In this document: positions 1-42,783 of the stretch, in pieces
Numbering within the stretch: position 1 is the stretch's first letter
How the letters are laid out: each line of letters starts with the position of its first letter
Virus record (IMG/VR): IMGVR_UViG_3300025914_000024
Location: 1-42,783 of that record
From: a virus
Reading direction: 5' to 3' (one strand)
DNA: 42,783 nucleotides
Notes under the pieces: generated by a model
Told to the model about the DNA's origin: nothing
Database searches by the model: none
What the model saw: only the letters and a program-made list of their open reading frames with translations
Made by a program: the position numbers and the translations under genes

Positions 1-134
1 ATGCGATGGGCGGCGAGATGATCTCGGATATTCAGGATCGCGCCGCGCAGAAGGCTGTCGTGAAGCTGAAGGCCGCAGTGCAGGAACTGACGCATGCGAT
101 CGAGCGCATGGAAACCAACGGGTAGGAGCGATTG
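1..134. repeat. Left copy of the 134-bp terminal redundancy
   Basis: Bases 1-134 match 42650-42783 with a single difference (g at 8, t at 42657), so 126 bases are identical. The reading frame of the 35-aa gene is intact in both copies and the gene array continues past the left copy without a break. This fits a circular or circularly permuted genome cut at an arbitrary point. A true short direct terminal repeat cannot be excluded from sequence alone. Confidence 0.93.
18..125 (+). CDS. Small hypothetical protein, 35 aa (left copy)
   Basis: This is the same gene as 42667-42774, present twice only because of the terminal redundancy. The product is a short charged helix-prone peptide beginning MISDIQDRAAQ. 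No family is recognised. In the circular genome it follows the 65-aa gene by an ATGA overlap, and the GGAG at 125-128 just after its stop serves the next gene. Confidence 0.6.
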   Translation: MISDIQDRAAQKAVVKLKAAVQELTHAIERMETNG

Positions 135-137
135 GCC

Positions 138-362
138 GTGAACGAGATCGATCCCGCAGACCTGAAGGTTGAGACTTGGCCACCGCGCCAGACGGGCGGT
201 CAGACTGTCGGCGGCGCCTATAACGGAGTCAGGGTGACGCACCTGCCAAGCGGACTAGAGGCATGCGCAGACACGGATCGATCGCAGCACCGGAACAGGT
301 CCATCGCCATGGATATGATCCTGGGCGGTCTAACATCGCCGCACTATCGCGGCCCCAGATAA
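138..362 (+). CDS. Mini class-I release-factor-like protein (GGQ domain)
   Basis: The 74-aa product matches the catalytic domain of class I peptide chain release factors. It has GGQ at residues 20-22, then VRVTHLPSG at 31-39 and the RSQHRNR block at 48-54, with the spacing between GGQ and the THLPSG block equal to that in RF1/RF2. In that family GGQ enters the ribosomal peptidyl-transferase centre and promotes peptidyl-tRNA hydrolysis. The codon-recognition domain is absent and there is no long basic tail as in ArfB, so a ribosome-rescue or translation-modulating role is inferred. GTG at 138 is chosen because GGAG (125-128) lies 9 bases upstream; TTG at 132 would be too close. It is the next gene of the right-end array across the circular join. 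Confidence 0.72.
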   Translation: MNEIDPADLKVETWPPRQTGGQTVGGAYNGVRVTHLPSGLEACADTDRSQHRNRSIAMDMILGGLTSPHYRGPR

Positions 363-377
363 GGAGCCAAAGGGCAC

Positions 378-500
378 ATCGGTCATTGCATCGCTTCGGA
401 ATGCATGGCGTGGCGTTGGATGCCCGATCGCGATCCCGCCTTAGAGACAATCGAGTGGCATGGATATTGCGGCCTTGCCGGGCCAGAACCAACGAAATAG
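378..500 (+). CDS. Small Cys/Trp protein, start codon unresolved
   Basis: The reading frame from 363 to 500 encodes a peptide with the pattern C-I-A-S-E-C-M-A-W-R-W and, later, GYCGLAG. From memory, small phage proteins of this C-x4-C-MAWRW / YCGLAG type are common in proteobacterial phages, with metal binding assumed. The first ATG (405) would remove both early cysteines. A strong AAGGAG (361-366) lies upstream, and the only candidate at a usable distance is ATC at 378, so this start is tentative. The frame is the same as the release-factor-like gene and is separated from it only by the TAA at 360-362. The minimal safe form is 405-500 (31 aa). Confidence 0.42.
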   Translation: MGHCIASECMAWRWMPDRDPALETIEWHGYCGLAGPEPTK

Positions 501-504
501 GAGA

Positions 505-1203
505 TTAGAACCGACCCGCGATCTCGGCGATCTCCTCGGCTGCATCCGAGATCTGATCGACGGGCGTGAGGAACTTGGCGCGTTCGTAGAAGGCGCCCTG
601 CTCTCTGACCTTTTCCTCCATCTCGGCAAGCATGTCGGAGAAGTCGTTCAGAGCCGCGCTGAGAATTTTAATGTACGGCTCATCGCGATAGGTGCGGACT
701 CGTACCGCGGGCATTTCGGCGTGCCAAGCGTAGCGGTCGACGAAATCCAGCTCGGCTACGAGCATCTGACCATTTACTTGGACTTTATATGCGTCTCCGA
801 ACCCGTCGACCATATACCCAATCATGGTATTGGGCGCGACGCACTTAACCTCTAGTCCGCCGTTCTCTCCGATCAGTAGGCGGTCCGGGCTCGCCCCCCA
901 GCGGCCATCATCAGTCGTTATGAAGCCGACTGGCTTCGTCTCGGTGCCCGTGATGAATTCATAAGCGGCAACTGCCGTCGGCTCGTTCTCCCTGCCGTGC
1001 TCGACCCATTGGAGATTATCGATCGACTCAAGAGATCGGTTCAAAACCTTCTCTGCGATTAGCCAATAGGCATACTTACGGGCAGAGGCTGATAGCTTCC
1101 CAGTCTTCGGCGTTATGATCTCGTCAAAGCGAGAACTTGTGGGGATGCCTCGGCGACAGGCATACCAAGATTCTTCACCTTGCTTTACATCGTGGATGAT
1201 CAC
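505..1203 (-). CDS. YqaJ-type phage recombination exonuclease
   Basis: The 232-aa protein has the YqaJ / lambda-exonuclease arrangement: RRGIPTSS near residues 17-24, GRENEPTA near 70-77, then the PD-(D/E)XK core GASPD (Asp107) and LEVKC (Glu118, Lys120), and YKVQVNGQ at 138-145. Such enzymes resect double-stranded DNA 5'-3' to expose a 3' strand for an annealing protein. Its GTG start overlaps the stop of the Erf-like gene (GTGA), so exonuclease and annealase are translationally coupled, as in Red-like systems. It is the last gene of the leftward recombination operon and ends five bases from a convergent small gene. Confidence 0.88.
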   Translation of the reverse strand: MIIHDVKQGEESWYACRRGIPTSSRFDEIITPKTGKLSASARKYAYWLIAEKVLNRSLESIDNLQWVEHGRENEPTAVAAYEFITGTETKPVGFITTDDGRWGASPDRLLIGENGGLEVKCVAPNTMIGYMVDGFGDAYKVQVNGQMLVAELDFVDRYAWHAEMPAVRVRTYRDEPYIKILSAALNDFSDMLAEMEEKVREQGAFYERAKFLTPVDQISDAAEEIAEIAGRF

Positions 1204-1922
1204 GGCGTCGTCTTCCTCTTCTTATCCATCAGAGCGTTGATCGCCTTCGCATAGTCCTTGTGCTGGATACTCTCGATGTTCGGAGCGCCGACGAACCGGA
1301 GGAACGCGGTATGATCGGACGCCGTCTCGTCCAGCAGATCCTCGATGTTCTTGACCTCGTCGAGCGTGATCACCTTAGTGCCACCAGCCGCGCCGTCGTC
1401 GTCTTGGCCCTTGCGGACCACATTAAGAAGCATTTCCACGACATATCTTTGCCCATAACTAAGGGTTGACCCGATAGACTGTAGCGGGTTTCGGCCTGGG
1501 CCATTATCGGCGGGTAGGGATAGACGGGCGGTTTTGCTGTGGCCAGCCACATGAGTCAGTGTCCCGACGACGATCAACCCGCCGCCGTCTCGGTCCTGAG
1601 TATCGAACCCGATGGTTAGCCCGTATTCGTCGAGGATTGGCTGGACAACAGCCATCACATCTTCATACCGGGTGAAGGGGATGGGCCGACCCTTGCCAAG
1701 ATCAATGGTGCCGTTTTTCTCTACAGCAGGTATTTTGGACTTTGCAGAATGAAGCGCCCGAACGAATTGCGCTTTGGCGTCCTCAGCCGTGATCTCTCTC
1801 TGAAGACGTAGCAGAGCCTCTAGCTTGACTATATCGACTGAAGGGTCACGAGCCGCCCTTGATATCACACTTAAAACCGTCTCACTTTGATCGGAGATAG
1901 ACTCGACTATTTCGGTTGTCAT
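1200..1922 (-). CDS. erf: ERF-family single-strand annealing protein
   Basis: The 240-aa protein resembles the ERF superfamily of phage single-strand annealing proteins typified by P22 Erf. Diagnostic stretches are the N-terminal ITAEDAKAQFVRAL region, the ILDEYGLTIGF segment, and GSTLSYGQRY followed by QDDDG. Members form rings on ssDNA and promote annealing, aiding genome circularisation and concatemer formation. The C-terminal third is charged and variable, as usual in this family. ATG overlaps the upstream HNH gene by ATGA and its stop overlaps the exonuclease start, making a tight resection/annealing pair. Confidence 0.87.
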   Translation of the reverse strand: MTTEIVESISDQSETVLSVISRAARDPSVDIVKLEALLRLQREITAEDAKAQFVRALHSAKSKIPAVEKNGTIDLGKGRPIPFTRYEDVMAVVQPILDEYGLTIGFDTQDRDGGGLIVVGTLTHVAGHSKTARLSLPADNGPGRNPLQSIGSTLSYGQRYVVEMLLNVVRKGQDDDGAAGGTKVITLDEVKNIEDLLDETASDHTAFLRFVGAPNIESIQHKDYAKAINALMDKKRKTTP

Positions 1923-2416
1923 TTTGCCCTCGAAAATTCGCCGTGATGAATCTTACTCGCAGATACATATGCCGCATGCGCATCATCGGGAGACTTAAAG
2001 TATCCCAGTGAGTGGCTAATTCCATTGACCTTTATTCTGGCCGTCCACAAGCCGCTCAGTTTATGCAGGTAGATTCCCTTTCTCCCATCTGTCCTGAGAC
2101 ACTTTCTATTCCATTGATTTTGCGCGTTTGTCGCTTCACGCAAATTATCGAATATATTATTCGCGCGATTGCGATCGATATGGTCTACCTGCGCGATTGG
2201 CCACTTACCTGTCATGTATAGCCAAGCCAAGCGATGACCGTAATAAATCTGGCAGTCTATACTAATATGAATATAGCCGTTGAGTCCGACGCGACCCATT
2301 TTCTGTCCCGCTTGGTGGCATCCATGCCTTCCCATGGGGCTTCGCCGAGTAAACGAGCCGTCTAGCGGGTCGTAAAGCGCGACTTCCTTAAGTCTTTCCA
2401 GAGAAAGCTCTTTCAT
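1919..2416 (-). CDS. HNH endonuclease with AP2 DNA-binding domain
   Basis: The 165-aa protein carries an HNH core (VDHIDRNRANNIFDNLR, with DH and N residues) followed by an AP2-like DNA-binding domain (GIYLHKLSGLWTARIKVNG, then SPDDAHAAY). This is the usual build of free-standing homing endonucleases in phages. It sits inside the recombination operon upstream of erf, with start and stop overlapping its neighbours, so it may be a neat insertion or a long-standing resident. Codons are more AT-rich than in the adjoining genes. ATG at 2416 overlaps the previous stop as TGATG; the TTG three bases earlier is less likely. Confidence 0.82.
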   Translation of the reverse strand: MKELSLERLKEVALYDPLDGSFTRRSPMGRHGCHQAGQKMGRVGLNGYIHISIDCQIYYGHRLAWLYMTGKWPIAQVDHIDRNRANNIFDNLREATNAQNQWNRKCLRTDGRKGIYLHKLSGLWTARIKVNGISHSLGYFKSPDDAHAAYVSASKIHHGEFSRAK

Positions 2417-2604
2417 CAAATTTTCCCATGCCTGCGCCGATCGGCTGGGTGCATTTCGACCTTCAGCATCGCCTTGGCCTTGCGGAGGGTAGACGCGGCT
2501 TGGTACCAGCCATGAGCCTCAGCGTTTGAGGCCAGCCGCCGCAGGTGCGCCGCGATCTCCACGGCGGTATTCTGCGCCACGGTGCGGTTCACCGGGTCAG
2601 CCAT
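2416..2604 (-). CDS. Hypothetical protein, 62 aa
   Basis: A small predominantly helical, basic protein starting MADPVNRTVAQN. No family is recognised. ATG at 2604 lies inside the end of the upstream membrane-protein gene (16-base overlap), and its stop overlaps the HNH start (TGATG). The chain of overlaps supports it as part of the recombination operon. Confidence 0.6.
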   Translation of the reverse strand: MADPVNRTVAQNTAVEIAAHLRRLASNAEAHGWYQAASTLRKAKAMLKVEMHPADRRRHGKI

Positions 2605-2771
2605 GGCAGGAACAGGATCGTCTCGTAGACCAACACCGAGAAGCACCCGGCGAGGATTGCCGCGACCCACCAACTAAACCGGGCCTCGGTCTGGGTGAAA
2701 TGGCGGCGGGTCGGCTGGGTGGTGTCGAGGATCCCGAGGCGGACCACGGAGCGGTGCAGTTGCTCGCTCAC
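2589..2771 (-). CDS. Small single-pass membrane protein, 60 aa
   Basis: A GTG start overlapping the stop of the upstream gene (GTGA) gives a 60-aa protein with a charged N-terminal half and one hydrophobic segment near residues 34-54 (VAAILAGCFSVLVYETILFL). No family is recognised. Its location between a Zn-binding protein and recombination genes does not reveal its role. Confidence 0.55.
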   Translation of the reverse strand: MSEQLHRSVVRLGILDTTQPTRRHFTQTEARFSWWVAAILAGCFSVLVYETILFLPWLTR

Positions 2772-3040
2772 CGCATTGCCCTCGGCATCTTCGCCAGCAC
2801 TTCCGAGATCGCGTCTCCCGCCCAGTCGCCGGTTCCGGTGTACGGACCGCACGAGGCTTCGGTGTATAAGCCATAAGGCCCGGCGACCTCGCGGACGTGA
2901 ATATGCCTGGGCGAGATCACCACGTAGCCGCGTCCGCCGCAATGCCAGCACTCCGGTCCCCTGAGGGGCGTGTCAGGGCTGTTGGCGTTCAGGAATATGA
3001 TCCCTTCGCCGCGGCACTCTTCGCATTCTTCCTCTCGCAT
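2768..3040 (-). CDS. Small protein with DnaJ-like Cys clusters, 90 aa
   Basis: The N-terminal half carries CEECRGEG (residues 6-13) and CWHCGGRG (residues 32-39), two CxxCxGxG-like units as in the DnaJ zinc centre. They probably bind one zinc ion. The C-terminal half has no recognised motif. It is the first gene of the leftward recombination operon, starting just behind the divergent promoter region at 3041-3097. A chaperone role is not implied by the motif alone. Confidence 0.68.
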   Translation of the reverse strand: MREEECEECRGEGIIFLNANSPDTPLRGPECWHCGGRGYVVISPRHIHVREVAGPYGLYTEASCGPYTGTGDWAGDAISEVLAKMPRAMR

Positions 3041-3058
3041 CGGTCATCTCCCTGAATG

Positions 3059-3097
3059 TTGATTGACAGACACTACAGCATATAATATGCATATGCA
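3059..3097 (+). promoter_or_regulatory. Rightward early promoter with palindromic operator over the -10
   Basis: TTGATT at 3059-3064 and a perfect TATAAT at 3081-3086 are separated by 16 bases, a good sigma70-type arrangement reading rightward. The -10 lies inside a perfect odd palindrome, GCATAT-A-ATATGC (3078-3090), and is followed by TGCATATGCA (3088-3097). The first gene downstream encodes an RHH-type protein, so autoregulation is a reasonable inference. A leftward promoter for the recombination operon probably also lies between 3041 and 3100 but I cannot place it. Confidence 0.62.
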
Positions 3098-3126
3098 ATA
3101 CACGTATGTCAGAAAGATTGCTTCTC

Positions 3127-3297
3127 ATGGCCGAAAATTACAGCTTGCGGATCAAGCCCGATCTCCTACGTCGCATCCGGGAGAGGGCGGACCGCAAGGT
3201 TCATCCCTACGCACCATCAATCACAGCGATCATCGAGCGCGGCATAACGCTTGCGCTGGACGAACTGGAGGAAATATCTAGGGTTCATGAGAAGTGA
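3127..3297 (+). CDS. RHH-type DNA-binding protein 1, 56 aa
   Basis: A beta-strand-like YSLRIKP segment is followed by two helices (LLRRIRERADRK and ITAIIERGITLALDEL), the pattern of small Arc/CopG-type ribbon-helix-helix proteins. These dimerise and insert a beta ribbon in the DNA major groove. It is the first gene behind the palindrome-bearing promoter at 3059-3097, so repression of its own operon is inferred. ATG 3127 is chosen over ATG 3106 because the latter is only about a dozen bases from the predicted transcription start. Its stop overlaps the next gene. Confidence 0.62.
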   Translation: MAENYSLRIKPDLLRRIRERADRKVHPYAPSITAIIERGITLALDELEEISRVHEK

Positions 3298-3887
3298 TCT
3301 ACTTCATGAAAGCGGGAGATACCCCGTTTGTTAAGATTGGGCGGTCAACGAATATCGAAAAACGACGGCAGACATTGCAGTCAACTTCGATCGAGAAAAT
3401 TCAGATTCTGGCTGCGCTCGACCTCGAGGACCGTTGGGAATCCACATTCCATGTTATTTTCAGCGAGTATAGAGAGAGCGGAGAATGGTTCAGAATTGAT
3501 GGAATTCTGGCGCAATATCTTCAAGGCGATCACGGTTCTCTGCCTGCAATCCAGCCTTACATTCCGCCGCCATCACCGATTAAACGGGCCGCGGCTCCGA
3601 ATCCGGCCCCCAGTGCTAAGTCTGATCGCGTGGGTCCGCGCATGATTGTCGATGCGCCAGAGGACACGAGTCCTCCGATGCCTACGGTTGCTGGATCAAC
3701 CCACATCATCGATACGCTGAAAAGCATCAGAGAGTGGGCTCGGCAGCGTGATCTAACCGGGCGGATGCTCGCGCTGCAGGCCGGGCTAAACCGGAACACT
3801 CTGCGCGGTTTCGAAGACCCGAACTGGAACCCGACCGCCGAGACTATCCGGGCGCTGCAAAACGTGATCCTGCGAGAGATGACGTGA
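3294..3887 (+). CDS. GIY-YIG-like (T5orf172/MUG113) domain plus HTH protein
   Basis: The first ~70 residues contain IYFMKAGDTPFVKIGRS, then an EKRRQTLQ helix and a conserved GEWFRIDG end, matching the T5orf172/MUG113 branch of the GIY-YIG nuclease-like superfamily. A Pro/Ala-rich linker (about residues 85-130) leads to a C-terminal segment (residues 137-197) that reads as a Cro/C1-type helix-turn-helix with GRMLALQAGLNRNTLRGFE. A GIY-YIG-like domain joined to an HTH suggests a DNA-targeted nuclease or regulator; this is inference. GTG at 3294 overlaps the previous stop and keeps the first beta strand; ATG 3306 would delete it. Confidence 0.68.
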   Translation: MIYFMKAGDTPFVKIGRSTNIEKRRQTLQSTSIEKIQILAALDLEDRWESTFHVIFSEYRESGEWFRIDGILAQYLQGDHGSLPAIQPYIPPPSPIKRAAAPNPAPSAKSDRVGPRMIVDAPEDTSPPMPTVAGSTHIIDTLKSIREWARQRDLTGRMLALQAGLNRNTLRGFEDPNWNPTAETIRALQNVILREMT

Positions 3888-4063
3888 GGTACGGCCCCCT
3901 TCTGGTCGAGTGCGCCGCGTGCGGCTGCAGCAACCTGCCGGTCGTCTGGGAAGATGGCAGCGGCTGGTGCTGCGCGGGGTGCGGGGTCGGCATCCACGGG
4001 GAGAACCAGACGCCGCAGGTGGACGTGACCGAGATCGAGCAGCAACTAGACATGGGGTTCTGA
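3884..4063 (+). CDS. Zn-ribbon-like small protein, 59 aa
   Basis: A GTG start overlapping the previous stop yields a 59-aa protein with CAACGC near the N-terminus and CCAGC about 16 residues on, a typical two-knuckle zinc ribbon. The acidic C-terminal tail ends EIEQQLDMGF. It lies in the early operon between the GIY-YIG-like gene and a 53-aa unknown. Function is unknown. Confidence 0.6.
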   Translation: MRYGPLLVECAACGCSNLPVVWEDGSGWCCAGCGVGIHGENQTPQVDVTEIEQQLDMGF

Positions 4064-4064
4064 C

Positions 4065-4226
4065 ATGGGCGACGTGGTGAGCCTCGACGATTACCGTAAG
4101 CCCAAGCCGTCGATGGCGAGTTATCACGGGTCCACAGATGAGCCCCTGACCAATGGCTACGGGCAAGAGGTGCCGTGGTCCCTGTTTGAGCCCCCGAAGC
4201 CGCCCTGCGACTCGGAACCAGCTTGA
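4065..4226 (+). CDS. Hypothetical protein, 53 aa
   Basis: ATG one base after the preceding stop opens a 53-aa frame beginning MGDVVSLDDYRKPKP, rich in Pro and acidic residues and lacking a recognised domain. VSLDDYR-like N-termini are frequent in small phage proteins. Its TGA overlaps the TTG start of the nuclease gene, supporting coupled translation. Confidence 0.55.
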   Translation: MGDVVSLDDYRKPKPSMASYHGSTDEPLTNGYGQEVPWSLFEPPKPPCDSEPA

Positions 4227-4615
4227 CCTTCTCCGCACACGACCGGGTCTCCGCCGAGATCGCGTCCTTCTGCGACGCCTTCCTACCGGTCGACTGTTTC
4301 GCTTCGTGCATCGCGCATGGCGCACGCGGCTGGCGGACCGCAAGCAAGCTGAAGCAGCTCGGCACCACGCCCGGGATCCCCGATTGGCTGGTGATCTATC
4401 GCGGCAAGCCATACTTTGCCGAGATCAAGACCGGGAAGGGCTCGATGTCGGAGGCGCAGCGCAGGACCAAGGCGCGGACCGAGCTTGCGGGCGCCCATAC
4501 GGTGACGGTTCACTCGCTGGAAGATTTTGTCTTCGCGCTCGGCTATTGGCGTATCCCGATCCTGGACCGGGCTCGCGGGGATGTTGGGTTGCCTGACGAT
4601 GAGGTGGGTCTGTGA
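4223..4615 (+). CDS. VRR-NUC domain nuclease
   Basis: The 130-aa protein contains GTTPGIPDWLVI followed after eight residues by FAEIKTGKG and SEAQ, the VRR-NUC version of the PD-(D/E)XK core (Asp in GIPD, Glu and Lys in EIK, Gln after). Stand-alone VRR-NUC proteins of this size are common in phages and are taken to be structure-specific or Holliday-junction-type nucleases. TTG at 4223 overlaps the previous stop (TTGA) and is the only start near the conserved N-terminal helix. It may process replication or recombination intermediates made by the leftward operon. Confidence 0.83.
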   Translation: MTFSAHDRVSAEIASFCDAFLPVDCFASCIAHGARGWRTASKLKQLGTTPGIPDWLVIYRGKPYFAEIKTGKGSMSEAQRRTKARTELAGAHTVTVHSLEDFVFALGYWRIPILDRARGDVGLPDDEVGL

Positions 4616-4869
4616 GTGGATTGCTGGTTAAGGTCGGAACGGTAATGACCTGCGAGAACGGACACGAGATCGCTACCGTTCGCAGAGATATTTACAGTCA
4701 AACCTACGTTATGCCGGACGATTTTGAATGGAATGGAGAGGTTTCCAGACCATCGACTAGCACTAAGATCGAAGGATGTCCGGCCTGTGGCTCGGCCTAC
4801 ATTCGTGTGGGCCCGTTGGGCCAATCTTTGCACACAGCAGATGGCTGGATCCCGGATTATCATGGCTAG
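4612..4869 (+). CDS. Zn-binding hypothetical protein, 85 aa
   Basis: A GTG start overlapping the nuclease stop gives an 85-aa protein with CENGH near residue 14 and CPACGSAY near residue 56. This pairing suggests a single zinc site joining the two halves. No further family is recognised. Codons are more AT-rich than in the nuclease gene. It overlaps the next start by eight bases. Confidence 0.58.
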   Translation: MSGLLVKVGTVMTCENGHEIATVRRDIYSQTYVMPDDFEWNGEVSRPSTSTKIEGCPACGSAYIRVGPLGQSLHTADGWIPDYHG

Positions 4870-5035
4870 GAAGGGCTCGAAAGCGTGGCGTCAGGAACTC
4901 TCCAAGATGCCCAGCAAGCGGCAGAAGGCGTTTCTGGATGCTCTCTACCGGCAGAAGGTCCAGACCGTGCTCAGCGAGGCTCCCAGTGCGCCCTCCGACG
5001 ATGACGATAGCGACCTGATCGACGCGCTAAAGTGA
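4862..5035 (+). CDS. Hypothetical basic-acidic small protein, 57 aa
   Basis: The protein starts MARKGSKAWRQELSKMP, is strongly basic and helical in its first 35 residues, and ends in an acidic stretch (SDDDDSDLIDALK). It is the last gene of this rightward operon and overlaps the end of the convergent gene by nine bases. No family is recognised; a nucleic-acid or protein-adaptor role would be guesswork. Confidence 0.55.
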   Translation: MARKGSKAWRQELSKMPSKRQKAFLDALYRQKVQTVLSEAPSAPSDDDDSDLIDALK

Positions 5036-5407
5036 TCCGGGCCGCGGCGCGCGGTCTTCCAGCGTTATCCGCTGATCGAGCAGCAGGTATTCCAGCGGGG
5101 TTGCTCCCAGCTCCCGCGGCTCCATGGTCCGGTGCAGCCAGAATTCCGGGAGATGGACCGTGGTGGCGATCAGGTCGACGATGGAATCGTCTGCGTCGTA
5201 GACCGGCAGCACGATCATCAGGCGGCTGCGCAGGCGCGGGTAGCGCTTGGCGGGGCGCCACATGCCCAGGGGCCAGACGGTGGCATCGGCGAGCCCCCAG
5301 CGGCCCTGGAGACCGGCCAGGGCGCGGTGGAGCGGCTTCGGGGAGCGCGAGAGGGTGTAGAAGTCGGTCCGGTGGACCGCGCGGGCGAACTCCTGGGCGA
5401 GCGTCAT
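5027..5407 (-). CDS. Hypothetical protein, 126 aa
   Basis: ATG at 5407 overlaps the upstream stop by one base (TGATG). The product is mostly mixed helix and strand with several Trp residues and a segment DATVWPLGMWRPAKRYPR; I do not recognise the family. It is the last gene of the leftward operon that begins at 6107, behind the tiny membrane proteins. Confidence 0.58.
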   Translation of the reverse strand: MTLAQEFARAVHRTDFYTLSRSPKPLHRALAGLQGRWGLADATVWPLGMWRPAKRYPRLRSRLMIVLPVYDADDSIVDLIATTVHLPEFWLHRTMEPRELGATPLEYLLLDQRITLEDRAPRPGSL

Positions 5408-5724
5408 CAGAACGACGGCGCGATGTTGACTGGATAGCGGGGAATCCAGCGCAATCCGGTGGCTCCGTCGTATTCGTGGACATAGAAGACGCGCGAAGCG
5501 GTCCAGGCATACAGCGGGAAGCAATCGGCGCTGCCATAACCGTCTGAGAATTCCTCATCCACCTTTGCCAGACCGTCGTCACGGCTCAGGATCACGTTTT
5601 CGTCCGGCTGTGGCTTAGTGTTCCATTCTGATCCGTCGTGAACACCGACGACCATTGCCAGGATCGTCTCGCCGCACTCCTGTTCGGCTTCCTCAAGCCA
5701 GTGTCTAAGATTCGCCATTTTCAT
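5407..5724 (-). CDS. Hypothetical protein, 105 aa
   Basis: The product is acidic and aromatic-rich, ending RWIPRYPVNIAPSF, with no recognised domain. The ATG overlaps the preceding stop (ATGA), tying it to the membrane microprotein operon. A second ATG two codons later is also possible. Confidence 0.6.
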   Translation of the reverse strand: MKMANLRHWLEEAEQECGETILAMVVGVHDGSEWNTKPQPDENVILSRDDGLAKVDEEFSDGYGSADCFPLYAWTASRVFYVHEYDGATGLRWIPRYPVNIAPSF

Positions 5725-5834
5725 CGCCAGTCGTCGTCTCTGTGCCGGATCTGCGGGATCAGCTCGTTCTCGACGTAATCGAGGCAGAGATAGGTCACGT
5801 AGAGCACGCCTACGACCGTGAGGATCAGGTGCAT
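5721..5834 (-). CDS. Tiny membrane protein, 37 aa
   Basis: MHLILTVVGVLYVTYLCLDY forms one hydrophobic segment at the N-terminus, followed by an acidic and basic cytosolic-type tail ending HRDDDWR. It is the fourth consecutive membrane microprotein in this operon, with ATG abutting the previous stop (TGATG). Function unknown. Confidence 0.5.
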   Translation of the reverse strand: MHLILTVVGVLYVTYLCLDYVENELIPQIRHRDDDWR

Positions 5835-5926
5835 CACCGGAACTCCGGAGGGTCGAGGATCATGCCGACGATCGCGGCGACGCCGATGCCTACGGCCAGG
5901 ATCGCGATGGCGATAAGGATGGTCAT
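5834..5926 (-). CDS. Tiny membrane protein, 30 aa
   Basis: The peptide is almost entirely one hydrophobic helix (MTILIAIAILAVGIGVAAIV...) with a short DPPEFR tail. ATG overlaps the stop of the 19-aa frame (ATGA). Short length makes it uncertain in isolation, but the unbroken chain of overlaps supports translation. Confidence 0.48.
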   Translation of the reverse strand: MTILIAIAILAVGIGVAAIVGMILDPPEFR

Positions 5927-5982
5927 GGCTGTTTGCTCCACATCATTTCGCAGAAGATTGCCAGCAGGACGTAGGTGATCAC
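5923..5982 (-). CDS. Possible 19-aa membrane peptide
   Basis: A GTG overlapping the upstream stop (GTGA) opens a 19-codon frame whose first 12 residues are hydrophobic (MITYVLLAIFCEMM) and whose stop overlaps the next ATG (ATGA). It may be a real microprotein or only a coupling leader between the 42-aa and 30-aa genes. Confidence 0.35.
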   Translation of the reverse strand: MITYVLLAIFCEMMWSKQP

Positions 5983-6107
5983 TTCGCCAACTCCGCGCGG
6001 ATCGACCGAATTTCGCGATGGTTGAGATAGGCGCTGAGACCGCATGCCAGGGCGCAGACGACGACACCCGGCGCGCTGATCAGGAACATGAAGGCGAGGA
6101 AGGACAT
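5979..6107 (-). CDS. Tiny membrane protein, 42 aa
   Basis: AAGGAG six bases before ATG 6107 is a near-ideal ribosome site. The 42-aa product has a hydrophobic N-terminal segment of about 25 residues (MSFLAFMFLISAPGVVVC...) and a charged tail ending RAELAK. It is the first gene of the leftward operon whose promoter lies in the operator region 6126-6183. Confidence 0.58.
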   Translation of the reverse strand: MSFLAFMFLISAPGVVVCALACGLSAYLNHREIRSIRAELAK

Positions 6108-6125
6108 GACGTTCTCCTTGGTTGA

Positions 6126-6183
6126 TGTCCCACTGTCTCATGGTGGGACACACCCTGTCAACGCCCTTGATATTGGGACACAC
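6126..6183. promoter_or_regulatory. Operator cluster between divergent operons
   Basis: TGTCCCAC (6126-6133) and GTGGGACA (6143-6150) form a perfect 8-bp inverted repeat with a 9-base spacer. GGGACACAC occurs at 6145-6153 and again at 6175-6183, about three helical turns apart. The inverted repeat covers the likely -10 of the leftward promoter and the second copy lies near the rightward start. The adjacent RHH protein is the natural candidate to bind. Confidence 0.65.
6133..6161 (-). promoter_or_regulatory. Leftward promoter of the membrane-microprotein operon
   Basis: On the minus strand a perfect TTGACA (6161-6156) lies 17 bases from AGACAG, a weak -10, just upstream of the AAGGAG and ATG at 6107. 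The -10 region is buried in the TGTCCCAC inverted repeat, suggesting repression by occlusion. The weak -10 match is the main doubt. Confidence 0.45.
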
Positions 6184-6202
6184 GGAGGATTATGCTCGAT
6201 GG

Positions 6203-6373
6203 ATGCAAAAAGGAAATCCTAAGATCGGCATCCGTTTTCGCCCGCATGAATTGGCGCATCTCAAGATGTTAGCTGAAGTCGCGGGCGTTCCACTGAGCAC
6301 GCTGATTCGTCGTGCCTGTCGCCCATTGCTTCAGAGTGCCGCAGAGCCGGAACAAAAACGCGAAGTGGCCTAA
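6203..6373 (+). CDS. RHH-type DNA-binding protein 2, 56 aa
   Basis: IGIRFRPHELAHLKMLAEVAGVPLSTLIRRA reads as a beta strand plus two helices of the Arc/CopG ribbon-helix-helix type, starting near residue 8. It lies immediately downstream of an operator cluster and upstream of the RepA-like ATPase, so it probably represses both divergent operons. ATG 6203 is the only in-frame ATG that leaves the operator outside the gene; GGAGG at 6184-6188 is somewhat far (14 bases), which leaves the start slightly uncertain. Confidence 0.65.
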   Translation: MQKGNPKIGIRFRPHELAHLKMLAEVAGVPLSTLIRRACRPLLQSAAEPEQKREVA

Positions 6374-6375
6374 CC

Positions 6376-7500
6376 GTGTCGGCCGCGGATGACGACGGGC
6401 CCAAAGTGATTCCATTGCGCGGGGAGTTGGCCGCGCCGCGAGAGCGTCTCCCGCTGGTCTGGTTCGATGACGCCAGTCCGGTTCTCAACATGCCGACAAT
6501 CGTCAAGGGCGTTCTGGCTGAGCGCTCGCTGAGCGTGATCTACGGCGAGTCGGGGTGCGGCAAGACGTTTCTCACCCTCGACCTGGCGCTGCACATCGCC
6601 GCGGGGTGGGAGTGGTTCGGGCACAAGACGGTCCAGACCGGCGTGGTCTACATCGCGGCTGAAGGCGGGTATGCGATCATGAACCGGATCGCCGCGTTCA
6701 AACTCGCTCATGATGGCCAGTCCTACGAGGGGCGCCTGCCATTCGCGATCATCCCCGCCCAGGTGAACCTGCTCGATCCGCATGCCGACCTGCTGCACCT
6801 GATCGAGCGGATCGCCCAGGCCGGCGAGATCTGCGGACGCAAGATCGGCCTGATCGTGGTGGACACGCTCTCTCGTGCTTTGGCTGGGGGCGACGAGAAC
6901 AGTTCGGTAGACATGGGCACCTTCGTCACCAATGTGGACCGTCTTCGCACAGAGACGGCCGCCCATGGGCTTCTGGTGCATCATACGGGCAAGGATGCGG
7001 CGCGGGGGTCGAGAGGCTGGTCAGGGCTTCGCGGAGCGCTGGATACGGAGATGGAGGTTGCGTGCGACCCGGTCAGCAAGCTTCGGACGCTGAAGATCAC
7101 GAAGCAGCGGGACCTTCCGACGGAGGGGGATTATCAGTTCAGATTGGAGAATGTGACGCTTGGCGAGGACATCGACGGCGACCCCGTCACATCGTGTTAT
7201 GTGACGGCATGTGACGAGGCTGTTTTTAGGCCCAAAAAGAAGCTCGCGAGTATCCCCGCTCTGGCTCTCCAGGAATTGGAGAATTGCATTTCCAATCATG
7301 GCTTTACCGCCCCAGGATCGAACCACATTCCGGGGGGCGTCACAGGCGTCACATCGACCCTCTGGAGAGACACCCTGATCATGGCCGGAATCATCAACAA
7401 GGAGGGCAATTATCGCGAGCAGTTTAAACGCATCAATGTGACGCTAAAAAGCGAAGGATTTATAGGCAGTTGGGACGAATTCGTGTGGCGCGTCACATAG
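6376..7500 (+). CDS. RepA-like AAA ATPase / replicative helicase
   Basis: The 374-aa protein has Walker A GESGCGKT at residues 57-64, an AAEGG segment near 93-97, Walker B LIVVDT near 158-163 and HHTGKDAARGSRG near 217-229, the signature of the RepA/AAA_25 family (RSF1010 RepA-like hexameric helicases). In phages these serve as replicative helicases or loaders. The C-terminal ~100 residues form a separate variable domain, possibly for origin binding. GTG at 6376 follows the RHH stop by two bases. The DNA encoding its last third and the region just beyond carry repeated CGTCACAT motifs, suggesting it acts on an origin overlapping its own 3' end. Confidence 0.83.
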   Translation: MSAADDDGPKVIPLRGELAAPRERLPLVWFDDASPVLNMPTIVKGVLAERSLSVIYGESGCGKTFLTLDLALHIAAGWEWFGHKTVQTGVVYIAAEGGYAIMNRIAAFKLAHDGQSYEGRLPFAIIPAQVNLLDPHADLLHLIERIAQAGEICGRKIGLIVVDTLSRALAGGDENSSVDMGTFVTNVDRLRTETAAHGLLVHHTGKDAARGSRGWSGLRGALDTEMEVACDPVSKLRTLKITKQRDLPTEGDYQFRLENVTLGEDIDGDPVTSCYVTACDEAVFRPKKKLASIPALALQELENCISNHGFTAPGSNHIPGGVTGVTSTLWRDTLIMAGIINKEGNYREQFKRINVTLKSEGFIGSWDEFVWRVT

Positions 7501-7597
7501 CGTCACATAGCGTCACATTTGTTCTTTGTGACACCCCGGCATCCCGACGTCACACTGCGGGGGTATATATATATAATATATATCCCCCGATGTGACG
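7151..7597. repeat. CGTCACAT iteron-like array, putative replication origin
   Basis: The 7-8-bp motif CGTCACA(T), in either orientation, occurs at 7151, 7185, 7199, 7209, 7338, 7347, 7436, 7491, 7501, 7511, 7526 (TGTGACA variant), 7548 and 7590. Three copies at 7491-7518 form a 10-bp tandem repeat (CGTCACATAG). The last two copies face each other across an AT-rich hairpin (7559-7588). Dense short repeats plus an AT-rich element beside a helicase gene resemble iteron origins of plasmids and some phages. Confidence 0.62.
7556..7589. other. AT-rich hairpin, possible DNA-unwinding element
   Basis: A run of alternating TA (7564-7583) is bounded by GGGGG on the left and CCCCC on the right, giving a near-perfect hairpin. 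It is flanked by CGTCACA (7548-7554) and TGTGACG (7591-7597). This is the most easily melted segment of the window and fits an unwinding element in the putative origin. Confidence 0.5.
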
Positions 7598-7656
7598 GTG
7601 CCCAGAATGGCAGAAAACCTAGAGTCCTGAGAGGTTGAAATTTGAAGGAAAATAGG

Positions 7657-7887
7657 ATGAAAATGCACATAACCGATCTCATCGAGACAAAAGCACGGAC
7701 CGAAGGCACCTACGCTGTGGCATATGCAATCCTTCAATTAGCCGAACATCACGGAAAATTGGCAGTTATCACAGACTCAATCGGTGGAAATATCTTCACT
7801 CCAACAGCAGGACCGGGAGCACTCGAATTCATCGGAATGGAACTGGCTAAGATCGCTCAAACGCTCGAGGATAGAGGTGAATCTTAA
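7657..7887 (+). CDS. Hypothetical protein, 76 aa
   Basis: AAGGA (7645-7649) stands upstream of ATG 7657; the earlier in-frame TTG at 7642 is less likely. The product is a mixed helical protein with ITDLIETKARTEG at the start and a Gly-rich centre, no family recognised. It follows the putative origin and overlaps the next gene by eleven bases. Confidence 0.6.
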   Translation: MKMHITDLIETKARTEGTYAVAYAILQLAEHHGKLAVITDSIGGNIFTPTAGPGALEFIGMELAKIAQTLEDRGES

Positions 7888-8161
7888 CCAGTCATTCGCA
7901 TCGCGTACGCAAGCGCTCGCACGGTCGCACATACGTGCGTATGCACAAGCGCGTAAGCAGGAAGGCAGAAGACTCGCCGCAGAGGCCATAGCCAAAGCCC
8001 TAAAGCCGCTCTTCGAGGAAGTGCCTGATCTAGATCCCGACATGCTGTCTGGCTACGTCGACCAGATACGCGGACCGCTCTGGTGGGCGGCTCCTCCGGG
8101 CTGCGCGCTGTTCGCCGAGGGGGAGAAGAAGGACGATGCCGTTCCAGACACGCAGAAGTAG
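7877..8161 (+). CDS. Hypothetical protein, 94 aa
   Basis: GTG at 7877 with upstream GAGG gives a 94-aa protein with a long basic helix (QALARSHIRAYAQARKQEG) and a WW pair near residue 69. No family is recognised. It is the last gene of the replication operon before the structured noncoding stretch. Confidence 0.55.
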   Translation: MNLNQSFASRTQALARSHIRAYAQARKQEGRRLAAEAIAKALKPLFEEVPDLDPDMLSGYVDQIRGPLWWAAPPGCALFAEGEKKDDAVPDTQK

Positions 8162-8533
8162 CAGAACTTCTTGTTAACCGCAGCACTATAAGATTTATTA
8201 TGGAAAATAGGCTCGTTGTTAATACTTTATCCGTTTGTTATCAGTGTGTTACGGATTGATGTCAGGACAACCATTACGTGTTGCACGATGGCATACAACA
8301 TGTAGTGGGTCGGATTGTGCATTCCAGTTTTGATCGAGGCTCGCGCTGGCGATCGTAGGAGGGCCCTGCCCCTCGGCCTGTCCCACCCGGGGAGCCTCGA
8401 TGGCCTGGCCGCGGCGCCGATGCCTGCCTGTTCGAACTGGGGGATTTCACCCCCCGACGGGGCGTTGAGAAAAATTTAGAGACCAGGGTCTCAACGTCGC
8501 CACACTTGCCAAATTGTCCCATTATAATATCCT
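8162..8533. other. Noncoding stretch with stem-loops upstream of packaging genes
   Basis: No convincing gene lies in these ~370 bases. The first ~170 bases are AT-rich, the rest GC-rich with hairpins: TCGAGGCTC (8334-8342) pairs with GAGCCTCGA (8392-8400); GGGGG (8439-8443) pairs with CCCCC (8450-8454); CGTTGAGA (8463-8470) pairs with TCTCAACG (8489-8496), enclosing GAGACC-AG-GGTCTC (8479-8492). TGTCCCAC, the operator half-site of 6126, recurs at 8379-8386. Its position before terL suits a packaging or late-control region. Confidence 0.6.
8515..8528 (+). promoter_or_regulatory. Candidate late promoter -10 with operator-like half-site
   Basis: A perfect TATAAT (8523-8528) stands a few bases before the first late gene, with TGTCCCA (8515-8521) immediately in front. 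TTGCCA at 8506 is too close (11 bases) to act as its -35, so it may need an activator or be non-functional. The half-site matches the one in the 6126-6183 operator. Confidence 0.38.
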
Positions 8534-8539
8534 GTGGAT

Positions 8540-8794
8540 ATGACCTTTGATCACGCGGCGGAGATCGTTCTTGGGGTAACCGGCCTGTGCGGTTGGGCCC
8601 TTGCGCTGGTCGAGTCGTTCCGGGTTGAGAAGTACCGTTCGCTCGCGCGCGCGTATATGGAGATGTGTCGGGTTGCGGAGCGTGAGGCTCGGGAGGCGGC
8701 AAGGTATGTGCCGCGGCGCGGGGCTGGTGGTCGGTGGGCTCCGAAGCGTCTGGGGTCCTTCGTCGCCGAGCAATCTTCATGGTTGGAACAATGA
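8540..8794 (+). CDS. Small membrane protein, 84 aa
   Basis: A hydrophobic segment (IVLGVTGLCGWALALV, residues 9-24) precedes a basic helical tail. ATG 8540 is taken; GTG 8534 is equally possible and neither has a clear ribosome site. It opens the late operon and overlaps the next ATG by ATGA. Function unknown. Confidence 0.55.
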   Translation: MTFDHAAEIVLGVTGLCGWALALVESFRVEKYRSLARAYMEMCRVAEREAREAARYVPRRGAGGRWAPKRLGSFVAEQSSWLEQ

Positions 8795-9003
8795 AGCTTG
8801 AGTTTCAGAAGCCGTCGAGTCACATCGCGGGTGCTTGGTATGATCCTGTTACGCGGAAGCTCAGGGTAGAGTTTCAGTATGGCGGGTCTGTGGTGCATGA
8901 GGGTGTTCCGGAGAGCATGGCTTCGGACTTTGCGTCGTCGGAGAGCCCGGGCGGATTTCACCATAGGCATTTGAAGGGGCGGTATGGTGGAAAAGCGGGC
9001 TGA
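8791..9003 (+). CDS. KTSC-domain protein, 70 aa
   Basis: The sequence SSHIAGAWYDPVTRKLRV, then F-Y-G-G-x-V-V-H, GVPESMASDF and SSESPGGF-HHRHLKGRY follows the KTSC domain pattern (S-x-I...Y-D...L-V-F...G...Y...V-P...F...S-x-G-x-F). This small domain is common in phages and bacteria; its function is not established, though a nucleic-acid role has been suggested. ATG 8791 overlaps the preceding stop. Confidence 0.72.
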   Translation: MKLEFQKPSSHIAGAWYDPVTRKLRVEFQYGGSVVHEGVPESMASDFASSESPGGFHHRHLKGRYGGKAG

Positions 9004-9157
9004 GGTTGAGCGTCCGGGTTGGCATCGTCATATCTATAAGATGCGGACGCTCCCGGAGTATGTAGCGGACCCGGTTGATCGGTTTGAGCATTGCCCGATC
9101 TGTGGTTGCGAGCCGACGGAGTTTCTCGGGGGCCCGGCGCCGGCTCACGACGATTGA
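8984..9157 (+). CDS. Zn-knuckle small protein, 57 aa
   Basis: ATG 8984 overlaps the KTSC gene by 20 bases and has a purine-rich GAAGGGGCGG upstream. The product ends with a CPICGCEP cluster. GWHRHIYKMRTLPEYV precedes it. Only one CxxC pair is present, so zinc would need His ligands. Its stop overlaps the terL start (TTGA), suggesting a partner or small-terminase-like role, which is not supported by motif. Confidence 0.52.
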   Translation: MVEKRAEVERPGWHRHIYKMRTLPEYVADPVDRFEHCPICGCEPTEFLGGPAPAHDD

Positions 9158-11157
9158 GCGAACTTCCGTTTATCCCTGAGTCTCGCGAGGACACGCTTCG
9201 GGTTTTGAGCGCGGACCGTCGTCTTGCGCATGAGATTCTTTTTAAGCATCGGAGGCCGAATGCGACGCCGGAGGCGCATGGTCTGGTGGTCGATGATCTT
9301 CATGGCGGGTCGAAGCGGCTGCTGGTGATGGCGTTTCGGGGGTTCGGGAAGAGCACGCTGGCTGAAGAGGCGGTTGTTCTGAAGGCGTGTTACCAGGAAT
9401 TTTGGAACTGGCTGCTGCTGGGGTCTTCTTATGATCGTGCGTGCGAGCGGCTGCATTCGATCAAGCATGAGTTTGAGACGAATGAGAGATTGATCGAGCT
9501 GTTCGGGGAGTTGCGGGGGCCGGTCTGGACCGAGGACAAGATCGAGCTGAAGACGGGGCGGATGATCCAGGCGCTGGGCCGGGGGCAGGCGTTGCGCGGG
9601 GTGAAGTATCTGGATCGTCGTCCGGATGGGGTTTTGGCGGACGATATCGAGACTTTGGACGATGTTAGGACCCCGGAGGCAAGGGACAAGACGCAGCGCT
9701 GGTTCATGGCGGATGTGATCCCGGCGTGCGATCCGTCGGCGACGGTGCAGGTGCTGGCGACCCCGCTTGACCCGGAGAGCCTGCCGATGCGGCTGGTCGC
9801 GGACTCTAAAGATATCGAAGGTCAGTGGAAGGTTAGAACGATCCCGATTGAGTATTTGGATAGTAATAATGTCAGGCGTTCGACCTGGCCGGATCGGTTC
9901 CCGATGCCGTTGGTGGATGAGTTGCGGAACGGTCTCGCGCGGCAGGGGCTGATCCGGGATTATCGGCGGGAGTATCTCTGCCAGGCGGAGGTGCCGGAGG
10001 AGAAGCCGTTCGTGCGGGAGATGATCCGGGTGGCGCCACAGGTGAGGACCTGGCAGGCGGTCTATGCGATGATCGATCCGGCGCGGACCGTGAACAGGAA
10101 CAGTGCAACCACAGGGTGTGCCGTCTGGTCATGGATCGGGAATAGATTAGTGGTGTGGGAGAGTTGGGCGAAACTCTTGATGCCGGACGAGATCGTGGCG
10201 TCTCTGTTTGCGATCGATGACGAGTTTCATCCGGTCGTGATCGGGGTGGAAGAGGACGGGCTGAACGAGTTCCTGATGCAGCCGATCAGGCGGGAGCAGG
10301 CGCGGCGGGGTCAGGCTCTGCCGGTGAAGGCTTTGCGGGCGCCGAAAGGCAAGATGGATTTTATCCGGTCGCTGCAGCCGTTCTTCAACGCGCGCGAGGT
10401 GATCTTCAACAAGGAACTGAAGGACCTCACGGGTCAGTTGCTGTCGTTTCCGACCGGCAGGATCGATGCGCCGAATGCTCTCGCGTACGCGTTAAAGTTG
10501 CGGTCAGGCCAGCCTATTTATGAAGATTTTGGGCTGGAGCATGTGGCCGAGGATTTGACCATTCTTCCCGGGCGTCCGGTGTGGCTGGCGGTGGGTGCGA
10601 CCGGGCATCATGTCTCAGCCGCGCTGTGCCAGGTGGTGAATGGCGCGGTCCGGATCTATGCGGACTGGGTGCGCGAGGGCACGGCGGACGAAGTGCTTGG
10701 CGGGATCATCGCCGAGGCGGGCCTGGAGGCGCGGCAGTCTCTCAGGGTCGTGGTGGCACCCCAGCATTTTGACAAATATTCGAATGTCGGGTTGATCCAG
10801 GCGGCAAACCGGGTGCCGGTCGAGGTGAACGCGGGCACGCCGCCTGAGCTTGGGCGCCCGGATGTGCGGACCTTGCTGCAGACCAAGGTGCATGGATTCC
10901 CGGGGCTGATGGTCTCCTCGCGGTCGCGCTGGTGTCTGAACGGCTTCGCTGGCGGCTACGCGCGCGCCCTCGCCAAGCAAGGATTTGTGTCCGATACGGC
11001 TGAAGAGGGGCAATACCGCGTGCTGCTCGAGGCGGTCGAAAGTTTTGTCGGCTTGATGCGGGTAGGCGTTCTGGAGGAAGATCGCAGCGAGCGGGTCTAT
11101 GCGACGGCAAGGGATGGCCGACGATATGTCTCCGCGCTGGCGAGGCCCCGTGGATGA
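9154..11157 (+). CDS. terL: Terminase large subunit
   Basis: The 667-aa protein is the packaging motor. The ATPase half has Walker A-like AFRGFGKST at residues 60-68 and Walker B VLADDIE at about 160-166. The nuclease half begins near YAMIDPA (about 310-316), the first acidic residue of the RNase-H-like fold, with VEEDGLNEF further on. It would cut and pump concatemeric DNA through the portal at 11751-13850. TTG 9154 overlaps the previous stop and sits just before the conserved N-terminal helix. No small terminase subunit is recognised; one of the small neighbours at 8540-9157 or 11154-11754 could fill that role. Confidence 0.9.
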   Translation: MSELPFIPESREDTLRVLSADRRLAHEILFKHRRPNATPEAHGLVVDDLHGGSKRLLVMAFRGFGKSTLAEEAVVLKACYQEFWNWLLLGSSYDRACERLHSIKHEFETNERLIELFGELRGPVWTEDKIELKTGRMIQALGRGQALRGVKYLDRRPDGVLADDIETLDDVRTPEARDKTQRWFMADVIPACDPSATVQVLATPLDPESLPMRLVADSKDIEGQWKVRTIPIEYLDSNNVRRSTWPDRFPMPLVDELRNGLARQGLIRDYRREYLCQAEVPEEKPFVREMIRVAPQVRTWQAVYAMIDPARTVNRNSATTGCAVWSWIGNRLVVWESWAKLLMPDEIVASLFAIDDEFHPVVIGVEEDGLNEFLMQPIRREQARRGQALPVKALRAPKGKMDFIRSLQPFFNAREVIFNKELKDLTGQLLSFPTGRIDAPNALAYALKLRSGQPIYEDFGLEHVAEDLTILPGRPVWLAVGATGHHVSAALCQVVNGAVRIYADWVREGTADEVLGGIIAEAGLEARQSLRVVVAPQHFDKYSNVGLIQAANRVPVEVNAGTPPELGRPDVRTLLQTKVHGFPGLMVSSRSRWCLNGFAGGYARALAKQGFVSDTAEEGQYRVLLEAVESFVGLMRVGVLEEDRSERVYATARDGRRYVSALARPRG

Positions 11158-11330
11158 ACGAAATCGCTGACCTGCCGGAGTGGGTCGATAATCTCTCCAG
11201 CAACGAGATCGCAGCCATCGCAGCCCAGAACTACCCCAAGGTCGCGATGGAGTTCCTTGGGCGCCCCGATATTCTATTCTGCGTACTGTACGCCCGCGCC
11301 AAAGTGAGAGAGATGGGGGGTCGTGACTAG
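11154..11330 (+). CDS. Hypothetical protein, 58 aa
   Basis: ATG overlaps the terL stop (ATGA). The 58-aa helical acidic protein starts MNEIADLPEWVDNLSSNEI, reminiscent of a small adaptor, with no recognised family. It overlaps the next gene by eight bases, supporting expression with terL and portal. Confidence 0.6.
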   Translation: MNEIADLPEWVDNLSSNEIAAIAAQNYPKVAMEFLGRPDILFCVLYARAKVREMGGRD

Positions 11331-11544
11331 AAAAGACAAAAAGGGCGAGGCTCTAAGGGACGCCATAGGTTGTACTCGGCAACTTGCTGCGATGGCGGTA
11401 AAGGTGCGTCAACATCCCGGGATCCCCGAGGACCCTTACCTTAGTGTCGTCATCCATGATTTCGAGAACGCTTCTGTTAATCTTGCCGTGTGGCTGAGCA
11501 ATCCTGTCTCAACGCCGATGAAGTCGATCTACGATCGGAAGTGA
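11323..11544 (+). CDS. Hypothetical protein, 73 aa
   Basis: GTG at 11323, with GGGGGG just upstream as a possible ribosome site, opens a 73-aa mostly helical protein (ALRDAIGCTRQLAAMAVKV). No family recognised. It lies between terL and portal with its stop three bases from the next ATG. Confidence 0.55.
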   Translation: MTRKDKKGEALRDAIGCTRQLAAMAVKVRQHPGIPEDPYLSVVIHDFENASVNLAVWLSNPVSTPMKSIYDRK

Positions 11545-11547
11545 TAG

Positions 11548-11754
11548 ATGGACAAAGACAGGCTCGAGAAGACGGCTTCCGGCCTGTTCTTCATCTCCCG
11601 CAAGCCCCCGGTTGGCGACGGCAAGACCTGGTTCTATGAGCAGATGCCGTGGCCGGAGGGGATCTGGACGCACAACACCGCCACGATTTTCTTTACCGCT
11701 GAGGAGGCGAAAGAGGCATATTCGCGTCAATACGACGCCGAACTGGAAGAATGA
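11548..11754 (+). CDS. Hypothetical protein, 68 aa
   Basis: A 68-aa acidic protein with several Trp/Phe residues (FFISRKPPVGDGKTWFYEQM), ending AYSRQYDAELEE. No family recognised. Its stop overlaps the portal ATG (ATGA), so it is co-translated with the portal. Confidence 0.6.
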   Translation: MDKDRLEKTASGLFFISRKPPVGDGKTWFYEQMPWPEGIWTHNTATIFFTAEEAKEAYSRQYDAELEE

Positions 11755-13850
11755 TGCCCAAAAAGACCGAGCGCGACACCGAACTGTCAGGCCGGGAGAA
11801 GATCAAGGAGAAGCTCCTCGATCTCTATTCCTCGATCGACAAGGCGTTCGCCGATGCTGGCGACCGGATCAATGACCAGATGGATTTCTGGGACATCTAC
11901 AATTGCGATATCGGCGACAAGCAGTTCTACCAGGGGAACGCCGAGATCTATCTGCCGATCGTGCGCGACGCGATCGATGCGCGGGTGACCCGATTCACCA
12001 ATCAGGTTTTCCCCGGATCGGGCCGCTACGTCGAGGTGGTGACCCCCGACGCGGAACTACCGTTTCATTATATGGCCCTGCTTGAACATTATGTGGATAC
12101 TGCGCGATTACGCGATCTCGTGATTCCAGCGGTCCTGCGCAACGGAGACATAGAAGGGCAGTGGAACCTCTATGTCTCTTGGAAGGACACCAAGCGGCAT
12201 GTCACCTATAAACGGCGCCATGGGCCCGAGGTCGACGGGATCGAACTGGGGGAAGACGAGGCCGAGCCGATTGACGATGTGGTTAACGAGGTGCTGGAGG
12301 AATCCACGCCGCATGTCGAGGTGATCCCCGACTCTGATGTGATGGTCCTGCCGGCCATGTCCGACTCGATCGATGAGGCGCTGGCGACCGGCGGGAGTGT
12401 CACCATCCTCCGCCGTTGGACCAAGGCCAAGATCAAGCAAATGATGGCCGACGGCGAGATCACCGAAGATGCCGGCGACGCGATGGTCGATTGCCTGGAC
12501 GGCAAGAAGGGCCAAAGAATTGACGCCAAGAAAGCGCATGTTGACTCTGCGGGGATCAATTCTGCGGGCAAATATGCTCTCGTTTACGAAACGTGGACGA
12601 TGCTTGAGGTGGACAAGGAAAGACGGCTCTGCCGTGCTTACTATGGTGCCTCGGACATTATCCTGGGCTGTAAACTCAACCCCTACTGGTGTGACCTCTG
12701 TCCGCTTATTTCTGCGCCGCTCAAGAAGGTATCGGGCAGCTTTAAGGGTATTAGCCAGGTCAAGCCGGTAGCCGCGGTCCAATACTCGGCGAACGACTTC
12801 ATGAACCAGGGCGCCGACTCGGCCACCTACGGCCTGCTGCCCATCATCATGACCGACCCGATCAAGAACCCGCGGGTGGGCTCGATGGTGCTGGATCTCG
12901 CCGCCGTCTGGGAGGTTGACCCGAATTCGACCAAGTTCGCCCAGTTCCCGCAACTCTGGAAAGACGCGCTCGAGCTGATCGCCTCGGCGCGCGCGCAGAT
13001 CTTCCAGTCGCTGGGGGTCAACTCGGCGATGATCCCGGGAACGACCAAGAGCGGCAAGCAGAGCCAGGCCGACGTCGCGCGCGAGCAGCAGGTTGACATT
13101 CTGACCACAGCGGATGTCGTAACCTCGTTGGAGTCCGGCATCCTGACCCCCTTGGTTCAGCGCTTCGCCTGGTACGATGCGCAGTTCAGAGATAAAGAGA
13201 TTACCGTGCGCGCGTACGGGCGCGAGGGGCTGCAGGCAGAAATGGAGGTGGTGCCGCCCTTCCAGATGAACACGCGGTTCTGGTTCAAGTGGCTGGGGGT
13301 CGAGCAGGCCAGAAGTGTCCAGCTCATGCAGACCCAGATGTCCACGATCAATGTGCTGCGCGGGATCCCGCCCCAGCAATACCCCGGATACCGCCTGAAT
13401 CTGGTCCCCGCGATCGAGCGGATGATGGAGGCGAGCTTCGGGCCGCGGCTGGCGCCCAAGATATTCGAGAGCATGAAGGAACAGCTTTCGATGCAGCCGG
13501 ACCAGGAGAACCAGTTGCTGGCCGAGGGCTTCGAGCTACCCGTGAGCCCGTTCGACGACGACCAGGCGCATATCCGGTCGCATTATCAATTGATGCAGGC
13601 GGCGGGCGACCCGACCGGGCAGATACGGGCCCACATCCAACGCCATTCGATGCAGTTGCAGGCCCGGCTCCAGGCGCAGGCCCAGGCTCAGATCGGTCCG
13701 CCTGGAGAGCCAGGGGTGCCGGGCGGCGCCGGTCCGGGAGTGGCTGGAACGCCGCGGCAGGGGGCGCAGGTCGGGCAGACCAGACCGCAGGGTCCCCCTG
13801 GGCAGATCCATAGGGATCAGATGCCTTTGTCCTTTCCCCGAAAAGCGTAA
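11751..13850 (+). CDS. Portal protein
   Basis: The 699-aa protein sits between terL and scaffold and has portal-like features: an N-terminal helical region, DFWDIYNCDIGDKQFYQGNA then LPIVRDAIDARVTRFTNQVFPG, the long central stem and crown region, and a Gln/Pro-rich C-terminus after residue ~640. Large portals of this type occur in P22- and N4-like podoviruses. Twelve copies would form the DNA channel bound by terminase during packaging and by the connector afterwards. A MM start allows either ATG 11751 or 11754. Confidence 0.85.
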   Translation: MMPKKTERDTELSGREKIKEKLLDLYSSIDKAFADAGDRINDQMDFWDIYNCDIGDKQFYQGNAEIYLPIVRDAIDARVTRFTNQVFPGSGRYVEVVTPDAELPFHYMALLEHYVDTARLRDLVIPAVLRNGDIEGQWNLYVSWKDTKRHVTYKRRHGPEVDGIELGEDEAEPIDDVVNEVLEESTPHVEVIPDSDVMVLPAMSDSIDEALATGGSVTILRRWTKAKIKQMMADGEITEDAGDAMVDCLDGKKGQRIDAKKAHVDSAGINSAGKYALVYETWTMLEVDKERRLCRAYYGASDIILGCKLNPYWCDLCPLISAPLKKVSGSFKGISQVKPVAAVQYSANDFMNQGADSATYGLLPIIMTDPIKNPRVGSMVLDLAAVWEVDPNSTKFAQFPQLWKDALELIASARAQIFQSLGVNSAMIPGTTKSGKQSQADVAREQQVDILTTADVVTSLESGILTPLVQRFAWYDAQFRDKEITVRAYGREGLQAEMEVVPPFQMNTRFWFKWLGVEQARSVQLMQTQMSTINVLRGIPPQQYPGYRLNLVPAIERMMEASFGPRLAPKIFESMKEQLSMQPDQENQLLAEGFELPVSPFDDDQAHIRSHYQLMQAAGDPTGQIRAHIQRHSMQLQARLQAQAQAQIGPPGEPGVPGGAGPGVAGTPRQGAQVGQTRPQGPPGQIHRDQMPLSFPRKA

Positions 13851-13961
13851 ATCAAGATGCCGCTTGTCAAGTTCAAAGTTTTAGGACAATCCTAGTCGCC
13901 ACTCGTCTCGCCCCACGTCACGGGGCCCCGTTGGCTAACGTTAAAGCCGGAGCAGAAATAA
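13851..13961 (+). promoter_or_regulatory. Portal-scaffold intergenic region with palindrome and weak RBS hairpin
   Basis: ACGGGGCCCCGT (13920-13931) is a perfect 12-bp palindrome. GGCT (13933-13936) can pair with AGCC (13945-13948), placing GGAG (13949-13952) at the base of a small stem nine bases before the scaffold ATG. The layout resembles the stronger hairpins before the capsid gene and the gene at 36890. No promoter is evident. Confidence 0.45.
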
Positions 13962-14756
13962 ATGACCGATACGTCAATCATTGACGACGACGATCTCGCT
14001 GGAGGACCTGATGAAGAAGAAATCGAATCCCCCGATGGCGAAGATGAAGGCGATGGCCAAGAAGAAGGGGCCGATGGCCAAGACGGGCAAGACGATGGAG
14101 CACAAGGCGATGCTCAAGGAGATGAAGGACATGTAGCCGCCCAGCCCCGGCGATCGCGCGCCTCGGACACGATCCGGGCGCAGCGGGCCAGGGCGCAGGA
14201 GGCGGAACGGAAATCGGCGCAGCTCGAAAGAGAGATCGCCGAGATCCGGGCCCAGATGCAGGCTCCGAGGGTAGACCCGGCAGAGCAGGCAAGGCTGGCG
14301 CAGATCGAACAAGAGCAGGTGGCGATGATGTCGCCGGCTCAAGTGGCTCAGTACTACGCTCAGAAGTCCGAGCAGAATATCTCGCATCGCCTCCAGCAGA
14401 TGCAGTTCGGTCTTCAGGAGCAGGCGGACAGAACCGCTTTCGGGGTTCTGCAACAGACCAACCCCTTGGCGCGGAAATACGCCGCCGAGGTGGAGAAGGT
14501 GGTTGCAGAGCAACTTCGAAACGGCATGACGGTCAGGCGTGAGGTCGCTCTCAAATACGTCGTCGGCGAAAAGATGATGGAGAGGGCGGCGGCAGCCGGA
14601 ACGAGGCAGGGCAAGGCGGCGGCGGCACGGGTAACCGGCGCTACCGTCAAGCCCGGCAGAGGTAACGGGGATGCGTCGTCCGACCGCGGTGGTCGGCGCG
14701 GCGGGGACCCATCCGAGGCGGAGCTTGAGCGGCGCCTTGGGAGTGTAAAATTCTAG
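13962..14756 (+). CDS. Scaffolding protein
   Basis: The 264-aa protein has the typical scaffold profile: a very acidic, disordered N-terminus (residues 1-60, almost all Asp, Glu, Gly, Gln), a coiled-coil middle rich in Ala, Arg, Gln and Glu (about 65-150), a conserved helical segment, and a basic Gly-rich C-terminus ending RLGSVKF that would contact capsid protein. Position directly between portal and major capsid supports the call. Part of the acidic N-terminal coding region also encodes a basic ORF in another frame (14011-14136). Confidence 0.82.
   Translation: MTDTSIIDDDDLAGGPDEEEIESPDGEDEGDGQEEGADGQDGQDDGAQGDAQGDEGHVAAQPRRSRASDTIRAQRARAQEAERKSAQLEREIAEIRAQMQAPRVDPAEQARLAQIEQEQVAMMSPAQVAQYYAQKSEQNISHRLQQMQFGLQEQADRTAFGVLQQTNPLARKYAAEVEKVVAEQLRNGMTVRREVALKYVVGEKMMERAAAAGTRQGKAAAARVTGATVKPGRGNGDASSDRGGRRGGDPSEAELERRLGSVKF
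14011..14136 (+). CDS. Overlapping Lys/Met-rich ORF inside the scaffold gene
   Basis: GGAGG (14001-14005) lies five bases before ATG 14011, a textbook ribosome site within the scaffold gene. The 41-codon frame, shifted by +1, encodes MKKKSNPPMAKMKAM and more Lys/Met-rich sequence, strongly basic, ending LKEMKDM. Small Lys/Met-rich proteins near capsid genes are known from other podoviruses as recalled. The region codes for an acidic tail in one frame and a basic peptide in the other, so codon bias alone could create it; the ribosome site argues otherwise. Confidence 0.48.
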   Translation: MKKKSNPPMAKMKAMAKKKGPMAKTGKTMEHKAMLKEMKDM

Positions 14757-14770
14757 GCCGGTAGGGCGTT

Positions 14771-14793
14771 CCTCCGGCTTTAATAGCCGGAGG
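14771..14793 (+). promoter_or_regulatory. Hairpin holding the capsid-gene Shine-Dalgarno
   Basis: CCTCCGGCT (14771-14779) pairs perfectly with AGCCGGAGG (14785-14793) around a TTAAT loop. The GGAGG of the 3' arm is the ribosome site of the capsid gene, nine bases before ATG 14803. No T-run follows, so it is not a standard terminator; mRNA end stabilisation or translational control is more likely. Confidence 0.7.
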
Positions 14794-14802
14794 GTGTCCT
14801 AG

Positions 14803-16161
14803 ATGGCGACCAATGTTTCGTCTCAATTCGCAGCCGACAGGCTGAATTATATTCAGAAAAAGACGCTGCGGCTGACCCAGAAGCAGATCGTCGCCTACCA
14901 GTTCGCCAACAAGGCGAAACTCCCCGAAGGATACGGCAACACCTACACCGCGACGCGGTTCGAGCGCGTTCCGCTCCCATATGCGCCGCTGTCGGAAGGC
15001 GTGCCGCCGATCGGCGAGACCATGACGATCACGCAGGTCTCAGCCGTCGCCCAGCAATGGGGCGACAAGATCACGGTGACCGACGTCGCCGAACTCACGA
15101 TCTATCACAAGCCATTCCAGCAGGCGATCAAGCTCACCGCCTACCAGATCGCGGAAACCGAAGAGCGCAACACCTACCTCGCGCTCATGGGCGGAACCCA
15201 GGTCAATTACGTTAATTCCCGCGGCTCCCGCGGCGCGCTCCAGGCGGGCGACGTGCTCGACCCGCACACGGTCAACCGGACGGTCACAGCCCTGAAGGGC
15301 ATTGGCGCGCCCATGTGGATGGGCCCGTCGGAGACCGACGTGAAACTCGATGCCGGCGCCGGCCAGCCGAACGCAGGCAAGGACCCCCGGACCCGTCCGC
15401 ACTATGTCTCGATTGCGCATCCGAACGTGACCGGCGATTTTTCCGAGAACTCGACCGTGGTCACCGCCTGGTCGTACAGCGACATCAACAAGCTCTACAA
15501 TTCCGAGGTCGGCGAATGGCGCGGGCTTCGGTTCTGTGAATCGAACATGGTGCCGACCTGGACCGGACTGACCCAGTCCGCGGGCACCGCAGGAACGGCG
15601 GGCTCGCTCGCGGGCTCGCCGACCAACTACTACATCGTGATCACGGGCACCGACACCCAGAACCAGTTCGAGAGCCAGATCTACTCGATCTCGGCAGCGA
15701 TTGCGGTGACAGGGCCGACCGGCTCGATCTCGGTGACCACCCCCAATGTCGCCGGCTACACCTACTCGATCTATGTCGGCACCTCGTCCACGCTGCCGAC
15801 CAATCTCGGCCTCTCGACCTCCGGCCCGACCTCCGGCCCGCTGGCGGGCGTGGCGACCCAGCTCCCCGCCAACACCGCCGTCGTGATCACCGCGCTCGGC
15901 CCCGCGCAGTCGCCTCCGGCTTATCCGGGCAACACGTCCGGTCTGACGGTCTACCCGACCTTCGTGTTTGGCGAGGATGCGTACACGATGGTCGATCTGG
16001 ACAGTCTAAAAATGACTTATCTGGAGACTGCGGACAAGTCAGACCCTCTGAATCAATTGCGCATAGTTGGGTGGAAACGATACTGGGGAACTCTACTTGA
16101 GAACGTCAAGTTCATGGCCCGTATCGAGAGCACGAGCGCTTTCTCAGAGACCTTCGGTTAA
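14803..16161 (+). CDS. Major capsid protein, N4-gp56 type
   Basis: The 452-aa protein follows the N4-gp56 family of HK97-fold capsid proteins: an N-terminal ADRLNYIQKKTLRLTQKQ segment, PLSEGVPPIGETMTITQV near 63-80, KITVTDVAELTIYHKPFQQA near 88-107, and C-terminal TFVFGEDAYTMVDL. A Ser/Thr/Gly-rich, beta-strand region at about residues 255-385 interrupts the core and resembles an inserted immunoglobulin-like domain that would decorate the capsid surface. It follows scaffold and is preceded by a hairpin containing its ribosome site. Confidence 0.86.
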   Translation: MATNVSSQFAADRLNYIQKKTLRLTQKQIVAYQFANKAKLPEGYGNTYTATRFERVPLPYAPLSEGVPPIGETMTITQVSAVAQQWGDKITVTDVAELTIYHKPFQQAIKLTAYQIAETEERNTYLALMGGTQVNYVNSRGSRGALQAGDVLDPHTVNRTVTALKGIGAPMWMGPSETDVKLDAGAGQPNAGKDPRTRPHYVSIAHPNVTGDFSENSTVVTAWSYSDINKLYNSEVGEWRGLRFCESNMVPTWTGLTQSAGTAGTAGSLAGSPTNYYIVITGTDTQNQFESQIYSISAAIAVTGPTGSISVTTPNVAGYTYSIYVGTSSTLPTNLGLSTSGPTSGPLAGVATQLPANTAVVITALGPAQSPPAYPGNTSGLTVYPTFVFGEDAYTMVDLDSLKMTYLETADKSDPLNQLRIVGWKRYWGTLLENVKFMARIESTSAFSETFG

Positions 16162-16178
16162 TCTAGGAGACTTGAAAC

Positions 16179-16448
16179 ATGTACGTCTTGACTGGTCAAG
16201 TTGCTATTAACTGGGTCCCGGATGGCGCGGGAGCGATGTCGGTTCCCGATGCGCAGAAGCTGACGGTTTTCGTCAACTACATTCCGACGCTCGCGGGGAT
16301 CAATGCCGCGCCGATCACGGTTCCGGGCGCGAACGCACCCTCGACCGCGAACCTGAACACGGCGGCGGTTGCGTTCGGTGCGGCGGTGTCGACGATGCTG
16401 CAGGCGAACGTGACCCAGATCCAGGGCTTCGCGACGGGCGGGGACTGA
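16179..16448 (+). CDS. Small virion protein candidate, 89 aa
   Basis: TAGGAG upstream of ATG 16179 is a good ribosome site. The product is a Gly/Ala/Val-rich beta-type protein (MYVLTGQVAINWVPDGAGAM) without Cys. Its place right after the capsid gene suggests a decoration or head-completion protein; no family is recognised. Confidence 0.62.
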   Translation: MYVLTGQVAINWVPDGAGAMSVPDAQKLTVFVNYIPTLAGINAAPITVPGANAPSTANLNTAAVAFGAAVSTMLQANVTQIQGFATGGD

Positions 16449-16453
16449 CCTAG

Positions 16454-16753
16454 ATGGCGACTGGGACAATCGGCACCGCCGCCACGACCACTCTGGTTAC
16501 GGTGCCTTACTCGCGTGGTCTGGGGCTGTCGGATATCGATATCGCGACCATCGCCGAGCACATCCTTAACGATGTCAACGTTTCGCATCCCATCTTTCCG
16601 GGAGCGTTCGCGCGTACGGGCTTGCTCTATGTCCCGAATCGGGGCGTATTGCAGGCTCTACCCGGCGATTACGTCGCGTATGATCCGGCGACGGGCTTTC
16701 CGTACCTGATCTCTGCGGGTGCGGCAGCGGGCGCGAGCTGGGTTCATAGCTAG
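16454..16753 (+). CDS. Small virion protein candidate, 99 aa
   Basis: The C-terminal part (HPIFPGAFARTGLLYVPNRG, then PGDYVAYDPATGFPYLIS) has the look of a structural beta-barrel protein seen after capsid genes in podoviruses. N-terminal residues are Thr-rich. It may be a decoration protein. Assignment rests on position and composition only. Confidence 0.6.
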   Translation: MATGTIGTAATTTLVTVPYSRGLGLSDIDIATIAEHILNDVNVSHPIFPGAFARTGLLYVPNRGVLQALPGDYVAYDPATGFPYLISAGAAAGASWVHS

Positions 16754-16765
16754 GCAGGAGACTTT

Positions 16766-17281
16766 ATGTCTGACGTTCCGAACGAGCCCGACTTCGAGGA
16801 TCCGCTTCCCGCCGCCGATGCCGAGGGCAAGCCTCCGGTTGGCGACGCGCCGTCAGAGGCGCCGATCCTCTCCGCCAAGGATCTGGAGACGATCAAGGCG
16901 GACGCTCGCAAGAAGGTTCAGAAGGACATCCGCGCCGCCGCCATGAAGAAGGCGATGGCGGAATTCGAGGAAGAGGCCCGGATCGAAGCTGGACTGGTCC
17001 CGGAAGAGGGCCCGATCCCCACGACCGAGCGCGTCTCGGTCCGCATCGATGTTCCGCGATATGTGCCGTGGGTCCTACTCGACAAGCGCCGATACTATCA
17101 CGGGTATAGCTATGACGTGACCCCGGCGGTTGCCGCGACCTTGATTGATCAGATGCAGCATACCTGGCGGCAGGAGCGGCAGACCAAGGGCGACTGGTTC
17201 GGGCCTGGGCACCAGCAACAGAACGTCGTAATCGGGAAGGCCGGCGATGTGGTCAACACCGCCCGGAGCCTTCGTCGATGA
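16766..17281 (+). CDS. Hypothetical virion-associated protein, 171 aa
   Basis: An acidic Pro-rich start (residues 1-30) leads to a charged helix (about 35-75), then a folded domain with VRIDVPRYVPWVLLDKRRYYHGYSYDV-like content, split here by Tyr/Trp-rich strands. No family is recognised. Its stop overlaps the next ATG. Position between capsid and connector genes suggests a head protein. Confidence 0.65.
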   Translation: MSDVPNEPDFEDPLPAADAEGKPPVGDAPSEAPILSAKDLETIKADARKKVQKDIRAAAMKKAMAEFEEEARIEAGLVPEEGPIPTTERVSVRIDVPRYVPWVLLDKRRYYHGYSYDVTPAVAATLIDQMQHTWRQERQTKGDWFGPGHQQQNVVIGKAGDVVNTARSLRR

Positions 17282-17907
17282 GCGAGAATGTGACCGCGTT
17301 GAAGTTCGAGGACGAGCCCGAGTTCAAGGACGGCGCTGAGAAAGCGGAGGGCGTCGGCCTCGGGACCACGATGGTTTTCCAGATCGGGCGCGAGGACAAG
17401 TTCGAGCTTCAGACGATCCTCGACCGTGACGCATCGCTGGAGCAGTGGAGCGCCACGCTCGACAAGATGCGCAAGGCCGGCGAGCGCCAGAAGTGCATCA
17501 CCGCGATCCAGCAACTTGAGGCCAATCTGCGCGAGCAGGGCCGGCAGTTGGTCGATACGCGCGACGAGGCGATGCTTCTGGAGGATAACCATCAAGCAGC
17601 GACCGCGGCGCGCACGGCCCAGATTGAGCAACTGAACGCGGCGCTGAACGATTTCATCATCACCGACAAGTCGTCGTTCGACGCCAATGAGCGCAAGCGG
17701 GGCGAATACAAGCCCGGGACCTCGGCCAGCCAGCGCATCGCGGCCTTCGAGCGTGAGATCGCCAAGCTTCAGGATGACCAGAAGCAGGCCGAGATCGATC
17801 GCGAGAACGCACACAAGTCGATGAAGGCGCAGGCGATCTCCTTCAAGAAGCAGGCAGACTTCTGCATTGGCGAGATCGCGCGCTACAAGGCCGAACTCGA
17901 AGGATGA
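17278..17907 (+). CDS. Coiled-coil protein, 209 aa
   Basis: Most of residues 60-209 is predicted coiled coil by eye, with repeated Gln, Glu, Ala and Lys heptads. The first 50 residues are acidic. It could be a head or assembly protein; no family is recognised. ATG overlaps the previous stop. Confidence 0.62.
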   Translation: MSENVTALKFEDEPEFKDGAEKAEGVGLGTTMVFQIGREDKFELQTILDRDASLEQWSATLDKMRKAGERQKCITAIQQLEANLREQGRQLVDTRDEAMLLEDNHQAATAARTAQIEQLNAALNDFIITDKSSFDANERKRGEYKPGTSASQRIAAFEREIAKLQDDQKQAEIDRENAHKSMKAQAISFKKQADFCIGEIARYKAELEG

Positions 17908-17910
17908 GCC

Positions 17911-18654
17911 ATGGCGCTGACCTCGGCCCAGATCTGCGCACTTGCGAGGCAGATTAGCCACTGCACAGGATTCCTCACCCAGTCGGGTGAACTGCTCAAC
18001 ATGATCCTGTCCGATCTTGCGCAGACGCAGGACCTGGAACTCTGTCGCGGCGTCTTCAACTTCAATTTCATTGCCGACAACGGGTCGGGCAATGGCATGG
18101 GGCCATATCCCCTGCCGTTGGACTATCTGCGCCATACGCGCGACGGCGTGTTCTTCACGATCGATGGGGTTAAATACTCGCTGGTCAACTACGACCAGTC
18201 GGAATTTGACCTGTTGGTGACCACCCCCGGACTCGCGAATTACCCGACGGTCTTTTACACCGACATTTCGCCGCTCAACGAAGACCCGCCCAGCAATCCG
18301 AACATGTATGTTTGGCAACCGTCATCGGGGACATTCCCGGTTACGGTGCGGTACTATCGGAACCTGCCGGACATCACGACCCCCGAGACCTCGGATGTGA
18401 TCCCGTGGTTCCCTAACCAGAACTACCTGATCACCGAGCTTGCCGGTCAATTGATGAAGCTGACCGATGACACGCGGGCGCGCGAGTTCATCTCGGATGA
18501 TCCCAGCGGGCTCGGCAGCGGCAACCTGCTGCGCCAGTTTGTACAGAACCAAGGTTCTGATGACGAAGGAAAGGCGAAGACAGTTTCATTGGATAGGCGT
18601 AGATTTGGGTATCGTTTCAGTCGCTTGCCTTCAACGAAGCAAGTAGGGTGGTAG
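17911..18654 (+). CDS. Head-to-tail connector / adaptor protein
   Basis: The 247-aa protein has an N-terminal helical part (LARQISHCTGFLTQSGELLN) and strand-rich centre (PYPLPLDYLRHTRDGVFF, then VTVRYYRNLPDI), and a helical C-terminal end, matching the general build of short-tail adaptor proteins (P22 gp4, T7 gp11 group). It lies between head genes and the nozzle gene. Its 3' end is AT-richer than the rest and borders an inserted HNH gene, which may reflect co-conversion. Confidence 0.62.
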   Translation: MALTSAQICALARQISHCTGFLTQSGELLNMILSDLAQTQDLELCRGVFNFNFIADNGSGNGMGPYPLPLDYLRHTRDGVFFTIDGVKYSLVNYDQSEFDLLVTTPGLANYPTVFYTDISPLNEDPPSNPNMYVWQPSSGTFPVTVRYYRNLPDITTPETSDVIPWFPNQNYLITELAGQLMKLTDDTRAREFISDDPSGLGSGNLLRQFVQNQGSDDEGKAKTVSLDRRRFGYRFSRLPSTKQVGW

Positions 18655-18703
18655 AAAACTGTTGGGTGGTATATTGTGACGGTTTCAATGTATGGAGACC
18701 ATC

Positions 18704-19267
18704 ATGCCCAGCAAGGAACAATACTGGAAGGATCCTGAGAAGCATCGTGCCGCAGCAAATCAATACCGATTGGACAATGCAGAATGGCATAAGAAATCCA
18801 ATCGTGATTGGGTGGCCCAGAAGCGCGCCGAGAACCCAGAGTTCAGAGATTCTGAAAAGGCAGCACACAAAGTCTATCGAAAAAAGAATCAGCAGGCATG
18901 TCAGGAGAGAACCAAGGCGTGGGCTCACAAGCGTCCCGGCGTCTATCTCTTTCATAATGCCAAGTCGCGATCGAGAAAATATAGCCTGCCATTTGACATC
19001 ACGATGGCTGATATCGTGATTCCGGAAGTGTGTCCTGTGTTGGGTATCCCGATCGAGGCCACAGTGCGTGGTCGGCGAGGATTTCATCCGAATTCGCCAT
19101 CGATCGATCGCATCATTCCAGAATTAGGATATGTGCGCGGCAACGTCATGGTGATCTCTAATCTTGCCAACACGCTGAAGAGGGACGAATGCAGCCCGGA
19201 CCGGTTGCGATTGGTCGCTGATTATATTGAGCGCGAGACGAGCCGTATTCGGAGCGCCTCGCTTTGA
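18704..19267 (+). CDS. Homing-type HNH endonuclease
   Basis: The 187-aa protein starts with a Lys-rich helical region and then carries the C-terminal block CPVLGIPIE, SIDRIIPELGYVRGNV and SNLANTLK, typical of free-standing phage HNH homing endonucleases. GGAG (18695-18698) precedes ATG 18704, so this start is favoured over ATG 18692. AT-richer codons and position between connector and nozzle genes argue for a mobile insertion. It probably cuts related genomes lacking the insertion. Confidence 0.75.
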   Translation: MPSKEQYWKDPEKHRAAANQYRLDNAEWHKKSNRDWVAQKRAENPEFRDSEKAAHKVYRKKNQQACQERTKAWAHKRPGVYLFHNAKSRSRKYSLPFDITMADIVIPEVCPVLGIPIEATVRGRRGFHPNSPSIDRIIPELGYVRGNVMVISNLANTLKRDECSPDRLRLVADYIERETSRIRSASL

Positions 19268-20442
19268 GCCTGAGAAATTCCAAGCCCCTCACGTGGAAGC
19301 CGAAGGGCGTTAGCGACGCGGTAGACGGCACCAACTCGTTCCCCGGGGCGATGAGCAAGCTCGCCAATCTGATCCCCGACCCGTCGACCTCCTCTATCTT
19401 CGTTCCCCGGCCCGCTGCGATCGAGCTTGAGAGCTTCGCCAGTCTGACCCAGGCGGGCCAGGTCTCCTGCATGTTCATCCTGGGGGATGTGGTCTATGGC
19501 CTGATCGGCTCCGGCATGGCGCCGGGCTACGATCAGCCATTCGCGTACGATCTGGTAACGCAGAGCCTGCTCCCGGTCGCGGGCGTGACCAATCTGAACG
19601 TGCCGCTAACTCAGCCGACCTCGGGCGACTGGACGCCGCCGATCATGGCGACGCTCTCGACCTTCATTCTGGTGACGCACCCCGGGTTCACCGGGTTTGC
19701 CAACGGTTATTTCGGTTGGTTCGACATCACGAGCCCGACTGCGCCGGTCTGGAATTCTGGCAACGTCGCGGGCAATCCGTTGATCGAGCCGCCGACCTTC
19801 GTCTCGGTCTATGGCGGTCGCGCCTATTACGCGGTGCGGAATGCAACCCCCGCCTCGGATTCCGAGGACCCGCTTTTGATCACCAACGCGAATCAGGTTC
19901 TGACCTATGGCAGCGAGACCCCGATTCTCGCCATGGCGGGGATGCCGCTGAACAATCTGTCGGGCGGCGTCGTGCAATCGCTTTTCGTGTTCAAGGATGA
20001 CGAGGGTGAAGCGCTCTTCCAGGTCACAGGGGACTATTCCGGGATTCCCGCAGCGTGGCAGATCAATAGGCTGAACGTCTCGGCGGGAACGCGGGCGCCG
20101 AACACGCTGGTGACCACGCCATATGGCCTGGCCTTCATCGATTACGATGGTCTGCGGCTGATCGATTTCTCGGGCAACGTATCGGACCCGATCGGCAATA
20201 ATGGTCAGGGTGTGACCCTGCCGTTCAAGAACGCGGTGGCGCCGTCGCGCATGGTCGCGGCCTTCAACCGGAACATCATTCGGGTGACGGTGCAGAACGG
20301 CGCCGATCCGGTGCGCGAATTTCAGGAATGGTGGTACGATTTCAATCTGAAGATTTGGACGGGTCCGCATAGCTTTCCGGTGGCCCAGATCAAGGCGTGG
20401 CGCGGGACTTTCATCGCGGCCAATCCGATCGTAAACCAATGA
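19264..20442 (+). CDS. Tail nozzle / packaged-DNA stabilisation protein
   Basis: The 392-aa protein begins with KPLTWKPKGVSDAVDGTNSF and a NLIPDPSTSSIFVPRPA segment, then repeated beta-blade-like units (VYGGRAYYAVRN, FVFKDDEGEALFQVTGDY). This matches the beta-propeller nozzle of short tails (P22 gp10 / T7 gp12 group). It would attach below the connector. The TTG start overlaps the HNH stop (TTGA), an odd arrangement for an insertion, perhaps meaning the original start context was replaced. Confidence 0.66.
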   Translation: MSLRNSKPLTWKPKGVSDAVDGTNSFPGAMSKLANLIPDPSTSSIFVPRPAAIELESFASLTQAGQVSCMFILGDVVYGLIGSGMAPGYDQPFAYDLVTQSLLPVAGVTNLNVPLTQPTSGDWTPPIMATLSTFILVTHPGFTGFANGYFGWFDITSPTAPVWNSGNVAGNPLIEPPTFVSVYGGRAYYAVRNATPASDSEDPLLITNANQVLTYGSETPILAMAGMPLNNLSGGVVQSLFVFKDDEGEALFQVTGDYSGIPAAWQINRLNVSAGTRAPNTLVTTPYGLAFIDYDGLRLIDFSGNVSDPIGNNGQGVTLPFKNAVAPSRMVAAFNRNIIRVTVQNGADPVREFQEWWYDFNLKIWTGPHSFPVAQIKAWRGTFIAANPIVNQ

Positions 20443-20452
20443 GGACCTGGAG

Positions 20453-21103
20453 ATGACGGGATTTACGGATTATTGGGCCGACAAGGTTCTGGACCAGTCG
20501 ACCGGCAAGACCTCGATCGGTGCCGCGCCGACGGTCTCGATCGCCCTGTTCACCGCCGTCGGCACCGATGCAGGTACGGGCTTCACTGAGGTTACAGGTG
20601 GGTCCTATGCGCGCGTCACGACCTCGGGCGGCAACTGGAACGCCGCGTCCAGCTCCGCGCCGTCCACGGTCTCAAATTCGGCGACGCTGACCTTTCCGAC
20701 TGCAACCGCGAGCTGGGGCACGGTGATTGCCGTAGGGGCCTACGATGCATCAACCTCCGGCAATCTGCTGTGGTGGGATTATCTCGGTAACTTCTCTTGG
20801 AAGCCCTTCACCTGCACGCTGGCATCCCCCGGCGTTCTCACGGTCCCCGCACATGGCTATTCCAACGGCGACTCAGTGGTGGTGACCAGCGAATATGGTG
20901 GAACCTTGCCGACCACAGGCGGATCGTGGTCCGGCCTCCTGACGGTCGCGGGCGTTACGACCGACACCTTCACCGCGGGGGTGAACACGACCTCGACCGG
21001 TAGCGGTGAGGTGCGCAAGGTGACCTCGCAGGCCGTGGCATCCGGCGTTCAGGTGAGTTTCACGGGCGGTAGCCCTGGCAACTTGGTCCTTACGCTCGCA
21101 TAG
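20453..21103 (+). CDS. Tail-associated structural protein, 216 aa
   Basis: The first ~115 residues read GFTDYWADKVLD, PTVSIALFTAVGTDAG, VTGGSYARVTT, and TATASWGTVIAVGAYDAS, a pattern seen in many phage structural proteins near tail-fibre genes. A Ser/Gly/Thr-rich beta domain follows. GGAG lies just upstream of ATG. It is probably a small adaptor or appendage component. Confidence 0.68.
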   Translation: MTGFTDYWADKVLDQSTGKTSIGAAPTVSIALFTAVGTDAGTGFTEVTGGSYARVTTSGGNWNAASSSAPSTVSNSATLTFPTATASWGTVIAVGAYDASTSGNLLWWDYLGNFSWKPFTCTLASPGVLTVPAHGYSNGDSVVVTSEYGGTLPTTGGSWSGLLTVAGVTTDTFTAGVNTTSTGSGEVRKVTSQAVASGVQVSFTGGSPGNLVLTLA

Positions 21104-21128
21104 GTCGGTCCGCAGGGGCGGTTAATTC

Positions 21129-22499
21129 ATGGCGACCACATGGGACCCCGCCAATAAAGACGCATCTATAACGCTGTCGGGTGGAAACCTGACAGCGGAT
21201 CAGCCGAGTCCGCCCGGCTTCCGCAGCGTTCTTGCCACGACAACCCACTCGACGCTCAAATACATGGTCAGCCAGACCATGACCAATTATGCGGCGACCG
21301 GGCCGGATACGCCGCTCGGAATTGGGTTCGGCCTTGCAACCGCCAATACTGGGTCATATTGCGGCGTTGATCTAAATTCTCTTGGATTTTATCCGGCGTC
21401 AGGTCACGTATATATCAACAATTCAGTAGTAGCCACTTATGCGCTTGGTGGTGGAAGTGGAGATATATTCGACTTATGCATAGATTTTACAAATAGCACA
21501 TTTTGGGTTCGCAGAAACGGCGGAAACTGGAACAATAACGCTTCCGCGGACCCAGCGACAAATACGCTCGGCCTGAGTATCAGCTCTCTCAATGCGGGCG
21601 CGAAGACACCGATGGCGGCTTTTAACGGAGCGCCAAGTGTTGCCACTATAACGACTAACTTTGGCGCATCATCCTTCACGTATGCCATCCCGAGCGGGTT
21701 CACGGCATGGGATCCTGGTGTAACGCCAGTTGCCGTGTCGGCGGTTGTCGGGGCACAGAGCAAATCTCTGTCGGCATTGAGCGCGGTTGGCGCCATATCG
21801 GCTCGCATCCAAGCCGCTTCAACGGAGCGCAATACCGGATCCTTCTCCGCAGCGATATCTTCGCGCGTCCAGGCATCGGCGACTGCCAAAGCCTTCAGTG
21901 CCGCGGCGGTAGCCATTGCTGCCCGCGTTGGCGCGATGGCCAAGGGCGTCTTCGCGCAGCAAAACGTGATCTCGATCTCGGCTCGGGTGACCGTCCAATC
22001 CAAGGCGATGCAGGATATTCCTGCTGTCTTTTCGGCTTCCGGCCTCTGGCGCACCGATGCTCTCCCATCGCAGACCTCGACCTATATCGAGGCCAAGGAG
22101 CCGATGACCTGGATCTACGAGACCGTGCTTCTGCCTGATAATCTCGTCATGGCAATGAACGCCATCAACGAGAGCAACATCTCTTTCGCCTTCCTGGGCG
22201 ACAGTCCGGTCGTGACCATCACTGCCAAGGACACCAACGATCAGGTAATCGATACGGTAACGGTCACGGCGCCTGGCACCACCACGCTGTGGAACGAGTT
22301 CAACTGGAATGAGGCGCCCTGGGACGGGACTGGCACGAACCTCTCACCGTGGCGCCTTCCCTGGACCGAGCCGATCGTCTTCAAGCAGATGGCGATCTCG
22401 GCCACCGGCCTTTCCGAGCCCGGCCTCAAGATCGGCAACCTCTATATGCGCTACCAGATCCTGGGATATCGCCAGCAACGACCGTCAGGGGTGCGCTGA
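21129..22499 (+). CDS. Tail fibre-like protein with SPRY-like domain and Ala-rich repeats
   Basis: Residues 1-200 look like a phage SPRY-type domain (TWDPANKDASITLSGGN, then GIGFGLATANTGSYCGVD). Residues ~200-300 hold about five tandem units of about 20 residues with the form I-S-A-R-V-x-A-x-x-K-A. The C-terminal ~155 residues (from SGLWRTDALPSQTSTY to ILGYRQQ) are closely related to the C-terminus of the next gene. Together these suggest a fibre or baseplate-like appendage with a shared attachment or tip domain. Confidence 0.68.
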   Translation: MATTWDPANKDASITLSGGNLTADQPSPPGFRSVLATTTHSTLKYMVSQTMTNYAATGPDTPLGIGFGLATANTGSYCGVDLNSLGFYPASGHVYINNSVVATYALGGGSGDIFDLCIDFTNSTFWVRRNGGNWNNNASADPATNTLGLSISSLNAGAKTPMAAFNGAPSVATITTNFGASSFTYAIPSGFTAWDPGVTPVAVSAVVGAQSKSLSALSAVGAISARIQAASTERNTGSFSAAISSRVQASATAKAFSAAAVAIAARVGAMAKGVFAQQNVISISARVTVQSKAMQDIPAVFSASGLWRTDALPSQTSTYIEAKEPMTWIYETVLLPDNLVMAMNAINESNISFAFLGDSPVVTITAKDTNDQVIDTVTVTAPGTTTLWNEFNWNEAPWDGTGTNLSPWRLPWTEPIVFKQMAISATGLSEPGLKIGNLYMRYQILGYRQQRPSGVR

Positions 22500-23998
22500 T
22501 GGCGACCTTCGGCAATCTCAATTTCGACATCGCAACGGTGATTGCGTATAGCGCGAACACGAAGTCAGCCACGCCCTATTCCGTTTCTCGCTCGGGAACT
22601 CTTCAGTACATCACGGTTAATCCTGCCGGCACAATTACGGCTGGTCGCGCCAAGCTGATGACTTATGCCGACAGTGCCAGCGCTCCAGGAGGTCTTCTAT
22701 CCACCAGCGCTGAAATCGCGTCCTTCGACAGCAATATTCAGACGGCGGCGATCGGCGGGACATTTACCGCTGGCACGTATTGGATTTCCTTCATAACCGA
22801 GGGCCATAGCGGGGCCTTCTCGGGAATGCTGGGCCATACGGCGGCAGGATCGACCGTCTTCAACGCCAATACCTATGCGCTGGGTCCGTCCGATCCGTTC
22901 GGCTCCAATGCGAGCGCATCGGCGCATAATTTCTCGGCCAATATTGTCTATACGCCCGATCTTCCCGCTGGGTCTTACCTGGGAGAAATCACCGGAGGCC
23001 CCGGCTCTTCAGCGATCGGGACCTCTCCGTTCAATTCGGACCAAGTTTGGGTCCTGAAGGTCATTCCCTCTGTTTCGGGGACGATCAGCAAGATCATCTG
23101 GTTCATGGGGAACGATTATAACGGTGGGGTTACGCCGCTTGCTCGGTTCTTGGTTTACGACAATCATACGGTTTTGGGGGTAGATCAGCCGCACAATCTG
23201 GTCGGTTCGTCGGCAGACGTGACCGTGATGTCGATCAATGAAAACTCGGTCAACCTAACATCTCCGGTTACGGTGACTGCTGGTGTTCCTGTTTATATCG
23301 GAGTTCAGTCCCGGTTAAATCTCCAGACCTTTATAACAACCTCGCAAACCGCCTTTATCGGCACAGCTTCATTTTCTGGCGGGGCTCCATCCATCTTTCC
23401 CGCAGCGACGCCGGTTTCTTATTCACCGACCTTCTGGGCTGAGTTTGCGCCCACTCCGATTCCGACTCCGATATCCGCGCGCGTGACGGCGTCGAGCGCG
23501 GCCGTGCCGTCATTGGAGCCGGTGCGCTTCAATTCGTCGGCGCTCTGGCGCACGGATGCCGTTCCATCACAGACCTCGACCTATAATGAGGGCGGCGTCG
23601 CTCTGTCCTGGATCTACGAAACGGTCCTTCTCCCGGACAATCTGATGATGATGGAAAATATGATCATCGAATCAGACCTTTCGATGGCATTTCTCGGGTC
23701 AACCCCGGTTGTGACCGTGACCGCGACCGACACCAATGAGCAAGTGCTGAGCTCGATCGGAATCGCAGGTGGAGAGGCCGATACGCTATGGAACAGTTTC
23801 ACGTGGAACAACGCCCCGTGGAACGGTACGGGCACCGATATTTCGTCCTGGGATATCCAGTGGACCGAACCCTTGGTCTTTAAGCAATTGACCGTGACCG
23901 CGACCGGCGTCAGCGCTACGGGCTTCAAAATCGGAAATCTCTATCTGAAATACCAAATTCTAGGGTATCTACAGCAATTGGATTCAGGAGTTCGGTAG
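22499..23998 (+). CDS. Tail fibre-like protein sharing a C-terminal domain with its neighbour
   Basis: The 499-aa protein has two related-looking N-terminal beta-sandwich regions (about 20-140 and 150-340) and a single I-S-A-R-V-T-A repeat unit. Its C-terminal ~155 residues (from SSALWRTDAVPSQTSTY to ILGYLQQ) are paralogous to the preceding protein. ATG overlaps the preceding stop (TGATG). This is a clear intragenome duplication of a C-terminal domain with different N-termini. Confidence 0.68.
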   Translation: MATFGNLNFDIATVIAYSANTKSATPYSVSRSGTLQYITVNPAGTITAGRAKLMTYADSASAPGGLLSTSAEIASFDSNIQTAAIGGTFTAGTYWISFITEGHSGAFSGMLGHTAAGSTVFNANTYALGPSDPFGSNASASAHNFSANIVYTPDLPAGSYLGEITGGPGSSAIGTSPFNSDQVWVLKVIPSVSGTISKIIWFMGNDYNGGVTPLARFLVYDNHTVLGVDQPHNLVGSSADVTVMSINENSVNLTSPVTVTAGVPVYIGVQSRLNLQTFITTSQTAFIGTASFSGGAPSIFPAATPVSYSPTFWAEFAPTPIPTPISARVTASSAAVPSLEPVRFNSSALWRTDAVPSQTSTYNEGGVALSWIYETVLLPDNLMMMENMIIESDLSMAFLGSTPVVTVTATDTNEQVLSSIGIAGGEADTLWNSFTWNNAPWNGTGTDISSWDIQWTEPLVFKQLTVTATGVSATGFKIGNLYLKYQILGYLQQLDSGVR

Positions 23999-24901
23999 AT
24001 GCCGGCCAGCGTCACCTATACGTTCGTTCCCGGCACGACTGCCGATGCGAACCAGGTCAACCAGAATTTCACCGATCTGGTGGACTATCTGAACGGCCTG
24101 GTGATCCCGACGACGCCGGTCTCGATCCCGAACGGCGGCACGGGCGCCAATACGGTCCAGGGCGCCCTGACCAGCCTTGGCCTTGCCCGGATCTCGATCC
24201 TGCCTTGCACCGCGTCGGCGGTCGGCACCGTGATCACCTTGACCCAGTTCTCCAATACCCCGGTGGTCTCGGCCTATAGCCTAGGCATGACGGCGGCATT
24301 CAATTCCGTTGCGGTGTCAGGGGGCGCGATCACGGTCGGGATCGGTGCGCTTGCCGCACTGTCTCTGGTCGACGAGTCCGGCGCGTCGGTGACCTCGCTG
24401 CTTTTGAACCAGTATTGCCTGATTTCTTACAATGCGTCGGGCAACAACTGGATCCTGCTGAACCCGATCCCTGCGGGCAGCGTTCAGCCCGTCCCAACGG
24501 GCGCGGTCTTCTGGTTCGGCGCCAATGCCGCGCCGTCCGGGTTCCTCGAATGCAACGGTGCTTCGGTTCTACGAAGCAGCGAACCGGGTCTATTCGCCGT
24601 GATCGGAACGACATTCGGCTCGGTCGATGGGACGCATTTCACCTTGCCTGACCTCCGCGGGCAGTTCGTCCGCGGCTGGGATGATGGGGCTGGCGTTGAT
24701 CCAGCGCGCACCTTCGGTTCCACACAGACGGACGACTTCAAGTCTCACCTTCATACGGTGACCGGAACCTTGCTTGGCGGCGCAGGCGCGGCCTCGGGCG
24801 GGCAGCTCACCGACAGCTTTCTCAGCTTTAATTCCGGCTCCACGGGCGGGACAGAGACCAGGCCCAAGAACGTTGCGCTTTTGCCCTGCATCAAGACATG
24901 A
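23999..24901 (+). CDS. Tail collar-domain fibre protein
   Basis: The N-terminus (VTYTFVPGTTADANQVNQNF) is a common phage fibre attachment type, followed by a VSIPNGGTGANTVQGAL stalk. The C-terminal part carries the phage collar domain: FGANAAPSGFLECNGA, PDLRGQFVRGWD, and the end TRPKNVALLPCIK. These domains trimerise in fibres that contact the host surface. ATG follows the preceding stop directly. Confidence 0.83.
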   Translation: MPASVTYTFVPGTTADANQVNQNFTDLVDYLNGLVIPTTPVSIPNGGTGANTVQGALTSLGLARISILPCTASAVGTVITLTQFSNTPVVSAYSLGMTAAFNSVAVSGGAITVGIGALAALSLVDESGASVTSLLLNQYCLISYNASGNNWILLNPIPAGSVQPVPTGAVFWFGANAAPSGFLECNGASVLRSSEPGLFAVIGTTFGSVDGTHFTLPDLRGQFVRGWDDGAGVDPARTFGSTQTDDFKSHLHTVTGTLLGGAGAASGGQLTDSFLSFNSGSTGGTETRPKNVALLPCIKT

Positions 24902-24927
24902 TGCTCAATCGATAAGGAGATCACACA

Positions 24928-25170
24928 ATGACCGCTCTTTCCCTCATCTCGACCCCGACCCCTGCTTCTGACCTTCAGTCGTTCCTGAACGCGCTGATCA
25001 CTTCGATCAACACGAACCTCGCGAGTTCCACCTCGATCGCTTTTGCGGCGAACGGTTCGGTGGCCACGGCCATGTCGTCGGTTGGGCCGACTGGCTCGCA
25101 CACGACCGTTCAGGAGTGGATGACCGTTTCCAATGCGAGCGGTGTGACCCGCTACGTCCCCTGTTTCTAA
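24928..25170 (+). CDS. Small virion protein candidate, 80 aa
   Basis: AAGGAG seven to ten bases before ATG 24928 is a strong ribosome site. The 80-aa product is Ser/Thr/Ala-rich (PASDLQSFLNALITSINTN). A related N-terminus (LLSSAPPSDLVGILNGIIN) opens the fibre-like gene at 31571, suggesting a shared oligomerisation segment. Function unknown. Confidence 0.6.
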   Translation: MTALSLISTPTPASDLQSFLNALITSINTNLASSTSIAFAANGSVATAMSSVGPTGSHTTVQEWMTVSNASGVTRYVPCF

Positions 25171-25641
25171 GTGAGCGACACGCCCGTCACCTTCGGCTGG
25201 GAGTCTCTCAACTCGCTGCTGAGTGACGGCGTTGCGACTCTGGTTCGGGAGCACTGGAAAGAGATAGCGCTCGACCAGGAGAAGGTGCCGCTAGCGATCG
25301 ATTGGCGGGCGATGCTGGAGGAGGAGAAGATCGGGCGGTTCCGGGTCTTCTCGGCCCGGCGCAACGGCGAGCTGATCGGGTATGTAGCCTTTAAGTCGTT
25401 CCGGCCTGAGAGATATTCGACCACGCTCTACATCAATGACGATGTGTTTTGGCTGGCTCCTGAGGAGCGGAAGGGCCTGACCGGGTACCGGATGCTCAAG
25501 GCCGCGATCGCCGCCCTGCCGCGCCCGTGCAAGCTTCAGTTCAAGGAGAAGATCGGGTTCCAGGATGGCCGGGTCGGCACCCTGTTGGAGCGTCTAGGAT
25601 TGCAGCCGGTTGAAATGTTATACAGTGCATTCCTAGAATGA
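25171..25641 (+). CDS. GNAT-fold acetyltransferase-like protein
   Basis: The 156-aa protein resembles small phage GNAT proteins: HWKEIALDQEKVPLAIDW near residues 28-45, FSARRNGELIGYVAFKSF, YINDDVFWLAPEERKGLTGYRML (broken here after the first 20 residues: the PEERKGLTGYRML stretch is the acetyl-CoA loop). Related proteins in T7-like phages are internal virion proteins, so catalytic activity is not assured. GTG starts right after the previous stop. Confidence 0.68.
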   Translation: MSDTPVTFGWESLNSLLSDGVATLVREHWKEIALDQEKVPLAIDWRAMLEEEKIGRFRVFSARRNGELIGYVAFKSFRPERYSTTLYINDDVFWLAPEERKGLTGYRMLKAAIAALPRPCKLQFKEKIGFQDGRVGTLLERLGLQPVEMLYSAFLE

Positions 25642-25653
25642 GGGGCGTGAACT

Positions 25654-26487
25654 ATGGGCGGTCCAAGCGTTCCACCGTCATATAAGCCTGCGAACACGGG
25701 TTTCGCCGATACCTCGACCACGCAGAACCTCGGGCTGCAGAATCAGGCTGCGACCACGGGCTCGAACCTCGCCAACAATGTGGTCAATAATCCCTACGCC
25801 GCGAACGTCATCCCCGGCGCACAGCAGGCGGGGCAATACCTGACCGGAACCCTCGCGCCGCAGCTTCAGAGCGACTCTTCGGCTTTATCTGGTGCGGCGG
25901 GCGCTGCGATCCCAGCGGGTTCGTCTCTGTTGCAGACCGGCTTCGACCCGCAAAACGCGCTTTATGCCCGAACCGCGCAGCAGGTGACCGATGCGCAGAA
26001 CGCGGCGTTGGCCAGGAGTGGGGTGGCCAATACGCCCTATGGTGCGGGGGTCGCAGGGCAGACGGCGGCGAACTTCAACATCGATTGGCAGAACAACCAG
26101 CTTAACCGGCAGCTTCAGGCGCTGAGCGGCTACGACTCGAACCTCGGTGCCGTCGGTCAGGCACAGGGGCGGGCGGGCGAACTCGGGCTCGCCGGTGCTG
26201 GCGCCGAAACGACCGGCTCTGCTCTGCCCTACAACACGTACAACCAGATGCAGGGTGCGGGGCTGGGGGCTCTTGGCGAGGCGTCGGGGCTGGCCGGGAA
26301 TGCCGCGCGCACGGGCCAAGGCTATCTCAATTACGACAACGCCGCGTATCAGAACCAGCTCGGCCAGTACAACGCCGAGAACCAGGGCTGGCAGGACATG
26401 TGGAGCGGCTTGGGCTCGATCCTGAGCTTTGGCTCTGGATCTGGCGGCGGTCTCGGCATGGGCGCTCTTAGCCTGTTGGGGCTCTGA
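25654..26487 (+). CDS. Internal virion / DNA-ejection protein candidate
   Basis: The 277-aa protein is Gly, Ala, Asn and Gln-rich, with long low-complexity helices (QNLGLQNQAATTGSNLANN) and a glycine-rich hydrophobic tail (SILSFGSGSGGG). Such composition and placement after tail genes match short-tail internal ejection proteins. No enzymatic motif is visible. Confidence 0.63.
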   Translation: MGGPSVPPSYKPANTGFADTSTTQNLGLQNQAATTGSNLANNVVNNPYAANVIPGAQQAGQYLTGTLAPQLQSDSSALSGAAGAAIPAGSSLLQTGFDPQNALYARTAQQVTDAQNAALARSGVANTPYGAGVAGQTAANFNIDWQNNQLNRQLQALSGYDSNLGAVGQAQGRAGELGLAGAGAETTGSALPYNTYNQMQGAGLGALGEASGLAGNAARTGQGYLNYDNAAYQNQLGQYNAENQGWQDMWSGLGSILSFGSGSGGGLGMGALSLLGL

Positions 26488-26490
26488 TCC

Positions 26491-27900
26491 ATGGCCGGGT
26501 TCGGAGGCTTCCTCGCGGGCGCTGGGCGCGCGATCCAGGGGTTTGATGCGCAGCAGCAGCAGGAGACGGAGCGCCGCCGCGCACTCCAGGCTCTCTCCAT
26601 GCAGCAGTTCCAGGATCAGCAGGCGCGACAGGCAGCGCAGGACACGACCCGCGCCAATGCCGGGCTAGTCAATCTGTACGGCCAGCCGGGTAGCGCTGTG
26701 CCTCCTCCCCAGGTTGGGGCGCTACCCGGTGCGGTGCCGGCACCCCAGCCGCAAGGTCCGCAACCTCCGATGCCGGGGCAAGCGTCCGTGCAGGCACAGC
26801 AGCGTCCGCCGATGGGTGGTGGAATGCCTGCGCCTGGAGGTGCAGCGCCGCCGCCGATGGGCGCGGGTGCTCAGGGTGCTACGGGCGGAATGGCTCCCCC
26901 GGGGCCGGGCGCGGGTGGCGCTCCACCGCAGCAGCAGCCGGGAGGACAGGCAGGGTTCAAACTCCCGCCGCCTGATCCGAATGATATCGGCGATCCGCGA
27001 ACGTTCGTGATGGCCTACAAGCGGTCGAACCCGGATGCGACGCCGGGCGAGATCATGACCGCGCTCAACCAGAGCCAGGCGATCATGAACCCGCAGAAGA
27101 AGTTTGAACTGGAGGCGACCAAGGTCCAACTCGGCGCGATGCAGAAGATGATGGATCTGCAGGAGAAGTATTACTCGACCGACAAAAAGGCCGGGACCTC
27201 GATCACGATCCAGAACATGAAAGAGGGTGCCGCCGAGAGGAAGGTAGCCGCGGGCGCGATGGACGACGACACCAAGCGGTTCATCGCCGAGCGATTGCTT
27301 GCCGGTGACACGACTGCCGCGCAGGGCCTCGGCTATGGTTCGGTCGGAGCCGCGAACCGTGCCGCAGTCATGAAGACCATGCGCGAGATTGCCGACGATC
27401 GCGGGATCGATGGCAAGGAGGCTGCGACCCGGATCGCCGAGTTCCAGGGCCTCAAGGCTGGAGAGCGTGCCTTGGGAACCCGCACGGCGACGATGGGGAT
27501 GGCGGTCAACGAAGCGAAGCGGATCGCGCCGCTTGCTCTGCAGGCGTCGGCAGCGATCGACCGAACCCGGTTCCCGACGATCAACGCGATGGAACAGGCG
27601 GTGCGCAAGGGTACGGGCGATCCGAATATCGCGCGGTTCATGACTGCGCATAACTCGCTGATCAACGTCTATGCGCGTGCGATCAGCCCGACCGGAGTCC
27701 CGACGGTCTCCGACAAGGATCATGCGCGGGAAATTCTCGATACCGCCTACTCTGAAGGCCAGTATGAGGCGTCGGTTGACCAGATGATGAAGGAGATGGC
27801 CGCGGCTCAGCAGTCTCCGGGCGACGTCAAGAAGGAGTTGCGCGGGGAGGGCGGCGGGTCGTCCGAGGGGGCCGCTAACGATCCTTTGGGGATCCGATGA
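26491..27900 (+). CDS. Internal virion / DNA-ejection protein candidate
   Basis: The 469-aa protein starts MAGFGGFLAGAGRAIQGFDA, followed by Gln-rich helices, a Pro/Gly/Ala-rich linker (about 65-155) and a long helical C-terminal domain. This build suits an ejected tunnel protein. It lies between two other internal-protein candidates and its stop abuts the next start. Confidence 0.63.
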   Translation: MAGFGGFLAGAGRAIQGFDAQQQQETERRRALQALSMQQFQDQQARQAAQDTTRANAGLVNLYGQPGSAVPPPQVGALPGAVPAPQPQGPQPPMPGQASVQAQQRPPMGGGMPAPGGAAPPPMGAGAQGATGGMAPPGPGAGGAPPQQQPGGQAGFKLPPPDPNDIGDPRTFVMAYKRSNPDATPGEIMTALNQSQAIMNPQKKFELEATKVQLGAMQKMMDLQEKYYSTDKKAGTSITIQNMKEGAAERKVAAGAMDDDTKRFIAERLLAGDTTAAQGLGYGSVGAANRAAVMKTMREIADDRGIDGKEAATRIAEFQGLKAGERALGTRTATMGMAVNEAKRIAPLALQASAAIDRTRFPTINAMEQAVRKGTGDPNIARFMTAHNSLINVYARAISPTGVPTVSDKDHAREILDTAYSEGQYEASVDQMMKEMAAAQQSPGDVKKELRGEGGGSSEGAANDPLGIR

Positions 27901-29607
27901 ATGGCCGATTCCTACGACACCCAGTTGTCGCCGCAGGAGGTGCCTGGATTCAATGCCTGGAAACAGCAGTACGCGCCGAACGATGCCGGCACCGATTACG
28001 ATCTACAAGGCGCATTCAAGGCGGGCCTGAAGCCGGACCCTCAGCGCGGCCATTTCCCGGATACGTTCAAGAAGCCGAATCATCCTACTTTCAGCACTGA
28101 AAGCCAGTACAGCAAGGGGGATACTGTCGGAGGGAAATGGGATACCCGTGATGGCAAGGACGTATTCATTCCATCTCAGTACAACCTGAAGACTACGCCA
28201 CCGGACAAACTGAAGGCGTATTTCCAGAAGGTCGAACCGGAGGCGATCTTGGATATTCAGGGACAACAAAGCGGGCTACAGGACTTCAGGTCGAAGCATC
28301 CGGAATATAACGATTTGTCGGACCAAATTCTCGCCGACAAGCTTCACGACAAGTTCTATGCGGATGTGCCGAAGGAGCAGTATTACCAGAAGCTTGGCGT
28401 TCAGGTTCAGCCTGCTGCGCCCGCGGAGCCAAAGGATCAAGGCCCTCCGATCGCGCTCGCCGATGAACCGGGCAAAGAGTACGGCGCAATCCTGCCGTTC
28501 TCCCGTGACAAGGCCACAGGGAAGACGGAGCTCGCCTTCCCGGAGATGATCCGCCAGCCGGTGCAGATCGCGTCGAAGGCCACGCAGGAGATGTTCGGCG
28601 AACGTCCGGTTGACACCAAGACGGCGCTGGAGGGCGCTGCGCTTGGCATTGGCGCCGGAGGTCCTGGGGCTACTCTGAGATCTGGTGCCCGCGAAGCTGG
28701 GGGCGCCGCTCTCACAGCCAAGCCATTGGGCGAGTCCCTAGCCGAAGTGGCGCAGCAGTTTGCCAAAAAGCCACCGGCAACCTCTGAAGACATGAAGAAA
28801 GTGGCCGGCGCTCTGTACAAGAAAGCCGAATCCGAAGGCGGATCGCTGACGCCTGAGTTCACCAATAAATTCGTGGACTCGATAAAAGACATCGCGCCTC
28901 AGACCGCGGCGGGCCGAGCGACAGAGGGTGAGAGTGAGATCACGAAGCTGATCGAGCGCTATACCCATCCAGAACAGGGCATCCGTGACAAGCCGATGAC
29001 CTTGCAGGCAGCGCAGGAGATTGACGAGGGACTCGGCAAACTGATCTCCAAAGAATACACGCCCAAGGGCCTTACCAAGGAAGGGCTGCACTTGGTCAAA
29101 GTCCAAGAGAAGCTGCGCGATATGATCGAAAACGCCAAGGCGTCGGACCTGGAGGGCGGGAAGAACGGCTTCAATGCGCTGAAGGGTGGACGGCAGGCGT
29201 GGTCGCAGGCCGCGAAGATGCGCGACATTGAGCAGATCGTCACGCGTGCGGAGCACAGTGAGCAGCCTGTGACGGCGATCAAATCCGGAATCCGCACAAT
29301 CCTTGCCAATCCGAAGCGGTTGCGCGGCTTTTCTCCAGAGGAGCAGGCGGCACTTCGCAACGCGGCTCAAACGGGCGTCGTCACCGATGTTCTGCGCATC
29401 ACCGGAAGCAAACTCGGGCCGCTTATTTCGTCGATGGCAGGCTTAGGCGAGGCCGGAATACCGGGGATGGTCGGCGCCGGGGTTCTCGGCCACGTAATCT
29501 CGGCCGGTGCGCGTAACGTTGGCGTTGGGCGCCAAATGAAGAAGGTCGGCTCGCTGATGGACGTGCTGAATAAGCCCAAGACCGACCTTGAGGCGCTGAG
29601 CCAATGA
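27901..29607 (+). CDS. Internal virion protein with YDLQGAFKAGL domain
   Basis: The 568-aa protein begins with FNAWKQQYAPND, YDLQGAFKAGLKPDPQRGHF and PDTFKKPNHPTFS, a block I recall from internal or structural proteins of many phages. A long helical central region follows, and a Gly/Ala-rich hydrophobic segment near the C-terminus (GPLISSMAGLGEAGIPG) could insert into membrane. DNA ejection is the likely role. Confidence 0.67.
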   Translation: MADSYDTQLSPQEVPGFNAWKQQYAPNDAGTDYDLQGAFKAGLKPDPQRGHFPDTFKKPNHPTFSTESQYSKGDTVGGKWDTRDGKDVFIPSQYNLKTTPPDKLKAYFQKVEPEAILDIQGQQSGLQDFRSKHPEYNDLSDQILADKLHDKFYADVPKEQYYQKLGVQVQPAAPAEPKDQGPPIALADEPGKEYGAILPFSRDKATGKTELAFPEMIRQPVQIASKATQEMFGERPVDTKTALEGAALGIGAGGPGATLRSGAREAGGAALTAKPLGESLAEVAQQFAKKPPATSEDMKKVAGALYKKAESEGGSLTPEFTNKFVDSIKDIAPQTAAGRATEGESEITKLIERYTHPEQGIRDKPMTLQAAQEIDEGLGKLISKEYTPKGLTKEGLHLVKVQEKLRDMIENAKASDLEGGKNGFNALKGGRQAWSQAAKMRDIEQIVTRAEHSEQPVTAIKSGIRTILANPKRLRGFSPEEQAALRNAAQTGVVTDVLRITGSKLGPLISSMAGLGEAGIPGMVGAGVLGHVISAGARNVGVGRQMKKVGSLMDVLNKPKTDLEALSQ

Positions 29608-29978
29608 GAATCACGATCCAATCCGTGCCGCATGAGTGGCAGCGCCACGACCAATGCGGCGATTGGATTTTCGATGAGCAGGGTACGCTCTACATCACCG
29701 TTTCGGAGCTTGGCGACGACCGGATGAACTTTCTGGTGGCGCTCCATGAGGCCGTCGAGGCGATGCTGTGTCAGCACCTCGGCATCCCGGAGACGGCGGT
29801 CTCGGCGTTTGATCAGGCGATGATCGAGAGCCCGAACGAGTACGCCGATGATCCCGGGCACGATCCGAAGGCGCCATACCACGACCCTCACGTTTTTGCC
29901 GAGATCATCGAGCGCGCGGTCGCCCAGCGACTCGGGGTGAACTGGCAGGAGTACGAGAAAAAGGTCGATGCGCTGTGA
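29604..29978 (+). CDS. Phage protein with HEAVE metal-site-like motif, 124 aa
   Basis: The protein contains VALHEAVEAML near residues 44-54 and DDPGHDPKAPYHDPH near residues 81-95, a His/Glu/Asp-rich pair of motifs that could form a metal site. From memory, similar small proteins are widespread in phages without a known role. It overlaps both neighbours by ATGA or GTGA, linking an internal protein gene to the ATP-grasp gene. Confidence 0.66.
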   Translation: MRITIQSVPHEWQRHDQCGDWIFDEQGTLYITVSELGDDRMNFLVALHEAVEAMLCQHLGIPETAVSAFDQAMIESPNEYADDPGHDPKAPYHDPHVFAEIIERAVAQRLGVNWQEYEKKVDAL

Positions 29979-31300
29979 GCCTGCGAATACTTGTCATAGA
30001 CAATATGGGCCTTGCCCTCGACTGGTGCCTCCGCTGTCAAGCCGATAATCATCGGGTGAAATGGTTCATTCGGCAAACCCCGAAGACAGACAAGATCGGT
30101 CGCGGGCTGGTCGAGATCGTGCCGTCCTGGCAGGATTGGGTGCGCTGGGCAGATCTGATCCTGGTGACGGACAACACGCGCTACCTCTACGAACTGGACG
30201 GTATCCGCCGCACCTTCCCCGAAGCGCGGATCATTGCCCCCACCCAGGCGCTCGCTGACTGGGAATTGCAGCGCACCGTCGGCATGAAGGTGCTGCAAAA
30301 ACACGGCATCGAAGTGCCTGCGTACAAAGAGTTTTCCGACTACGACTCGGCGATCTCTTACGTTCGTCGGGAGGGAAGAGCATTCGTGTCGAAACCTTGT
30401 GGAGACGAGCCAGACAAATCACTGTCGTATGTTGCTAAATCTCCTGCTGATCTGATTTTCATGCTCAATCGCTGGAAGAAGTCACAGCGCCATAAAGGCA
30501 ACTTCATACTACAGGAGAAAGTAAAGGGAGTTGAATTCGCGGTCGGAGGCTGGTTCGGGCCCGGTGGATTCAATGATGGATGGCATGAGAACTTCGAGCA
30601 TAAGAAACTCATGGCCGGCGACATGGGTCCGAACACAGGAGAGGCCGGCACGGTTATGCGGGTCATCAAGAAGTCTAAGCTTGCCGATCAAGTCTTGGTG
30701 CCGCTAACCGAGACGTTGGAGAAGCTTGGATATGTCGGCTATATCGACGTGAATTGCATTATCGATGAGGACGGAAAGGCATGGCCCCTTGAGTTTACAT
30801 CAAGATTCGGCTGGCCCATGTTCAATCTCCAGCAGGCTCTACATGAAGGGGATCACGCCGAATGGCTGGTAAACCTCGCCGACGGGCGCGACTCGCACAA
30901 TTGGAGGCTGAACGAAGTGGCGACATGCGTAGTGGCCGCGACCGGGGACTACCCGTTCAGCCATATAACGAAGAAGGAGGTCACCGGGATTCCGATCTAC
31001 GGGCTGAAGGAATCGATACTCCCGAATATCCACCCGTGCGAGATCATGCAGGGGGAGGCTCCCCACGATGTGAATGGGAAGGTGGTGACGCTCCCGTGCT
31101 GGGTGACGGCGGGGGATTACGTCCTGGTGGCGAGCGGAACGGGGGAAACGGTCACGCAGTCGCGGCAGAAGGTTTACCGAGTGCTGGACTCGATCAGCAT
31201 GCCCAACAGCCCGTTCTGGAGAAACGATATCTCACGCCGCCTGTCGAAAGAGTTGCCCCTGCTCCAAGCACAGGGATACGCATCGGGGATGAGGTATTAG
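29975..31300 (+). CDS. PurD-like ATP-grasp ligase
   Basis: The 441-aa protein matches the glycinamide-ribotide synthetase (PurD) branch of ATP-grasp enzymes: an N-terminal Rossmann-type segment (SLRILVIDNMGLALDW), a Lys-Pro ATP site near 140-149, LQEKVKGVEFAVGGWF near 179-194, HKKLMAGDMGPNTGEAGT at 209-226, and DVNCII...PLEFTSRFGWP near 258-281, plus a PurD-like C-terminal lobe starting ATCVVAATGDYPF. These enzymes join a carboxylate to an amine using ATP. The normal GGMG of PurD is GEAG here, so the substrate may differ. It sits in the virion block rather than in a nucleotide module. Confidence 0.78.
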   Translation: MSLRILVIDNMGLALDWCLRCQADNHRVKWFIRQTPKTDKIGRGLVEIVPSWQDWVRWADLILVTDNTRYLYELDGIRRTFPEARIIAPTQALADWELQRTVGMKVLQKHGIEVPAYKEFSDYDSAISYVRREGRAFVSKPCGDEPDKSLSYVAKSPADLIFMLNRWKKSQRHKGNFILQEKVKGVEFAVGGWFGPGGFNDGWHENFEHKKLMAGDMGPNTGEAGTVMRVIKKSKLADQVLVPLTETLEKLGYVGYIDVNCIIDEDGKAWPLEFTSRFGWPMFNLQQALHEGDHAEWLVNLADGRDSHNWRLNEVATCVVAATGDYPFSHITKKEVTGIPIYGLKESILPNIHPCEIMQGEAPHDVNGKVVTLPCWVTAGDYVLVASGTGETVTQSRQKVYRVLDSISMPNSPFWRNDISRRLSKELPLLQAQGYASGMRY

Positions 31301-31557
31301 CGAAGTCTGAGAAGTTCTGGCAAAATCTCGACCTGTCGCTGGACGTGACCCGTGAAATCCTGGAGATGCGCCCGGACCCGGAGAGCCGGGACTATGTGAA
31401 GCTGATGGGGATGCGGGAGCGGATCGCGTTGGGGATACAGTCGGTAGCAGCTCGGATCGACGAGACGCAGCTTCGGGCCCGGACCACGGACAAGCTGGGC
31501 GAGCTGTTGGCAGAGATACGCAGGCACCGCGAAGGGCCAAAGACGATCGAACACTGA
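30862..31557 (+). CDS. Overlapping ORF: helical protein with unresolved start
   Basis: After the ATP-grasp stop, a clear helical protein continues to 31557 (SEKFWQNLDLSLDVTREILE, then RARTTDKLGELLAEIRRH). No ATG lies near 31300. The frame is open back to ATG 30862, which has AAGGGG about ten bases upstream and opens MAGKPRRRARLAQLEAER; this form overlaps the ATP-grasp gene by 439 bases and is Gly/Arg-rich there. Other starts are GTG 31096, GTG 31345 and ATG 31366. The C-terminal ~88 residues are the safe part. Confidence 0.45.
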   Translation: MAGKPRRRARLAQLEAERSGDMRSGRDRGLPVQPYNEEGGHRDSDLRAEGIDTPEYPPVRDHAGGGSPRCEWEGGDAPVLGDGGGLRPGGERNGGNGHAVAAEGLPSAGLDQHAQQPVLEKRYLTPPVERVAPAPSTGIRIGDEVLAKSEKFWQNLDLSLDVTREILEMRPDPESRDYVKLMGMRERIALGIQSVAARIDETQLRARTTDKLGELLAEIRRHREGPKTIEH

Positions 31558-31570
31558 AAAGGACCTTGCG

Positions 31571-32278
31571 ATGACCATTGCCCTCCTCTCCTCGGCGCCG
31601 CCGTCCGATCTCGTCGGCATCCTCAACGGGATCATCAATCAGATCAACGCTGGGGCGGCTGCGGTAACGCCTGGCGGGACCAATGGCCAGATCCAGTACA
31701 ACAACGCGGGCGCGCTCGGCGGGGTATCAGGAGCGACGAGCAATGGCACGACGCTGACATTGACCACGCCGGTTATCAACGGAGCCCCGACGGGGACAGG
31801 CGTCGGTTCTGGCGCCACGGTGAGCACATTGGTCCTGAGAGATGGCGCAGCCAATGCTCGAGCCAATAATTTCATCTACTCCGCAACGAGCACTGTTTCC
31901 GCTAGCGGGACGACGATTCTCACCGTTGCGAGTACCAGGGTTCAGATCCTGACCGGCACGCAGACTCAAACATTCCAGCTTCCATCTGCGCTGAGTCTGA
32001 CGGCTCAAACGCAATTCTCCTTCAATAACAATAGCACCGGGAATCTTTCCGTTGTTGATGCAGGATCGAATGCGATCTGTACTGTCGTTCCTGGAGGCTA
32101 TGTCAATGTGATCGTCACCAACACTGGATCGGCGAATGGGGTATGGGATAATCACTCCCTAGCGCCAGCGGGAGTTAATTGGGGCACGACCATATTGGCT
32201 CCGAATCTACCAACCTCTTCATCTGGGCTCCCCACGGGGGCTCTTTGGAACAATTCCGGTGTTGTAAGCGTAGCGTGA
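31571..32278 (+). CDS. Fibre-like protein, 235 aa
   Basis: The protein starts LLSSAPPSDLVGILNGIIN, then GTNGQIQYNNAGALGGVSGA, a stalk sequence common in phage fibres, followed by strand-rich Ser/Thr/Asn repeats. It probably forms a trimeric fibre segment. AAAGGA upstream of ATG is a good ribosome site. Confidence 0.68.
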   Translation: MTIALLSSAPPSDLVGILNGIINQINAGAAAVTPGGTNGQIQYNNAGALGGVSGATSNGTTLTLTTPVINGAPTGTGVGSGATVSTLVLRDGAANARANNFIYSATSTVSASGTTILTVASTRVQILTGTQTQTFQLPSALSLTAQTQFSFNNNSTGNLSVVDAGSNAICTVVPGGYVNVIVTNTGSANGVWDNHSLAPAGVNWGTTILAPNLPTSSSGLPTGALWNNSGVVSVA

Positions 32279-32304
32279 CGCTCTTCCAAAAAGGATAAAA
32301 CTAA

Positions 32305-32670
32305 ATGGCGACACCGACCACGATTAGCGGGACGCGACCCCAGGTTAGAACCGCAGTAACCGTCTCGCTCCAGGATGTCCCCGTGATCGCGCTCGACTGG
32401 GCGAACGGCCAGGTGGTGGCCATAGCGGGCACCTCCGCGGCATCGGCGATCTTTGACGCGACCAACGACCGGATCGTCGAGGCATGCTCCAGCACGGATT
32501 GCTGGATCACGATTGCGGCGTCACCCACGGCGGCGGTGGCTGCAGGCAGCACGTTCCTGGCTGCGGGTTCGCTGCGGTACATCTACGTTCCGGCCAACGG
32601 CAAGGTTGCGGCGATCCAGAGCACGGCGGCGGGTTCGATCGCTCTGATCCCGGCGCTGATCGCGACATGA
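32305..32670 (+). CDS. Small structural protein candidate, 121 aa
   Basis: An AAAAAGGAT site precedes ATG 32305. The protein is Ala/Ile/Val-rich beta-type with one C-S-S-T-D-C cysteine pair near residues 52-57. It lies between fibre genes and overlaps the next start by ATGA. It may be a fibre chaperone or tip adaptor. Confidence 0.6.
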   Translation: MATPTTISGTRPQVRTAVTVSLQDVPVIALDWANGQVVAIAGTSAASAIFDATNDRIVEACSSTDCWITIAASPTAAVAAGSTFLAAGSLRYIYVPANGKVAAIQSTAAGSIALIPALIAT

Positions 32671-34358
32671 TCCCTTATCCCGGGAGTCTTCTGAGCGACT
32701 CTCCGGTACGGCCCGTCAGTCCGCCGCCGCCACCTCCCCCGCCATTTGCGCCCAGCGATGTGGCGAACCTGAAGCTTTGGCTTTCGGCTGACTCGGGTAC
32801 CTTCAAGGATGCCGGGGTCACGCCTTGCGCGAATGGTGACACCGTTCAGCAGTGGAACGACCAGTCCGGGAACGCGAACAACGCATCGCAATCATCTTCC
32901 GGGAACCGCCCAGGCTTCAACACCAATATCCAGAACAGCCTTCCGGCAGTGACCTTCGTCTCGGCGTCCAATGAATACATGCAACATGGCTATACCGGAG
33001 AACTCGGAACAGTTTTCGCCGTGTATGCCAATACTGACGCAACCACGGGCGGCGCGTTGTTCTCTGGCGACACGTCCGATGCGGTGGCTGATGCTGCGTA
33101 TTACTGCATCCCGCGCGTTGATATAACGACGGGTCTCCGCAGCAAGTTCTATGGTCGGATCACCACGGCGGATTCCGGTGGCGCTGCGACCTGGAACGGT
33201 CAGGCCGGCGCTCTGACTGGCGTGGTCGACCTGATGGCGATCCGGAACACCGGGTCCGTTCTGACCATGTACGAATATGACTCACTGACCTCGACCGCGA
33301 ACATCCCGGGCGGCGAGACGGTGCGCCCGATCAATTCCGGGTTCATCGGCATGGCGCCCTATAACCGGAACCCGGGGTCGTACTTCCAGGGCCAGATCCT
33401 GGAGTACATAATCTACAACCCGAACATCTCGGATGTGAACTTCGGAAAAGTCATTACCTATCTGAAATCCAAATGGAACATCGGAGCCAGCGGCACCTAC
33501 AAAATGGCTGCGTTCAAGGGCCAGAATAACGACGATTTCTTGTACTCGTTCCGCTCGACCGACGGGGTGGATTTCACCTTCTCGCCAACCAGCTACATTC
33601 CGCCCGCGACCCATCTCTGCCGTGATTTCGGGTTTTTCTTCCTGTTCAGCAAGTACTGGATCACGCACGCGATCATGGATGCGGGCGCTCCGTCCGGCTA
33701 TCTCACGCACGGACATGAATTCGACGTGGCGTCATCGACCGACGGTGAAAACTGGACCTTTATCACCTCGGTCGACATTACCGCCGCGACCGGCGCCAGC
33801 AATGGCGGCGCCTGGACCTTCCAGCCGATCCGCAACCTGGACGGCACGCCCTGGCTGGACGGCGGGGGGCTTCCCCACTTCATGTTCGGTGCCTCGAGCG
33901 ACAATCAAGTGACGGCCAGCTTGTGGGAAATCCATCCGCTCGACTCGACGCTGACCACTTGGTCGACCCCGGTTCAGATCACGGGAACGAGCCTTCCTGC
34001 AGTCACATACGATCCGTATTGCCTCTACGACGGAACCACATTCTCGATCTGGTACAGCAACGCGGTCAGCCCGAATCACTATATCGAGATGATGAATAGC
34101 ACCTCGATGACATCGGGTTACGTGGTCCGGAAGTCCGGTGACTTCGCTGGCTGGGGGAATATCTATGAGCATCCGTGCCTGATCCGGAACTCAGACCTGA
34201 CCTGGCGCATGTACGTTGACGCGCTGGGGGCCGAATCTTCCTACGCGACCGGCAGCGCGGACTGGGCAACGTGGTCTGGGCTTACGCTTCTGACCGATGC
34301 AGGAAAAGCACAGTCTGCCAGCTTCCGGTTCCAGGGAACCGAGGTCTTCACCGCATGA
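32667..34358 (+). CDS. Receptor-binding/depolymerase candidate (LamG-like plus beta-propeller-like)
   Basis: ATG 32667 overlaps the previous stop; earlier in-frame ATG would overlap the previous gene by nearly 190 bases. After a proline run (residues 15-25), residues ~30-275 look like a concanavalin/LamG-type lectin domain (LKLWLSADSGTF, VQQWNDQSGNANNASQS, LEYIIYNPNISD). The remaining ~285 residues have repeated blade-like motifs such as FSIWYSNA and WRMYVDA, like a five-bladed glycosidase-type propeller. Glycan binding or cleavage at the host surface is inferred. Confidence 0.66.
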   Translation: MIPYPGSLLSDSPVRPVSPPPPPPPPFAPSDVANLKLWLSADSGTFKDAGVTPCANGDTVQQWNDQSGNANNASQSSSGNRPGFNTNIQNSLPAVTFVSASNEYMQHGYTGELGTVFAVYANTDATTGGALFSGDTSDAVADAAYYCIPRVDITTGLRSKFYGRITTADSGGAATWNGQAGALTGVVDLMAIRNTGSVLTMYEYDSLTSTANIPGGETVRPINSGFIGMAPYNRNPGSYFQGQILEYIIYNPNISDVNFGKVITYLKSKWNIGASGTYKMAAFKGQNNDDFLYSFRSTDGVDFTFSPTSYIPPATHLCRDFGFFFLFSKYWITHAIMDAGAPSGYLTHGHEFDVASSTDGENWTFITSVDITAATGASNGGAWTFQPIRNLDGTPWLDGGGLPHFMFGASSDNQVTASLWEIHPLDSTLTTWSTPVQITGTSLPAVTYDPYCLYDGTTFSIWYSNAVSPNHYIEMMNSTSMTSGYVVRKSGDFAGWGNIYEHPCLIRNSDLTWRMYVDALGAESSYATGSADWATWSGLTLLTDAGKAQSASFRFQGTEVFTA

Positions 34359-34382
34359 CCAGTCCCGCCATGAGCAGGGCCA

Positions 34383-34751
34383 ATGGATGAGCATGGCACC
34401 TTCACTGCATCGTTTGTTCTCGAACTGATCATCGGCCTGTCCAGCCTGGGCGGGTCACTGTTCGCAACGATTCGGTATCTTTTGGGCCAGATCGAGAACG
34501 CCAAAAAGGAGGCGATGCTCTACGCGCGCGAGGAATGCGATGCGGTCTCAGTCAAAACCGGGACACTTGAGCGCGAGGTCGAATCCACCCATACCCAGCT
34601 TGGCGCATTCAACCTGGAGTATCTGCGCGGGCTTCGGGAGCAGGACACGCGGTATCAGTCGCGCGCCGATGCCGAGAGATTTGAGGCCAGAATTATGGTA
34701 ATGCTCGACAAAATGTCGGTGAAAATTGATCTCTTGCTCAACCGTGAGTGA
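34383..34751 (+). CDS. Membrane-anchored coiled-coil protein, 122 aa
   Basis: A short N-terminal stretch precedes a hydrophobic segment (FVLELIIGLSSLGGSLFATI, about residues 10-29), then a long charged coiled coil (residues 35-120). This resembles phage membrane-tethered helical proteins near lysis or tail genes. Its TGA is followed in the same frame, after two codons, by the receiver-domain gene. A membrane anchor with a coiled-coil could dimerise the partner. Function is otherwise unknown. Confidence 0.67.
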   Translation: MDEHGTFTASFVLELIIGLSSLGGSLFATIRYLLGQIENAKKEAMLYAREECDAVSVKTGTLEREVESTHTQLGAFNLEYLRGLREQDTRYQSRADAERFEARIMVMLDKMSVKIDLLLNRE

Positions 34752-34757
34752 CGCCGC

Positions 34758-35114
34758 TTGATCCTGGTCGTCGAAGACAATCTCCTGGAGCGACAACTTT
34801 TGATCGATATCCTTAAGGAGTTCGGTCAGGCCGCTGTATTTGCCACAAGCCGGGAAGAGGCGATCTCCGCCATGTCAGCCCGCAAACTGGACGGAATGAT
34901 CGTCGACCTGAAACTCGTGGGGACCAACGGAACCACCCTGATCGCGGCGATCAGGGGGAGCGGCAGCACCATTCCCATCCTCGTGCTAAGCGGTCAGCCA
35001 GACCCCGAAATGCTGTCCAACGCCGTGCTGATCGGAGCGGACGCGGTAATGCTGAAGCCGTTCCGGATCGCCGATCTGGAGAGGATGTTTGAGTCTCTCG
35101 GCTGGAAGAAATAG
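34758..35114 (+). CDS. Stand-alone response-regulator receiver domain
   Basis: The 118-aa protein is a complete CheY-like receiver: acidic pocket Glu6-Asp7, phospho-acceptor Asp50 in IVDLKL, Ser78 in LVLSGQ, and Lys100 in LKPF. All canonical catalytic residues are present, so phosphotransfer is possible. There is no output domain and no histidine kinase in the window, so it would intercept a host kinase or act as a structural decoy. TTG 34758 is the only start; it is six bases after the upstream TGA in the same frame, with no clear ribosome site, implying termination-reinitiation or readthrough. It is the last gene of the late operon. Confidence 0.85.
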   Translation: MILVVEDNLLERQLLIDILKEFGQAAVFATSREEAISAMSARKLDGMIVDLKLVGTNGTTLIAAIRGSGSTIPILVLSGQPDPEMLSNAVLIGADAVMLKPFRIADLERMFESLGWKK

Positions 35115-35145
35115 GGCGCCAGTCTCCCGGCGCCCTTTCTTCTTA
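35113..35145. terminator. Bidirectional rho-independent terminator
   Basis: AGGGCGCC (35113-35120) pairs perfectly with GGCGCCCT (35129-35136) around an 8-base loop, followed by a T-rich run (TTTCTTCTT). On the minus strand a TATTTCTTCC run follows the same stem. It ends the long late operon and the convergent leftward operon that starts at 36753. Confidence 0.82.
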
Positions 35146-35451
35146 CGACGTGGTGCCGGGAACGAACGTCCCGAAAGCGCCAGTGATCTGCCCGACCGAA
35201 CCGCTATCGGTCACGTCGACCGTAAAGTTCGGCACGACGCCCGACGGATCGGACCAGGTGAGGGTCGCGGTCGTCGAGGAGGTCAGGGTCACGTTTGCAG
35301 CCTGACCGTCGGCGGACAGCGAGACATTGACCGAGCCATCAGAGGCCGAGATCGTTCCGATCGGGCCCGGGCCAGTGGCGCCGGTGCTCGTGTTCGTGAA
35401 GATCAGGGGAGCGGTCGAGGGGGTATTCAGCGGAATAGTTTGCGTTGCCAC
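35143..35451 (-). CDS. Immunoglobulin-like domain protein, 102 aa
   Basis: GGAG eight bases upstream supports the GTG at 35451. The product is a Ser/Thr/Val-rich beta protein with Ig-like pattern (GSVNVSLSADGQAANVTL, then ATLTWSDPSGVV), typical of surface decoration domains. The frame is open upstream to ATG 35598, giving a 151-aa form with a Cys-rich start, but that ATG lacks a ribosome site. It may coat virion or cell surfaces. Confidence 0.62.
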   Translation of the reverse strand: MATQTIPLNTPSTAPLIFTNTSTGATGPGPIGTISASDGSVNVSLSADGQAANVTLTSSTTATLTWSDPSGVVPNFTVDVTDSGSVGQITGAFGTFVPGTTS

Positions 35452-35598
35452 GGTGAGATCTCCTGTGATTGGGTCGATGAAGCAGAATCCCGCGAAGCGA
35501 CCGCTATCTGCGCGGAAGTGAGGGCACGGGTGACACTCGACCAGGGCCTCGCAGAAGCCCCGCCCGAATTCGCGGCCAATATGCCTGAATACCGACAT
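35452..35598 (-). other. Possible N-terminal extension of the Ig-like protein
   Basis: An open frame starting at ATG 35598, six bases after the upstream stop, encodes 49 residues (MSVFRHIGREFGRGFCEALV, then ECHPCPHF) in phase with the Ig-like protein. It looks coding (Cys/His cluster) but has no ribosome site. It is either a longer N-terminus or a decayed gene joined in frame. Confidence 0.35.
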
Positions 35599-35603
35599 AC
35601 GGA

Positions 35604-35948
35604 CTACGCTGATAAAGCCGCGTGAAGCCGGGCCTTGTTGGCGGCGTGGATCTGGTTGGCCACGTTCTCCATCGCGTTGAAGACGTTCAGAACGTCGCCG
35701 TGGATGGCGTGCTTCTTGTCGATCGCGAGCCCGGCTTCCTGGACAGCCTGGAGAGCCACGAAGATGTTGCGCACCGCGTCGCCCTGAGCCGAGAGGTCCG
35801 CGCCCTGAGCGGCGGGCATTCCGGCATCGGCAGCGGAGCCGAGCGCGGTGAGAGCGGCAGCGAAGTCCTGAAAGCCGGCCTTGGTGGCATGGGCGATGGC
35901 GTTGCCGAGGGCCTTCTGAGCGTGGGTGTGAGCCTGTTCGATCGACAT
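35604..35948 (-). CDS. Nested short product, 114-aa helical protein
   Basis: AAAGGA seven bases before ATG 35948 is one of the best ribosome sites in the region, preceded by an AT-rich patch. The product (MSIEQAHTHAQKALGNAIAH, then more helices) has no recognised family. It is in frame with the 216-aa gene, like nested late-gene pairs known in other phages. Confidence 0.55.
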   Translation of the reverse strand: MSIEQAHTHAQKALGNAIAHATKAGFQDFAAALTALGSAADAGMPAAQGADLSAQGDAVRNIFVALQAVQEAGLAIDKKHAIHGDVLNVFNAMENVANQIHAANKARLHAALSA

Positions 35949-36254
35949 GGCGAGTTCCTTTATAAAGGTTGAGGACAAATGAATGCGCTGGGGAAGCATC
36001 GGTACTTCAACGCCGTTCTTATAACGCTTGCGCTGCCACCAAAGGAAGCCGCGCCGCAGCAAACATAGGCCGATCGCGTCATGGTGCGCCCGAGTAAAGC
36101 CCTTACGGTCTAAACCGATCAGCTCGACATACGGTCCAGGCTGAGCGTCGGCGAGCAGCATGATCTCGTAGCCGTCTCCCGGCTCGCGGGCGCCCTTCCC
36201 GACTCGGATCACTCCCAGGCCGGGCCGGCGCTCCTCCCAAAAGGCGTGCATCAT
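35604..36254 (-). CDS. Two-part hypothetical protein, 216 aa
   Basis: ATG 36254 overlaps the previous stop (ATGA). The N-terminal ~100 residues contain GVIRVGKGAREPGDGYEIML and PYVELIGLDRKGFTRAHHDA, then a Trp/Arg-rich strand, an unknown phage domain. The C-terminal 114 residues are helical and Ala-rich. There is no stop between them, but an internal ATG (35948) has its own strong ribosome site, so a shorter product may also be made. Confidence 0.58.
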   Translation of the reverse strand: MMHAFWEERRPGLGVIRVGKGAREPGDGYEIMLLADAQPGPYVELIGLDRKGFTRAHHDAIGLCLLRRGFLWWQRKRYKNGVEVPMLPQRIHLSSTFIKELAMSIEQAHTHAQKALGNAIAHATKAGFQDFAAALTALGSAADAGMPAAQGADLSAQGDAVRNIFVALQAVQEAGLAIDKKHAIHGDVLNVFNAMENVANQIHAANKARLHAALSA

Positions 36255-36478
36255 GTTCCCCAGCGCCAGCCATGGCCGCGGCACTTCTTGACCGGGAAAC
36301 CCAACTTCCGGAGGGTGCAGCCATAGCCGAGCAACAGGGTGCGCCAGCTCACCGGCCATTCCTCCCGGTCGCACCAGACTGCCTCGCCCATTTCGGCATC
36401 GGTGAGAAAGCCCCCCGAGGTCCGGAGAGCATTAACCATCCGCGACATGCTGCGGATGAGGGGAGGATCAGAGGTCAC
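36251..36478 (-). CDS. Hypothetical protein, 75 aa
   Basis: A 75-aa helical protein (MTSDPPLIRSMSRMVNALRT) with several Trp near its centre and a basic C-terminus, ending GHGWRWGT. No family is recognised. Overlaps with both neighbours (ATGA) place it in the leftward operon after the lipoprotein gene. Confidence 0.6.
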   Translation of the reverse strand: MTSDPPLIRSMSRMVNALRTSGGFLTDAEMGEAVWCDREEWPVSWRTLLLGYGCTLRKLGFPVKKCRGHGWRWGT

Positions 36479-36753
36479 CGCGGGGTCACGGTGATCCCGT
36501 GCTCGACGTCGTTGCAGCCCTTGATCATCGTATTAGCCATATTGGTCCGAAGCGCTGTCACCGTGCCCCACGGCCCCTGGACCGTCACGCAGACGGTTGC
36601 CGAGTCGTTGCCCAGCGCCTTCATCGCGTTCGCCATGTCTGCGGCGGACGGTCCGTAGCTACAGCCAGAAAGGATAAGGACTAGGCAGGATAGACCCGTG
36701 AGAGCGAACAGACCGACCATCTGCCGCAGTAGCGCGCGTTGGTGCATGTTCAT
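36475..36753 (-). CDS. Small lipoprotein
   Basis: A basic start, hydrophobic stretch and lipobox LSGC with Cys31 mark a signal-peptidase-II substrate, giving a mature ~62-aa lipoprotein. Phage lipoproteins of this sort are outer-membrane spanin subunits or superinfection-exclusion proteins; the short helical mature part does not decide. It heads the leftward operon that may be expressed late. GGAGGG upstream supports ATG 36753. Confidence 0.72.
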   Translation of the reverse strand: MNMHQRALLRQMVGLFALTGLSCLVLILSGCSYGPSAADMANAMKALGNDSATVCVTVQGPWGTVTALRTNMANTMIKGCNDVEHGITVTPR

Positions 36754-36857
36754 TCTTCCGCCCTCCCCAGCGTAAAGAAATTAACCATACCCTGATTTTA
36801 ACATAACTTAGCAAGAGAATTGTGGTGCGGACCAAAATCCCGCCTCGATGTGTTGAA
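36754..36857. promoter_or_regulatory. AT-rich divergent intergenic region
   Basis: Between the leftward lipoprotein gene and the rightward membrane gene lies an AT-rich stretch (36772-36825). It probably holds divergent promoters, but no -35/-10 pair is convincing on either strand. Confidence 0.35.
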
Positions 36858-36880
36858 CCTTCGGGGATTACCCCCGGAGG
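36858..36880 (+). promoter_or_regulatory. Hairpin holding the Shine-Dalgarno of the 36890 gene
   Basis: CCTTCGGGG (36858-36866) pairs with CCCCGGAGG (36872-36880), with one G-U pair, around a 5-base loop. GGAGG in the 3' arm is the ribosome site, nine bases before ATG 36890. Stem length, loop length and spacing are the same as in the capsid-gene hairpin. Confidence 0.65.
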
Positions 36881-36889
36881 GTTGCCGCC

Positions 36890-37141
36890 ATGTCCTGCTT
36901 CAGCATGGGCTATATCGAGAACCTATTAATCGGCCTCGTCGTTCTGCTCGTCTTCCTCGGCATCGTGCGGCTCTTCGTTCCCGGCATGTTGGCCAGCTTC
37001 GGAGGACCGCCTGGCGGCGGCATGGTCGGCACGATCATCGGCTATATTATCTGGGGCGTGCTAGCGATCTTCCTGATCATCTTCCTGTTCAGCCTGTTCT
37101 CATGCCTCTGGGGAGGCGGAGGACTGCACCTGCTGCATTGA
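36890..37141 (+). CDS. Two-helix membrane protein, holin-like
   Basis: The 83-aa protein has hydrophobic segments at about residues 12-29 (LLIGLVVLLVFLGIVRLF) and 45-70, separated by a Gly/Pro-rich loop, with few charges. This topology fits small holins, but similar membrane proteins of unknown function are common in alphaproteobacterial phages as recalled. No endolysin gene is next to it. It is the only rightward gene in this segment. Confidence 0.6.
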   Translation: MSCFSMGYIENLLIGLVVLLVFLGIVRLFVPGMLASFGGPPGGGMVGTIIGYIIWGVLAIFLIIFLFSLFSCLWGGGGLHLLH

Positions 37142-37149
37142 GACTGGCG

Positions 37150-37362
37150 TTAGGTGTTGGAATCGGGGACGGCGCTGAACTGCTCAGTCGTGAACAAGAA
37201 TTTCCGCGCCCACTCCACCGGAACGCGCTCGATCTTGTGTCCCGTCTTCATAAATTCAGCGACGTCCTCAGCCACTCTCGGCGTGCCATCATCGCAGGTC
37301 ACAGCTTCAATTAGGGCTGTCTGCGGGTGACGTGCGATGTACGTCCACTTCTGCTCTTTCAT
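37150..37362 (-). CDS. Hypothetical protein, 70 aa
   Basis: AAGGA precedes ATG 37362. The 70-aa protein (MKEQKWTYIARHPQTALIEA) is mixed alpha/beta with no recognised family. It is the last gene of the leftward group starting at 37900 and ends nine bases from the convergent membrane-protein gene. Confidence 0.6.
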   Translation of the reverse strand: MKEQKWTYIARHPQTALIEAVTCDDGTPRVAEDVAEFMKTGHKIERVPVEWARKFLFTTEQFSAVPDSNT

Positions 37363-37385
37363 GGCTGATTCCTTGGGTTTGGGCG

Positions 37386-37700
37386 TTAAGTGTTGGTTTT
37401 TGCGAGAGAGGCGATCCATGCCTCGCGTTTGATGAATTTTGGGCCATCATCCCATCGCCACCAGCCGTCACATTCTTCCGAGAGCAGGCGCAGCAAGATG
37501 GACTGGCGCTCCGTGATCGCGCCCTGGCCGTAGCGCCGTCCCGGCTCAGCGAGCCAGAGGGCAAACTCCAAGTCAGACATCCAACTGGCGCACCATAGTT
37601 CCTCGCTGATCCCGGTCATCAGCGCGAGCAGTCCAACCGCCGCGCCTTCTTCCGCCAGATCGCAGAATAGTACGTCGGGGGAGCAAGAAATCGGGTTCAC
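37386..37700 (-). CDS. Hypothetical protein, 104 aa
   Basis: An acidic 104-aa protein with a Cys-rich start and a Trp-rich C-terminal part (SEECDGWWRWDDGPKFIKRE). I do not recognise the family. It lies in the middle of the leftward three-gene group. Confidence 0.6.
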   Translation of the reverse strand: MNPISCSPDVLFCDLAEEGAAVGLLALMTGISEELWCASWMSDLEFALWLAEPGRRYGQGAITERQSILLRLLSEECDGWWRWDDGPKFIKREAWIASLAKTNT

Positions 37701-37726
37701 GGGGCGCTCCGGGCGGTTGTTGATGG

Positions 37727-37900
37727 TTAGGCGGCGTCGCGCTGTTCGCGCTTCCGGCGCTGGGCACGAGCGAACATAAGTTCAGCCGCATGCTCCAGGC
37801 AGCAAAACCGATCTTGGGTCAGGCCCTGCCGGTCGGTTACCACGATAGGCAACTCGGTTTCGTTGCAGTCGGCGTAGTCGCATGTGAATTGCTTAGACAT
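37727..37900 (-). CDS. Zn-finger-like protein, 57 aa
   Basis: CDYADC near residues 7-12 and CCLEH near residues 34-38 suggest a C2HC-type zinc site. A basic helix (AQRRKREQRD) ends the protein. Small Cys-rich DNA-binding proteins like this are common in phage early regions. It is the first gene of the leftward group behind the 37901-38186 regulatory region. Confidence 0.6.
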   Translation of the reverse strand: MSKQFTCDYADCNETELPIVVTDRQGLTQDRFCCLEHAAELMFARAQRRKREQRDAA

Positions 37901-38083
37901 GTCAAAGCCTTGGCGGTTGTTGTCGGTGCCGTCTCTCCGGCTGTCACGCCATTCTCGGTGACGTTAACGCCAACCAGTTAACTCGGCCGGTTGGCCCAGG
38001 GCTCTCCGTGGACATTTAAGGGGACCGTCTTGGAGAACGAGGTCATCCAGTCCCAGGCACATAGTGCATAACGCATATCGTAA
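37901..38083. other. Noncoding stretch behind the divergent promoters
   Basis: No gene is supported here. GTTAAC occurs twice (around 37961 and 37976), and the right end becomes AT-rich approaching the divergent promoters. It probably contains the untranslated leader of the leftward group. Confidence 0.4.
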
Positions 38084-38134
38084 TGTCAACCATAATCATA
38101 TGCGATTGACATCGTAACTCATATGTCTTACAGT
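38084..38134. promoter_or_regulatory. Back-to-back promoters with CATATG operators
   Basis: Rightward: TTGACA (38106-38111), 17 bases, TACAGT (38129-38134). Leftward: TTGACA on the minus strand (38089-38084), with a weak -10. Each TTGACAT is flanked by CATATG-type elements; CATATGCGAT (38099-38108) and ATCGTAACTCATATG (38111-38125) form an imperfect palindrome over the rightward -35. The adjacent RHH gene is the likely regulator. Confidence 0.6.
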
Positions 38135-38186
38135 ATGCGAAATCATACGGGATTGCCACCCAGTGCTACACGCGATATCACCGGCC

Positions 38187-38360
38187 ATGGGCCGAAAACT
38201 GAAGTTCCCCGAAAAAGCCGTCTGCGCCTTCCCGCGCGGCACGTTCGCAGCCATCGAATCGGTGATCGGAGAGACGGAGGACCGGACGGACTTTGTCCGC
38301 GATGCCGTCGCCCGGGAATTGGCCAGGCGCGAGCGGCTGAAGAAGACGGCTGCGGAATAA
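38187..38360 (+). CDS. RHH-type DNA-binding protein 3, 57 aa
   Basis: A strand-like AVCAFPRGTF segment and two helices (AAIESVIGETEDR and DFVRDAVARELARRE) give a CopG/Arc-type fold. It stands first behind the palindromic divergent promoters at 38084-38134. The serine recombinase gene follows 45 bases downstream. ATG 38187 lacks a strong ribosome site; GTG 38163 is an alternative start. Confidence 0.62.
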   Translation: MGRKLKFPEKAVCAFPRGTFAAIESVIGETEDRTDFVRDAVARELARRERLKKTAAE

Positions 38361-38405
38361 ACCAACAGGTCCCTATGGGGATGTTCTAGGAATATATCTG
38401 TCACC

Positions 38406-39029
38406 ATGAGCGCACCGCGCCTCGACGAGATGCTGGAAGACTCTCCTGGAGAGCGCATCGGCTATGCCCGCGTTTCGACGGACGATCAGAACTTGGATCT
38501 GCAAATCAGGGCGCTGGAGCGGATCAAGTGCCTCCGCATCTTCACGGAGAAGGTCTCGGCCGCGAAAAAGAATCGCCCCGAACTCTTAGAGGCGCTGAAG
38601 AACCTCAGGCCGGGCGACACGCTGGTTGTCTGGCGTCTTGATCGCCTAGCGCGCGGCCTACCGGAACTGATGCGAATCCTCGGTATCGTCGAGGCCAAGG
38701 GCGCGGGCTTCATGTCCCTGACGGAGCGGTTCGATTTCAGCACGGCCACCGGCAAGCTGATCCTGAACATCCTCGGGACCGTGGCCGACTTTGAGCGCAA
38801 CCTGACCATCGAACGGACCAAGGCCGGCCTAGCCGCTGCCAGGGCGCGCGGCGTGAAGTTCGGCACAGAGCTGAAGATGACCGACGCCAAGATCGAGGCC
38901 ATCCGACAACGCATCCTGAGCGGCGAGAAGGCCATGGACGCGGTGAAGGCCGAGGGGGTCTCGATGGCAAGTTTCTACAGCAAGTTCAAGGGTGGCAAGA
39001 AGGCCATCCTTCGAGCAAAACCAACGTAA
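38406..39029 (+). CDS. Small serine recombinase (resolvase/invertase type)
   Basis: The 207-aa protein has IGYARVSTDDQ with catalytic Ser24, LVVWRLDRLARGL with the conserved Arg residues, FEYN-equivalent DFERNLTIERTKAGL on the E helix, and a C-terminal helix-turn-helix (DAVKAEGVSMASFYSKFKGG). Such proteins resolve multimers or invert segments by a Ser-DNA intermediate. It is too small for a large serine integrase. In this genome it may resolve circular dimers, invert a segment or integrate; its site was not found, though CCCTATGGGG just upstream (near 38373) is a short candidate element. Confidence 0.87.
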   Translation: MSAPRLDEMLEDSPGERIGYARVSTDDQNLDLQIRALERIKCLRIFTEKVSAAKKNRPELLEALKNLRPGDTLVVWRLDRLARGLPELMRILGIVEAKGAGFMSLTERFDFSTATGKLILNILGTVADFERNLTIERTKAGLAAARARGVKFGTELKMTDAKIEAIRQRILSGEKAMDAVKAEGVSMASFYSKFKGGKKAILRAKPT

Positions 39030-39041
39030 TAGGAGCACCCG

Positions 39042-39230
39042 ATGGCCCCATTCAAACCGGCTCTATACGCCAAGCTCGCGACATGCCACCCGGCTCTGAC
39101 GCGCGGTCAGGTCTGGTGCCGCTCATGCGGCGCAACCCAGAAGGTCGATAGCGCCGTCGCGCTCCGTCATGGCTGGCCGAAGTGCTGCGGCTATACGATG
39201 ACGATCGATGCGCCAGAACCAAAGAAATAG
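39042..39230 (+). CDS. Zn-finger-like protein, 62 aa
   Basis: CRSCG (about residues 26-30), a C-terminal CCGY pair and an upstream His give a probable zinc site. TAGGAGCACCCG before ATG is the array-type ribosome site. Similar small finger proteins are frequent in phage early regions. First gene of the small-gene array after the recombinase. Confidence 0.6.
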   Translation: MAPFKPALYAKLATCHPALTRGQVWCRSCGATQKVDSAVALRHGWPKCCGYTMTIDAPEPKK

Positions 39231-39239
39231 GAGCCCAAA

Positions 39240-39467
39240 ATGCCCAAGACACTCCACGGAGAGATCATGCGCGAGGCCGCAGCCTGCGGTCGGATGACCC
39301 CGAAATCGCTTGCCGAGCAGATGCAGGACACTGTTACGGCCGCATATCGGAATCAGGGTCCAAGCGAGGCCGAGCGTGTGGCCAGATTGGCGCAGCGCAA
39401 CGTCGGCCTGGACTGGCAGAAGCTCTATCAGCGCGCCGTTACCGCTGCCCTTTCAACCTCCAACTGA
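39240..39467 (+). CDS. Hypothetical helical protein, 75 aa
   Basis: A helical 75-aa protein (MPKTLHGEIMREAAACGRMT) with repeated Ala/Arg-rich helices. No family is recognised. Its last codons form the start of the first junction repeat (39455-39483). Confidence 0.58.
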   Translation: MPKTLHGEIMREAAACGRMTPKSLAEQMQDTVTAAYRNQGPSEAERVARLAQRNVGLDWQKLYQRAVTAALSTSN

Positions 39468-39480
39468 CGAGCACCGGATC

Positions 39481-39699
39481 ATGGCAGTGACCGAACCCGA
39501 TGTCCTATCGAACTGGCGGCACAAGAAGCGTGGCACGATCTATTACATCGTCGGCAACGCCCGATCGCAGAGCATAAACCCGCACTTCGATGATCTCCCG
39601 ATGGTGATCTACCGGAGTATCGAGGACGGGCAACTCTGGTGTCGTCCGACAGGCGAGTTCCTTGATGGCCGGTTCGACCCGGTCCCAGGGATCGGATAA
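39481..39699 (+). CDS. DUF1653-like protein, 72 aa
   Basis: The pattern W-R-H-K-K-R-G-T-I-Y-Y-I-V-G, then LPMVIYRSIEDGQLWCRP and EFLDGRF resembles DUF1653, a small beta domain of unknown function found in bacteria and phages. ATG sits at the end of the first junction repeat. Confidence 0.68.
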   Translation: MAVTEPDVLSNWRHKKRGTIYYIVGNARSQSINPHFDDLPMVIYRSIEDGQLWCRPTGEFLDGRFDPVPGIG

Positions 39700-39769
39700 C
39701 CATCAACAACGGAGCCACCGCGTTGTGAAGCGGGAAACAAGCTACCCAGACAACCAAAAGGAACGTGTC

Positions 39770-39904
39770 ATGACAACCGGAAGAGTCATAGCCATCGCGG
39801 GAATCTGGATAGGCGTCGGTCTCGCATCGTTCGGAATGGGTGTGCCCGCTGTCTTTGTCGCATGTGTGGCACTCCTTGCGACTGCTGCTGTCGCAAACGC
39901 CTAA
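39770..39904 (+). CDS. Tiny membrane protein, 44 aa
   Basis: AAAAGGA seven bases before ATG 39770 supports it. Two hydrophobic stretches (VIAIAGIWIGVGLASFGMG and VFVACVALLATAAV) cover nearly the whole protein, suggesting a hairpin membrane protein. Function unknown. Confidence 0.58.
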   Translation: MTTGRVIAIAGIWIGVGLASFGMGVPAVFVACVALLATAAVANA

Positions 39905-39917
39905 TAAGGAAGCGATT

Positions 39918-40217
39918 ATGCCCATGGAATATAAGAACGTTTCCCGGCCGGGCGACATCCCGCGCGATCAGCACTTCGCGATCTTTGAGGGGAATTCGTT
40001 CTACATTCCCGGTGACGAGCGCTCGCGGACCAACCCAGGCCACGGCTATCCGGCCTCGACGGAGTACGCGATCAGCTATCGCGCATATTCCAACCGGGCG
40101 GAATGGGAGGCCGAGATCAAGCGACTGTCCGAACGCCAGAAGGACTTTCGTGCCTGCGTCATAACCCCGGCGACGATCACGACGTCGGTCGATGTCGCTG
40201 TCTCAACCCCCAACTGA
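39918..40217 (+). CDS. Hypothetical protein, 99 aa
   Basis: AAGGAAG precedes ATG 39918. The product has DQHFAIFEGNSFYIPGDERS near the start and a charged helix later; no family is recognised. It ends with the Thr-Pro-Asn-stop typical of one subtype of junction repeat (40205-40230). Confidence 0.6.
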   Translation: MPMEYKNVSRPGDIPRDQHFAIFEGNSFYIPGDERSRTNPGHGYPASTEYAISYRAYSNRAEWEAEIKRLSERQKDFRACVITPATITTSVDVAVSTPN

Positions 40218-40227
40218 CGAGGATCGG

Positions 40228-40419
40228 ATGGCCGGCCTGCGAAACCTTTGCAAAGCCTTTGGCGGAATGACCATTTCCGACGGCAGCAGCACGATCAATT
40301 ACGTCTGGGACTATGCGACGGACGAAGCCGTTGACGAAAAGGATATGCCCATGGGCTCAGAGCGCTGGAAGATCAGTGAGCGAGCCAAGTGGGCTGAGAT
40401 CGCAAAGCAGAGACCCTAA
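40228..40419 (+). CDS. Hypothetical protein, 63 aa
   Basis: ATG lies in the GATCGGATG part of a junction repeat. The protein (MAGLRNLCKAFGGMTISDGS) has a Trp/Tyr-containing centre; no family is recognised. Its stop is inside the next repeat. Confidence 0.57.
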   Translation: MAGLRNLCKAFGGMTISDGSSTINYVWDYATDEAVDEKDMPMGSERWKISERAKWAEIAKQRP

Positions 40420-40433
40420 CAGACGAGCAGATC

Positions 40434-40646
40434 GTGAACCGAGAACAAGCCGCATTGCTACATCCAGGAGACACCGTTTTTGTCGAAGGCGGCGACGGAT
40501 TGGGCAAGGTGACGAAGACCACTGGAGATGTCGTCTGGATTGATTGGGACGACGGCAAGACCGGCCTTCTTTACGCCGAGGCCAGGATGATCCCGAATAT
40601 CAGCCGTCTGCATCGTGTCGGCGGCGATCCCTTAACCCCCAACTGA
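40434..40646 (+). CDS. SH3/KOW-like small protein, 70 aa
   Basis: GTG at 40434 follows a junction repeat. LLHPGDTVFVEGGDGLGKVT and VVWIDWDDGKTGLLY suggest a small beta-barrel like KOW/SH3. No function is assigned. It ends Leu-Thr-Pro-Asn-stop inside another repeat. Confidence 0.57.
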   Translation: MNREQAALLHPGDTVFVEGGDGLGKVTKTTGDVVWIDWDDGKTGLLYAEARMIPNISRLHRVGGDPLTPN

Positions 40647-40656
40647 CGAGCACAAG

Positions 40657-40869
40657 ATGACCGACCAAGCAGCAAGCCGATTCTACATTGGCGCCATGCG
40701 CGGCAATCTTGGTCTGGAAGAAACCGACACGAGCCGCGATGAGGAAATTGAAAAGATGACCCCAGAGCGACGCCTTCAGTTGGTCTGCGGCTGGCACCTT
40801 GGCGACAGATCATGGGCAGGCACGGTCATCGCCTGGGCTCGTGATTGTGGCTTCAAAATCGAACAGTAG
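40657..40869 (+). CDS. Hypothetical protein, 70 aa
   Basis: A 70-aa mixed protein (MTDQAASRFYIGAMRGNLGL) with a Trp-rich C-terminal half. No family is recognised. It starts at a junction repeat and ends before a different, GGGGAG-containing spacer. Confidence 0.57.
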   Translation: MTDQAASRFYIGAMRGNLGLEETDTSRDEEIEKMTPERRLQLVCGWHLGDRSWAGTVIAWARDCGFKIEQ

Positions 40870-40883
40870 GGGAGCACTTCAGC

Positions 40884-41024
40884 GTGGCCGACCTTCAAGG
40901 CAAGACATGGAAGCGGTGGGTCGTTTTCTCGCCAGACGGGGAACCCCTGTGGACGCGACCGAGCCGAGCCCGGATCGACAAGCACCCAACCCAGCCGAAG
41001 TTGCTTTTTGAAACGAACATCTAG
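40884..41024 (+). CDS. Hypothetical basic protein, 46 aa
   Basis: GTG 40884 with TAGGGGAG upstream gives a basic 46-aa protein (MADLQGKTWKRWVVFSPDG) resembling a small beta-hairpin followed by a basic tail. No family is recognised. Confidence 0.5.
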   Translation: MADLQGKTWKRWVVFSPDGEPLWTRPSRARIDKHPTQPKLLFETNI

Positions 41025-41034
41025 GAAGAAATCA

Positions 41035-41247
41035 ATGGCCATCCCCTGTCACAACATCCCAGAATTTTGCAACTGCCAGCAATGCGTGGACTCGCGCGCC
41101 TATTACAAGATCACGACGGGCCAACGGCTTCCGTTCTACGGACCGGAGGTTCTTGCCGAGCTTATGCGGATGCCCAAGCCTGATCTTCAGACCGCGATTG
41201 ATACCGTTGAGTCTGAGATCGAACGTTTCACTCACGTAAACCTCTAA
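41035..41247 (+). CDS. Cys-rich small protein, 70 aa
   Basis: HNIPEFCNCQQCVDS near the N-terminus gives three Cys and a His, a possible metal site, followed by a helical region (EVLAELMRMPKPDLQTAIDT). GGAAGAAAT before ATG 41035 is the ribosome site. No family is recognised. Confidence 0.57.
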   Translation: MAIPCHNIPEFCNCQQCVDSRAYYKITTGQRLPFYGPEVLAELMRMPKPDLQTAIDTVESEIERFTHVNL

Positions 41248-41264
41248 CAGACGAGCGCCCGACA

Positions 41265-41465
41265 ATGGATATATGCGATGTCTGTGGCGGTCAGCTAACT
41301 TGGCAGCACGATCACCGAGCGGACAATGCCGGTATCGATGACGGTCCGCCCTTGTCGATACCGCGAAGGAAGATCGAAGCGAAGTCGCCGGATGAGTATC
41401 GCGATATTCGATCGAGGGCGTGGGCTACGCGTCGGGAAAAGTACGGCCGATTTGGACATAGATAG
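41265..41465 (+). CDS. Zn-binding small protein, 66 aa
   Basis: CDVCGGQL followed by WQHDH suggests a CxxC...HxH zinc site at the N-terminus. The C-terminal half is basic and helical (SRAWATRREKYGRFGHR). It starts at a junction repeat. Confidence 0.57.
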   Translation: MDICDVCGGQLTWQHDHRADNAGIDDGPPLSIPRRKIEAKSPDEYRDIRSRAWATRREKYGRFGHR

Positions 41466-41476
41466 GGAGCGTCCAA

Positions 41477-41599
41477 GTGCCTGATTTAACACCGCTCTTT
41501 TGGCTCGCTGGCTTCGGCATCTTTGTCGGCATTCCGCTGGCAATCTGGAAGCTGATCGATATCGGGCTTTGGTTGAGTCATCATTTGAGCTGGAGCTGA
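41477..41599 (+). CDS. Tiny membrane protein, 40 aa
   Basis: GTG 41477 with GGGAG upstream gives a 40-aa peptide with a hydrophobic segment (FWLAGFGIFVGIPLAIWKLI) and a His/Trp-rich tail. Its stop is one base before the next ATG. Function unknown. Confidence 0.5.
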   Translation: MPDLTPLFWLAGFGIFVGIPLAIWKLIDIGLWLSHHLSWS

Positions 41600-41600
41600 G

Positions 41601-41828
41601 ATGACGCTGAGGGAAAAAGCCCAGGCTATGCGCCACGCTATCGACATGATGGAAGGCGCGCTCATGGGAGCCGAGAGTCTGACCGGGCTTCCCGAGAAGT
41701 GGGGCGAGCCCCGCCACCGGCCCGAGATTATGGTGTCGCCCGCAATGACCGCCGGAGAGGTCTATCGCATCTATGATGCCATGACCGAACTGACGCGGAT
41801 CATCAATTCTCCCGACTTCAACCCCTAA
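41601..41828 (+). CDS. Hypothetical helical protein, 75 aa
   Basis: A helical 75-aa protein (MTLREKAQAMRHAIDMMEGA) ending Phe-Asn-Pro-stop in a junction repeat. MTAGEVYRIYDAMTELTRII is its last helix. No family is recognised. Confidence 0.58.
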   Translation: MTLREKAQAMRHAIDMMEGALMGAESLTGLPEKWGEPRHRPEIMVSPAMTAGEVYRIYDAMTELTRIINSPDFNP

Positions 41829-41842
41829 CAGACGAGCCCGCG

Positions 41843-42175
41843 ATGACGCGCGAAGAAATGGAATTTCTCACTCAAATTGCGCTGGCTGTGCGCGAAATGG
41901 CCCCGCCTGATAGGCAGAACATGATTGATCGTGCTTGGCAGAAATTGGAGAGCAGCGCCGCCGTTCCTGATGAGAGCAAGGAATCTTCGTGGCTGGTCGA
42001 GTGGCCCATTTCCGACAATCTGCCGGCGCGTTGGTGGCATCCGGGAGGCGGATGGATGATTGACGCCAACAAGGCTATCCGGTTCGCCCGTAAGGTCGAC
42101 GCCGAGGATTTTATCGCCAATACGCGCTTGGTCGGCGGCATCGTCGCAACCGAGCACGTCTGGCTAAACCCCTAA
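41843..42175 (+). CDS. Hypothetical protein, 110 aa
   Basis: The C-terminal half (SWLVEWPISDNLPARWWHPG, then MIDANKAIRFARKVDAEDFI) is a pattern I recall from small phage proteins of unknown function. The N-terminal half is helical. Junction repeats lie on both sides. Confidence 0.62.
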   Translation: MTREEMEFLTQIALAVREMAPPDRQNMIDRAWQKLESSAAVPDESKESSWLVEWPISDNLPARWWHPGGGWMIDANKAIRFARKVDAEDFIANTRLVGGIVATEHVWLNP

Positions 42176-42189
42176 CAGACGAGGATCGG

Positions 42190-42300
42190 ATGTCCCGGAC
42201 CTATCGCAATTGGCTCAAGCTGGTCGACGAGTTCCCCGATCTGCGCTGGAACCTGGAGTTCAAGCTCGACTATTTCATCGTCTCACGAATCAGCATCTAG
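42190..42300 (+). CDS. Hypothetical protein, 36 aa
   Basis: A 36-aa protein (MSRTYRNWLKLVDEFPDLRW) starting at a complete junction repeat. No family is recognised. Shortness lowers confidence, but the repeat at its start supports expression. Confidence 0.5.
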   Translation: MSRTYRNWLKLVDEFPDLRWNLEFKLDYFIVSRISI

Positions 42301-42310
42301 GGAGGATCGG

Positions 42311-42463
42311 ATGGCCGTGACGATCGAAGTCTGCAACAGCCACTACGATCTATTGGCCTGCGACGTGTGCGGCTATCGCTGGGAGAGGCCGTGCGAGGTC
42401 GATGTCTACGAGTGCCTGCCGACGCCGCCTTGTCCGAATTGTGTGACAGAAACCAACGAATAG
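42311..42463 (+). CDS. Zn-ribbon-like protein, 50 aa
   Basis: Cys residues at CDVCGYRW and CPNC, plus two more between, give a likely zinc ribbon. It begins at GGAGGATCGGATG and ends with GAAACCAACGAATAG, closely followed by the next GGAG. No specific family is recognised. Confidence 0.58.
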   Translation: MAVTIEVCNSHYDLLACDVCGYRWERPCEVDVYECLPTPPCPNCVTETNE

Positions 42464-42472
42464 GAGGATCGG

Positions 42473-42670
42473 ATGCCCGAGCGCGTACAGCTTCGACGGA
42501 CGAACACGGTGAAGGTCTACTCGGACCCGGTTCGCCGAGCGGTCGTCGACATCGGGCATATCATCGACAGGCATCCGCTGAATTGGTGCGACGAGGTAGC
42601 GGACCGCCTGGAGCTGTTGCTCAAGGAGACGCAATCCTCTCAGCGCAGCATGCGATTGGCGGCGAGATGA
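42473..42670 (+). CDS. Hypothetical helical protein, 65 aa
   Basis: GGAGGATCGG before ATG is the array-type ribosome site. The protein (MPERVQLRRTNTVKVYSDPV) is helical and charged with no recognised family. Its stop overlaps the ATG of the 35-aa gene (ATGA). Confidence 0.58.
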   Translation: MPERVQLRRTNTVKVYSDPVRRAVVDIGHIIDRHPLNWCDEVADRLELLLKETQSSQRSMRLAAR

Positions 42671-42783
42671 TCTCGGATATTCAGGATCGCGCCGCGCAGA
42701 AGGCTGTCGTGAAGCTGAAGGCCGCAGTGCAGGAACTGACGCATGCGATCGAGCGCATGGAAACCAACGGGTAGGAGCGATTG
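42650..42783. repeat. Right copy of the 134-bp terminal redundancy
   Basis: Counterpart of 1-134 with one mismatch at 42657. The T at 42657 keeps the 65-aa gene as Ile-type codon context in the genome interior; the G at position 8 in the left copy may be a sequencing or assembly edge error. Confidence 0.93.
42667..42774 (+). CDS. Small hypothetical protein, 35 aa (right copy)
   Basis: This is the right-hand copy of 18-125. ATG 42667 overlaps the previous stop. The peptide is a charged helix-prone 35-mer. Read on the circle, it is followed by the release-factor-like gene. Confidence 0.6.
   Translation: MISDIQDRAAQKAVVKLKAAVQELTHAIERMETNG

Follow-up and report, generated by a model that had tools for sequence, protein, structure and literature searches.

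A stand-alone receiver domain closing the late operon of a phage and its possible interference with host histidine kinases

Why would a tailed phage close its late operon with a complete receiver domain, directly behind the gene of a small membrane protein, and what could such a product do in an infected cell? The question is raised by a stretch of 42,783 bases, here called the window, which is the entire IMG/VR virus record IMGVR_UViG_3300025914_000024. This metagenome contig is linear, has no end repeats and may be incomplete.

The receiver and its setting in the phage genome

The record is a soil-type bacterial virus and, judged by its genes, a tailed phage. It contains a phrog_38 large terminase, a portal-like gene and a phrog_1357 major head protein, together with a Gp80-type fibre (PF23140), a tail collar fibre and the recombination genes YqaJ and Erf. 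Viral contigs yielded at least 83 relatives of the major head protein, the 80 retained being 54-80% identical, and the structural genes are common to about 80 uncultured contigs. Host assignment via prophages gave only five loci, in metagenome bins of conflicting phyla, and was abandoned.

Gene-by-gene comparison with 20 relatives showed that the late module on the plus strand (9091..31300), from the terminase at 9091 through the portal-like gene at 11751, the major head gene at 14803 and the neck and tail genes to an ATP-grasp gene at 29975-31300, is common to the group. The ATP-grasp gene, which is GARS-like, is present in 13 of these 20 genomes. A low-GC (0.52) endonuclease VII-like gene is inserted in the late operon at 18692-19267. 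Past about 31.5 kb the genes of the window are private with respect to the 20 relatives, with the exception of the gene at 32305-32670, which has a counterpart of 61% identity in one of them (G002). Most inspected relatives switch strand directly past the ATP-grasp gene and one small gene; the window instead has an accessory block of fibre-like, propeller/LamG-like, membrane/coiled-coil and receiver genes. The fibre-like and propeller/LamG-like virion genes of the plus strand (31571..34358, made up of 31571-32278, 32305-32670 and about 32667-34358) form, with the two genes behind them, an accessory insert that closes the late operon. To the right of the operon lies a serine resolvase/invertase gene (38406-39029; PF00239, 4e-42) that has no match in the 20 compared relatives.

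The receiver gene (34758..35114, plus strand) starts with TTG, stops with TAG and encodes 118 amino acids. Residues 2-110 align with positions 1-109 of the 111 in the Pfam Response_reg profile PF00072 (66.3 bits, cut-off 30.2; E 3.3e-18), which indicates a full receiver fold by sequence profile; the protein also matches PHROG 731 (E 1.2e-19, profile positions 4-112 of 227) and PHROG 5982 (E 2.3e-17, positions 871-982 of 1030). All five catalytic residues are intact in the sequence and in the alignments: the DD pair Glu6/Asp7, the phospho-acceptor Asp50, Ser78 and Lys100. The complete CheY-like receiver that had been proposed from the letters of the sequence was thus confirmed at these same residues. 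Pseudo-receivers are defined by the loss of at least one of the five (PMC12632262), and with five of five present this identity was ruled out. The variable positions are K52 at D+2, G79 at T+1, Q80 at T+2 and V97 at K-3. There is no output domain, as the protein ends 16 residues past the KPF motif and gives no other Pfam domain above cut-off. By profile, catalytic residues and missing output domain, the gene is a single-domain response regulator. Its closest solved structures are RssB/Hnr, Spo0F and CheY (PDB, 2.7e-10 or weaker), and AlphaFold models made without an alignment are of low confidence, with a pLDDT of 47 for the receiver and 44 for a read-through fusion with the upstream protein.

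Among 398 sampled Pseudomonadota genomes the best matches are 28-37% identical, and plasmid proteins reach at most about 38% among the matches listed; no recent donor is visible. Descent from hybrid-kinase receivers was also considered and dropped, the nearest matches being a mixture of kinase, NtrC-like and OmpR-like proteins.

A bidirectional intrinsic terminator (35113..35136, stem of 8-10 pairs) overlaps the stop codon of the receiver. Its folding energies are -23.3 kcal/mol on the plus and -26.7 kcal/mol on the minus strand (z -5.2 and -5.3), and it would stop the late operon on one side and the convergent minus-strand genes on the other. Because this strong terminator abuts the stop codon, the receiver is read as the final gene of the late transcript, and its GC content (0.58) and GC3 (0.76) are in line with those of the remaining late genes; the late-operon membership assigned at first reading is supported by both observations. 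Beyond the terminator, the minus strand carries a small lipoprotein-like gene with an SGCS lipobox (36475-36753).

A possible role in host kinase interference and its recurrence in other phages

The reading we favour, at a probability of roughly 45%, is that the last cistron of the late operon would yield a separate, soluble receiver, translated by termination-reinitiation at the TTG, 6 nt past the stop of the upstream gene. Its docking partner in the host would be a histidine kinase or an HPt protein, on which it would act as a decoy, a phosphate sink or an allosteric inhibitor; a host envelope/stress or defence-linked response would then be blunted in late infection, to the benefit of the phage. 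Kinase interference is the likeliest function of the receiver. Neither a histidine kinase HATPase domain (PF02518) nor an Hpt domain (PF01627) occurs in the 42.8-kb, possibly incomplete record, and the partner would therefore come from the host, or the receiver would act without phosphorylation. A receiver without an output domain can occupy or drain a kinase or an HPt protein, or bind another protein; docking on a host kinase or HPt protein is likely because the record has no gene for either and the receiver has no output domain. The protein may be phosphorylated in the cell. The signalling interference suggested by the sequence-only reading is made plausible by the intact chemistry and the late-operon position; a target kinase and an effect on the cell are what we infer beyond these.

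Residues at the variable positions bear on the mode of action. Hydrophilic residues at D+2 and T+2 have been predicted to favour dephosphorylation, and an aliphatic residue at K-3 is rare in bacteria (PMC8510515). In the window receiver, K52 and Q80 together with V97 give weak evidence for a sink or decoy over a signal-transmitting switch. Spo0F has a lysine at D+2 and yet keeps its phosphate for long, so the sink prediction is a weak one, and K52/Q80 were rejected as proof of a sink. The TTG start and weak ribosome site further imply that expression may be low, which would be unfavourable for a titration mechanism.

The distribution of such genes was surveyed at several levels. PF00072 was found in none of 43 related records (30 relatives and 13 reached via the ATP-grasp and 32305 genes), a set in which many records are fragments and 21 related ones measure at least 40 kb. 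No close homologue of the receiver or of the upstream protein was confirmed in IMG/VR, and a homologue of the gene pair, the search for which had been recommended at first reading, was not found among viral contigs, annotated phages or relatives. No orthologue of the receiver is present in these collections. Receivers do occur in 28 annotated phage records, each below 40% identity to that of the window; three of these records (H8, H11 and H28) were inspected, and H11 and H28 are unannotated. Genes for CcmF, HtrA and a two-component pair make H8 (also L146; MW462191.1), 103 kb long and labelled as a bacteriophage, look like bacterial DNA.

A scan of viral contigs with a receiver alignment confirmed 157 loci, of which 80 were listed. 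Most of the listed loci are full two-domain regulators, many of them stopping exactly at the contig edge, and these edge-located genes are probably host genes at provirus borders. In many IMG/VR provirus records (L182-L213) the end of the record coincides with the stop codon of an OmpR-type regulator gene, which is probably a retained host gene. Two groups among the listed loci, in contrast to these, are stand-alone receivers within phage late genes. The first comprises L176:2559-3071, L181:3989-4504 and L196:3989-4504, from a siphovirus-like group unrelated to the window phage. These receivers of 170-171 amino acids, with a C-terminal helical extension, are flanked by a major tail protein (phrog_117, E 5.3e-10) on one side and, on the other, by genes that resemble head-tail joining genes in position and length but lack a family match. 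Their catalytic residues are intact and the dN/dS values of the receiver parts are 0.22, 0.11 and 0.12 for the three pairs; by these ratios, the receivers are under purifying selection. A HATPase domain occurs close to the contig end in one of the three records (G443). The second, L243:3974-5134, is a 137-aa stand-alone receiver 0.2 kb ahead of a GH108 endolysin (phrog_315, PF05838), for which a search returned only its own contig. This contig of 22 kb also has a glycosyltransferase gene. A further short receiver, L254, was left out of the recurrence, as it adjoins a histidine kinase on a contig with bacterial-type genes.

The window receiver is about 30-33% identical to those of both groups, and the late-region receivers therefore look independent, not one family by descent; valine at K-3 is common to the window receiver and L181/L176. 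The first impression that receivers are unusual in late operons holds (0 of 43 records of the group and allied contigs, and a full two-domain regulator in nearly every other hit among viral contigs), but the gene is not unique in this respect, given the two groups described.

The same distribution bears on the possibility that the receiver is a moron, a host-derived gene without phage function, carried transiently at the operon end and heading for loss. Its presence in the window phage only (0 of 43 other records) and its position in a variable accessory region would fit such cargo. The fully intact catalytic site and frame and the phage-like composition do not; moreover, the best matches of just 28-37% show no recent capture, an old useless gene should decay, and purifying selection acts on receivers in another phage lineage. 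We consider transient cargo unlikely.

The membrane protein and the junction with the receiver

The gene directly upstream (34383..34751, plus strand) starts with ATG and encodes 122 amino acids, with a single N-terminal hydrophobic helix (about residues 10-33) and a charged coiled coil behind it. The acidic N-terminus and the basic residues past the helix suggest an N-out/C-in topology. The protein matches PHROG 462, labelled as a lipoprotein, only weakly (E 4.5e-7) and has no match in Pfam or NCBIfam; no homologue was found in the annotated-phage collection or in 30 relatives, and phrog_462 was found in none of the 21 relatives tested. Both open reading frames noted at first reading, the transmembrane/coiled-coil frame and the receiver in frame six bases past its TGA, were recovered.

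At the junction (34749..34760, plus strand; TGACGCCGCTTG), the TGA of the membrane protein (34749-34751) is followed by the 6 nt CGCCGC and the TTG of the receiver. No other ATG, GTG or TTG lies between the TGA and the receiver domain, so the TTG is indeed the only start, as first read. The claim that it has no clear ribosome site stands in part: its Shine-Dalgarno is weak (anti-SD -2.3/-4.3 kcal/mol), but this is not unusual, as scores of +1.2 and -1.7 for the tightly packed late genes at 25171 and 32667 show. The phage has a second case of this arrangement in its conserved structural-module gene (19264..20442, plus strand), whose TTG start overlaps the TGA of the inserted endonuclease VII gene and where most alignable relatives carry ATG or GTG at that codon or adjacent to it; TTG starts set against a TGA are therefore in use in this phage. 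Termination-reinitiation works over short distances only and is nearly abolished at about 20 nt, and the products of translationally coupled genes are often subunits of a single complex (PMC10666635). The 6-nt gap is compatible with termination-reinitiation, which is a simpler reading than readthrough, and we infer coupled translation.

Coupled translation could also supply the membrane protein and the receiver at matching levels for a complex in the membrane, where the phosphorylation state of the receiver would gate phage lysis or exit. The two genes are adjacent and probably coupled, which would fit subunits of one complex (PMC10666635), and the receiver of L243 adjoins an endolysin. In one relative (L160:775-2970) the late operon closes with an endolysin-like gene, a holin-like gene and an 87-aa membrane/coiled-coil protein, the first two named by appearance and not by family match, and further relatives have small proteins of this kind. 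The L160 endolysin-like gene has a C-terminal transmembrane/coiled-coil part. A lysis role for the window protein is thus suggested by architecture and position alone. However, none of the genes near the pair in the window was recognised as a lysis gene, the membrane protein has no sequence similarity to the 87-aa protein of L160, those of other group members sit at different sites and without a receiver, and the L176/L181/L196 receivers lie among neck and tail genes, not lysis genes. Gating of lysis appears distinctly unlikely.

A broader combination would have late stand-alone receivers as a recurrent, selected phage strategy, with the window receiver held close to host kinases at the membrane by its neighbour, in a complex or by occasional readthrough, and draining or reading kinase phosphoryl flux. 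If true, receivers made late, with the virion or lysis genes, would silence envelope-stress or defence responses or time phage exit. As a whole, this combination is improbable.

Readthrough of the TGA, which the sequence-only reading had put forward, would give a minor membrane-tethered fusion of 243 residues as the functional form. In bacteria a UGA stop is leaky when the next base is C, as it is here; the two frames are the same and only 6 nt apart, the first beta strand of the receiver starts directly behind the linker, and the N-out/C-in topology would place a fused receiver in the cytoplasm. The shared frame, however, is no signal in itself, since 9 of 22 adjacent late-gene pairs are in the same frame and about one third is expected by chance. 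The RNA around the stop shows no conspicuous fold (z +0.5), the TTG start already yields a complete receiver domain, a coupled TTG start has its precedent at 19264, and no fused homologue was found in IMG/VR. With a gap that fits reinitiation, readthrough is unlikely, and a functional fusion is very improbable.

An assembly or binning artefact joining host DNA to a phage contig, which a linear metagenome contig without end repeats might allow, has almost no probability, given a receiver placed between a virion gene and a terminator common to convergent genes, its operon spacing and late-gene composition, and flanks without host-like genes.

Comparison with known receivers and phage regulators

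The window receiver resembles single-domain regulators of the CheY/Spo0F type in its complete DD/D/T(S)/K site, its length of about 118 amino acids and its lack of an output domain. It differs from them in its location in a phage late operon, with no partner kinase in the record, in the aliphatic V97 at K-3 in place of an aromatic switch residue, and in its identity of only about 28-38% to anything sampled. PHROG 731 and PHROG 5982, both matched by the window receiver, are phage families containing receivers; their profiles are longer than a single receiver and have no assigned function, and the window protein corresponds to the receiver part only.

Jumbo-phage cREC is likewise a receiver-like domain in phage genomes, but it is divergent, is associated with NAD+/ADPr enzymes and has been described as absent from all two-component systems (PMC7824862); no NAD+/ADPr-processing gene was found among the genes adjacent to the window receiver on either side, and the association typical of cREC is thus absent here.

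A functional parallel is offered by Osp of Rhodobacter sphaeroides, a single-domain response regulator-like protein that is a direct inhibitor of the kinase CckA; it has neither the acidic pair nor the lysine and acts without being phosphorylated (PMC9430884). Both proteins are stand-alone receiver folds, and the kinase inhibition proposed for the window receiver has been demonstrated for Osp; unlike Osp, the window receiver has all five residues, and Osp is therefore a partial analogue only. In Pseudomonas phage LSL4, the protein PIT4 likewise acts on two-component systems of the host, several of whose histidine kinases it binds (PMC10714779), but it is encoded by an early gene and is not described as a receiver. 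Terrestrial phages carry phoR/phoB auxiliary genes (PMC10987575), which, in contrast to the lone late-operon receiver of the window, encode a kinase and a full DNA-binding regulator.

So far, only scattered cases are known in which phages control the two-component systems of their hosts. The intact late receiver described here and the unrelated phage cases, among them one lineage under purifying selection, suggest a borrowing of the receiver domain by phages as a tool, and make it a testable question whether host kinase signalling is drained or read by phages late in infection.
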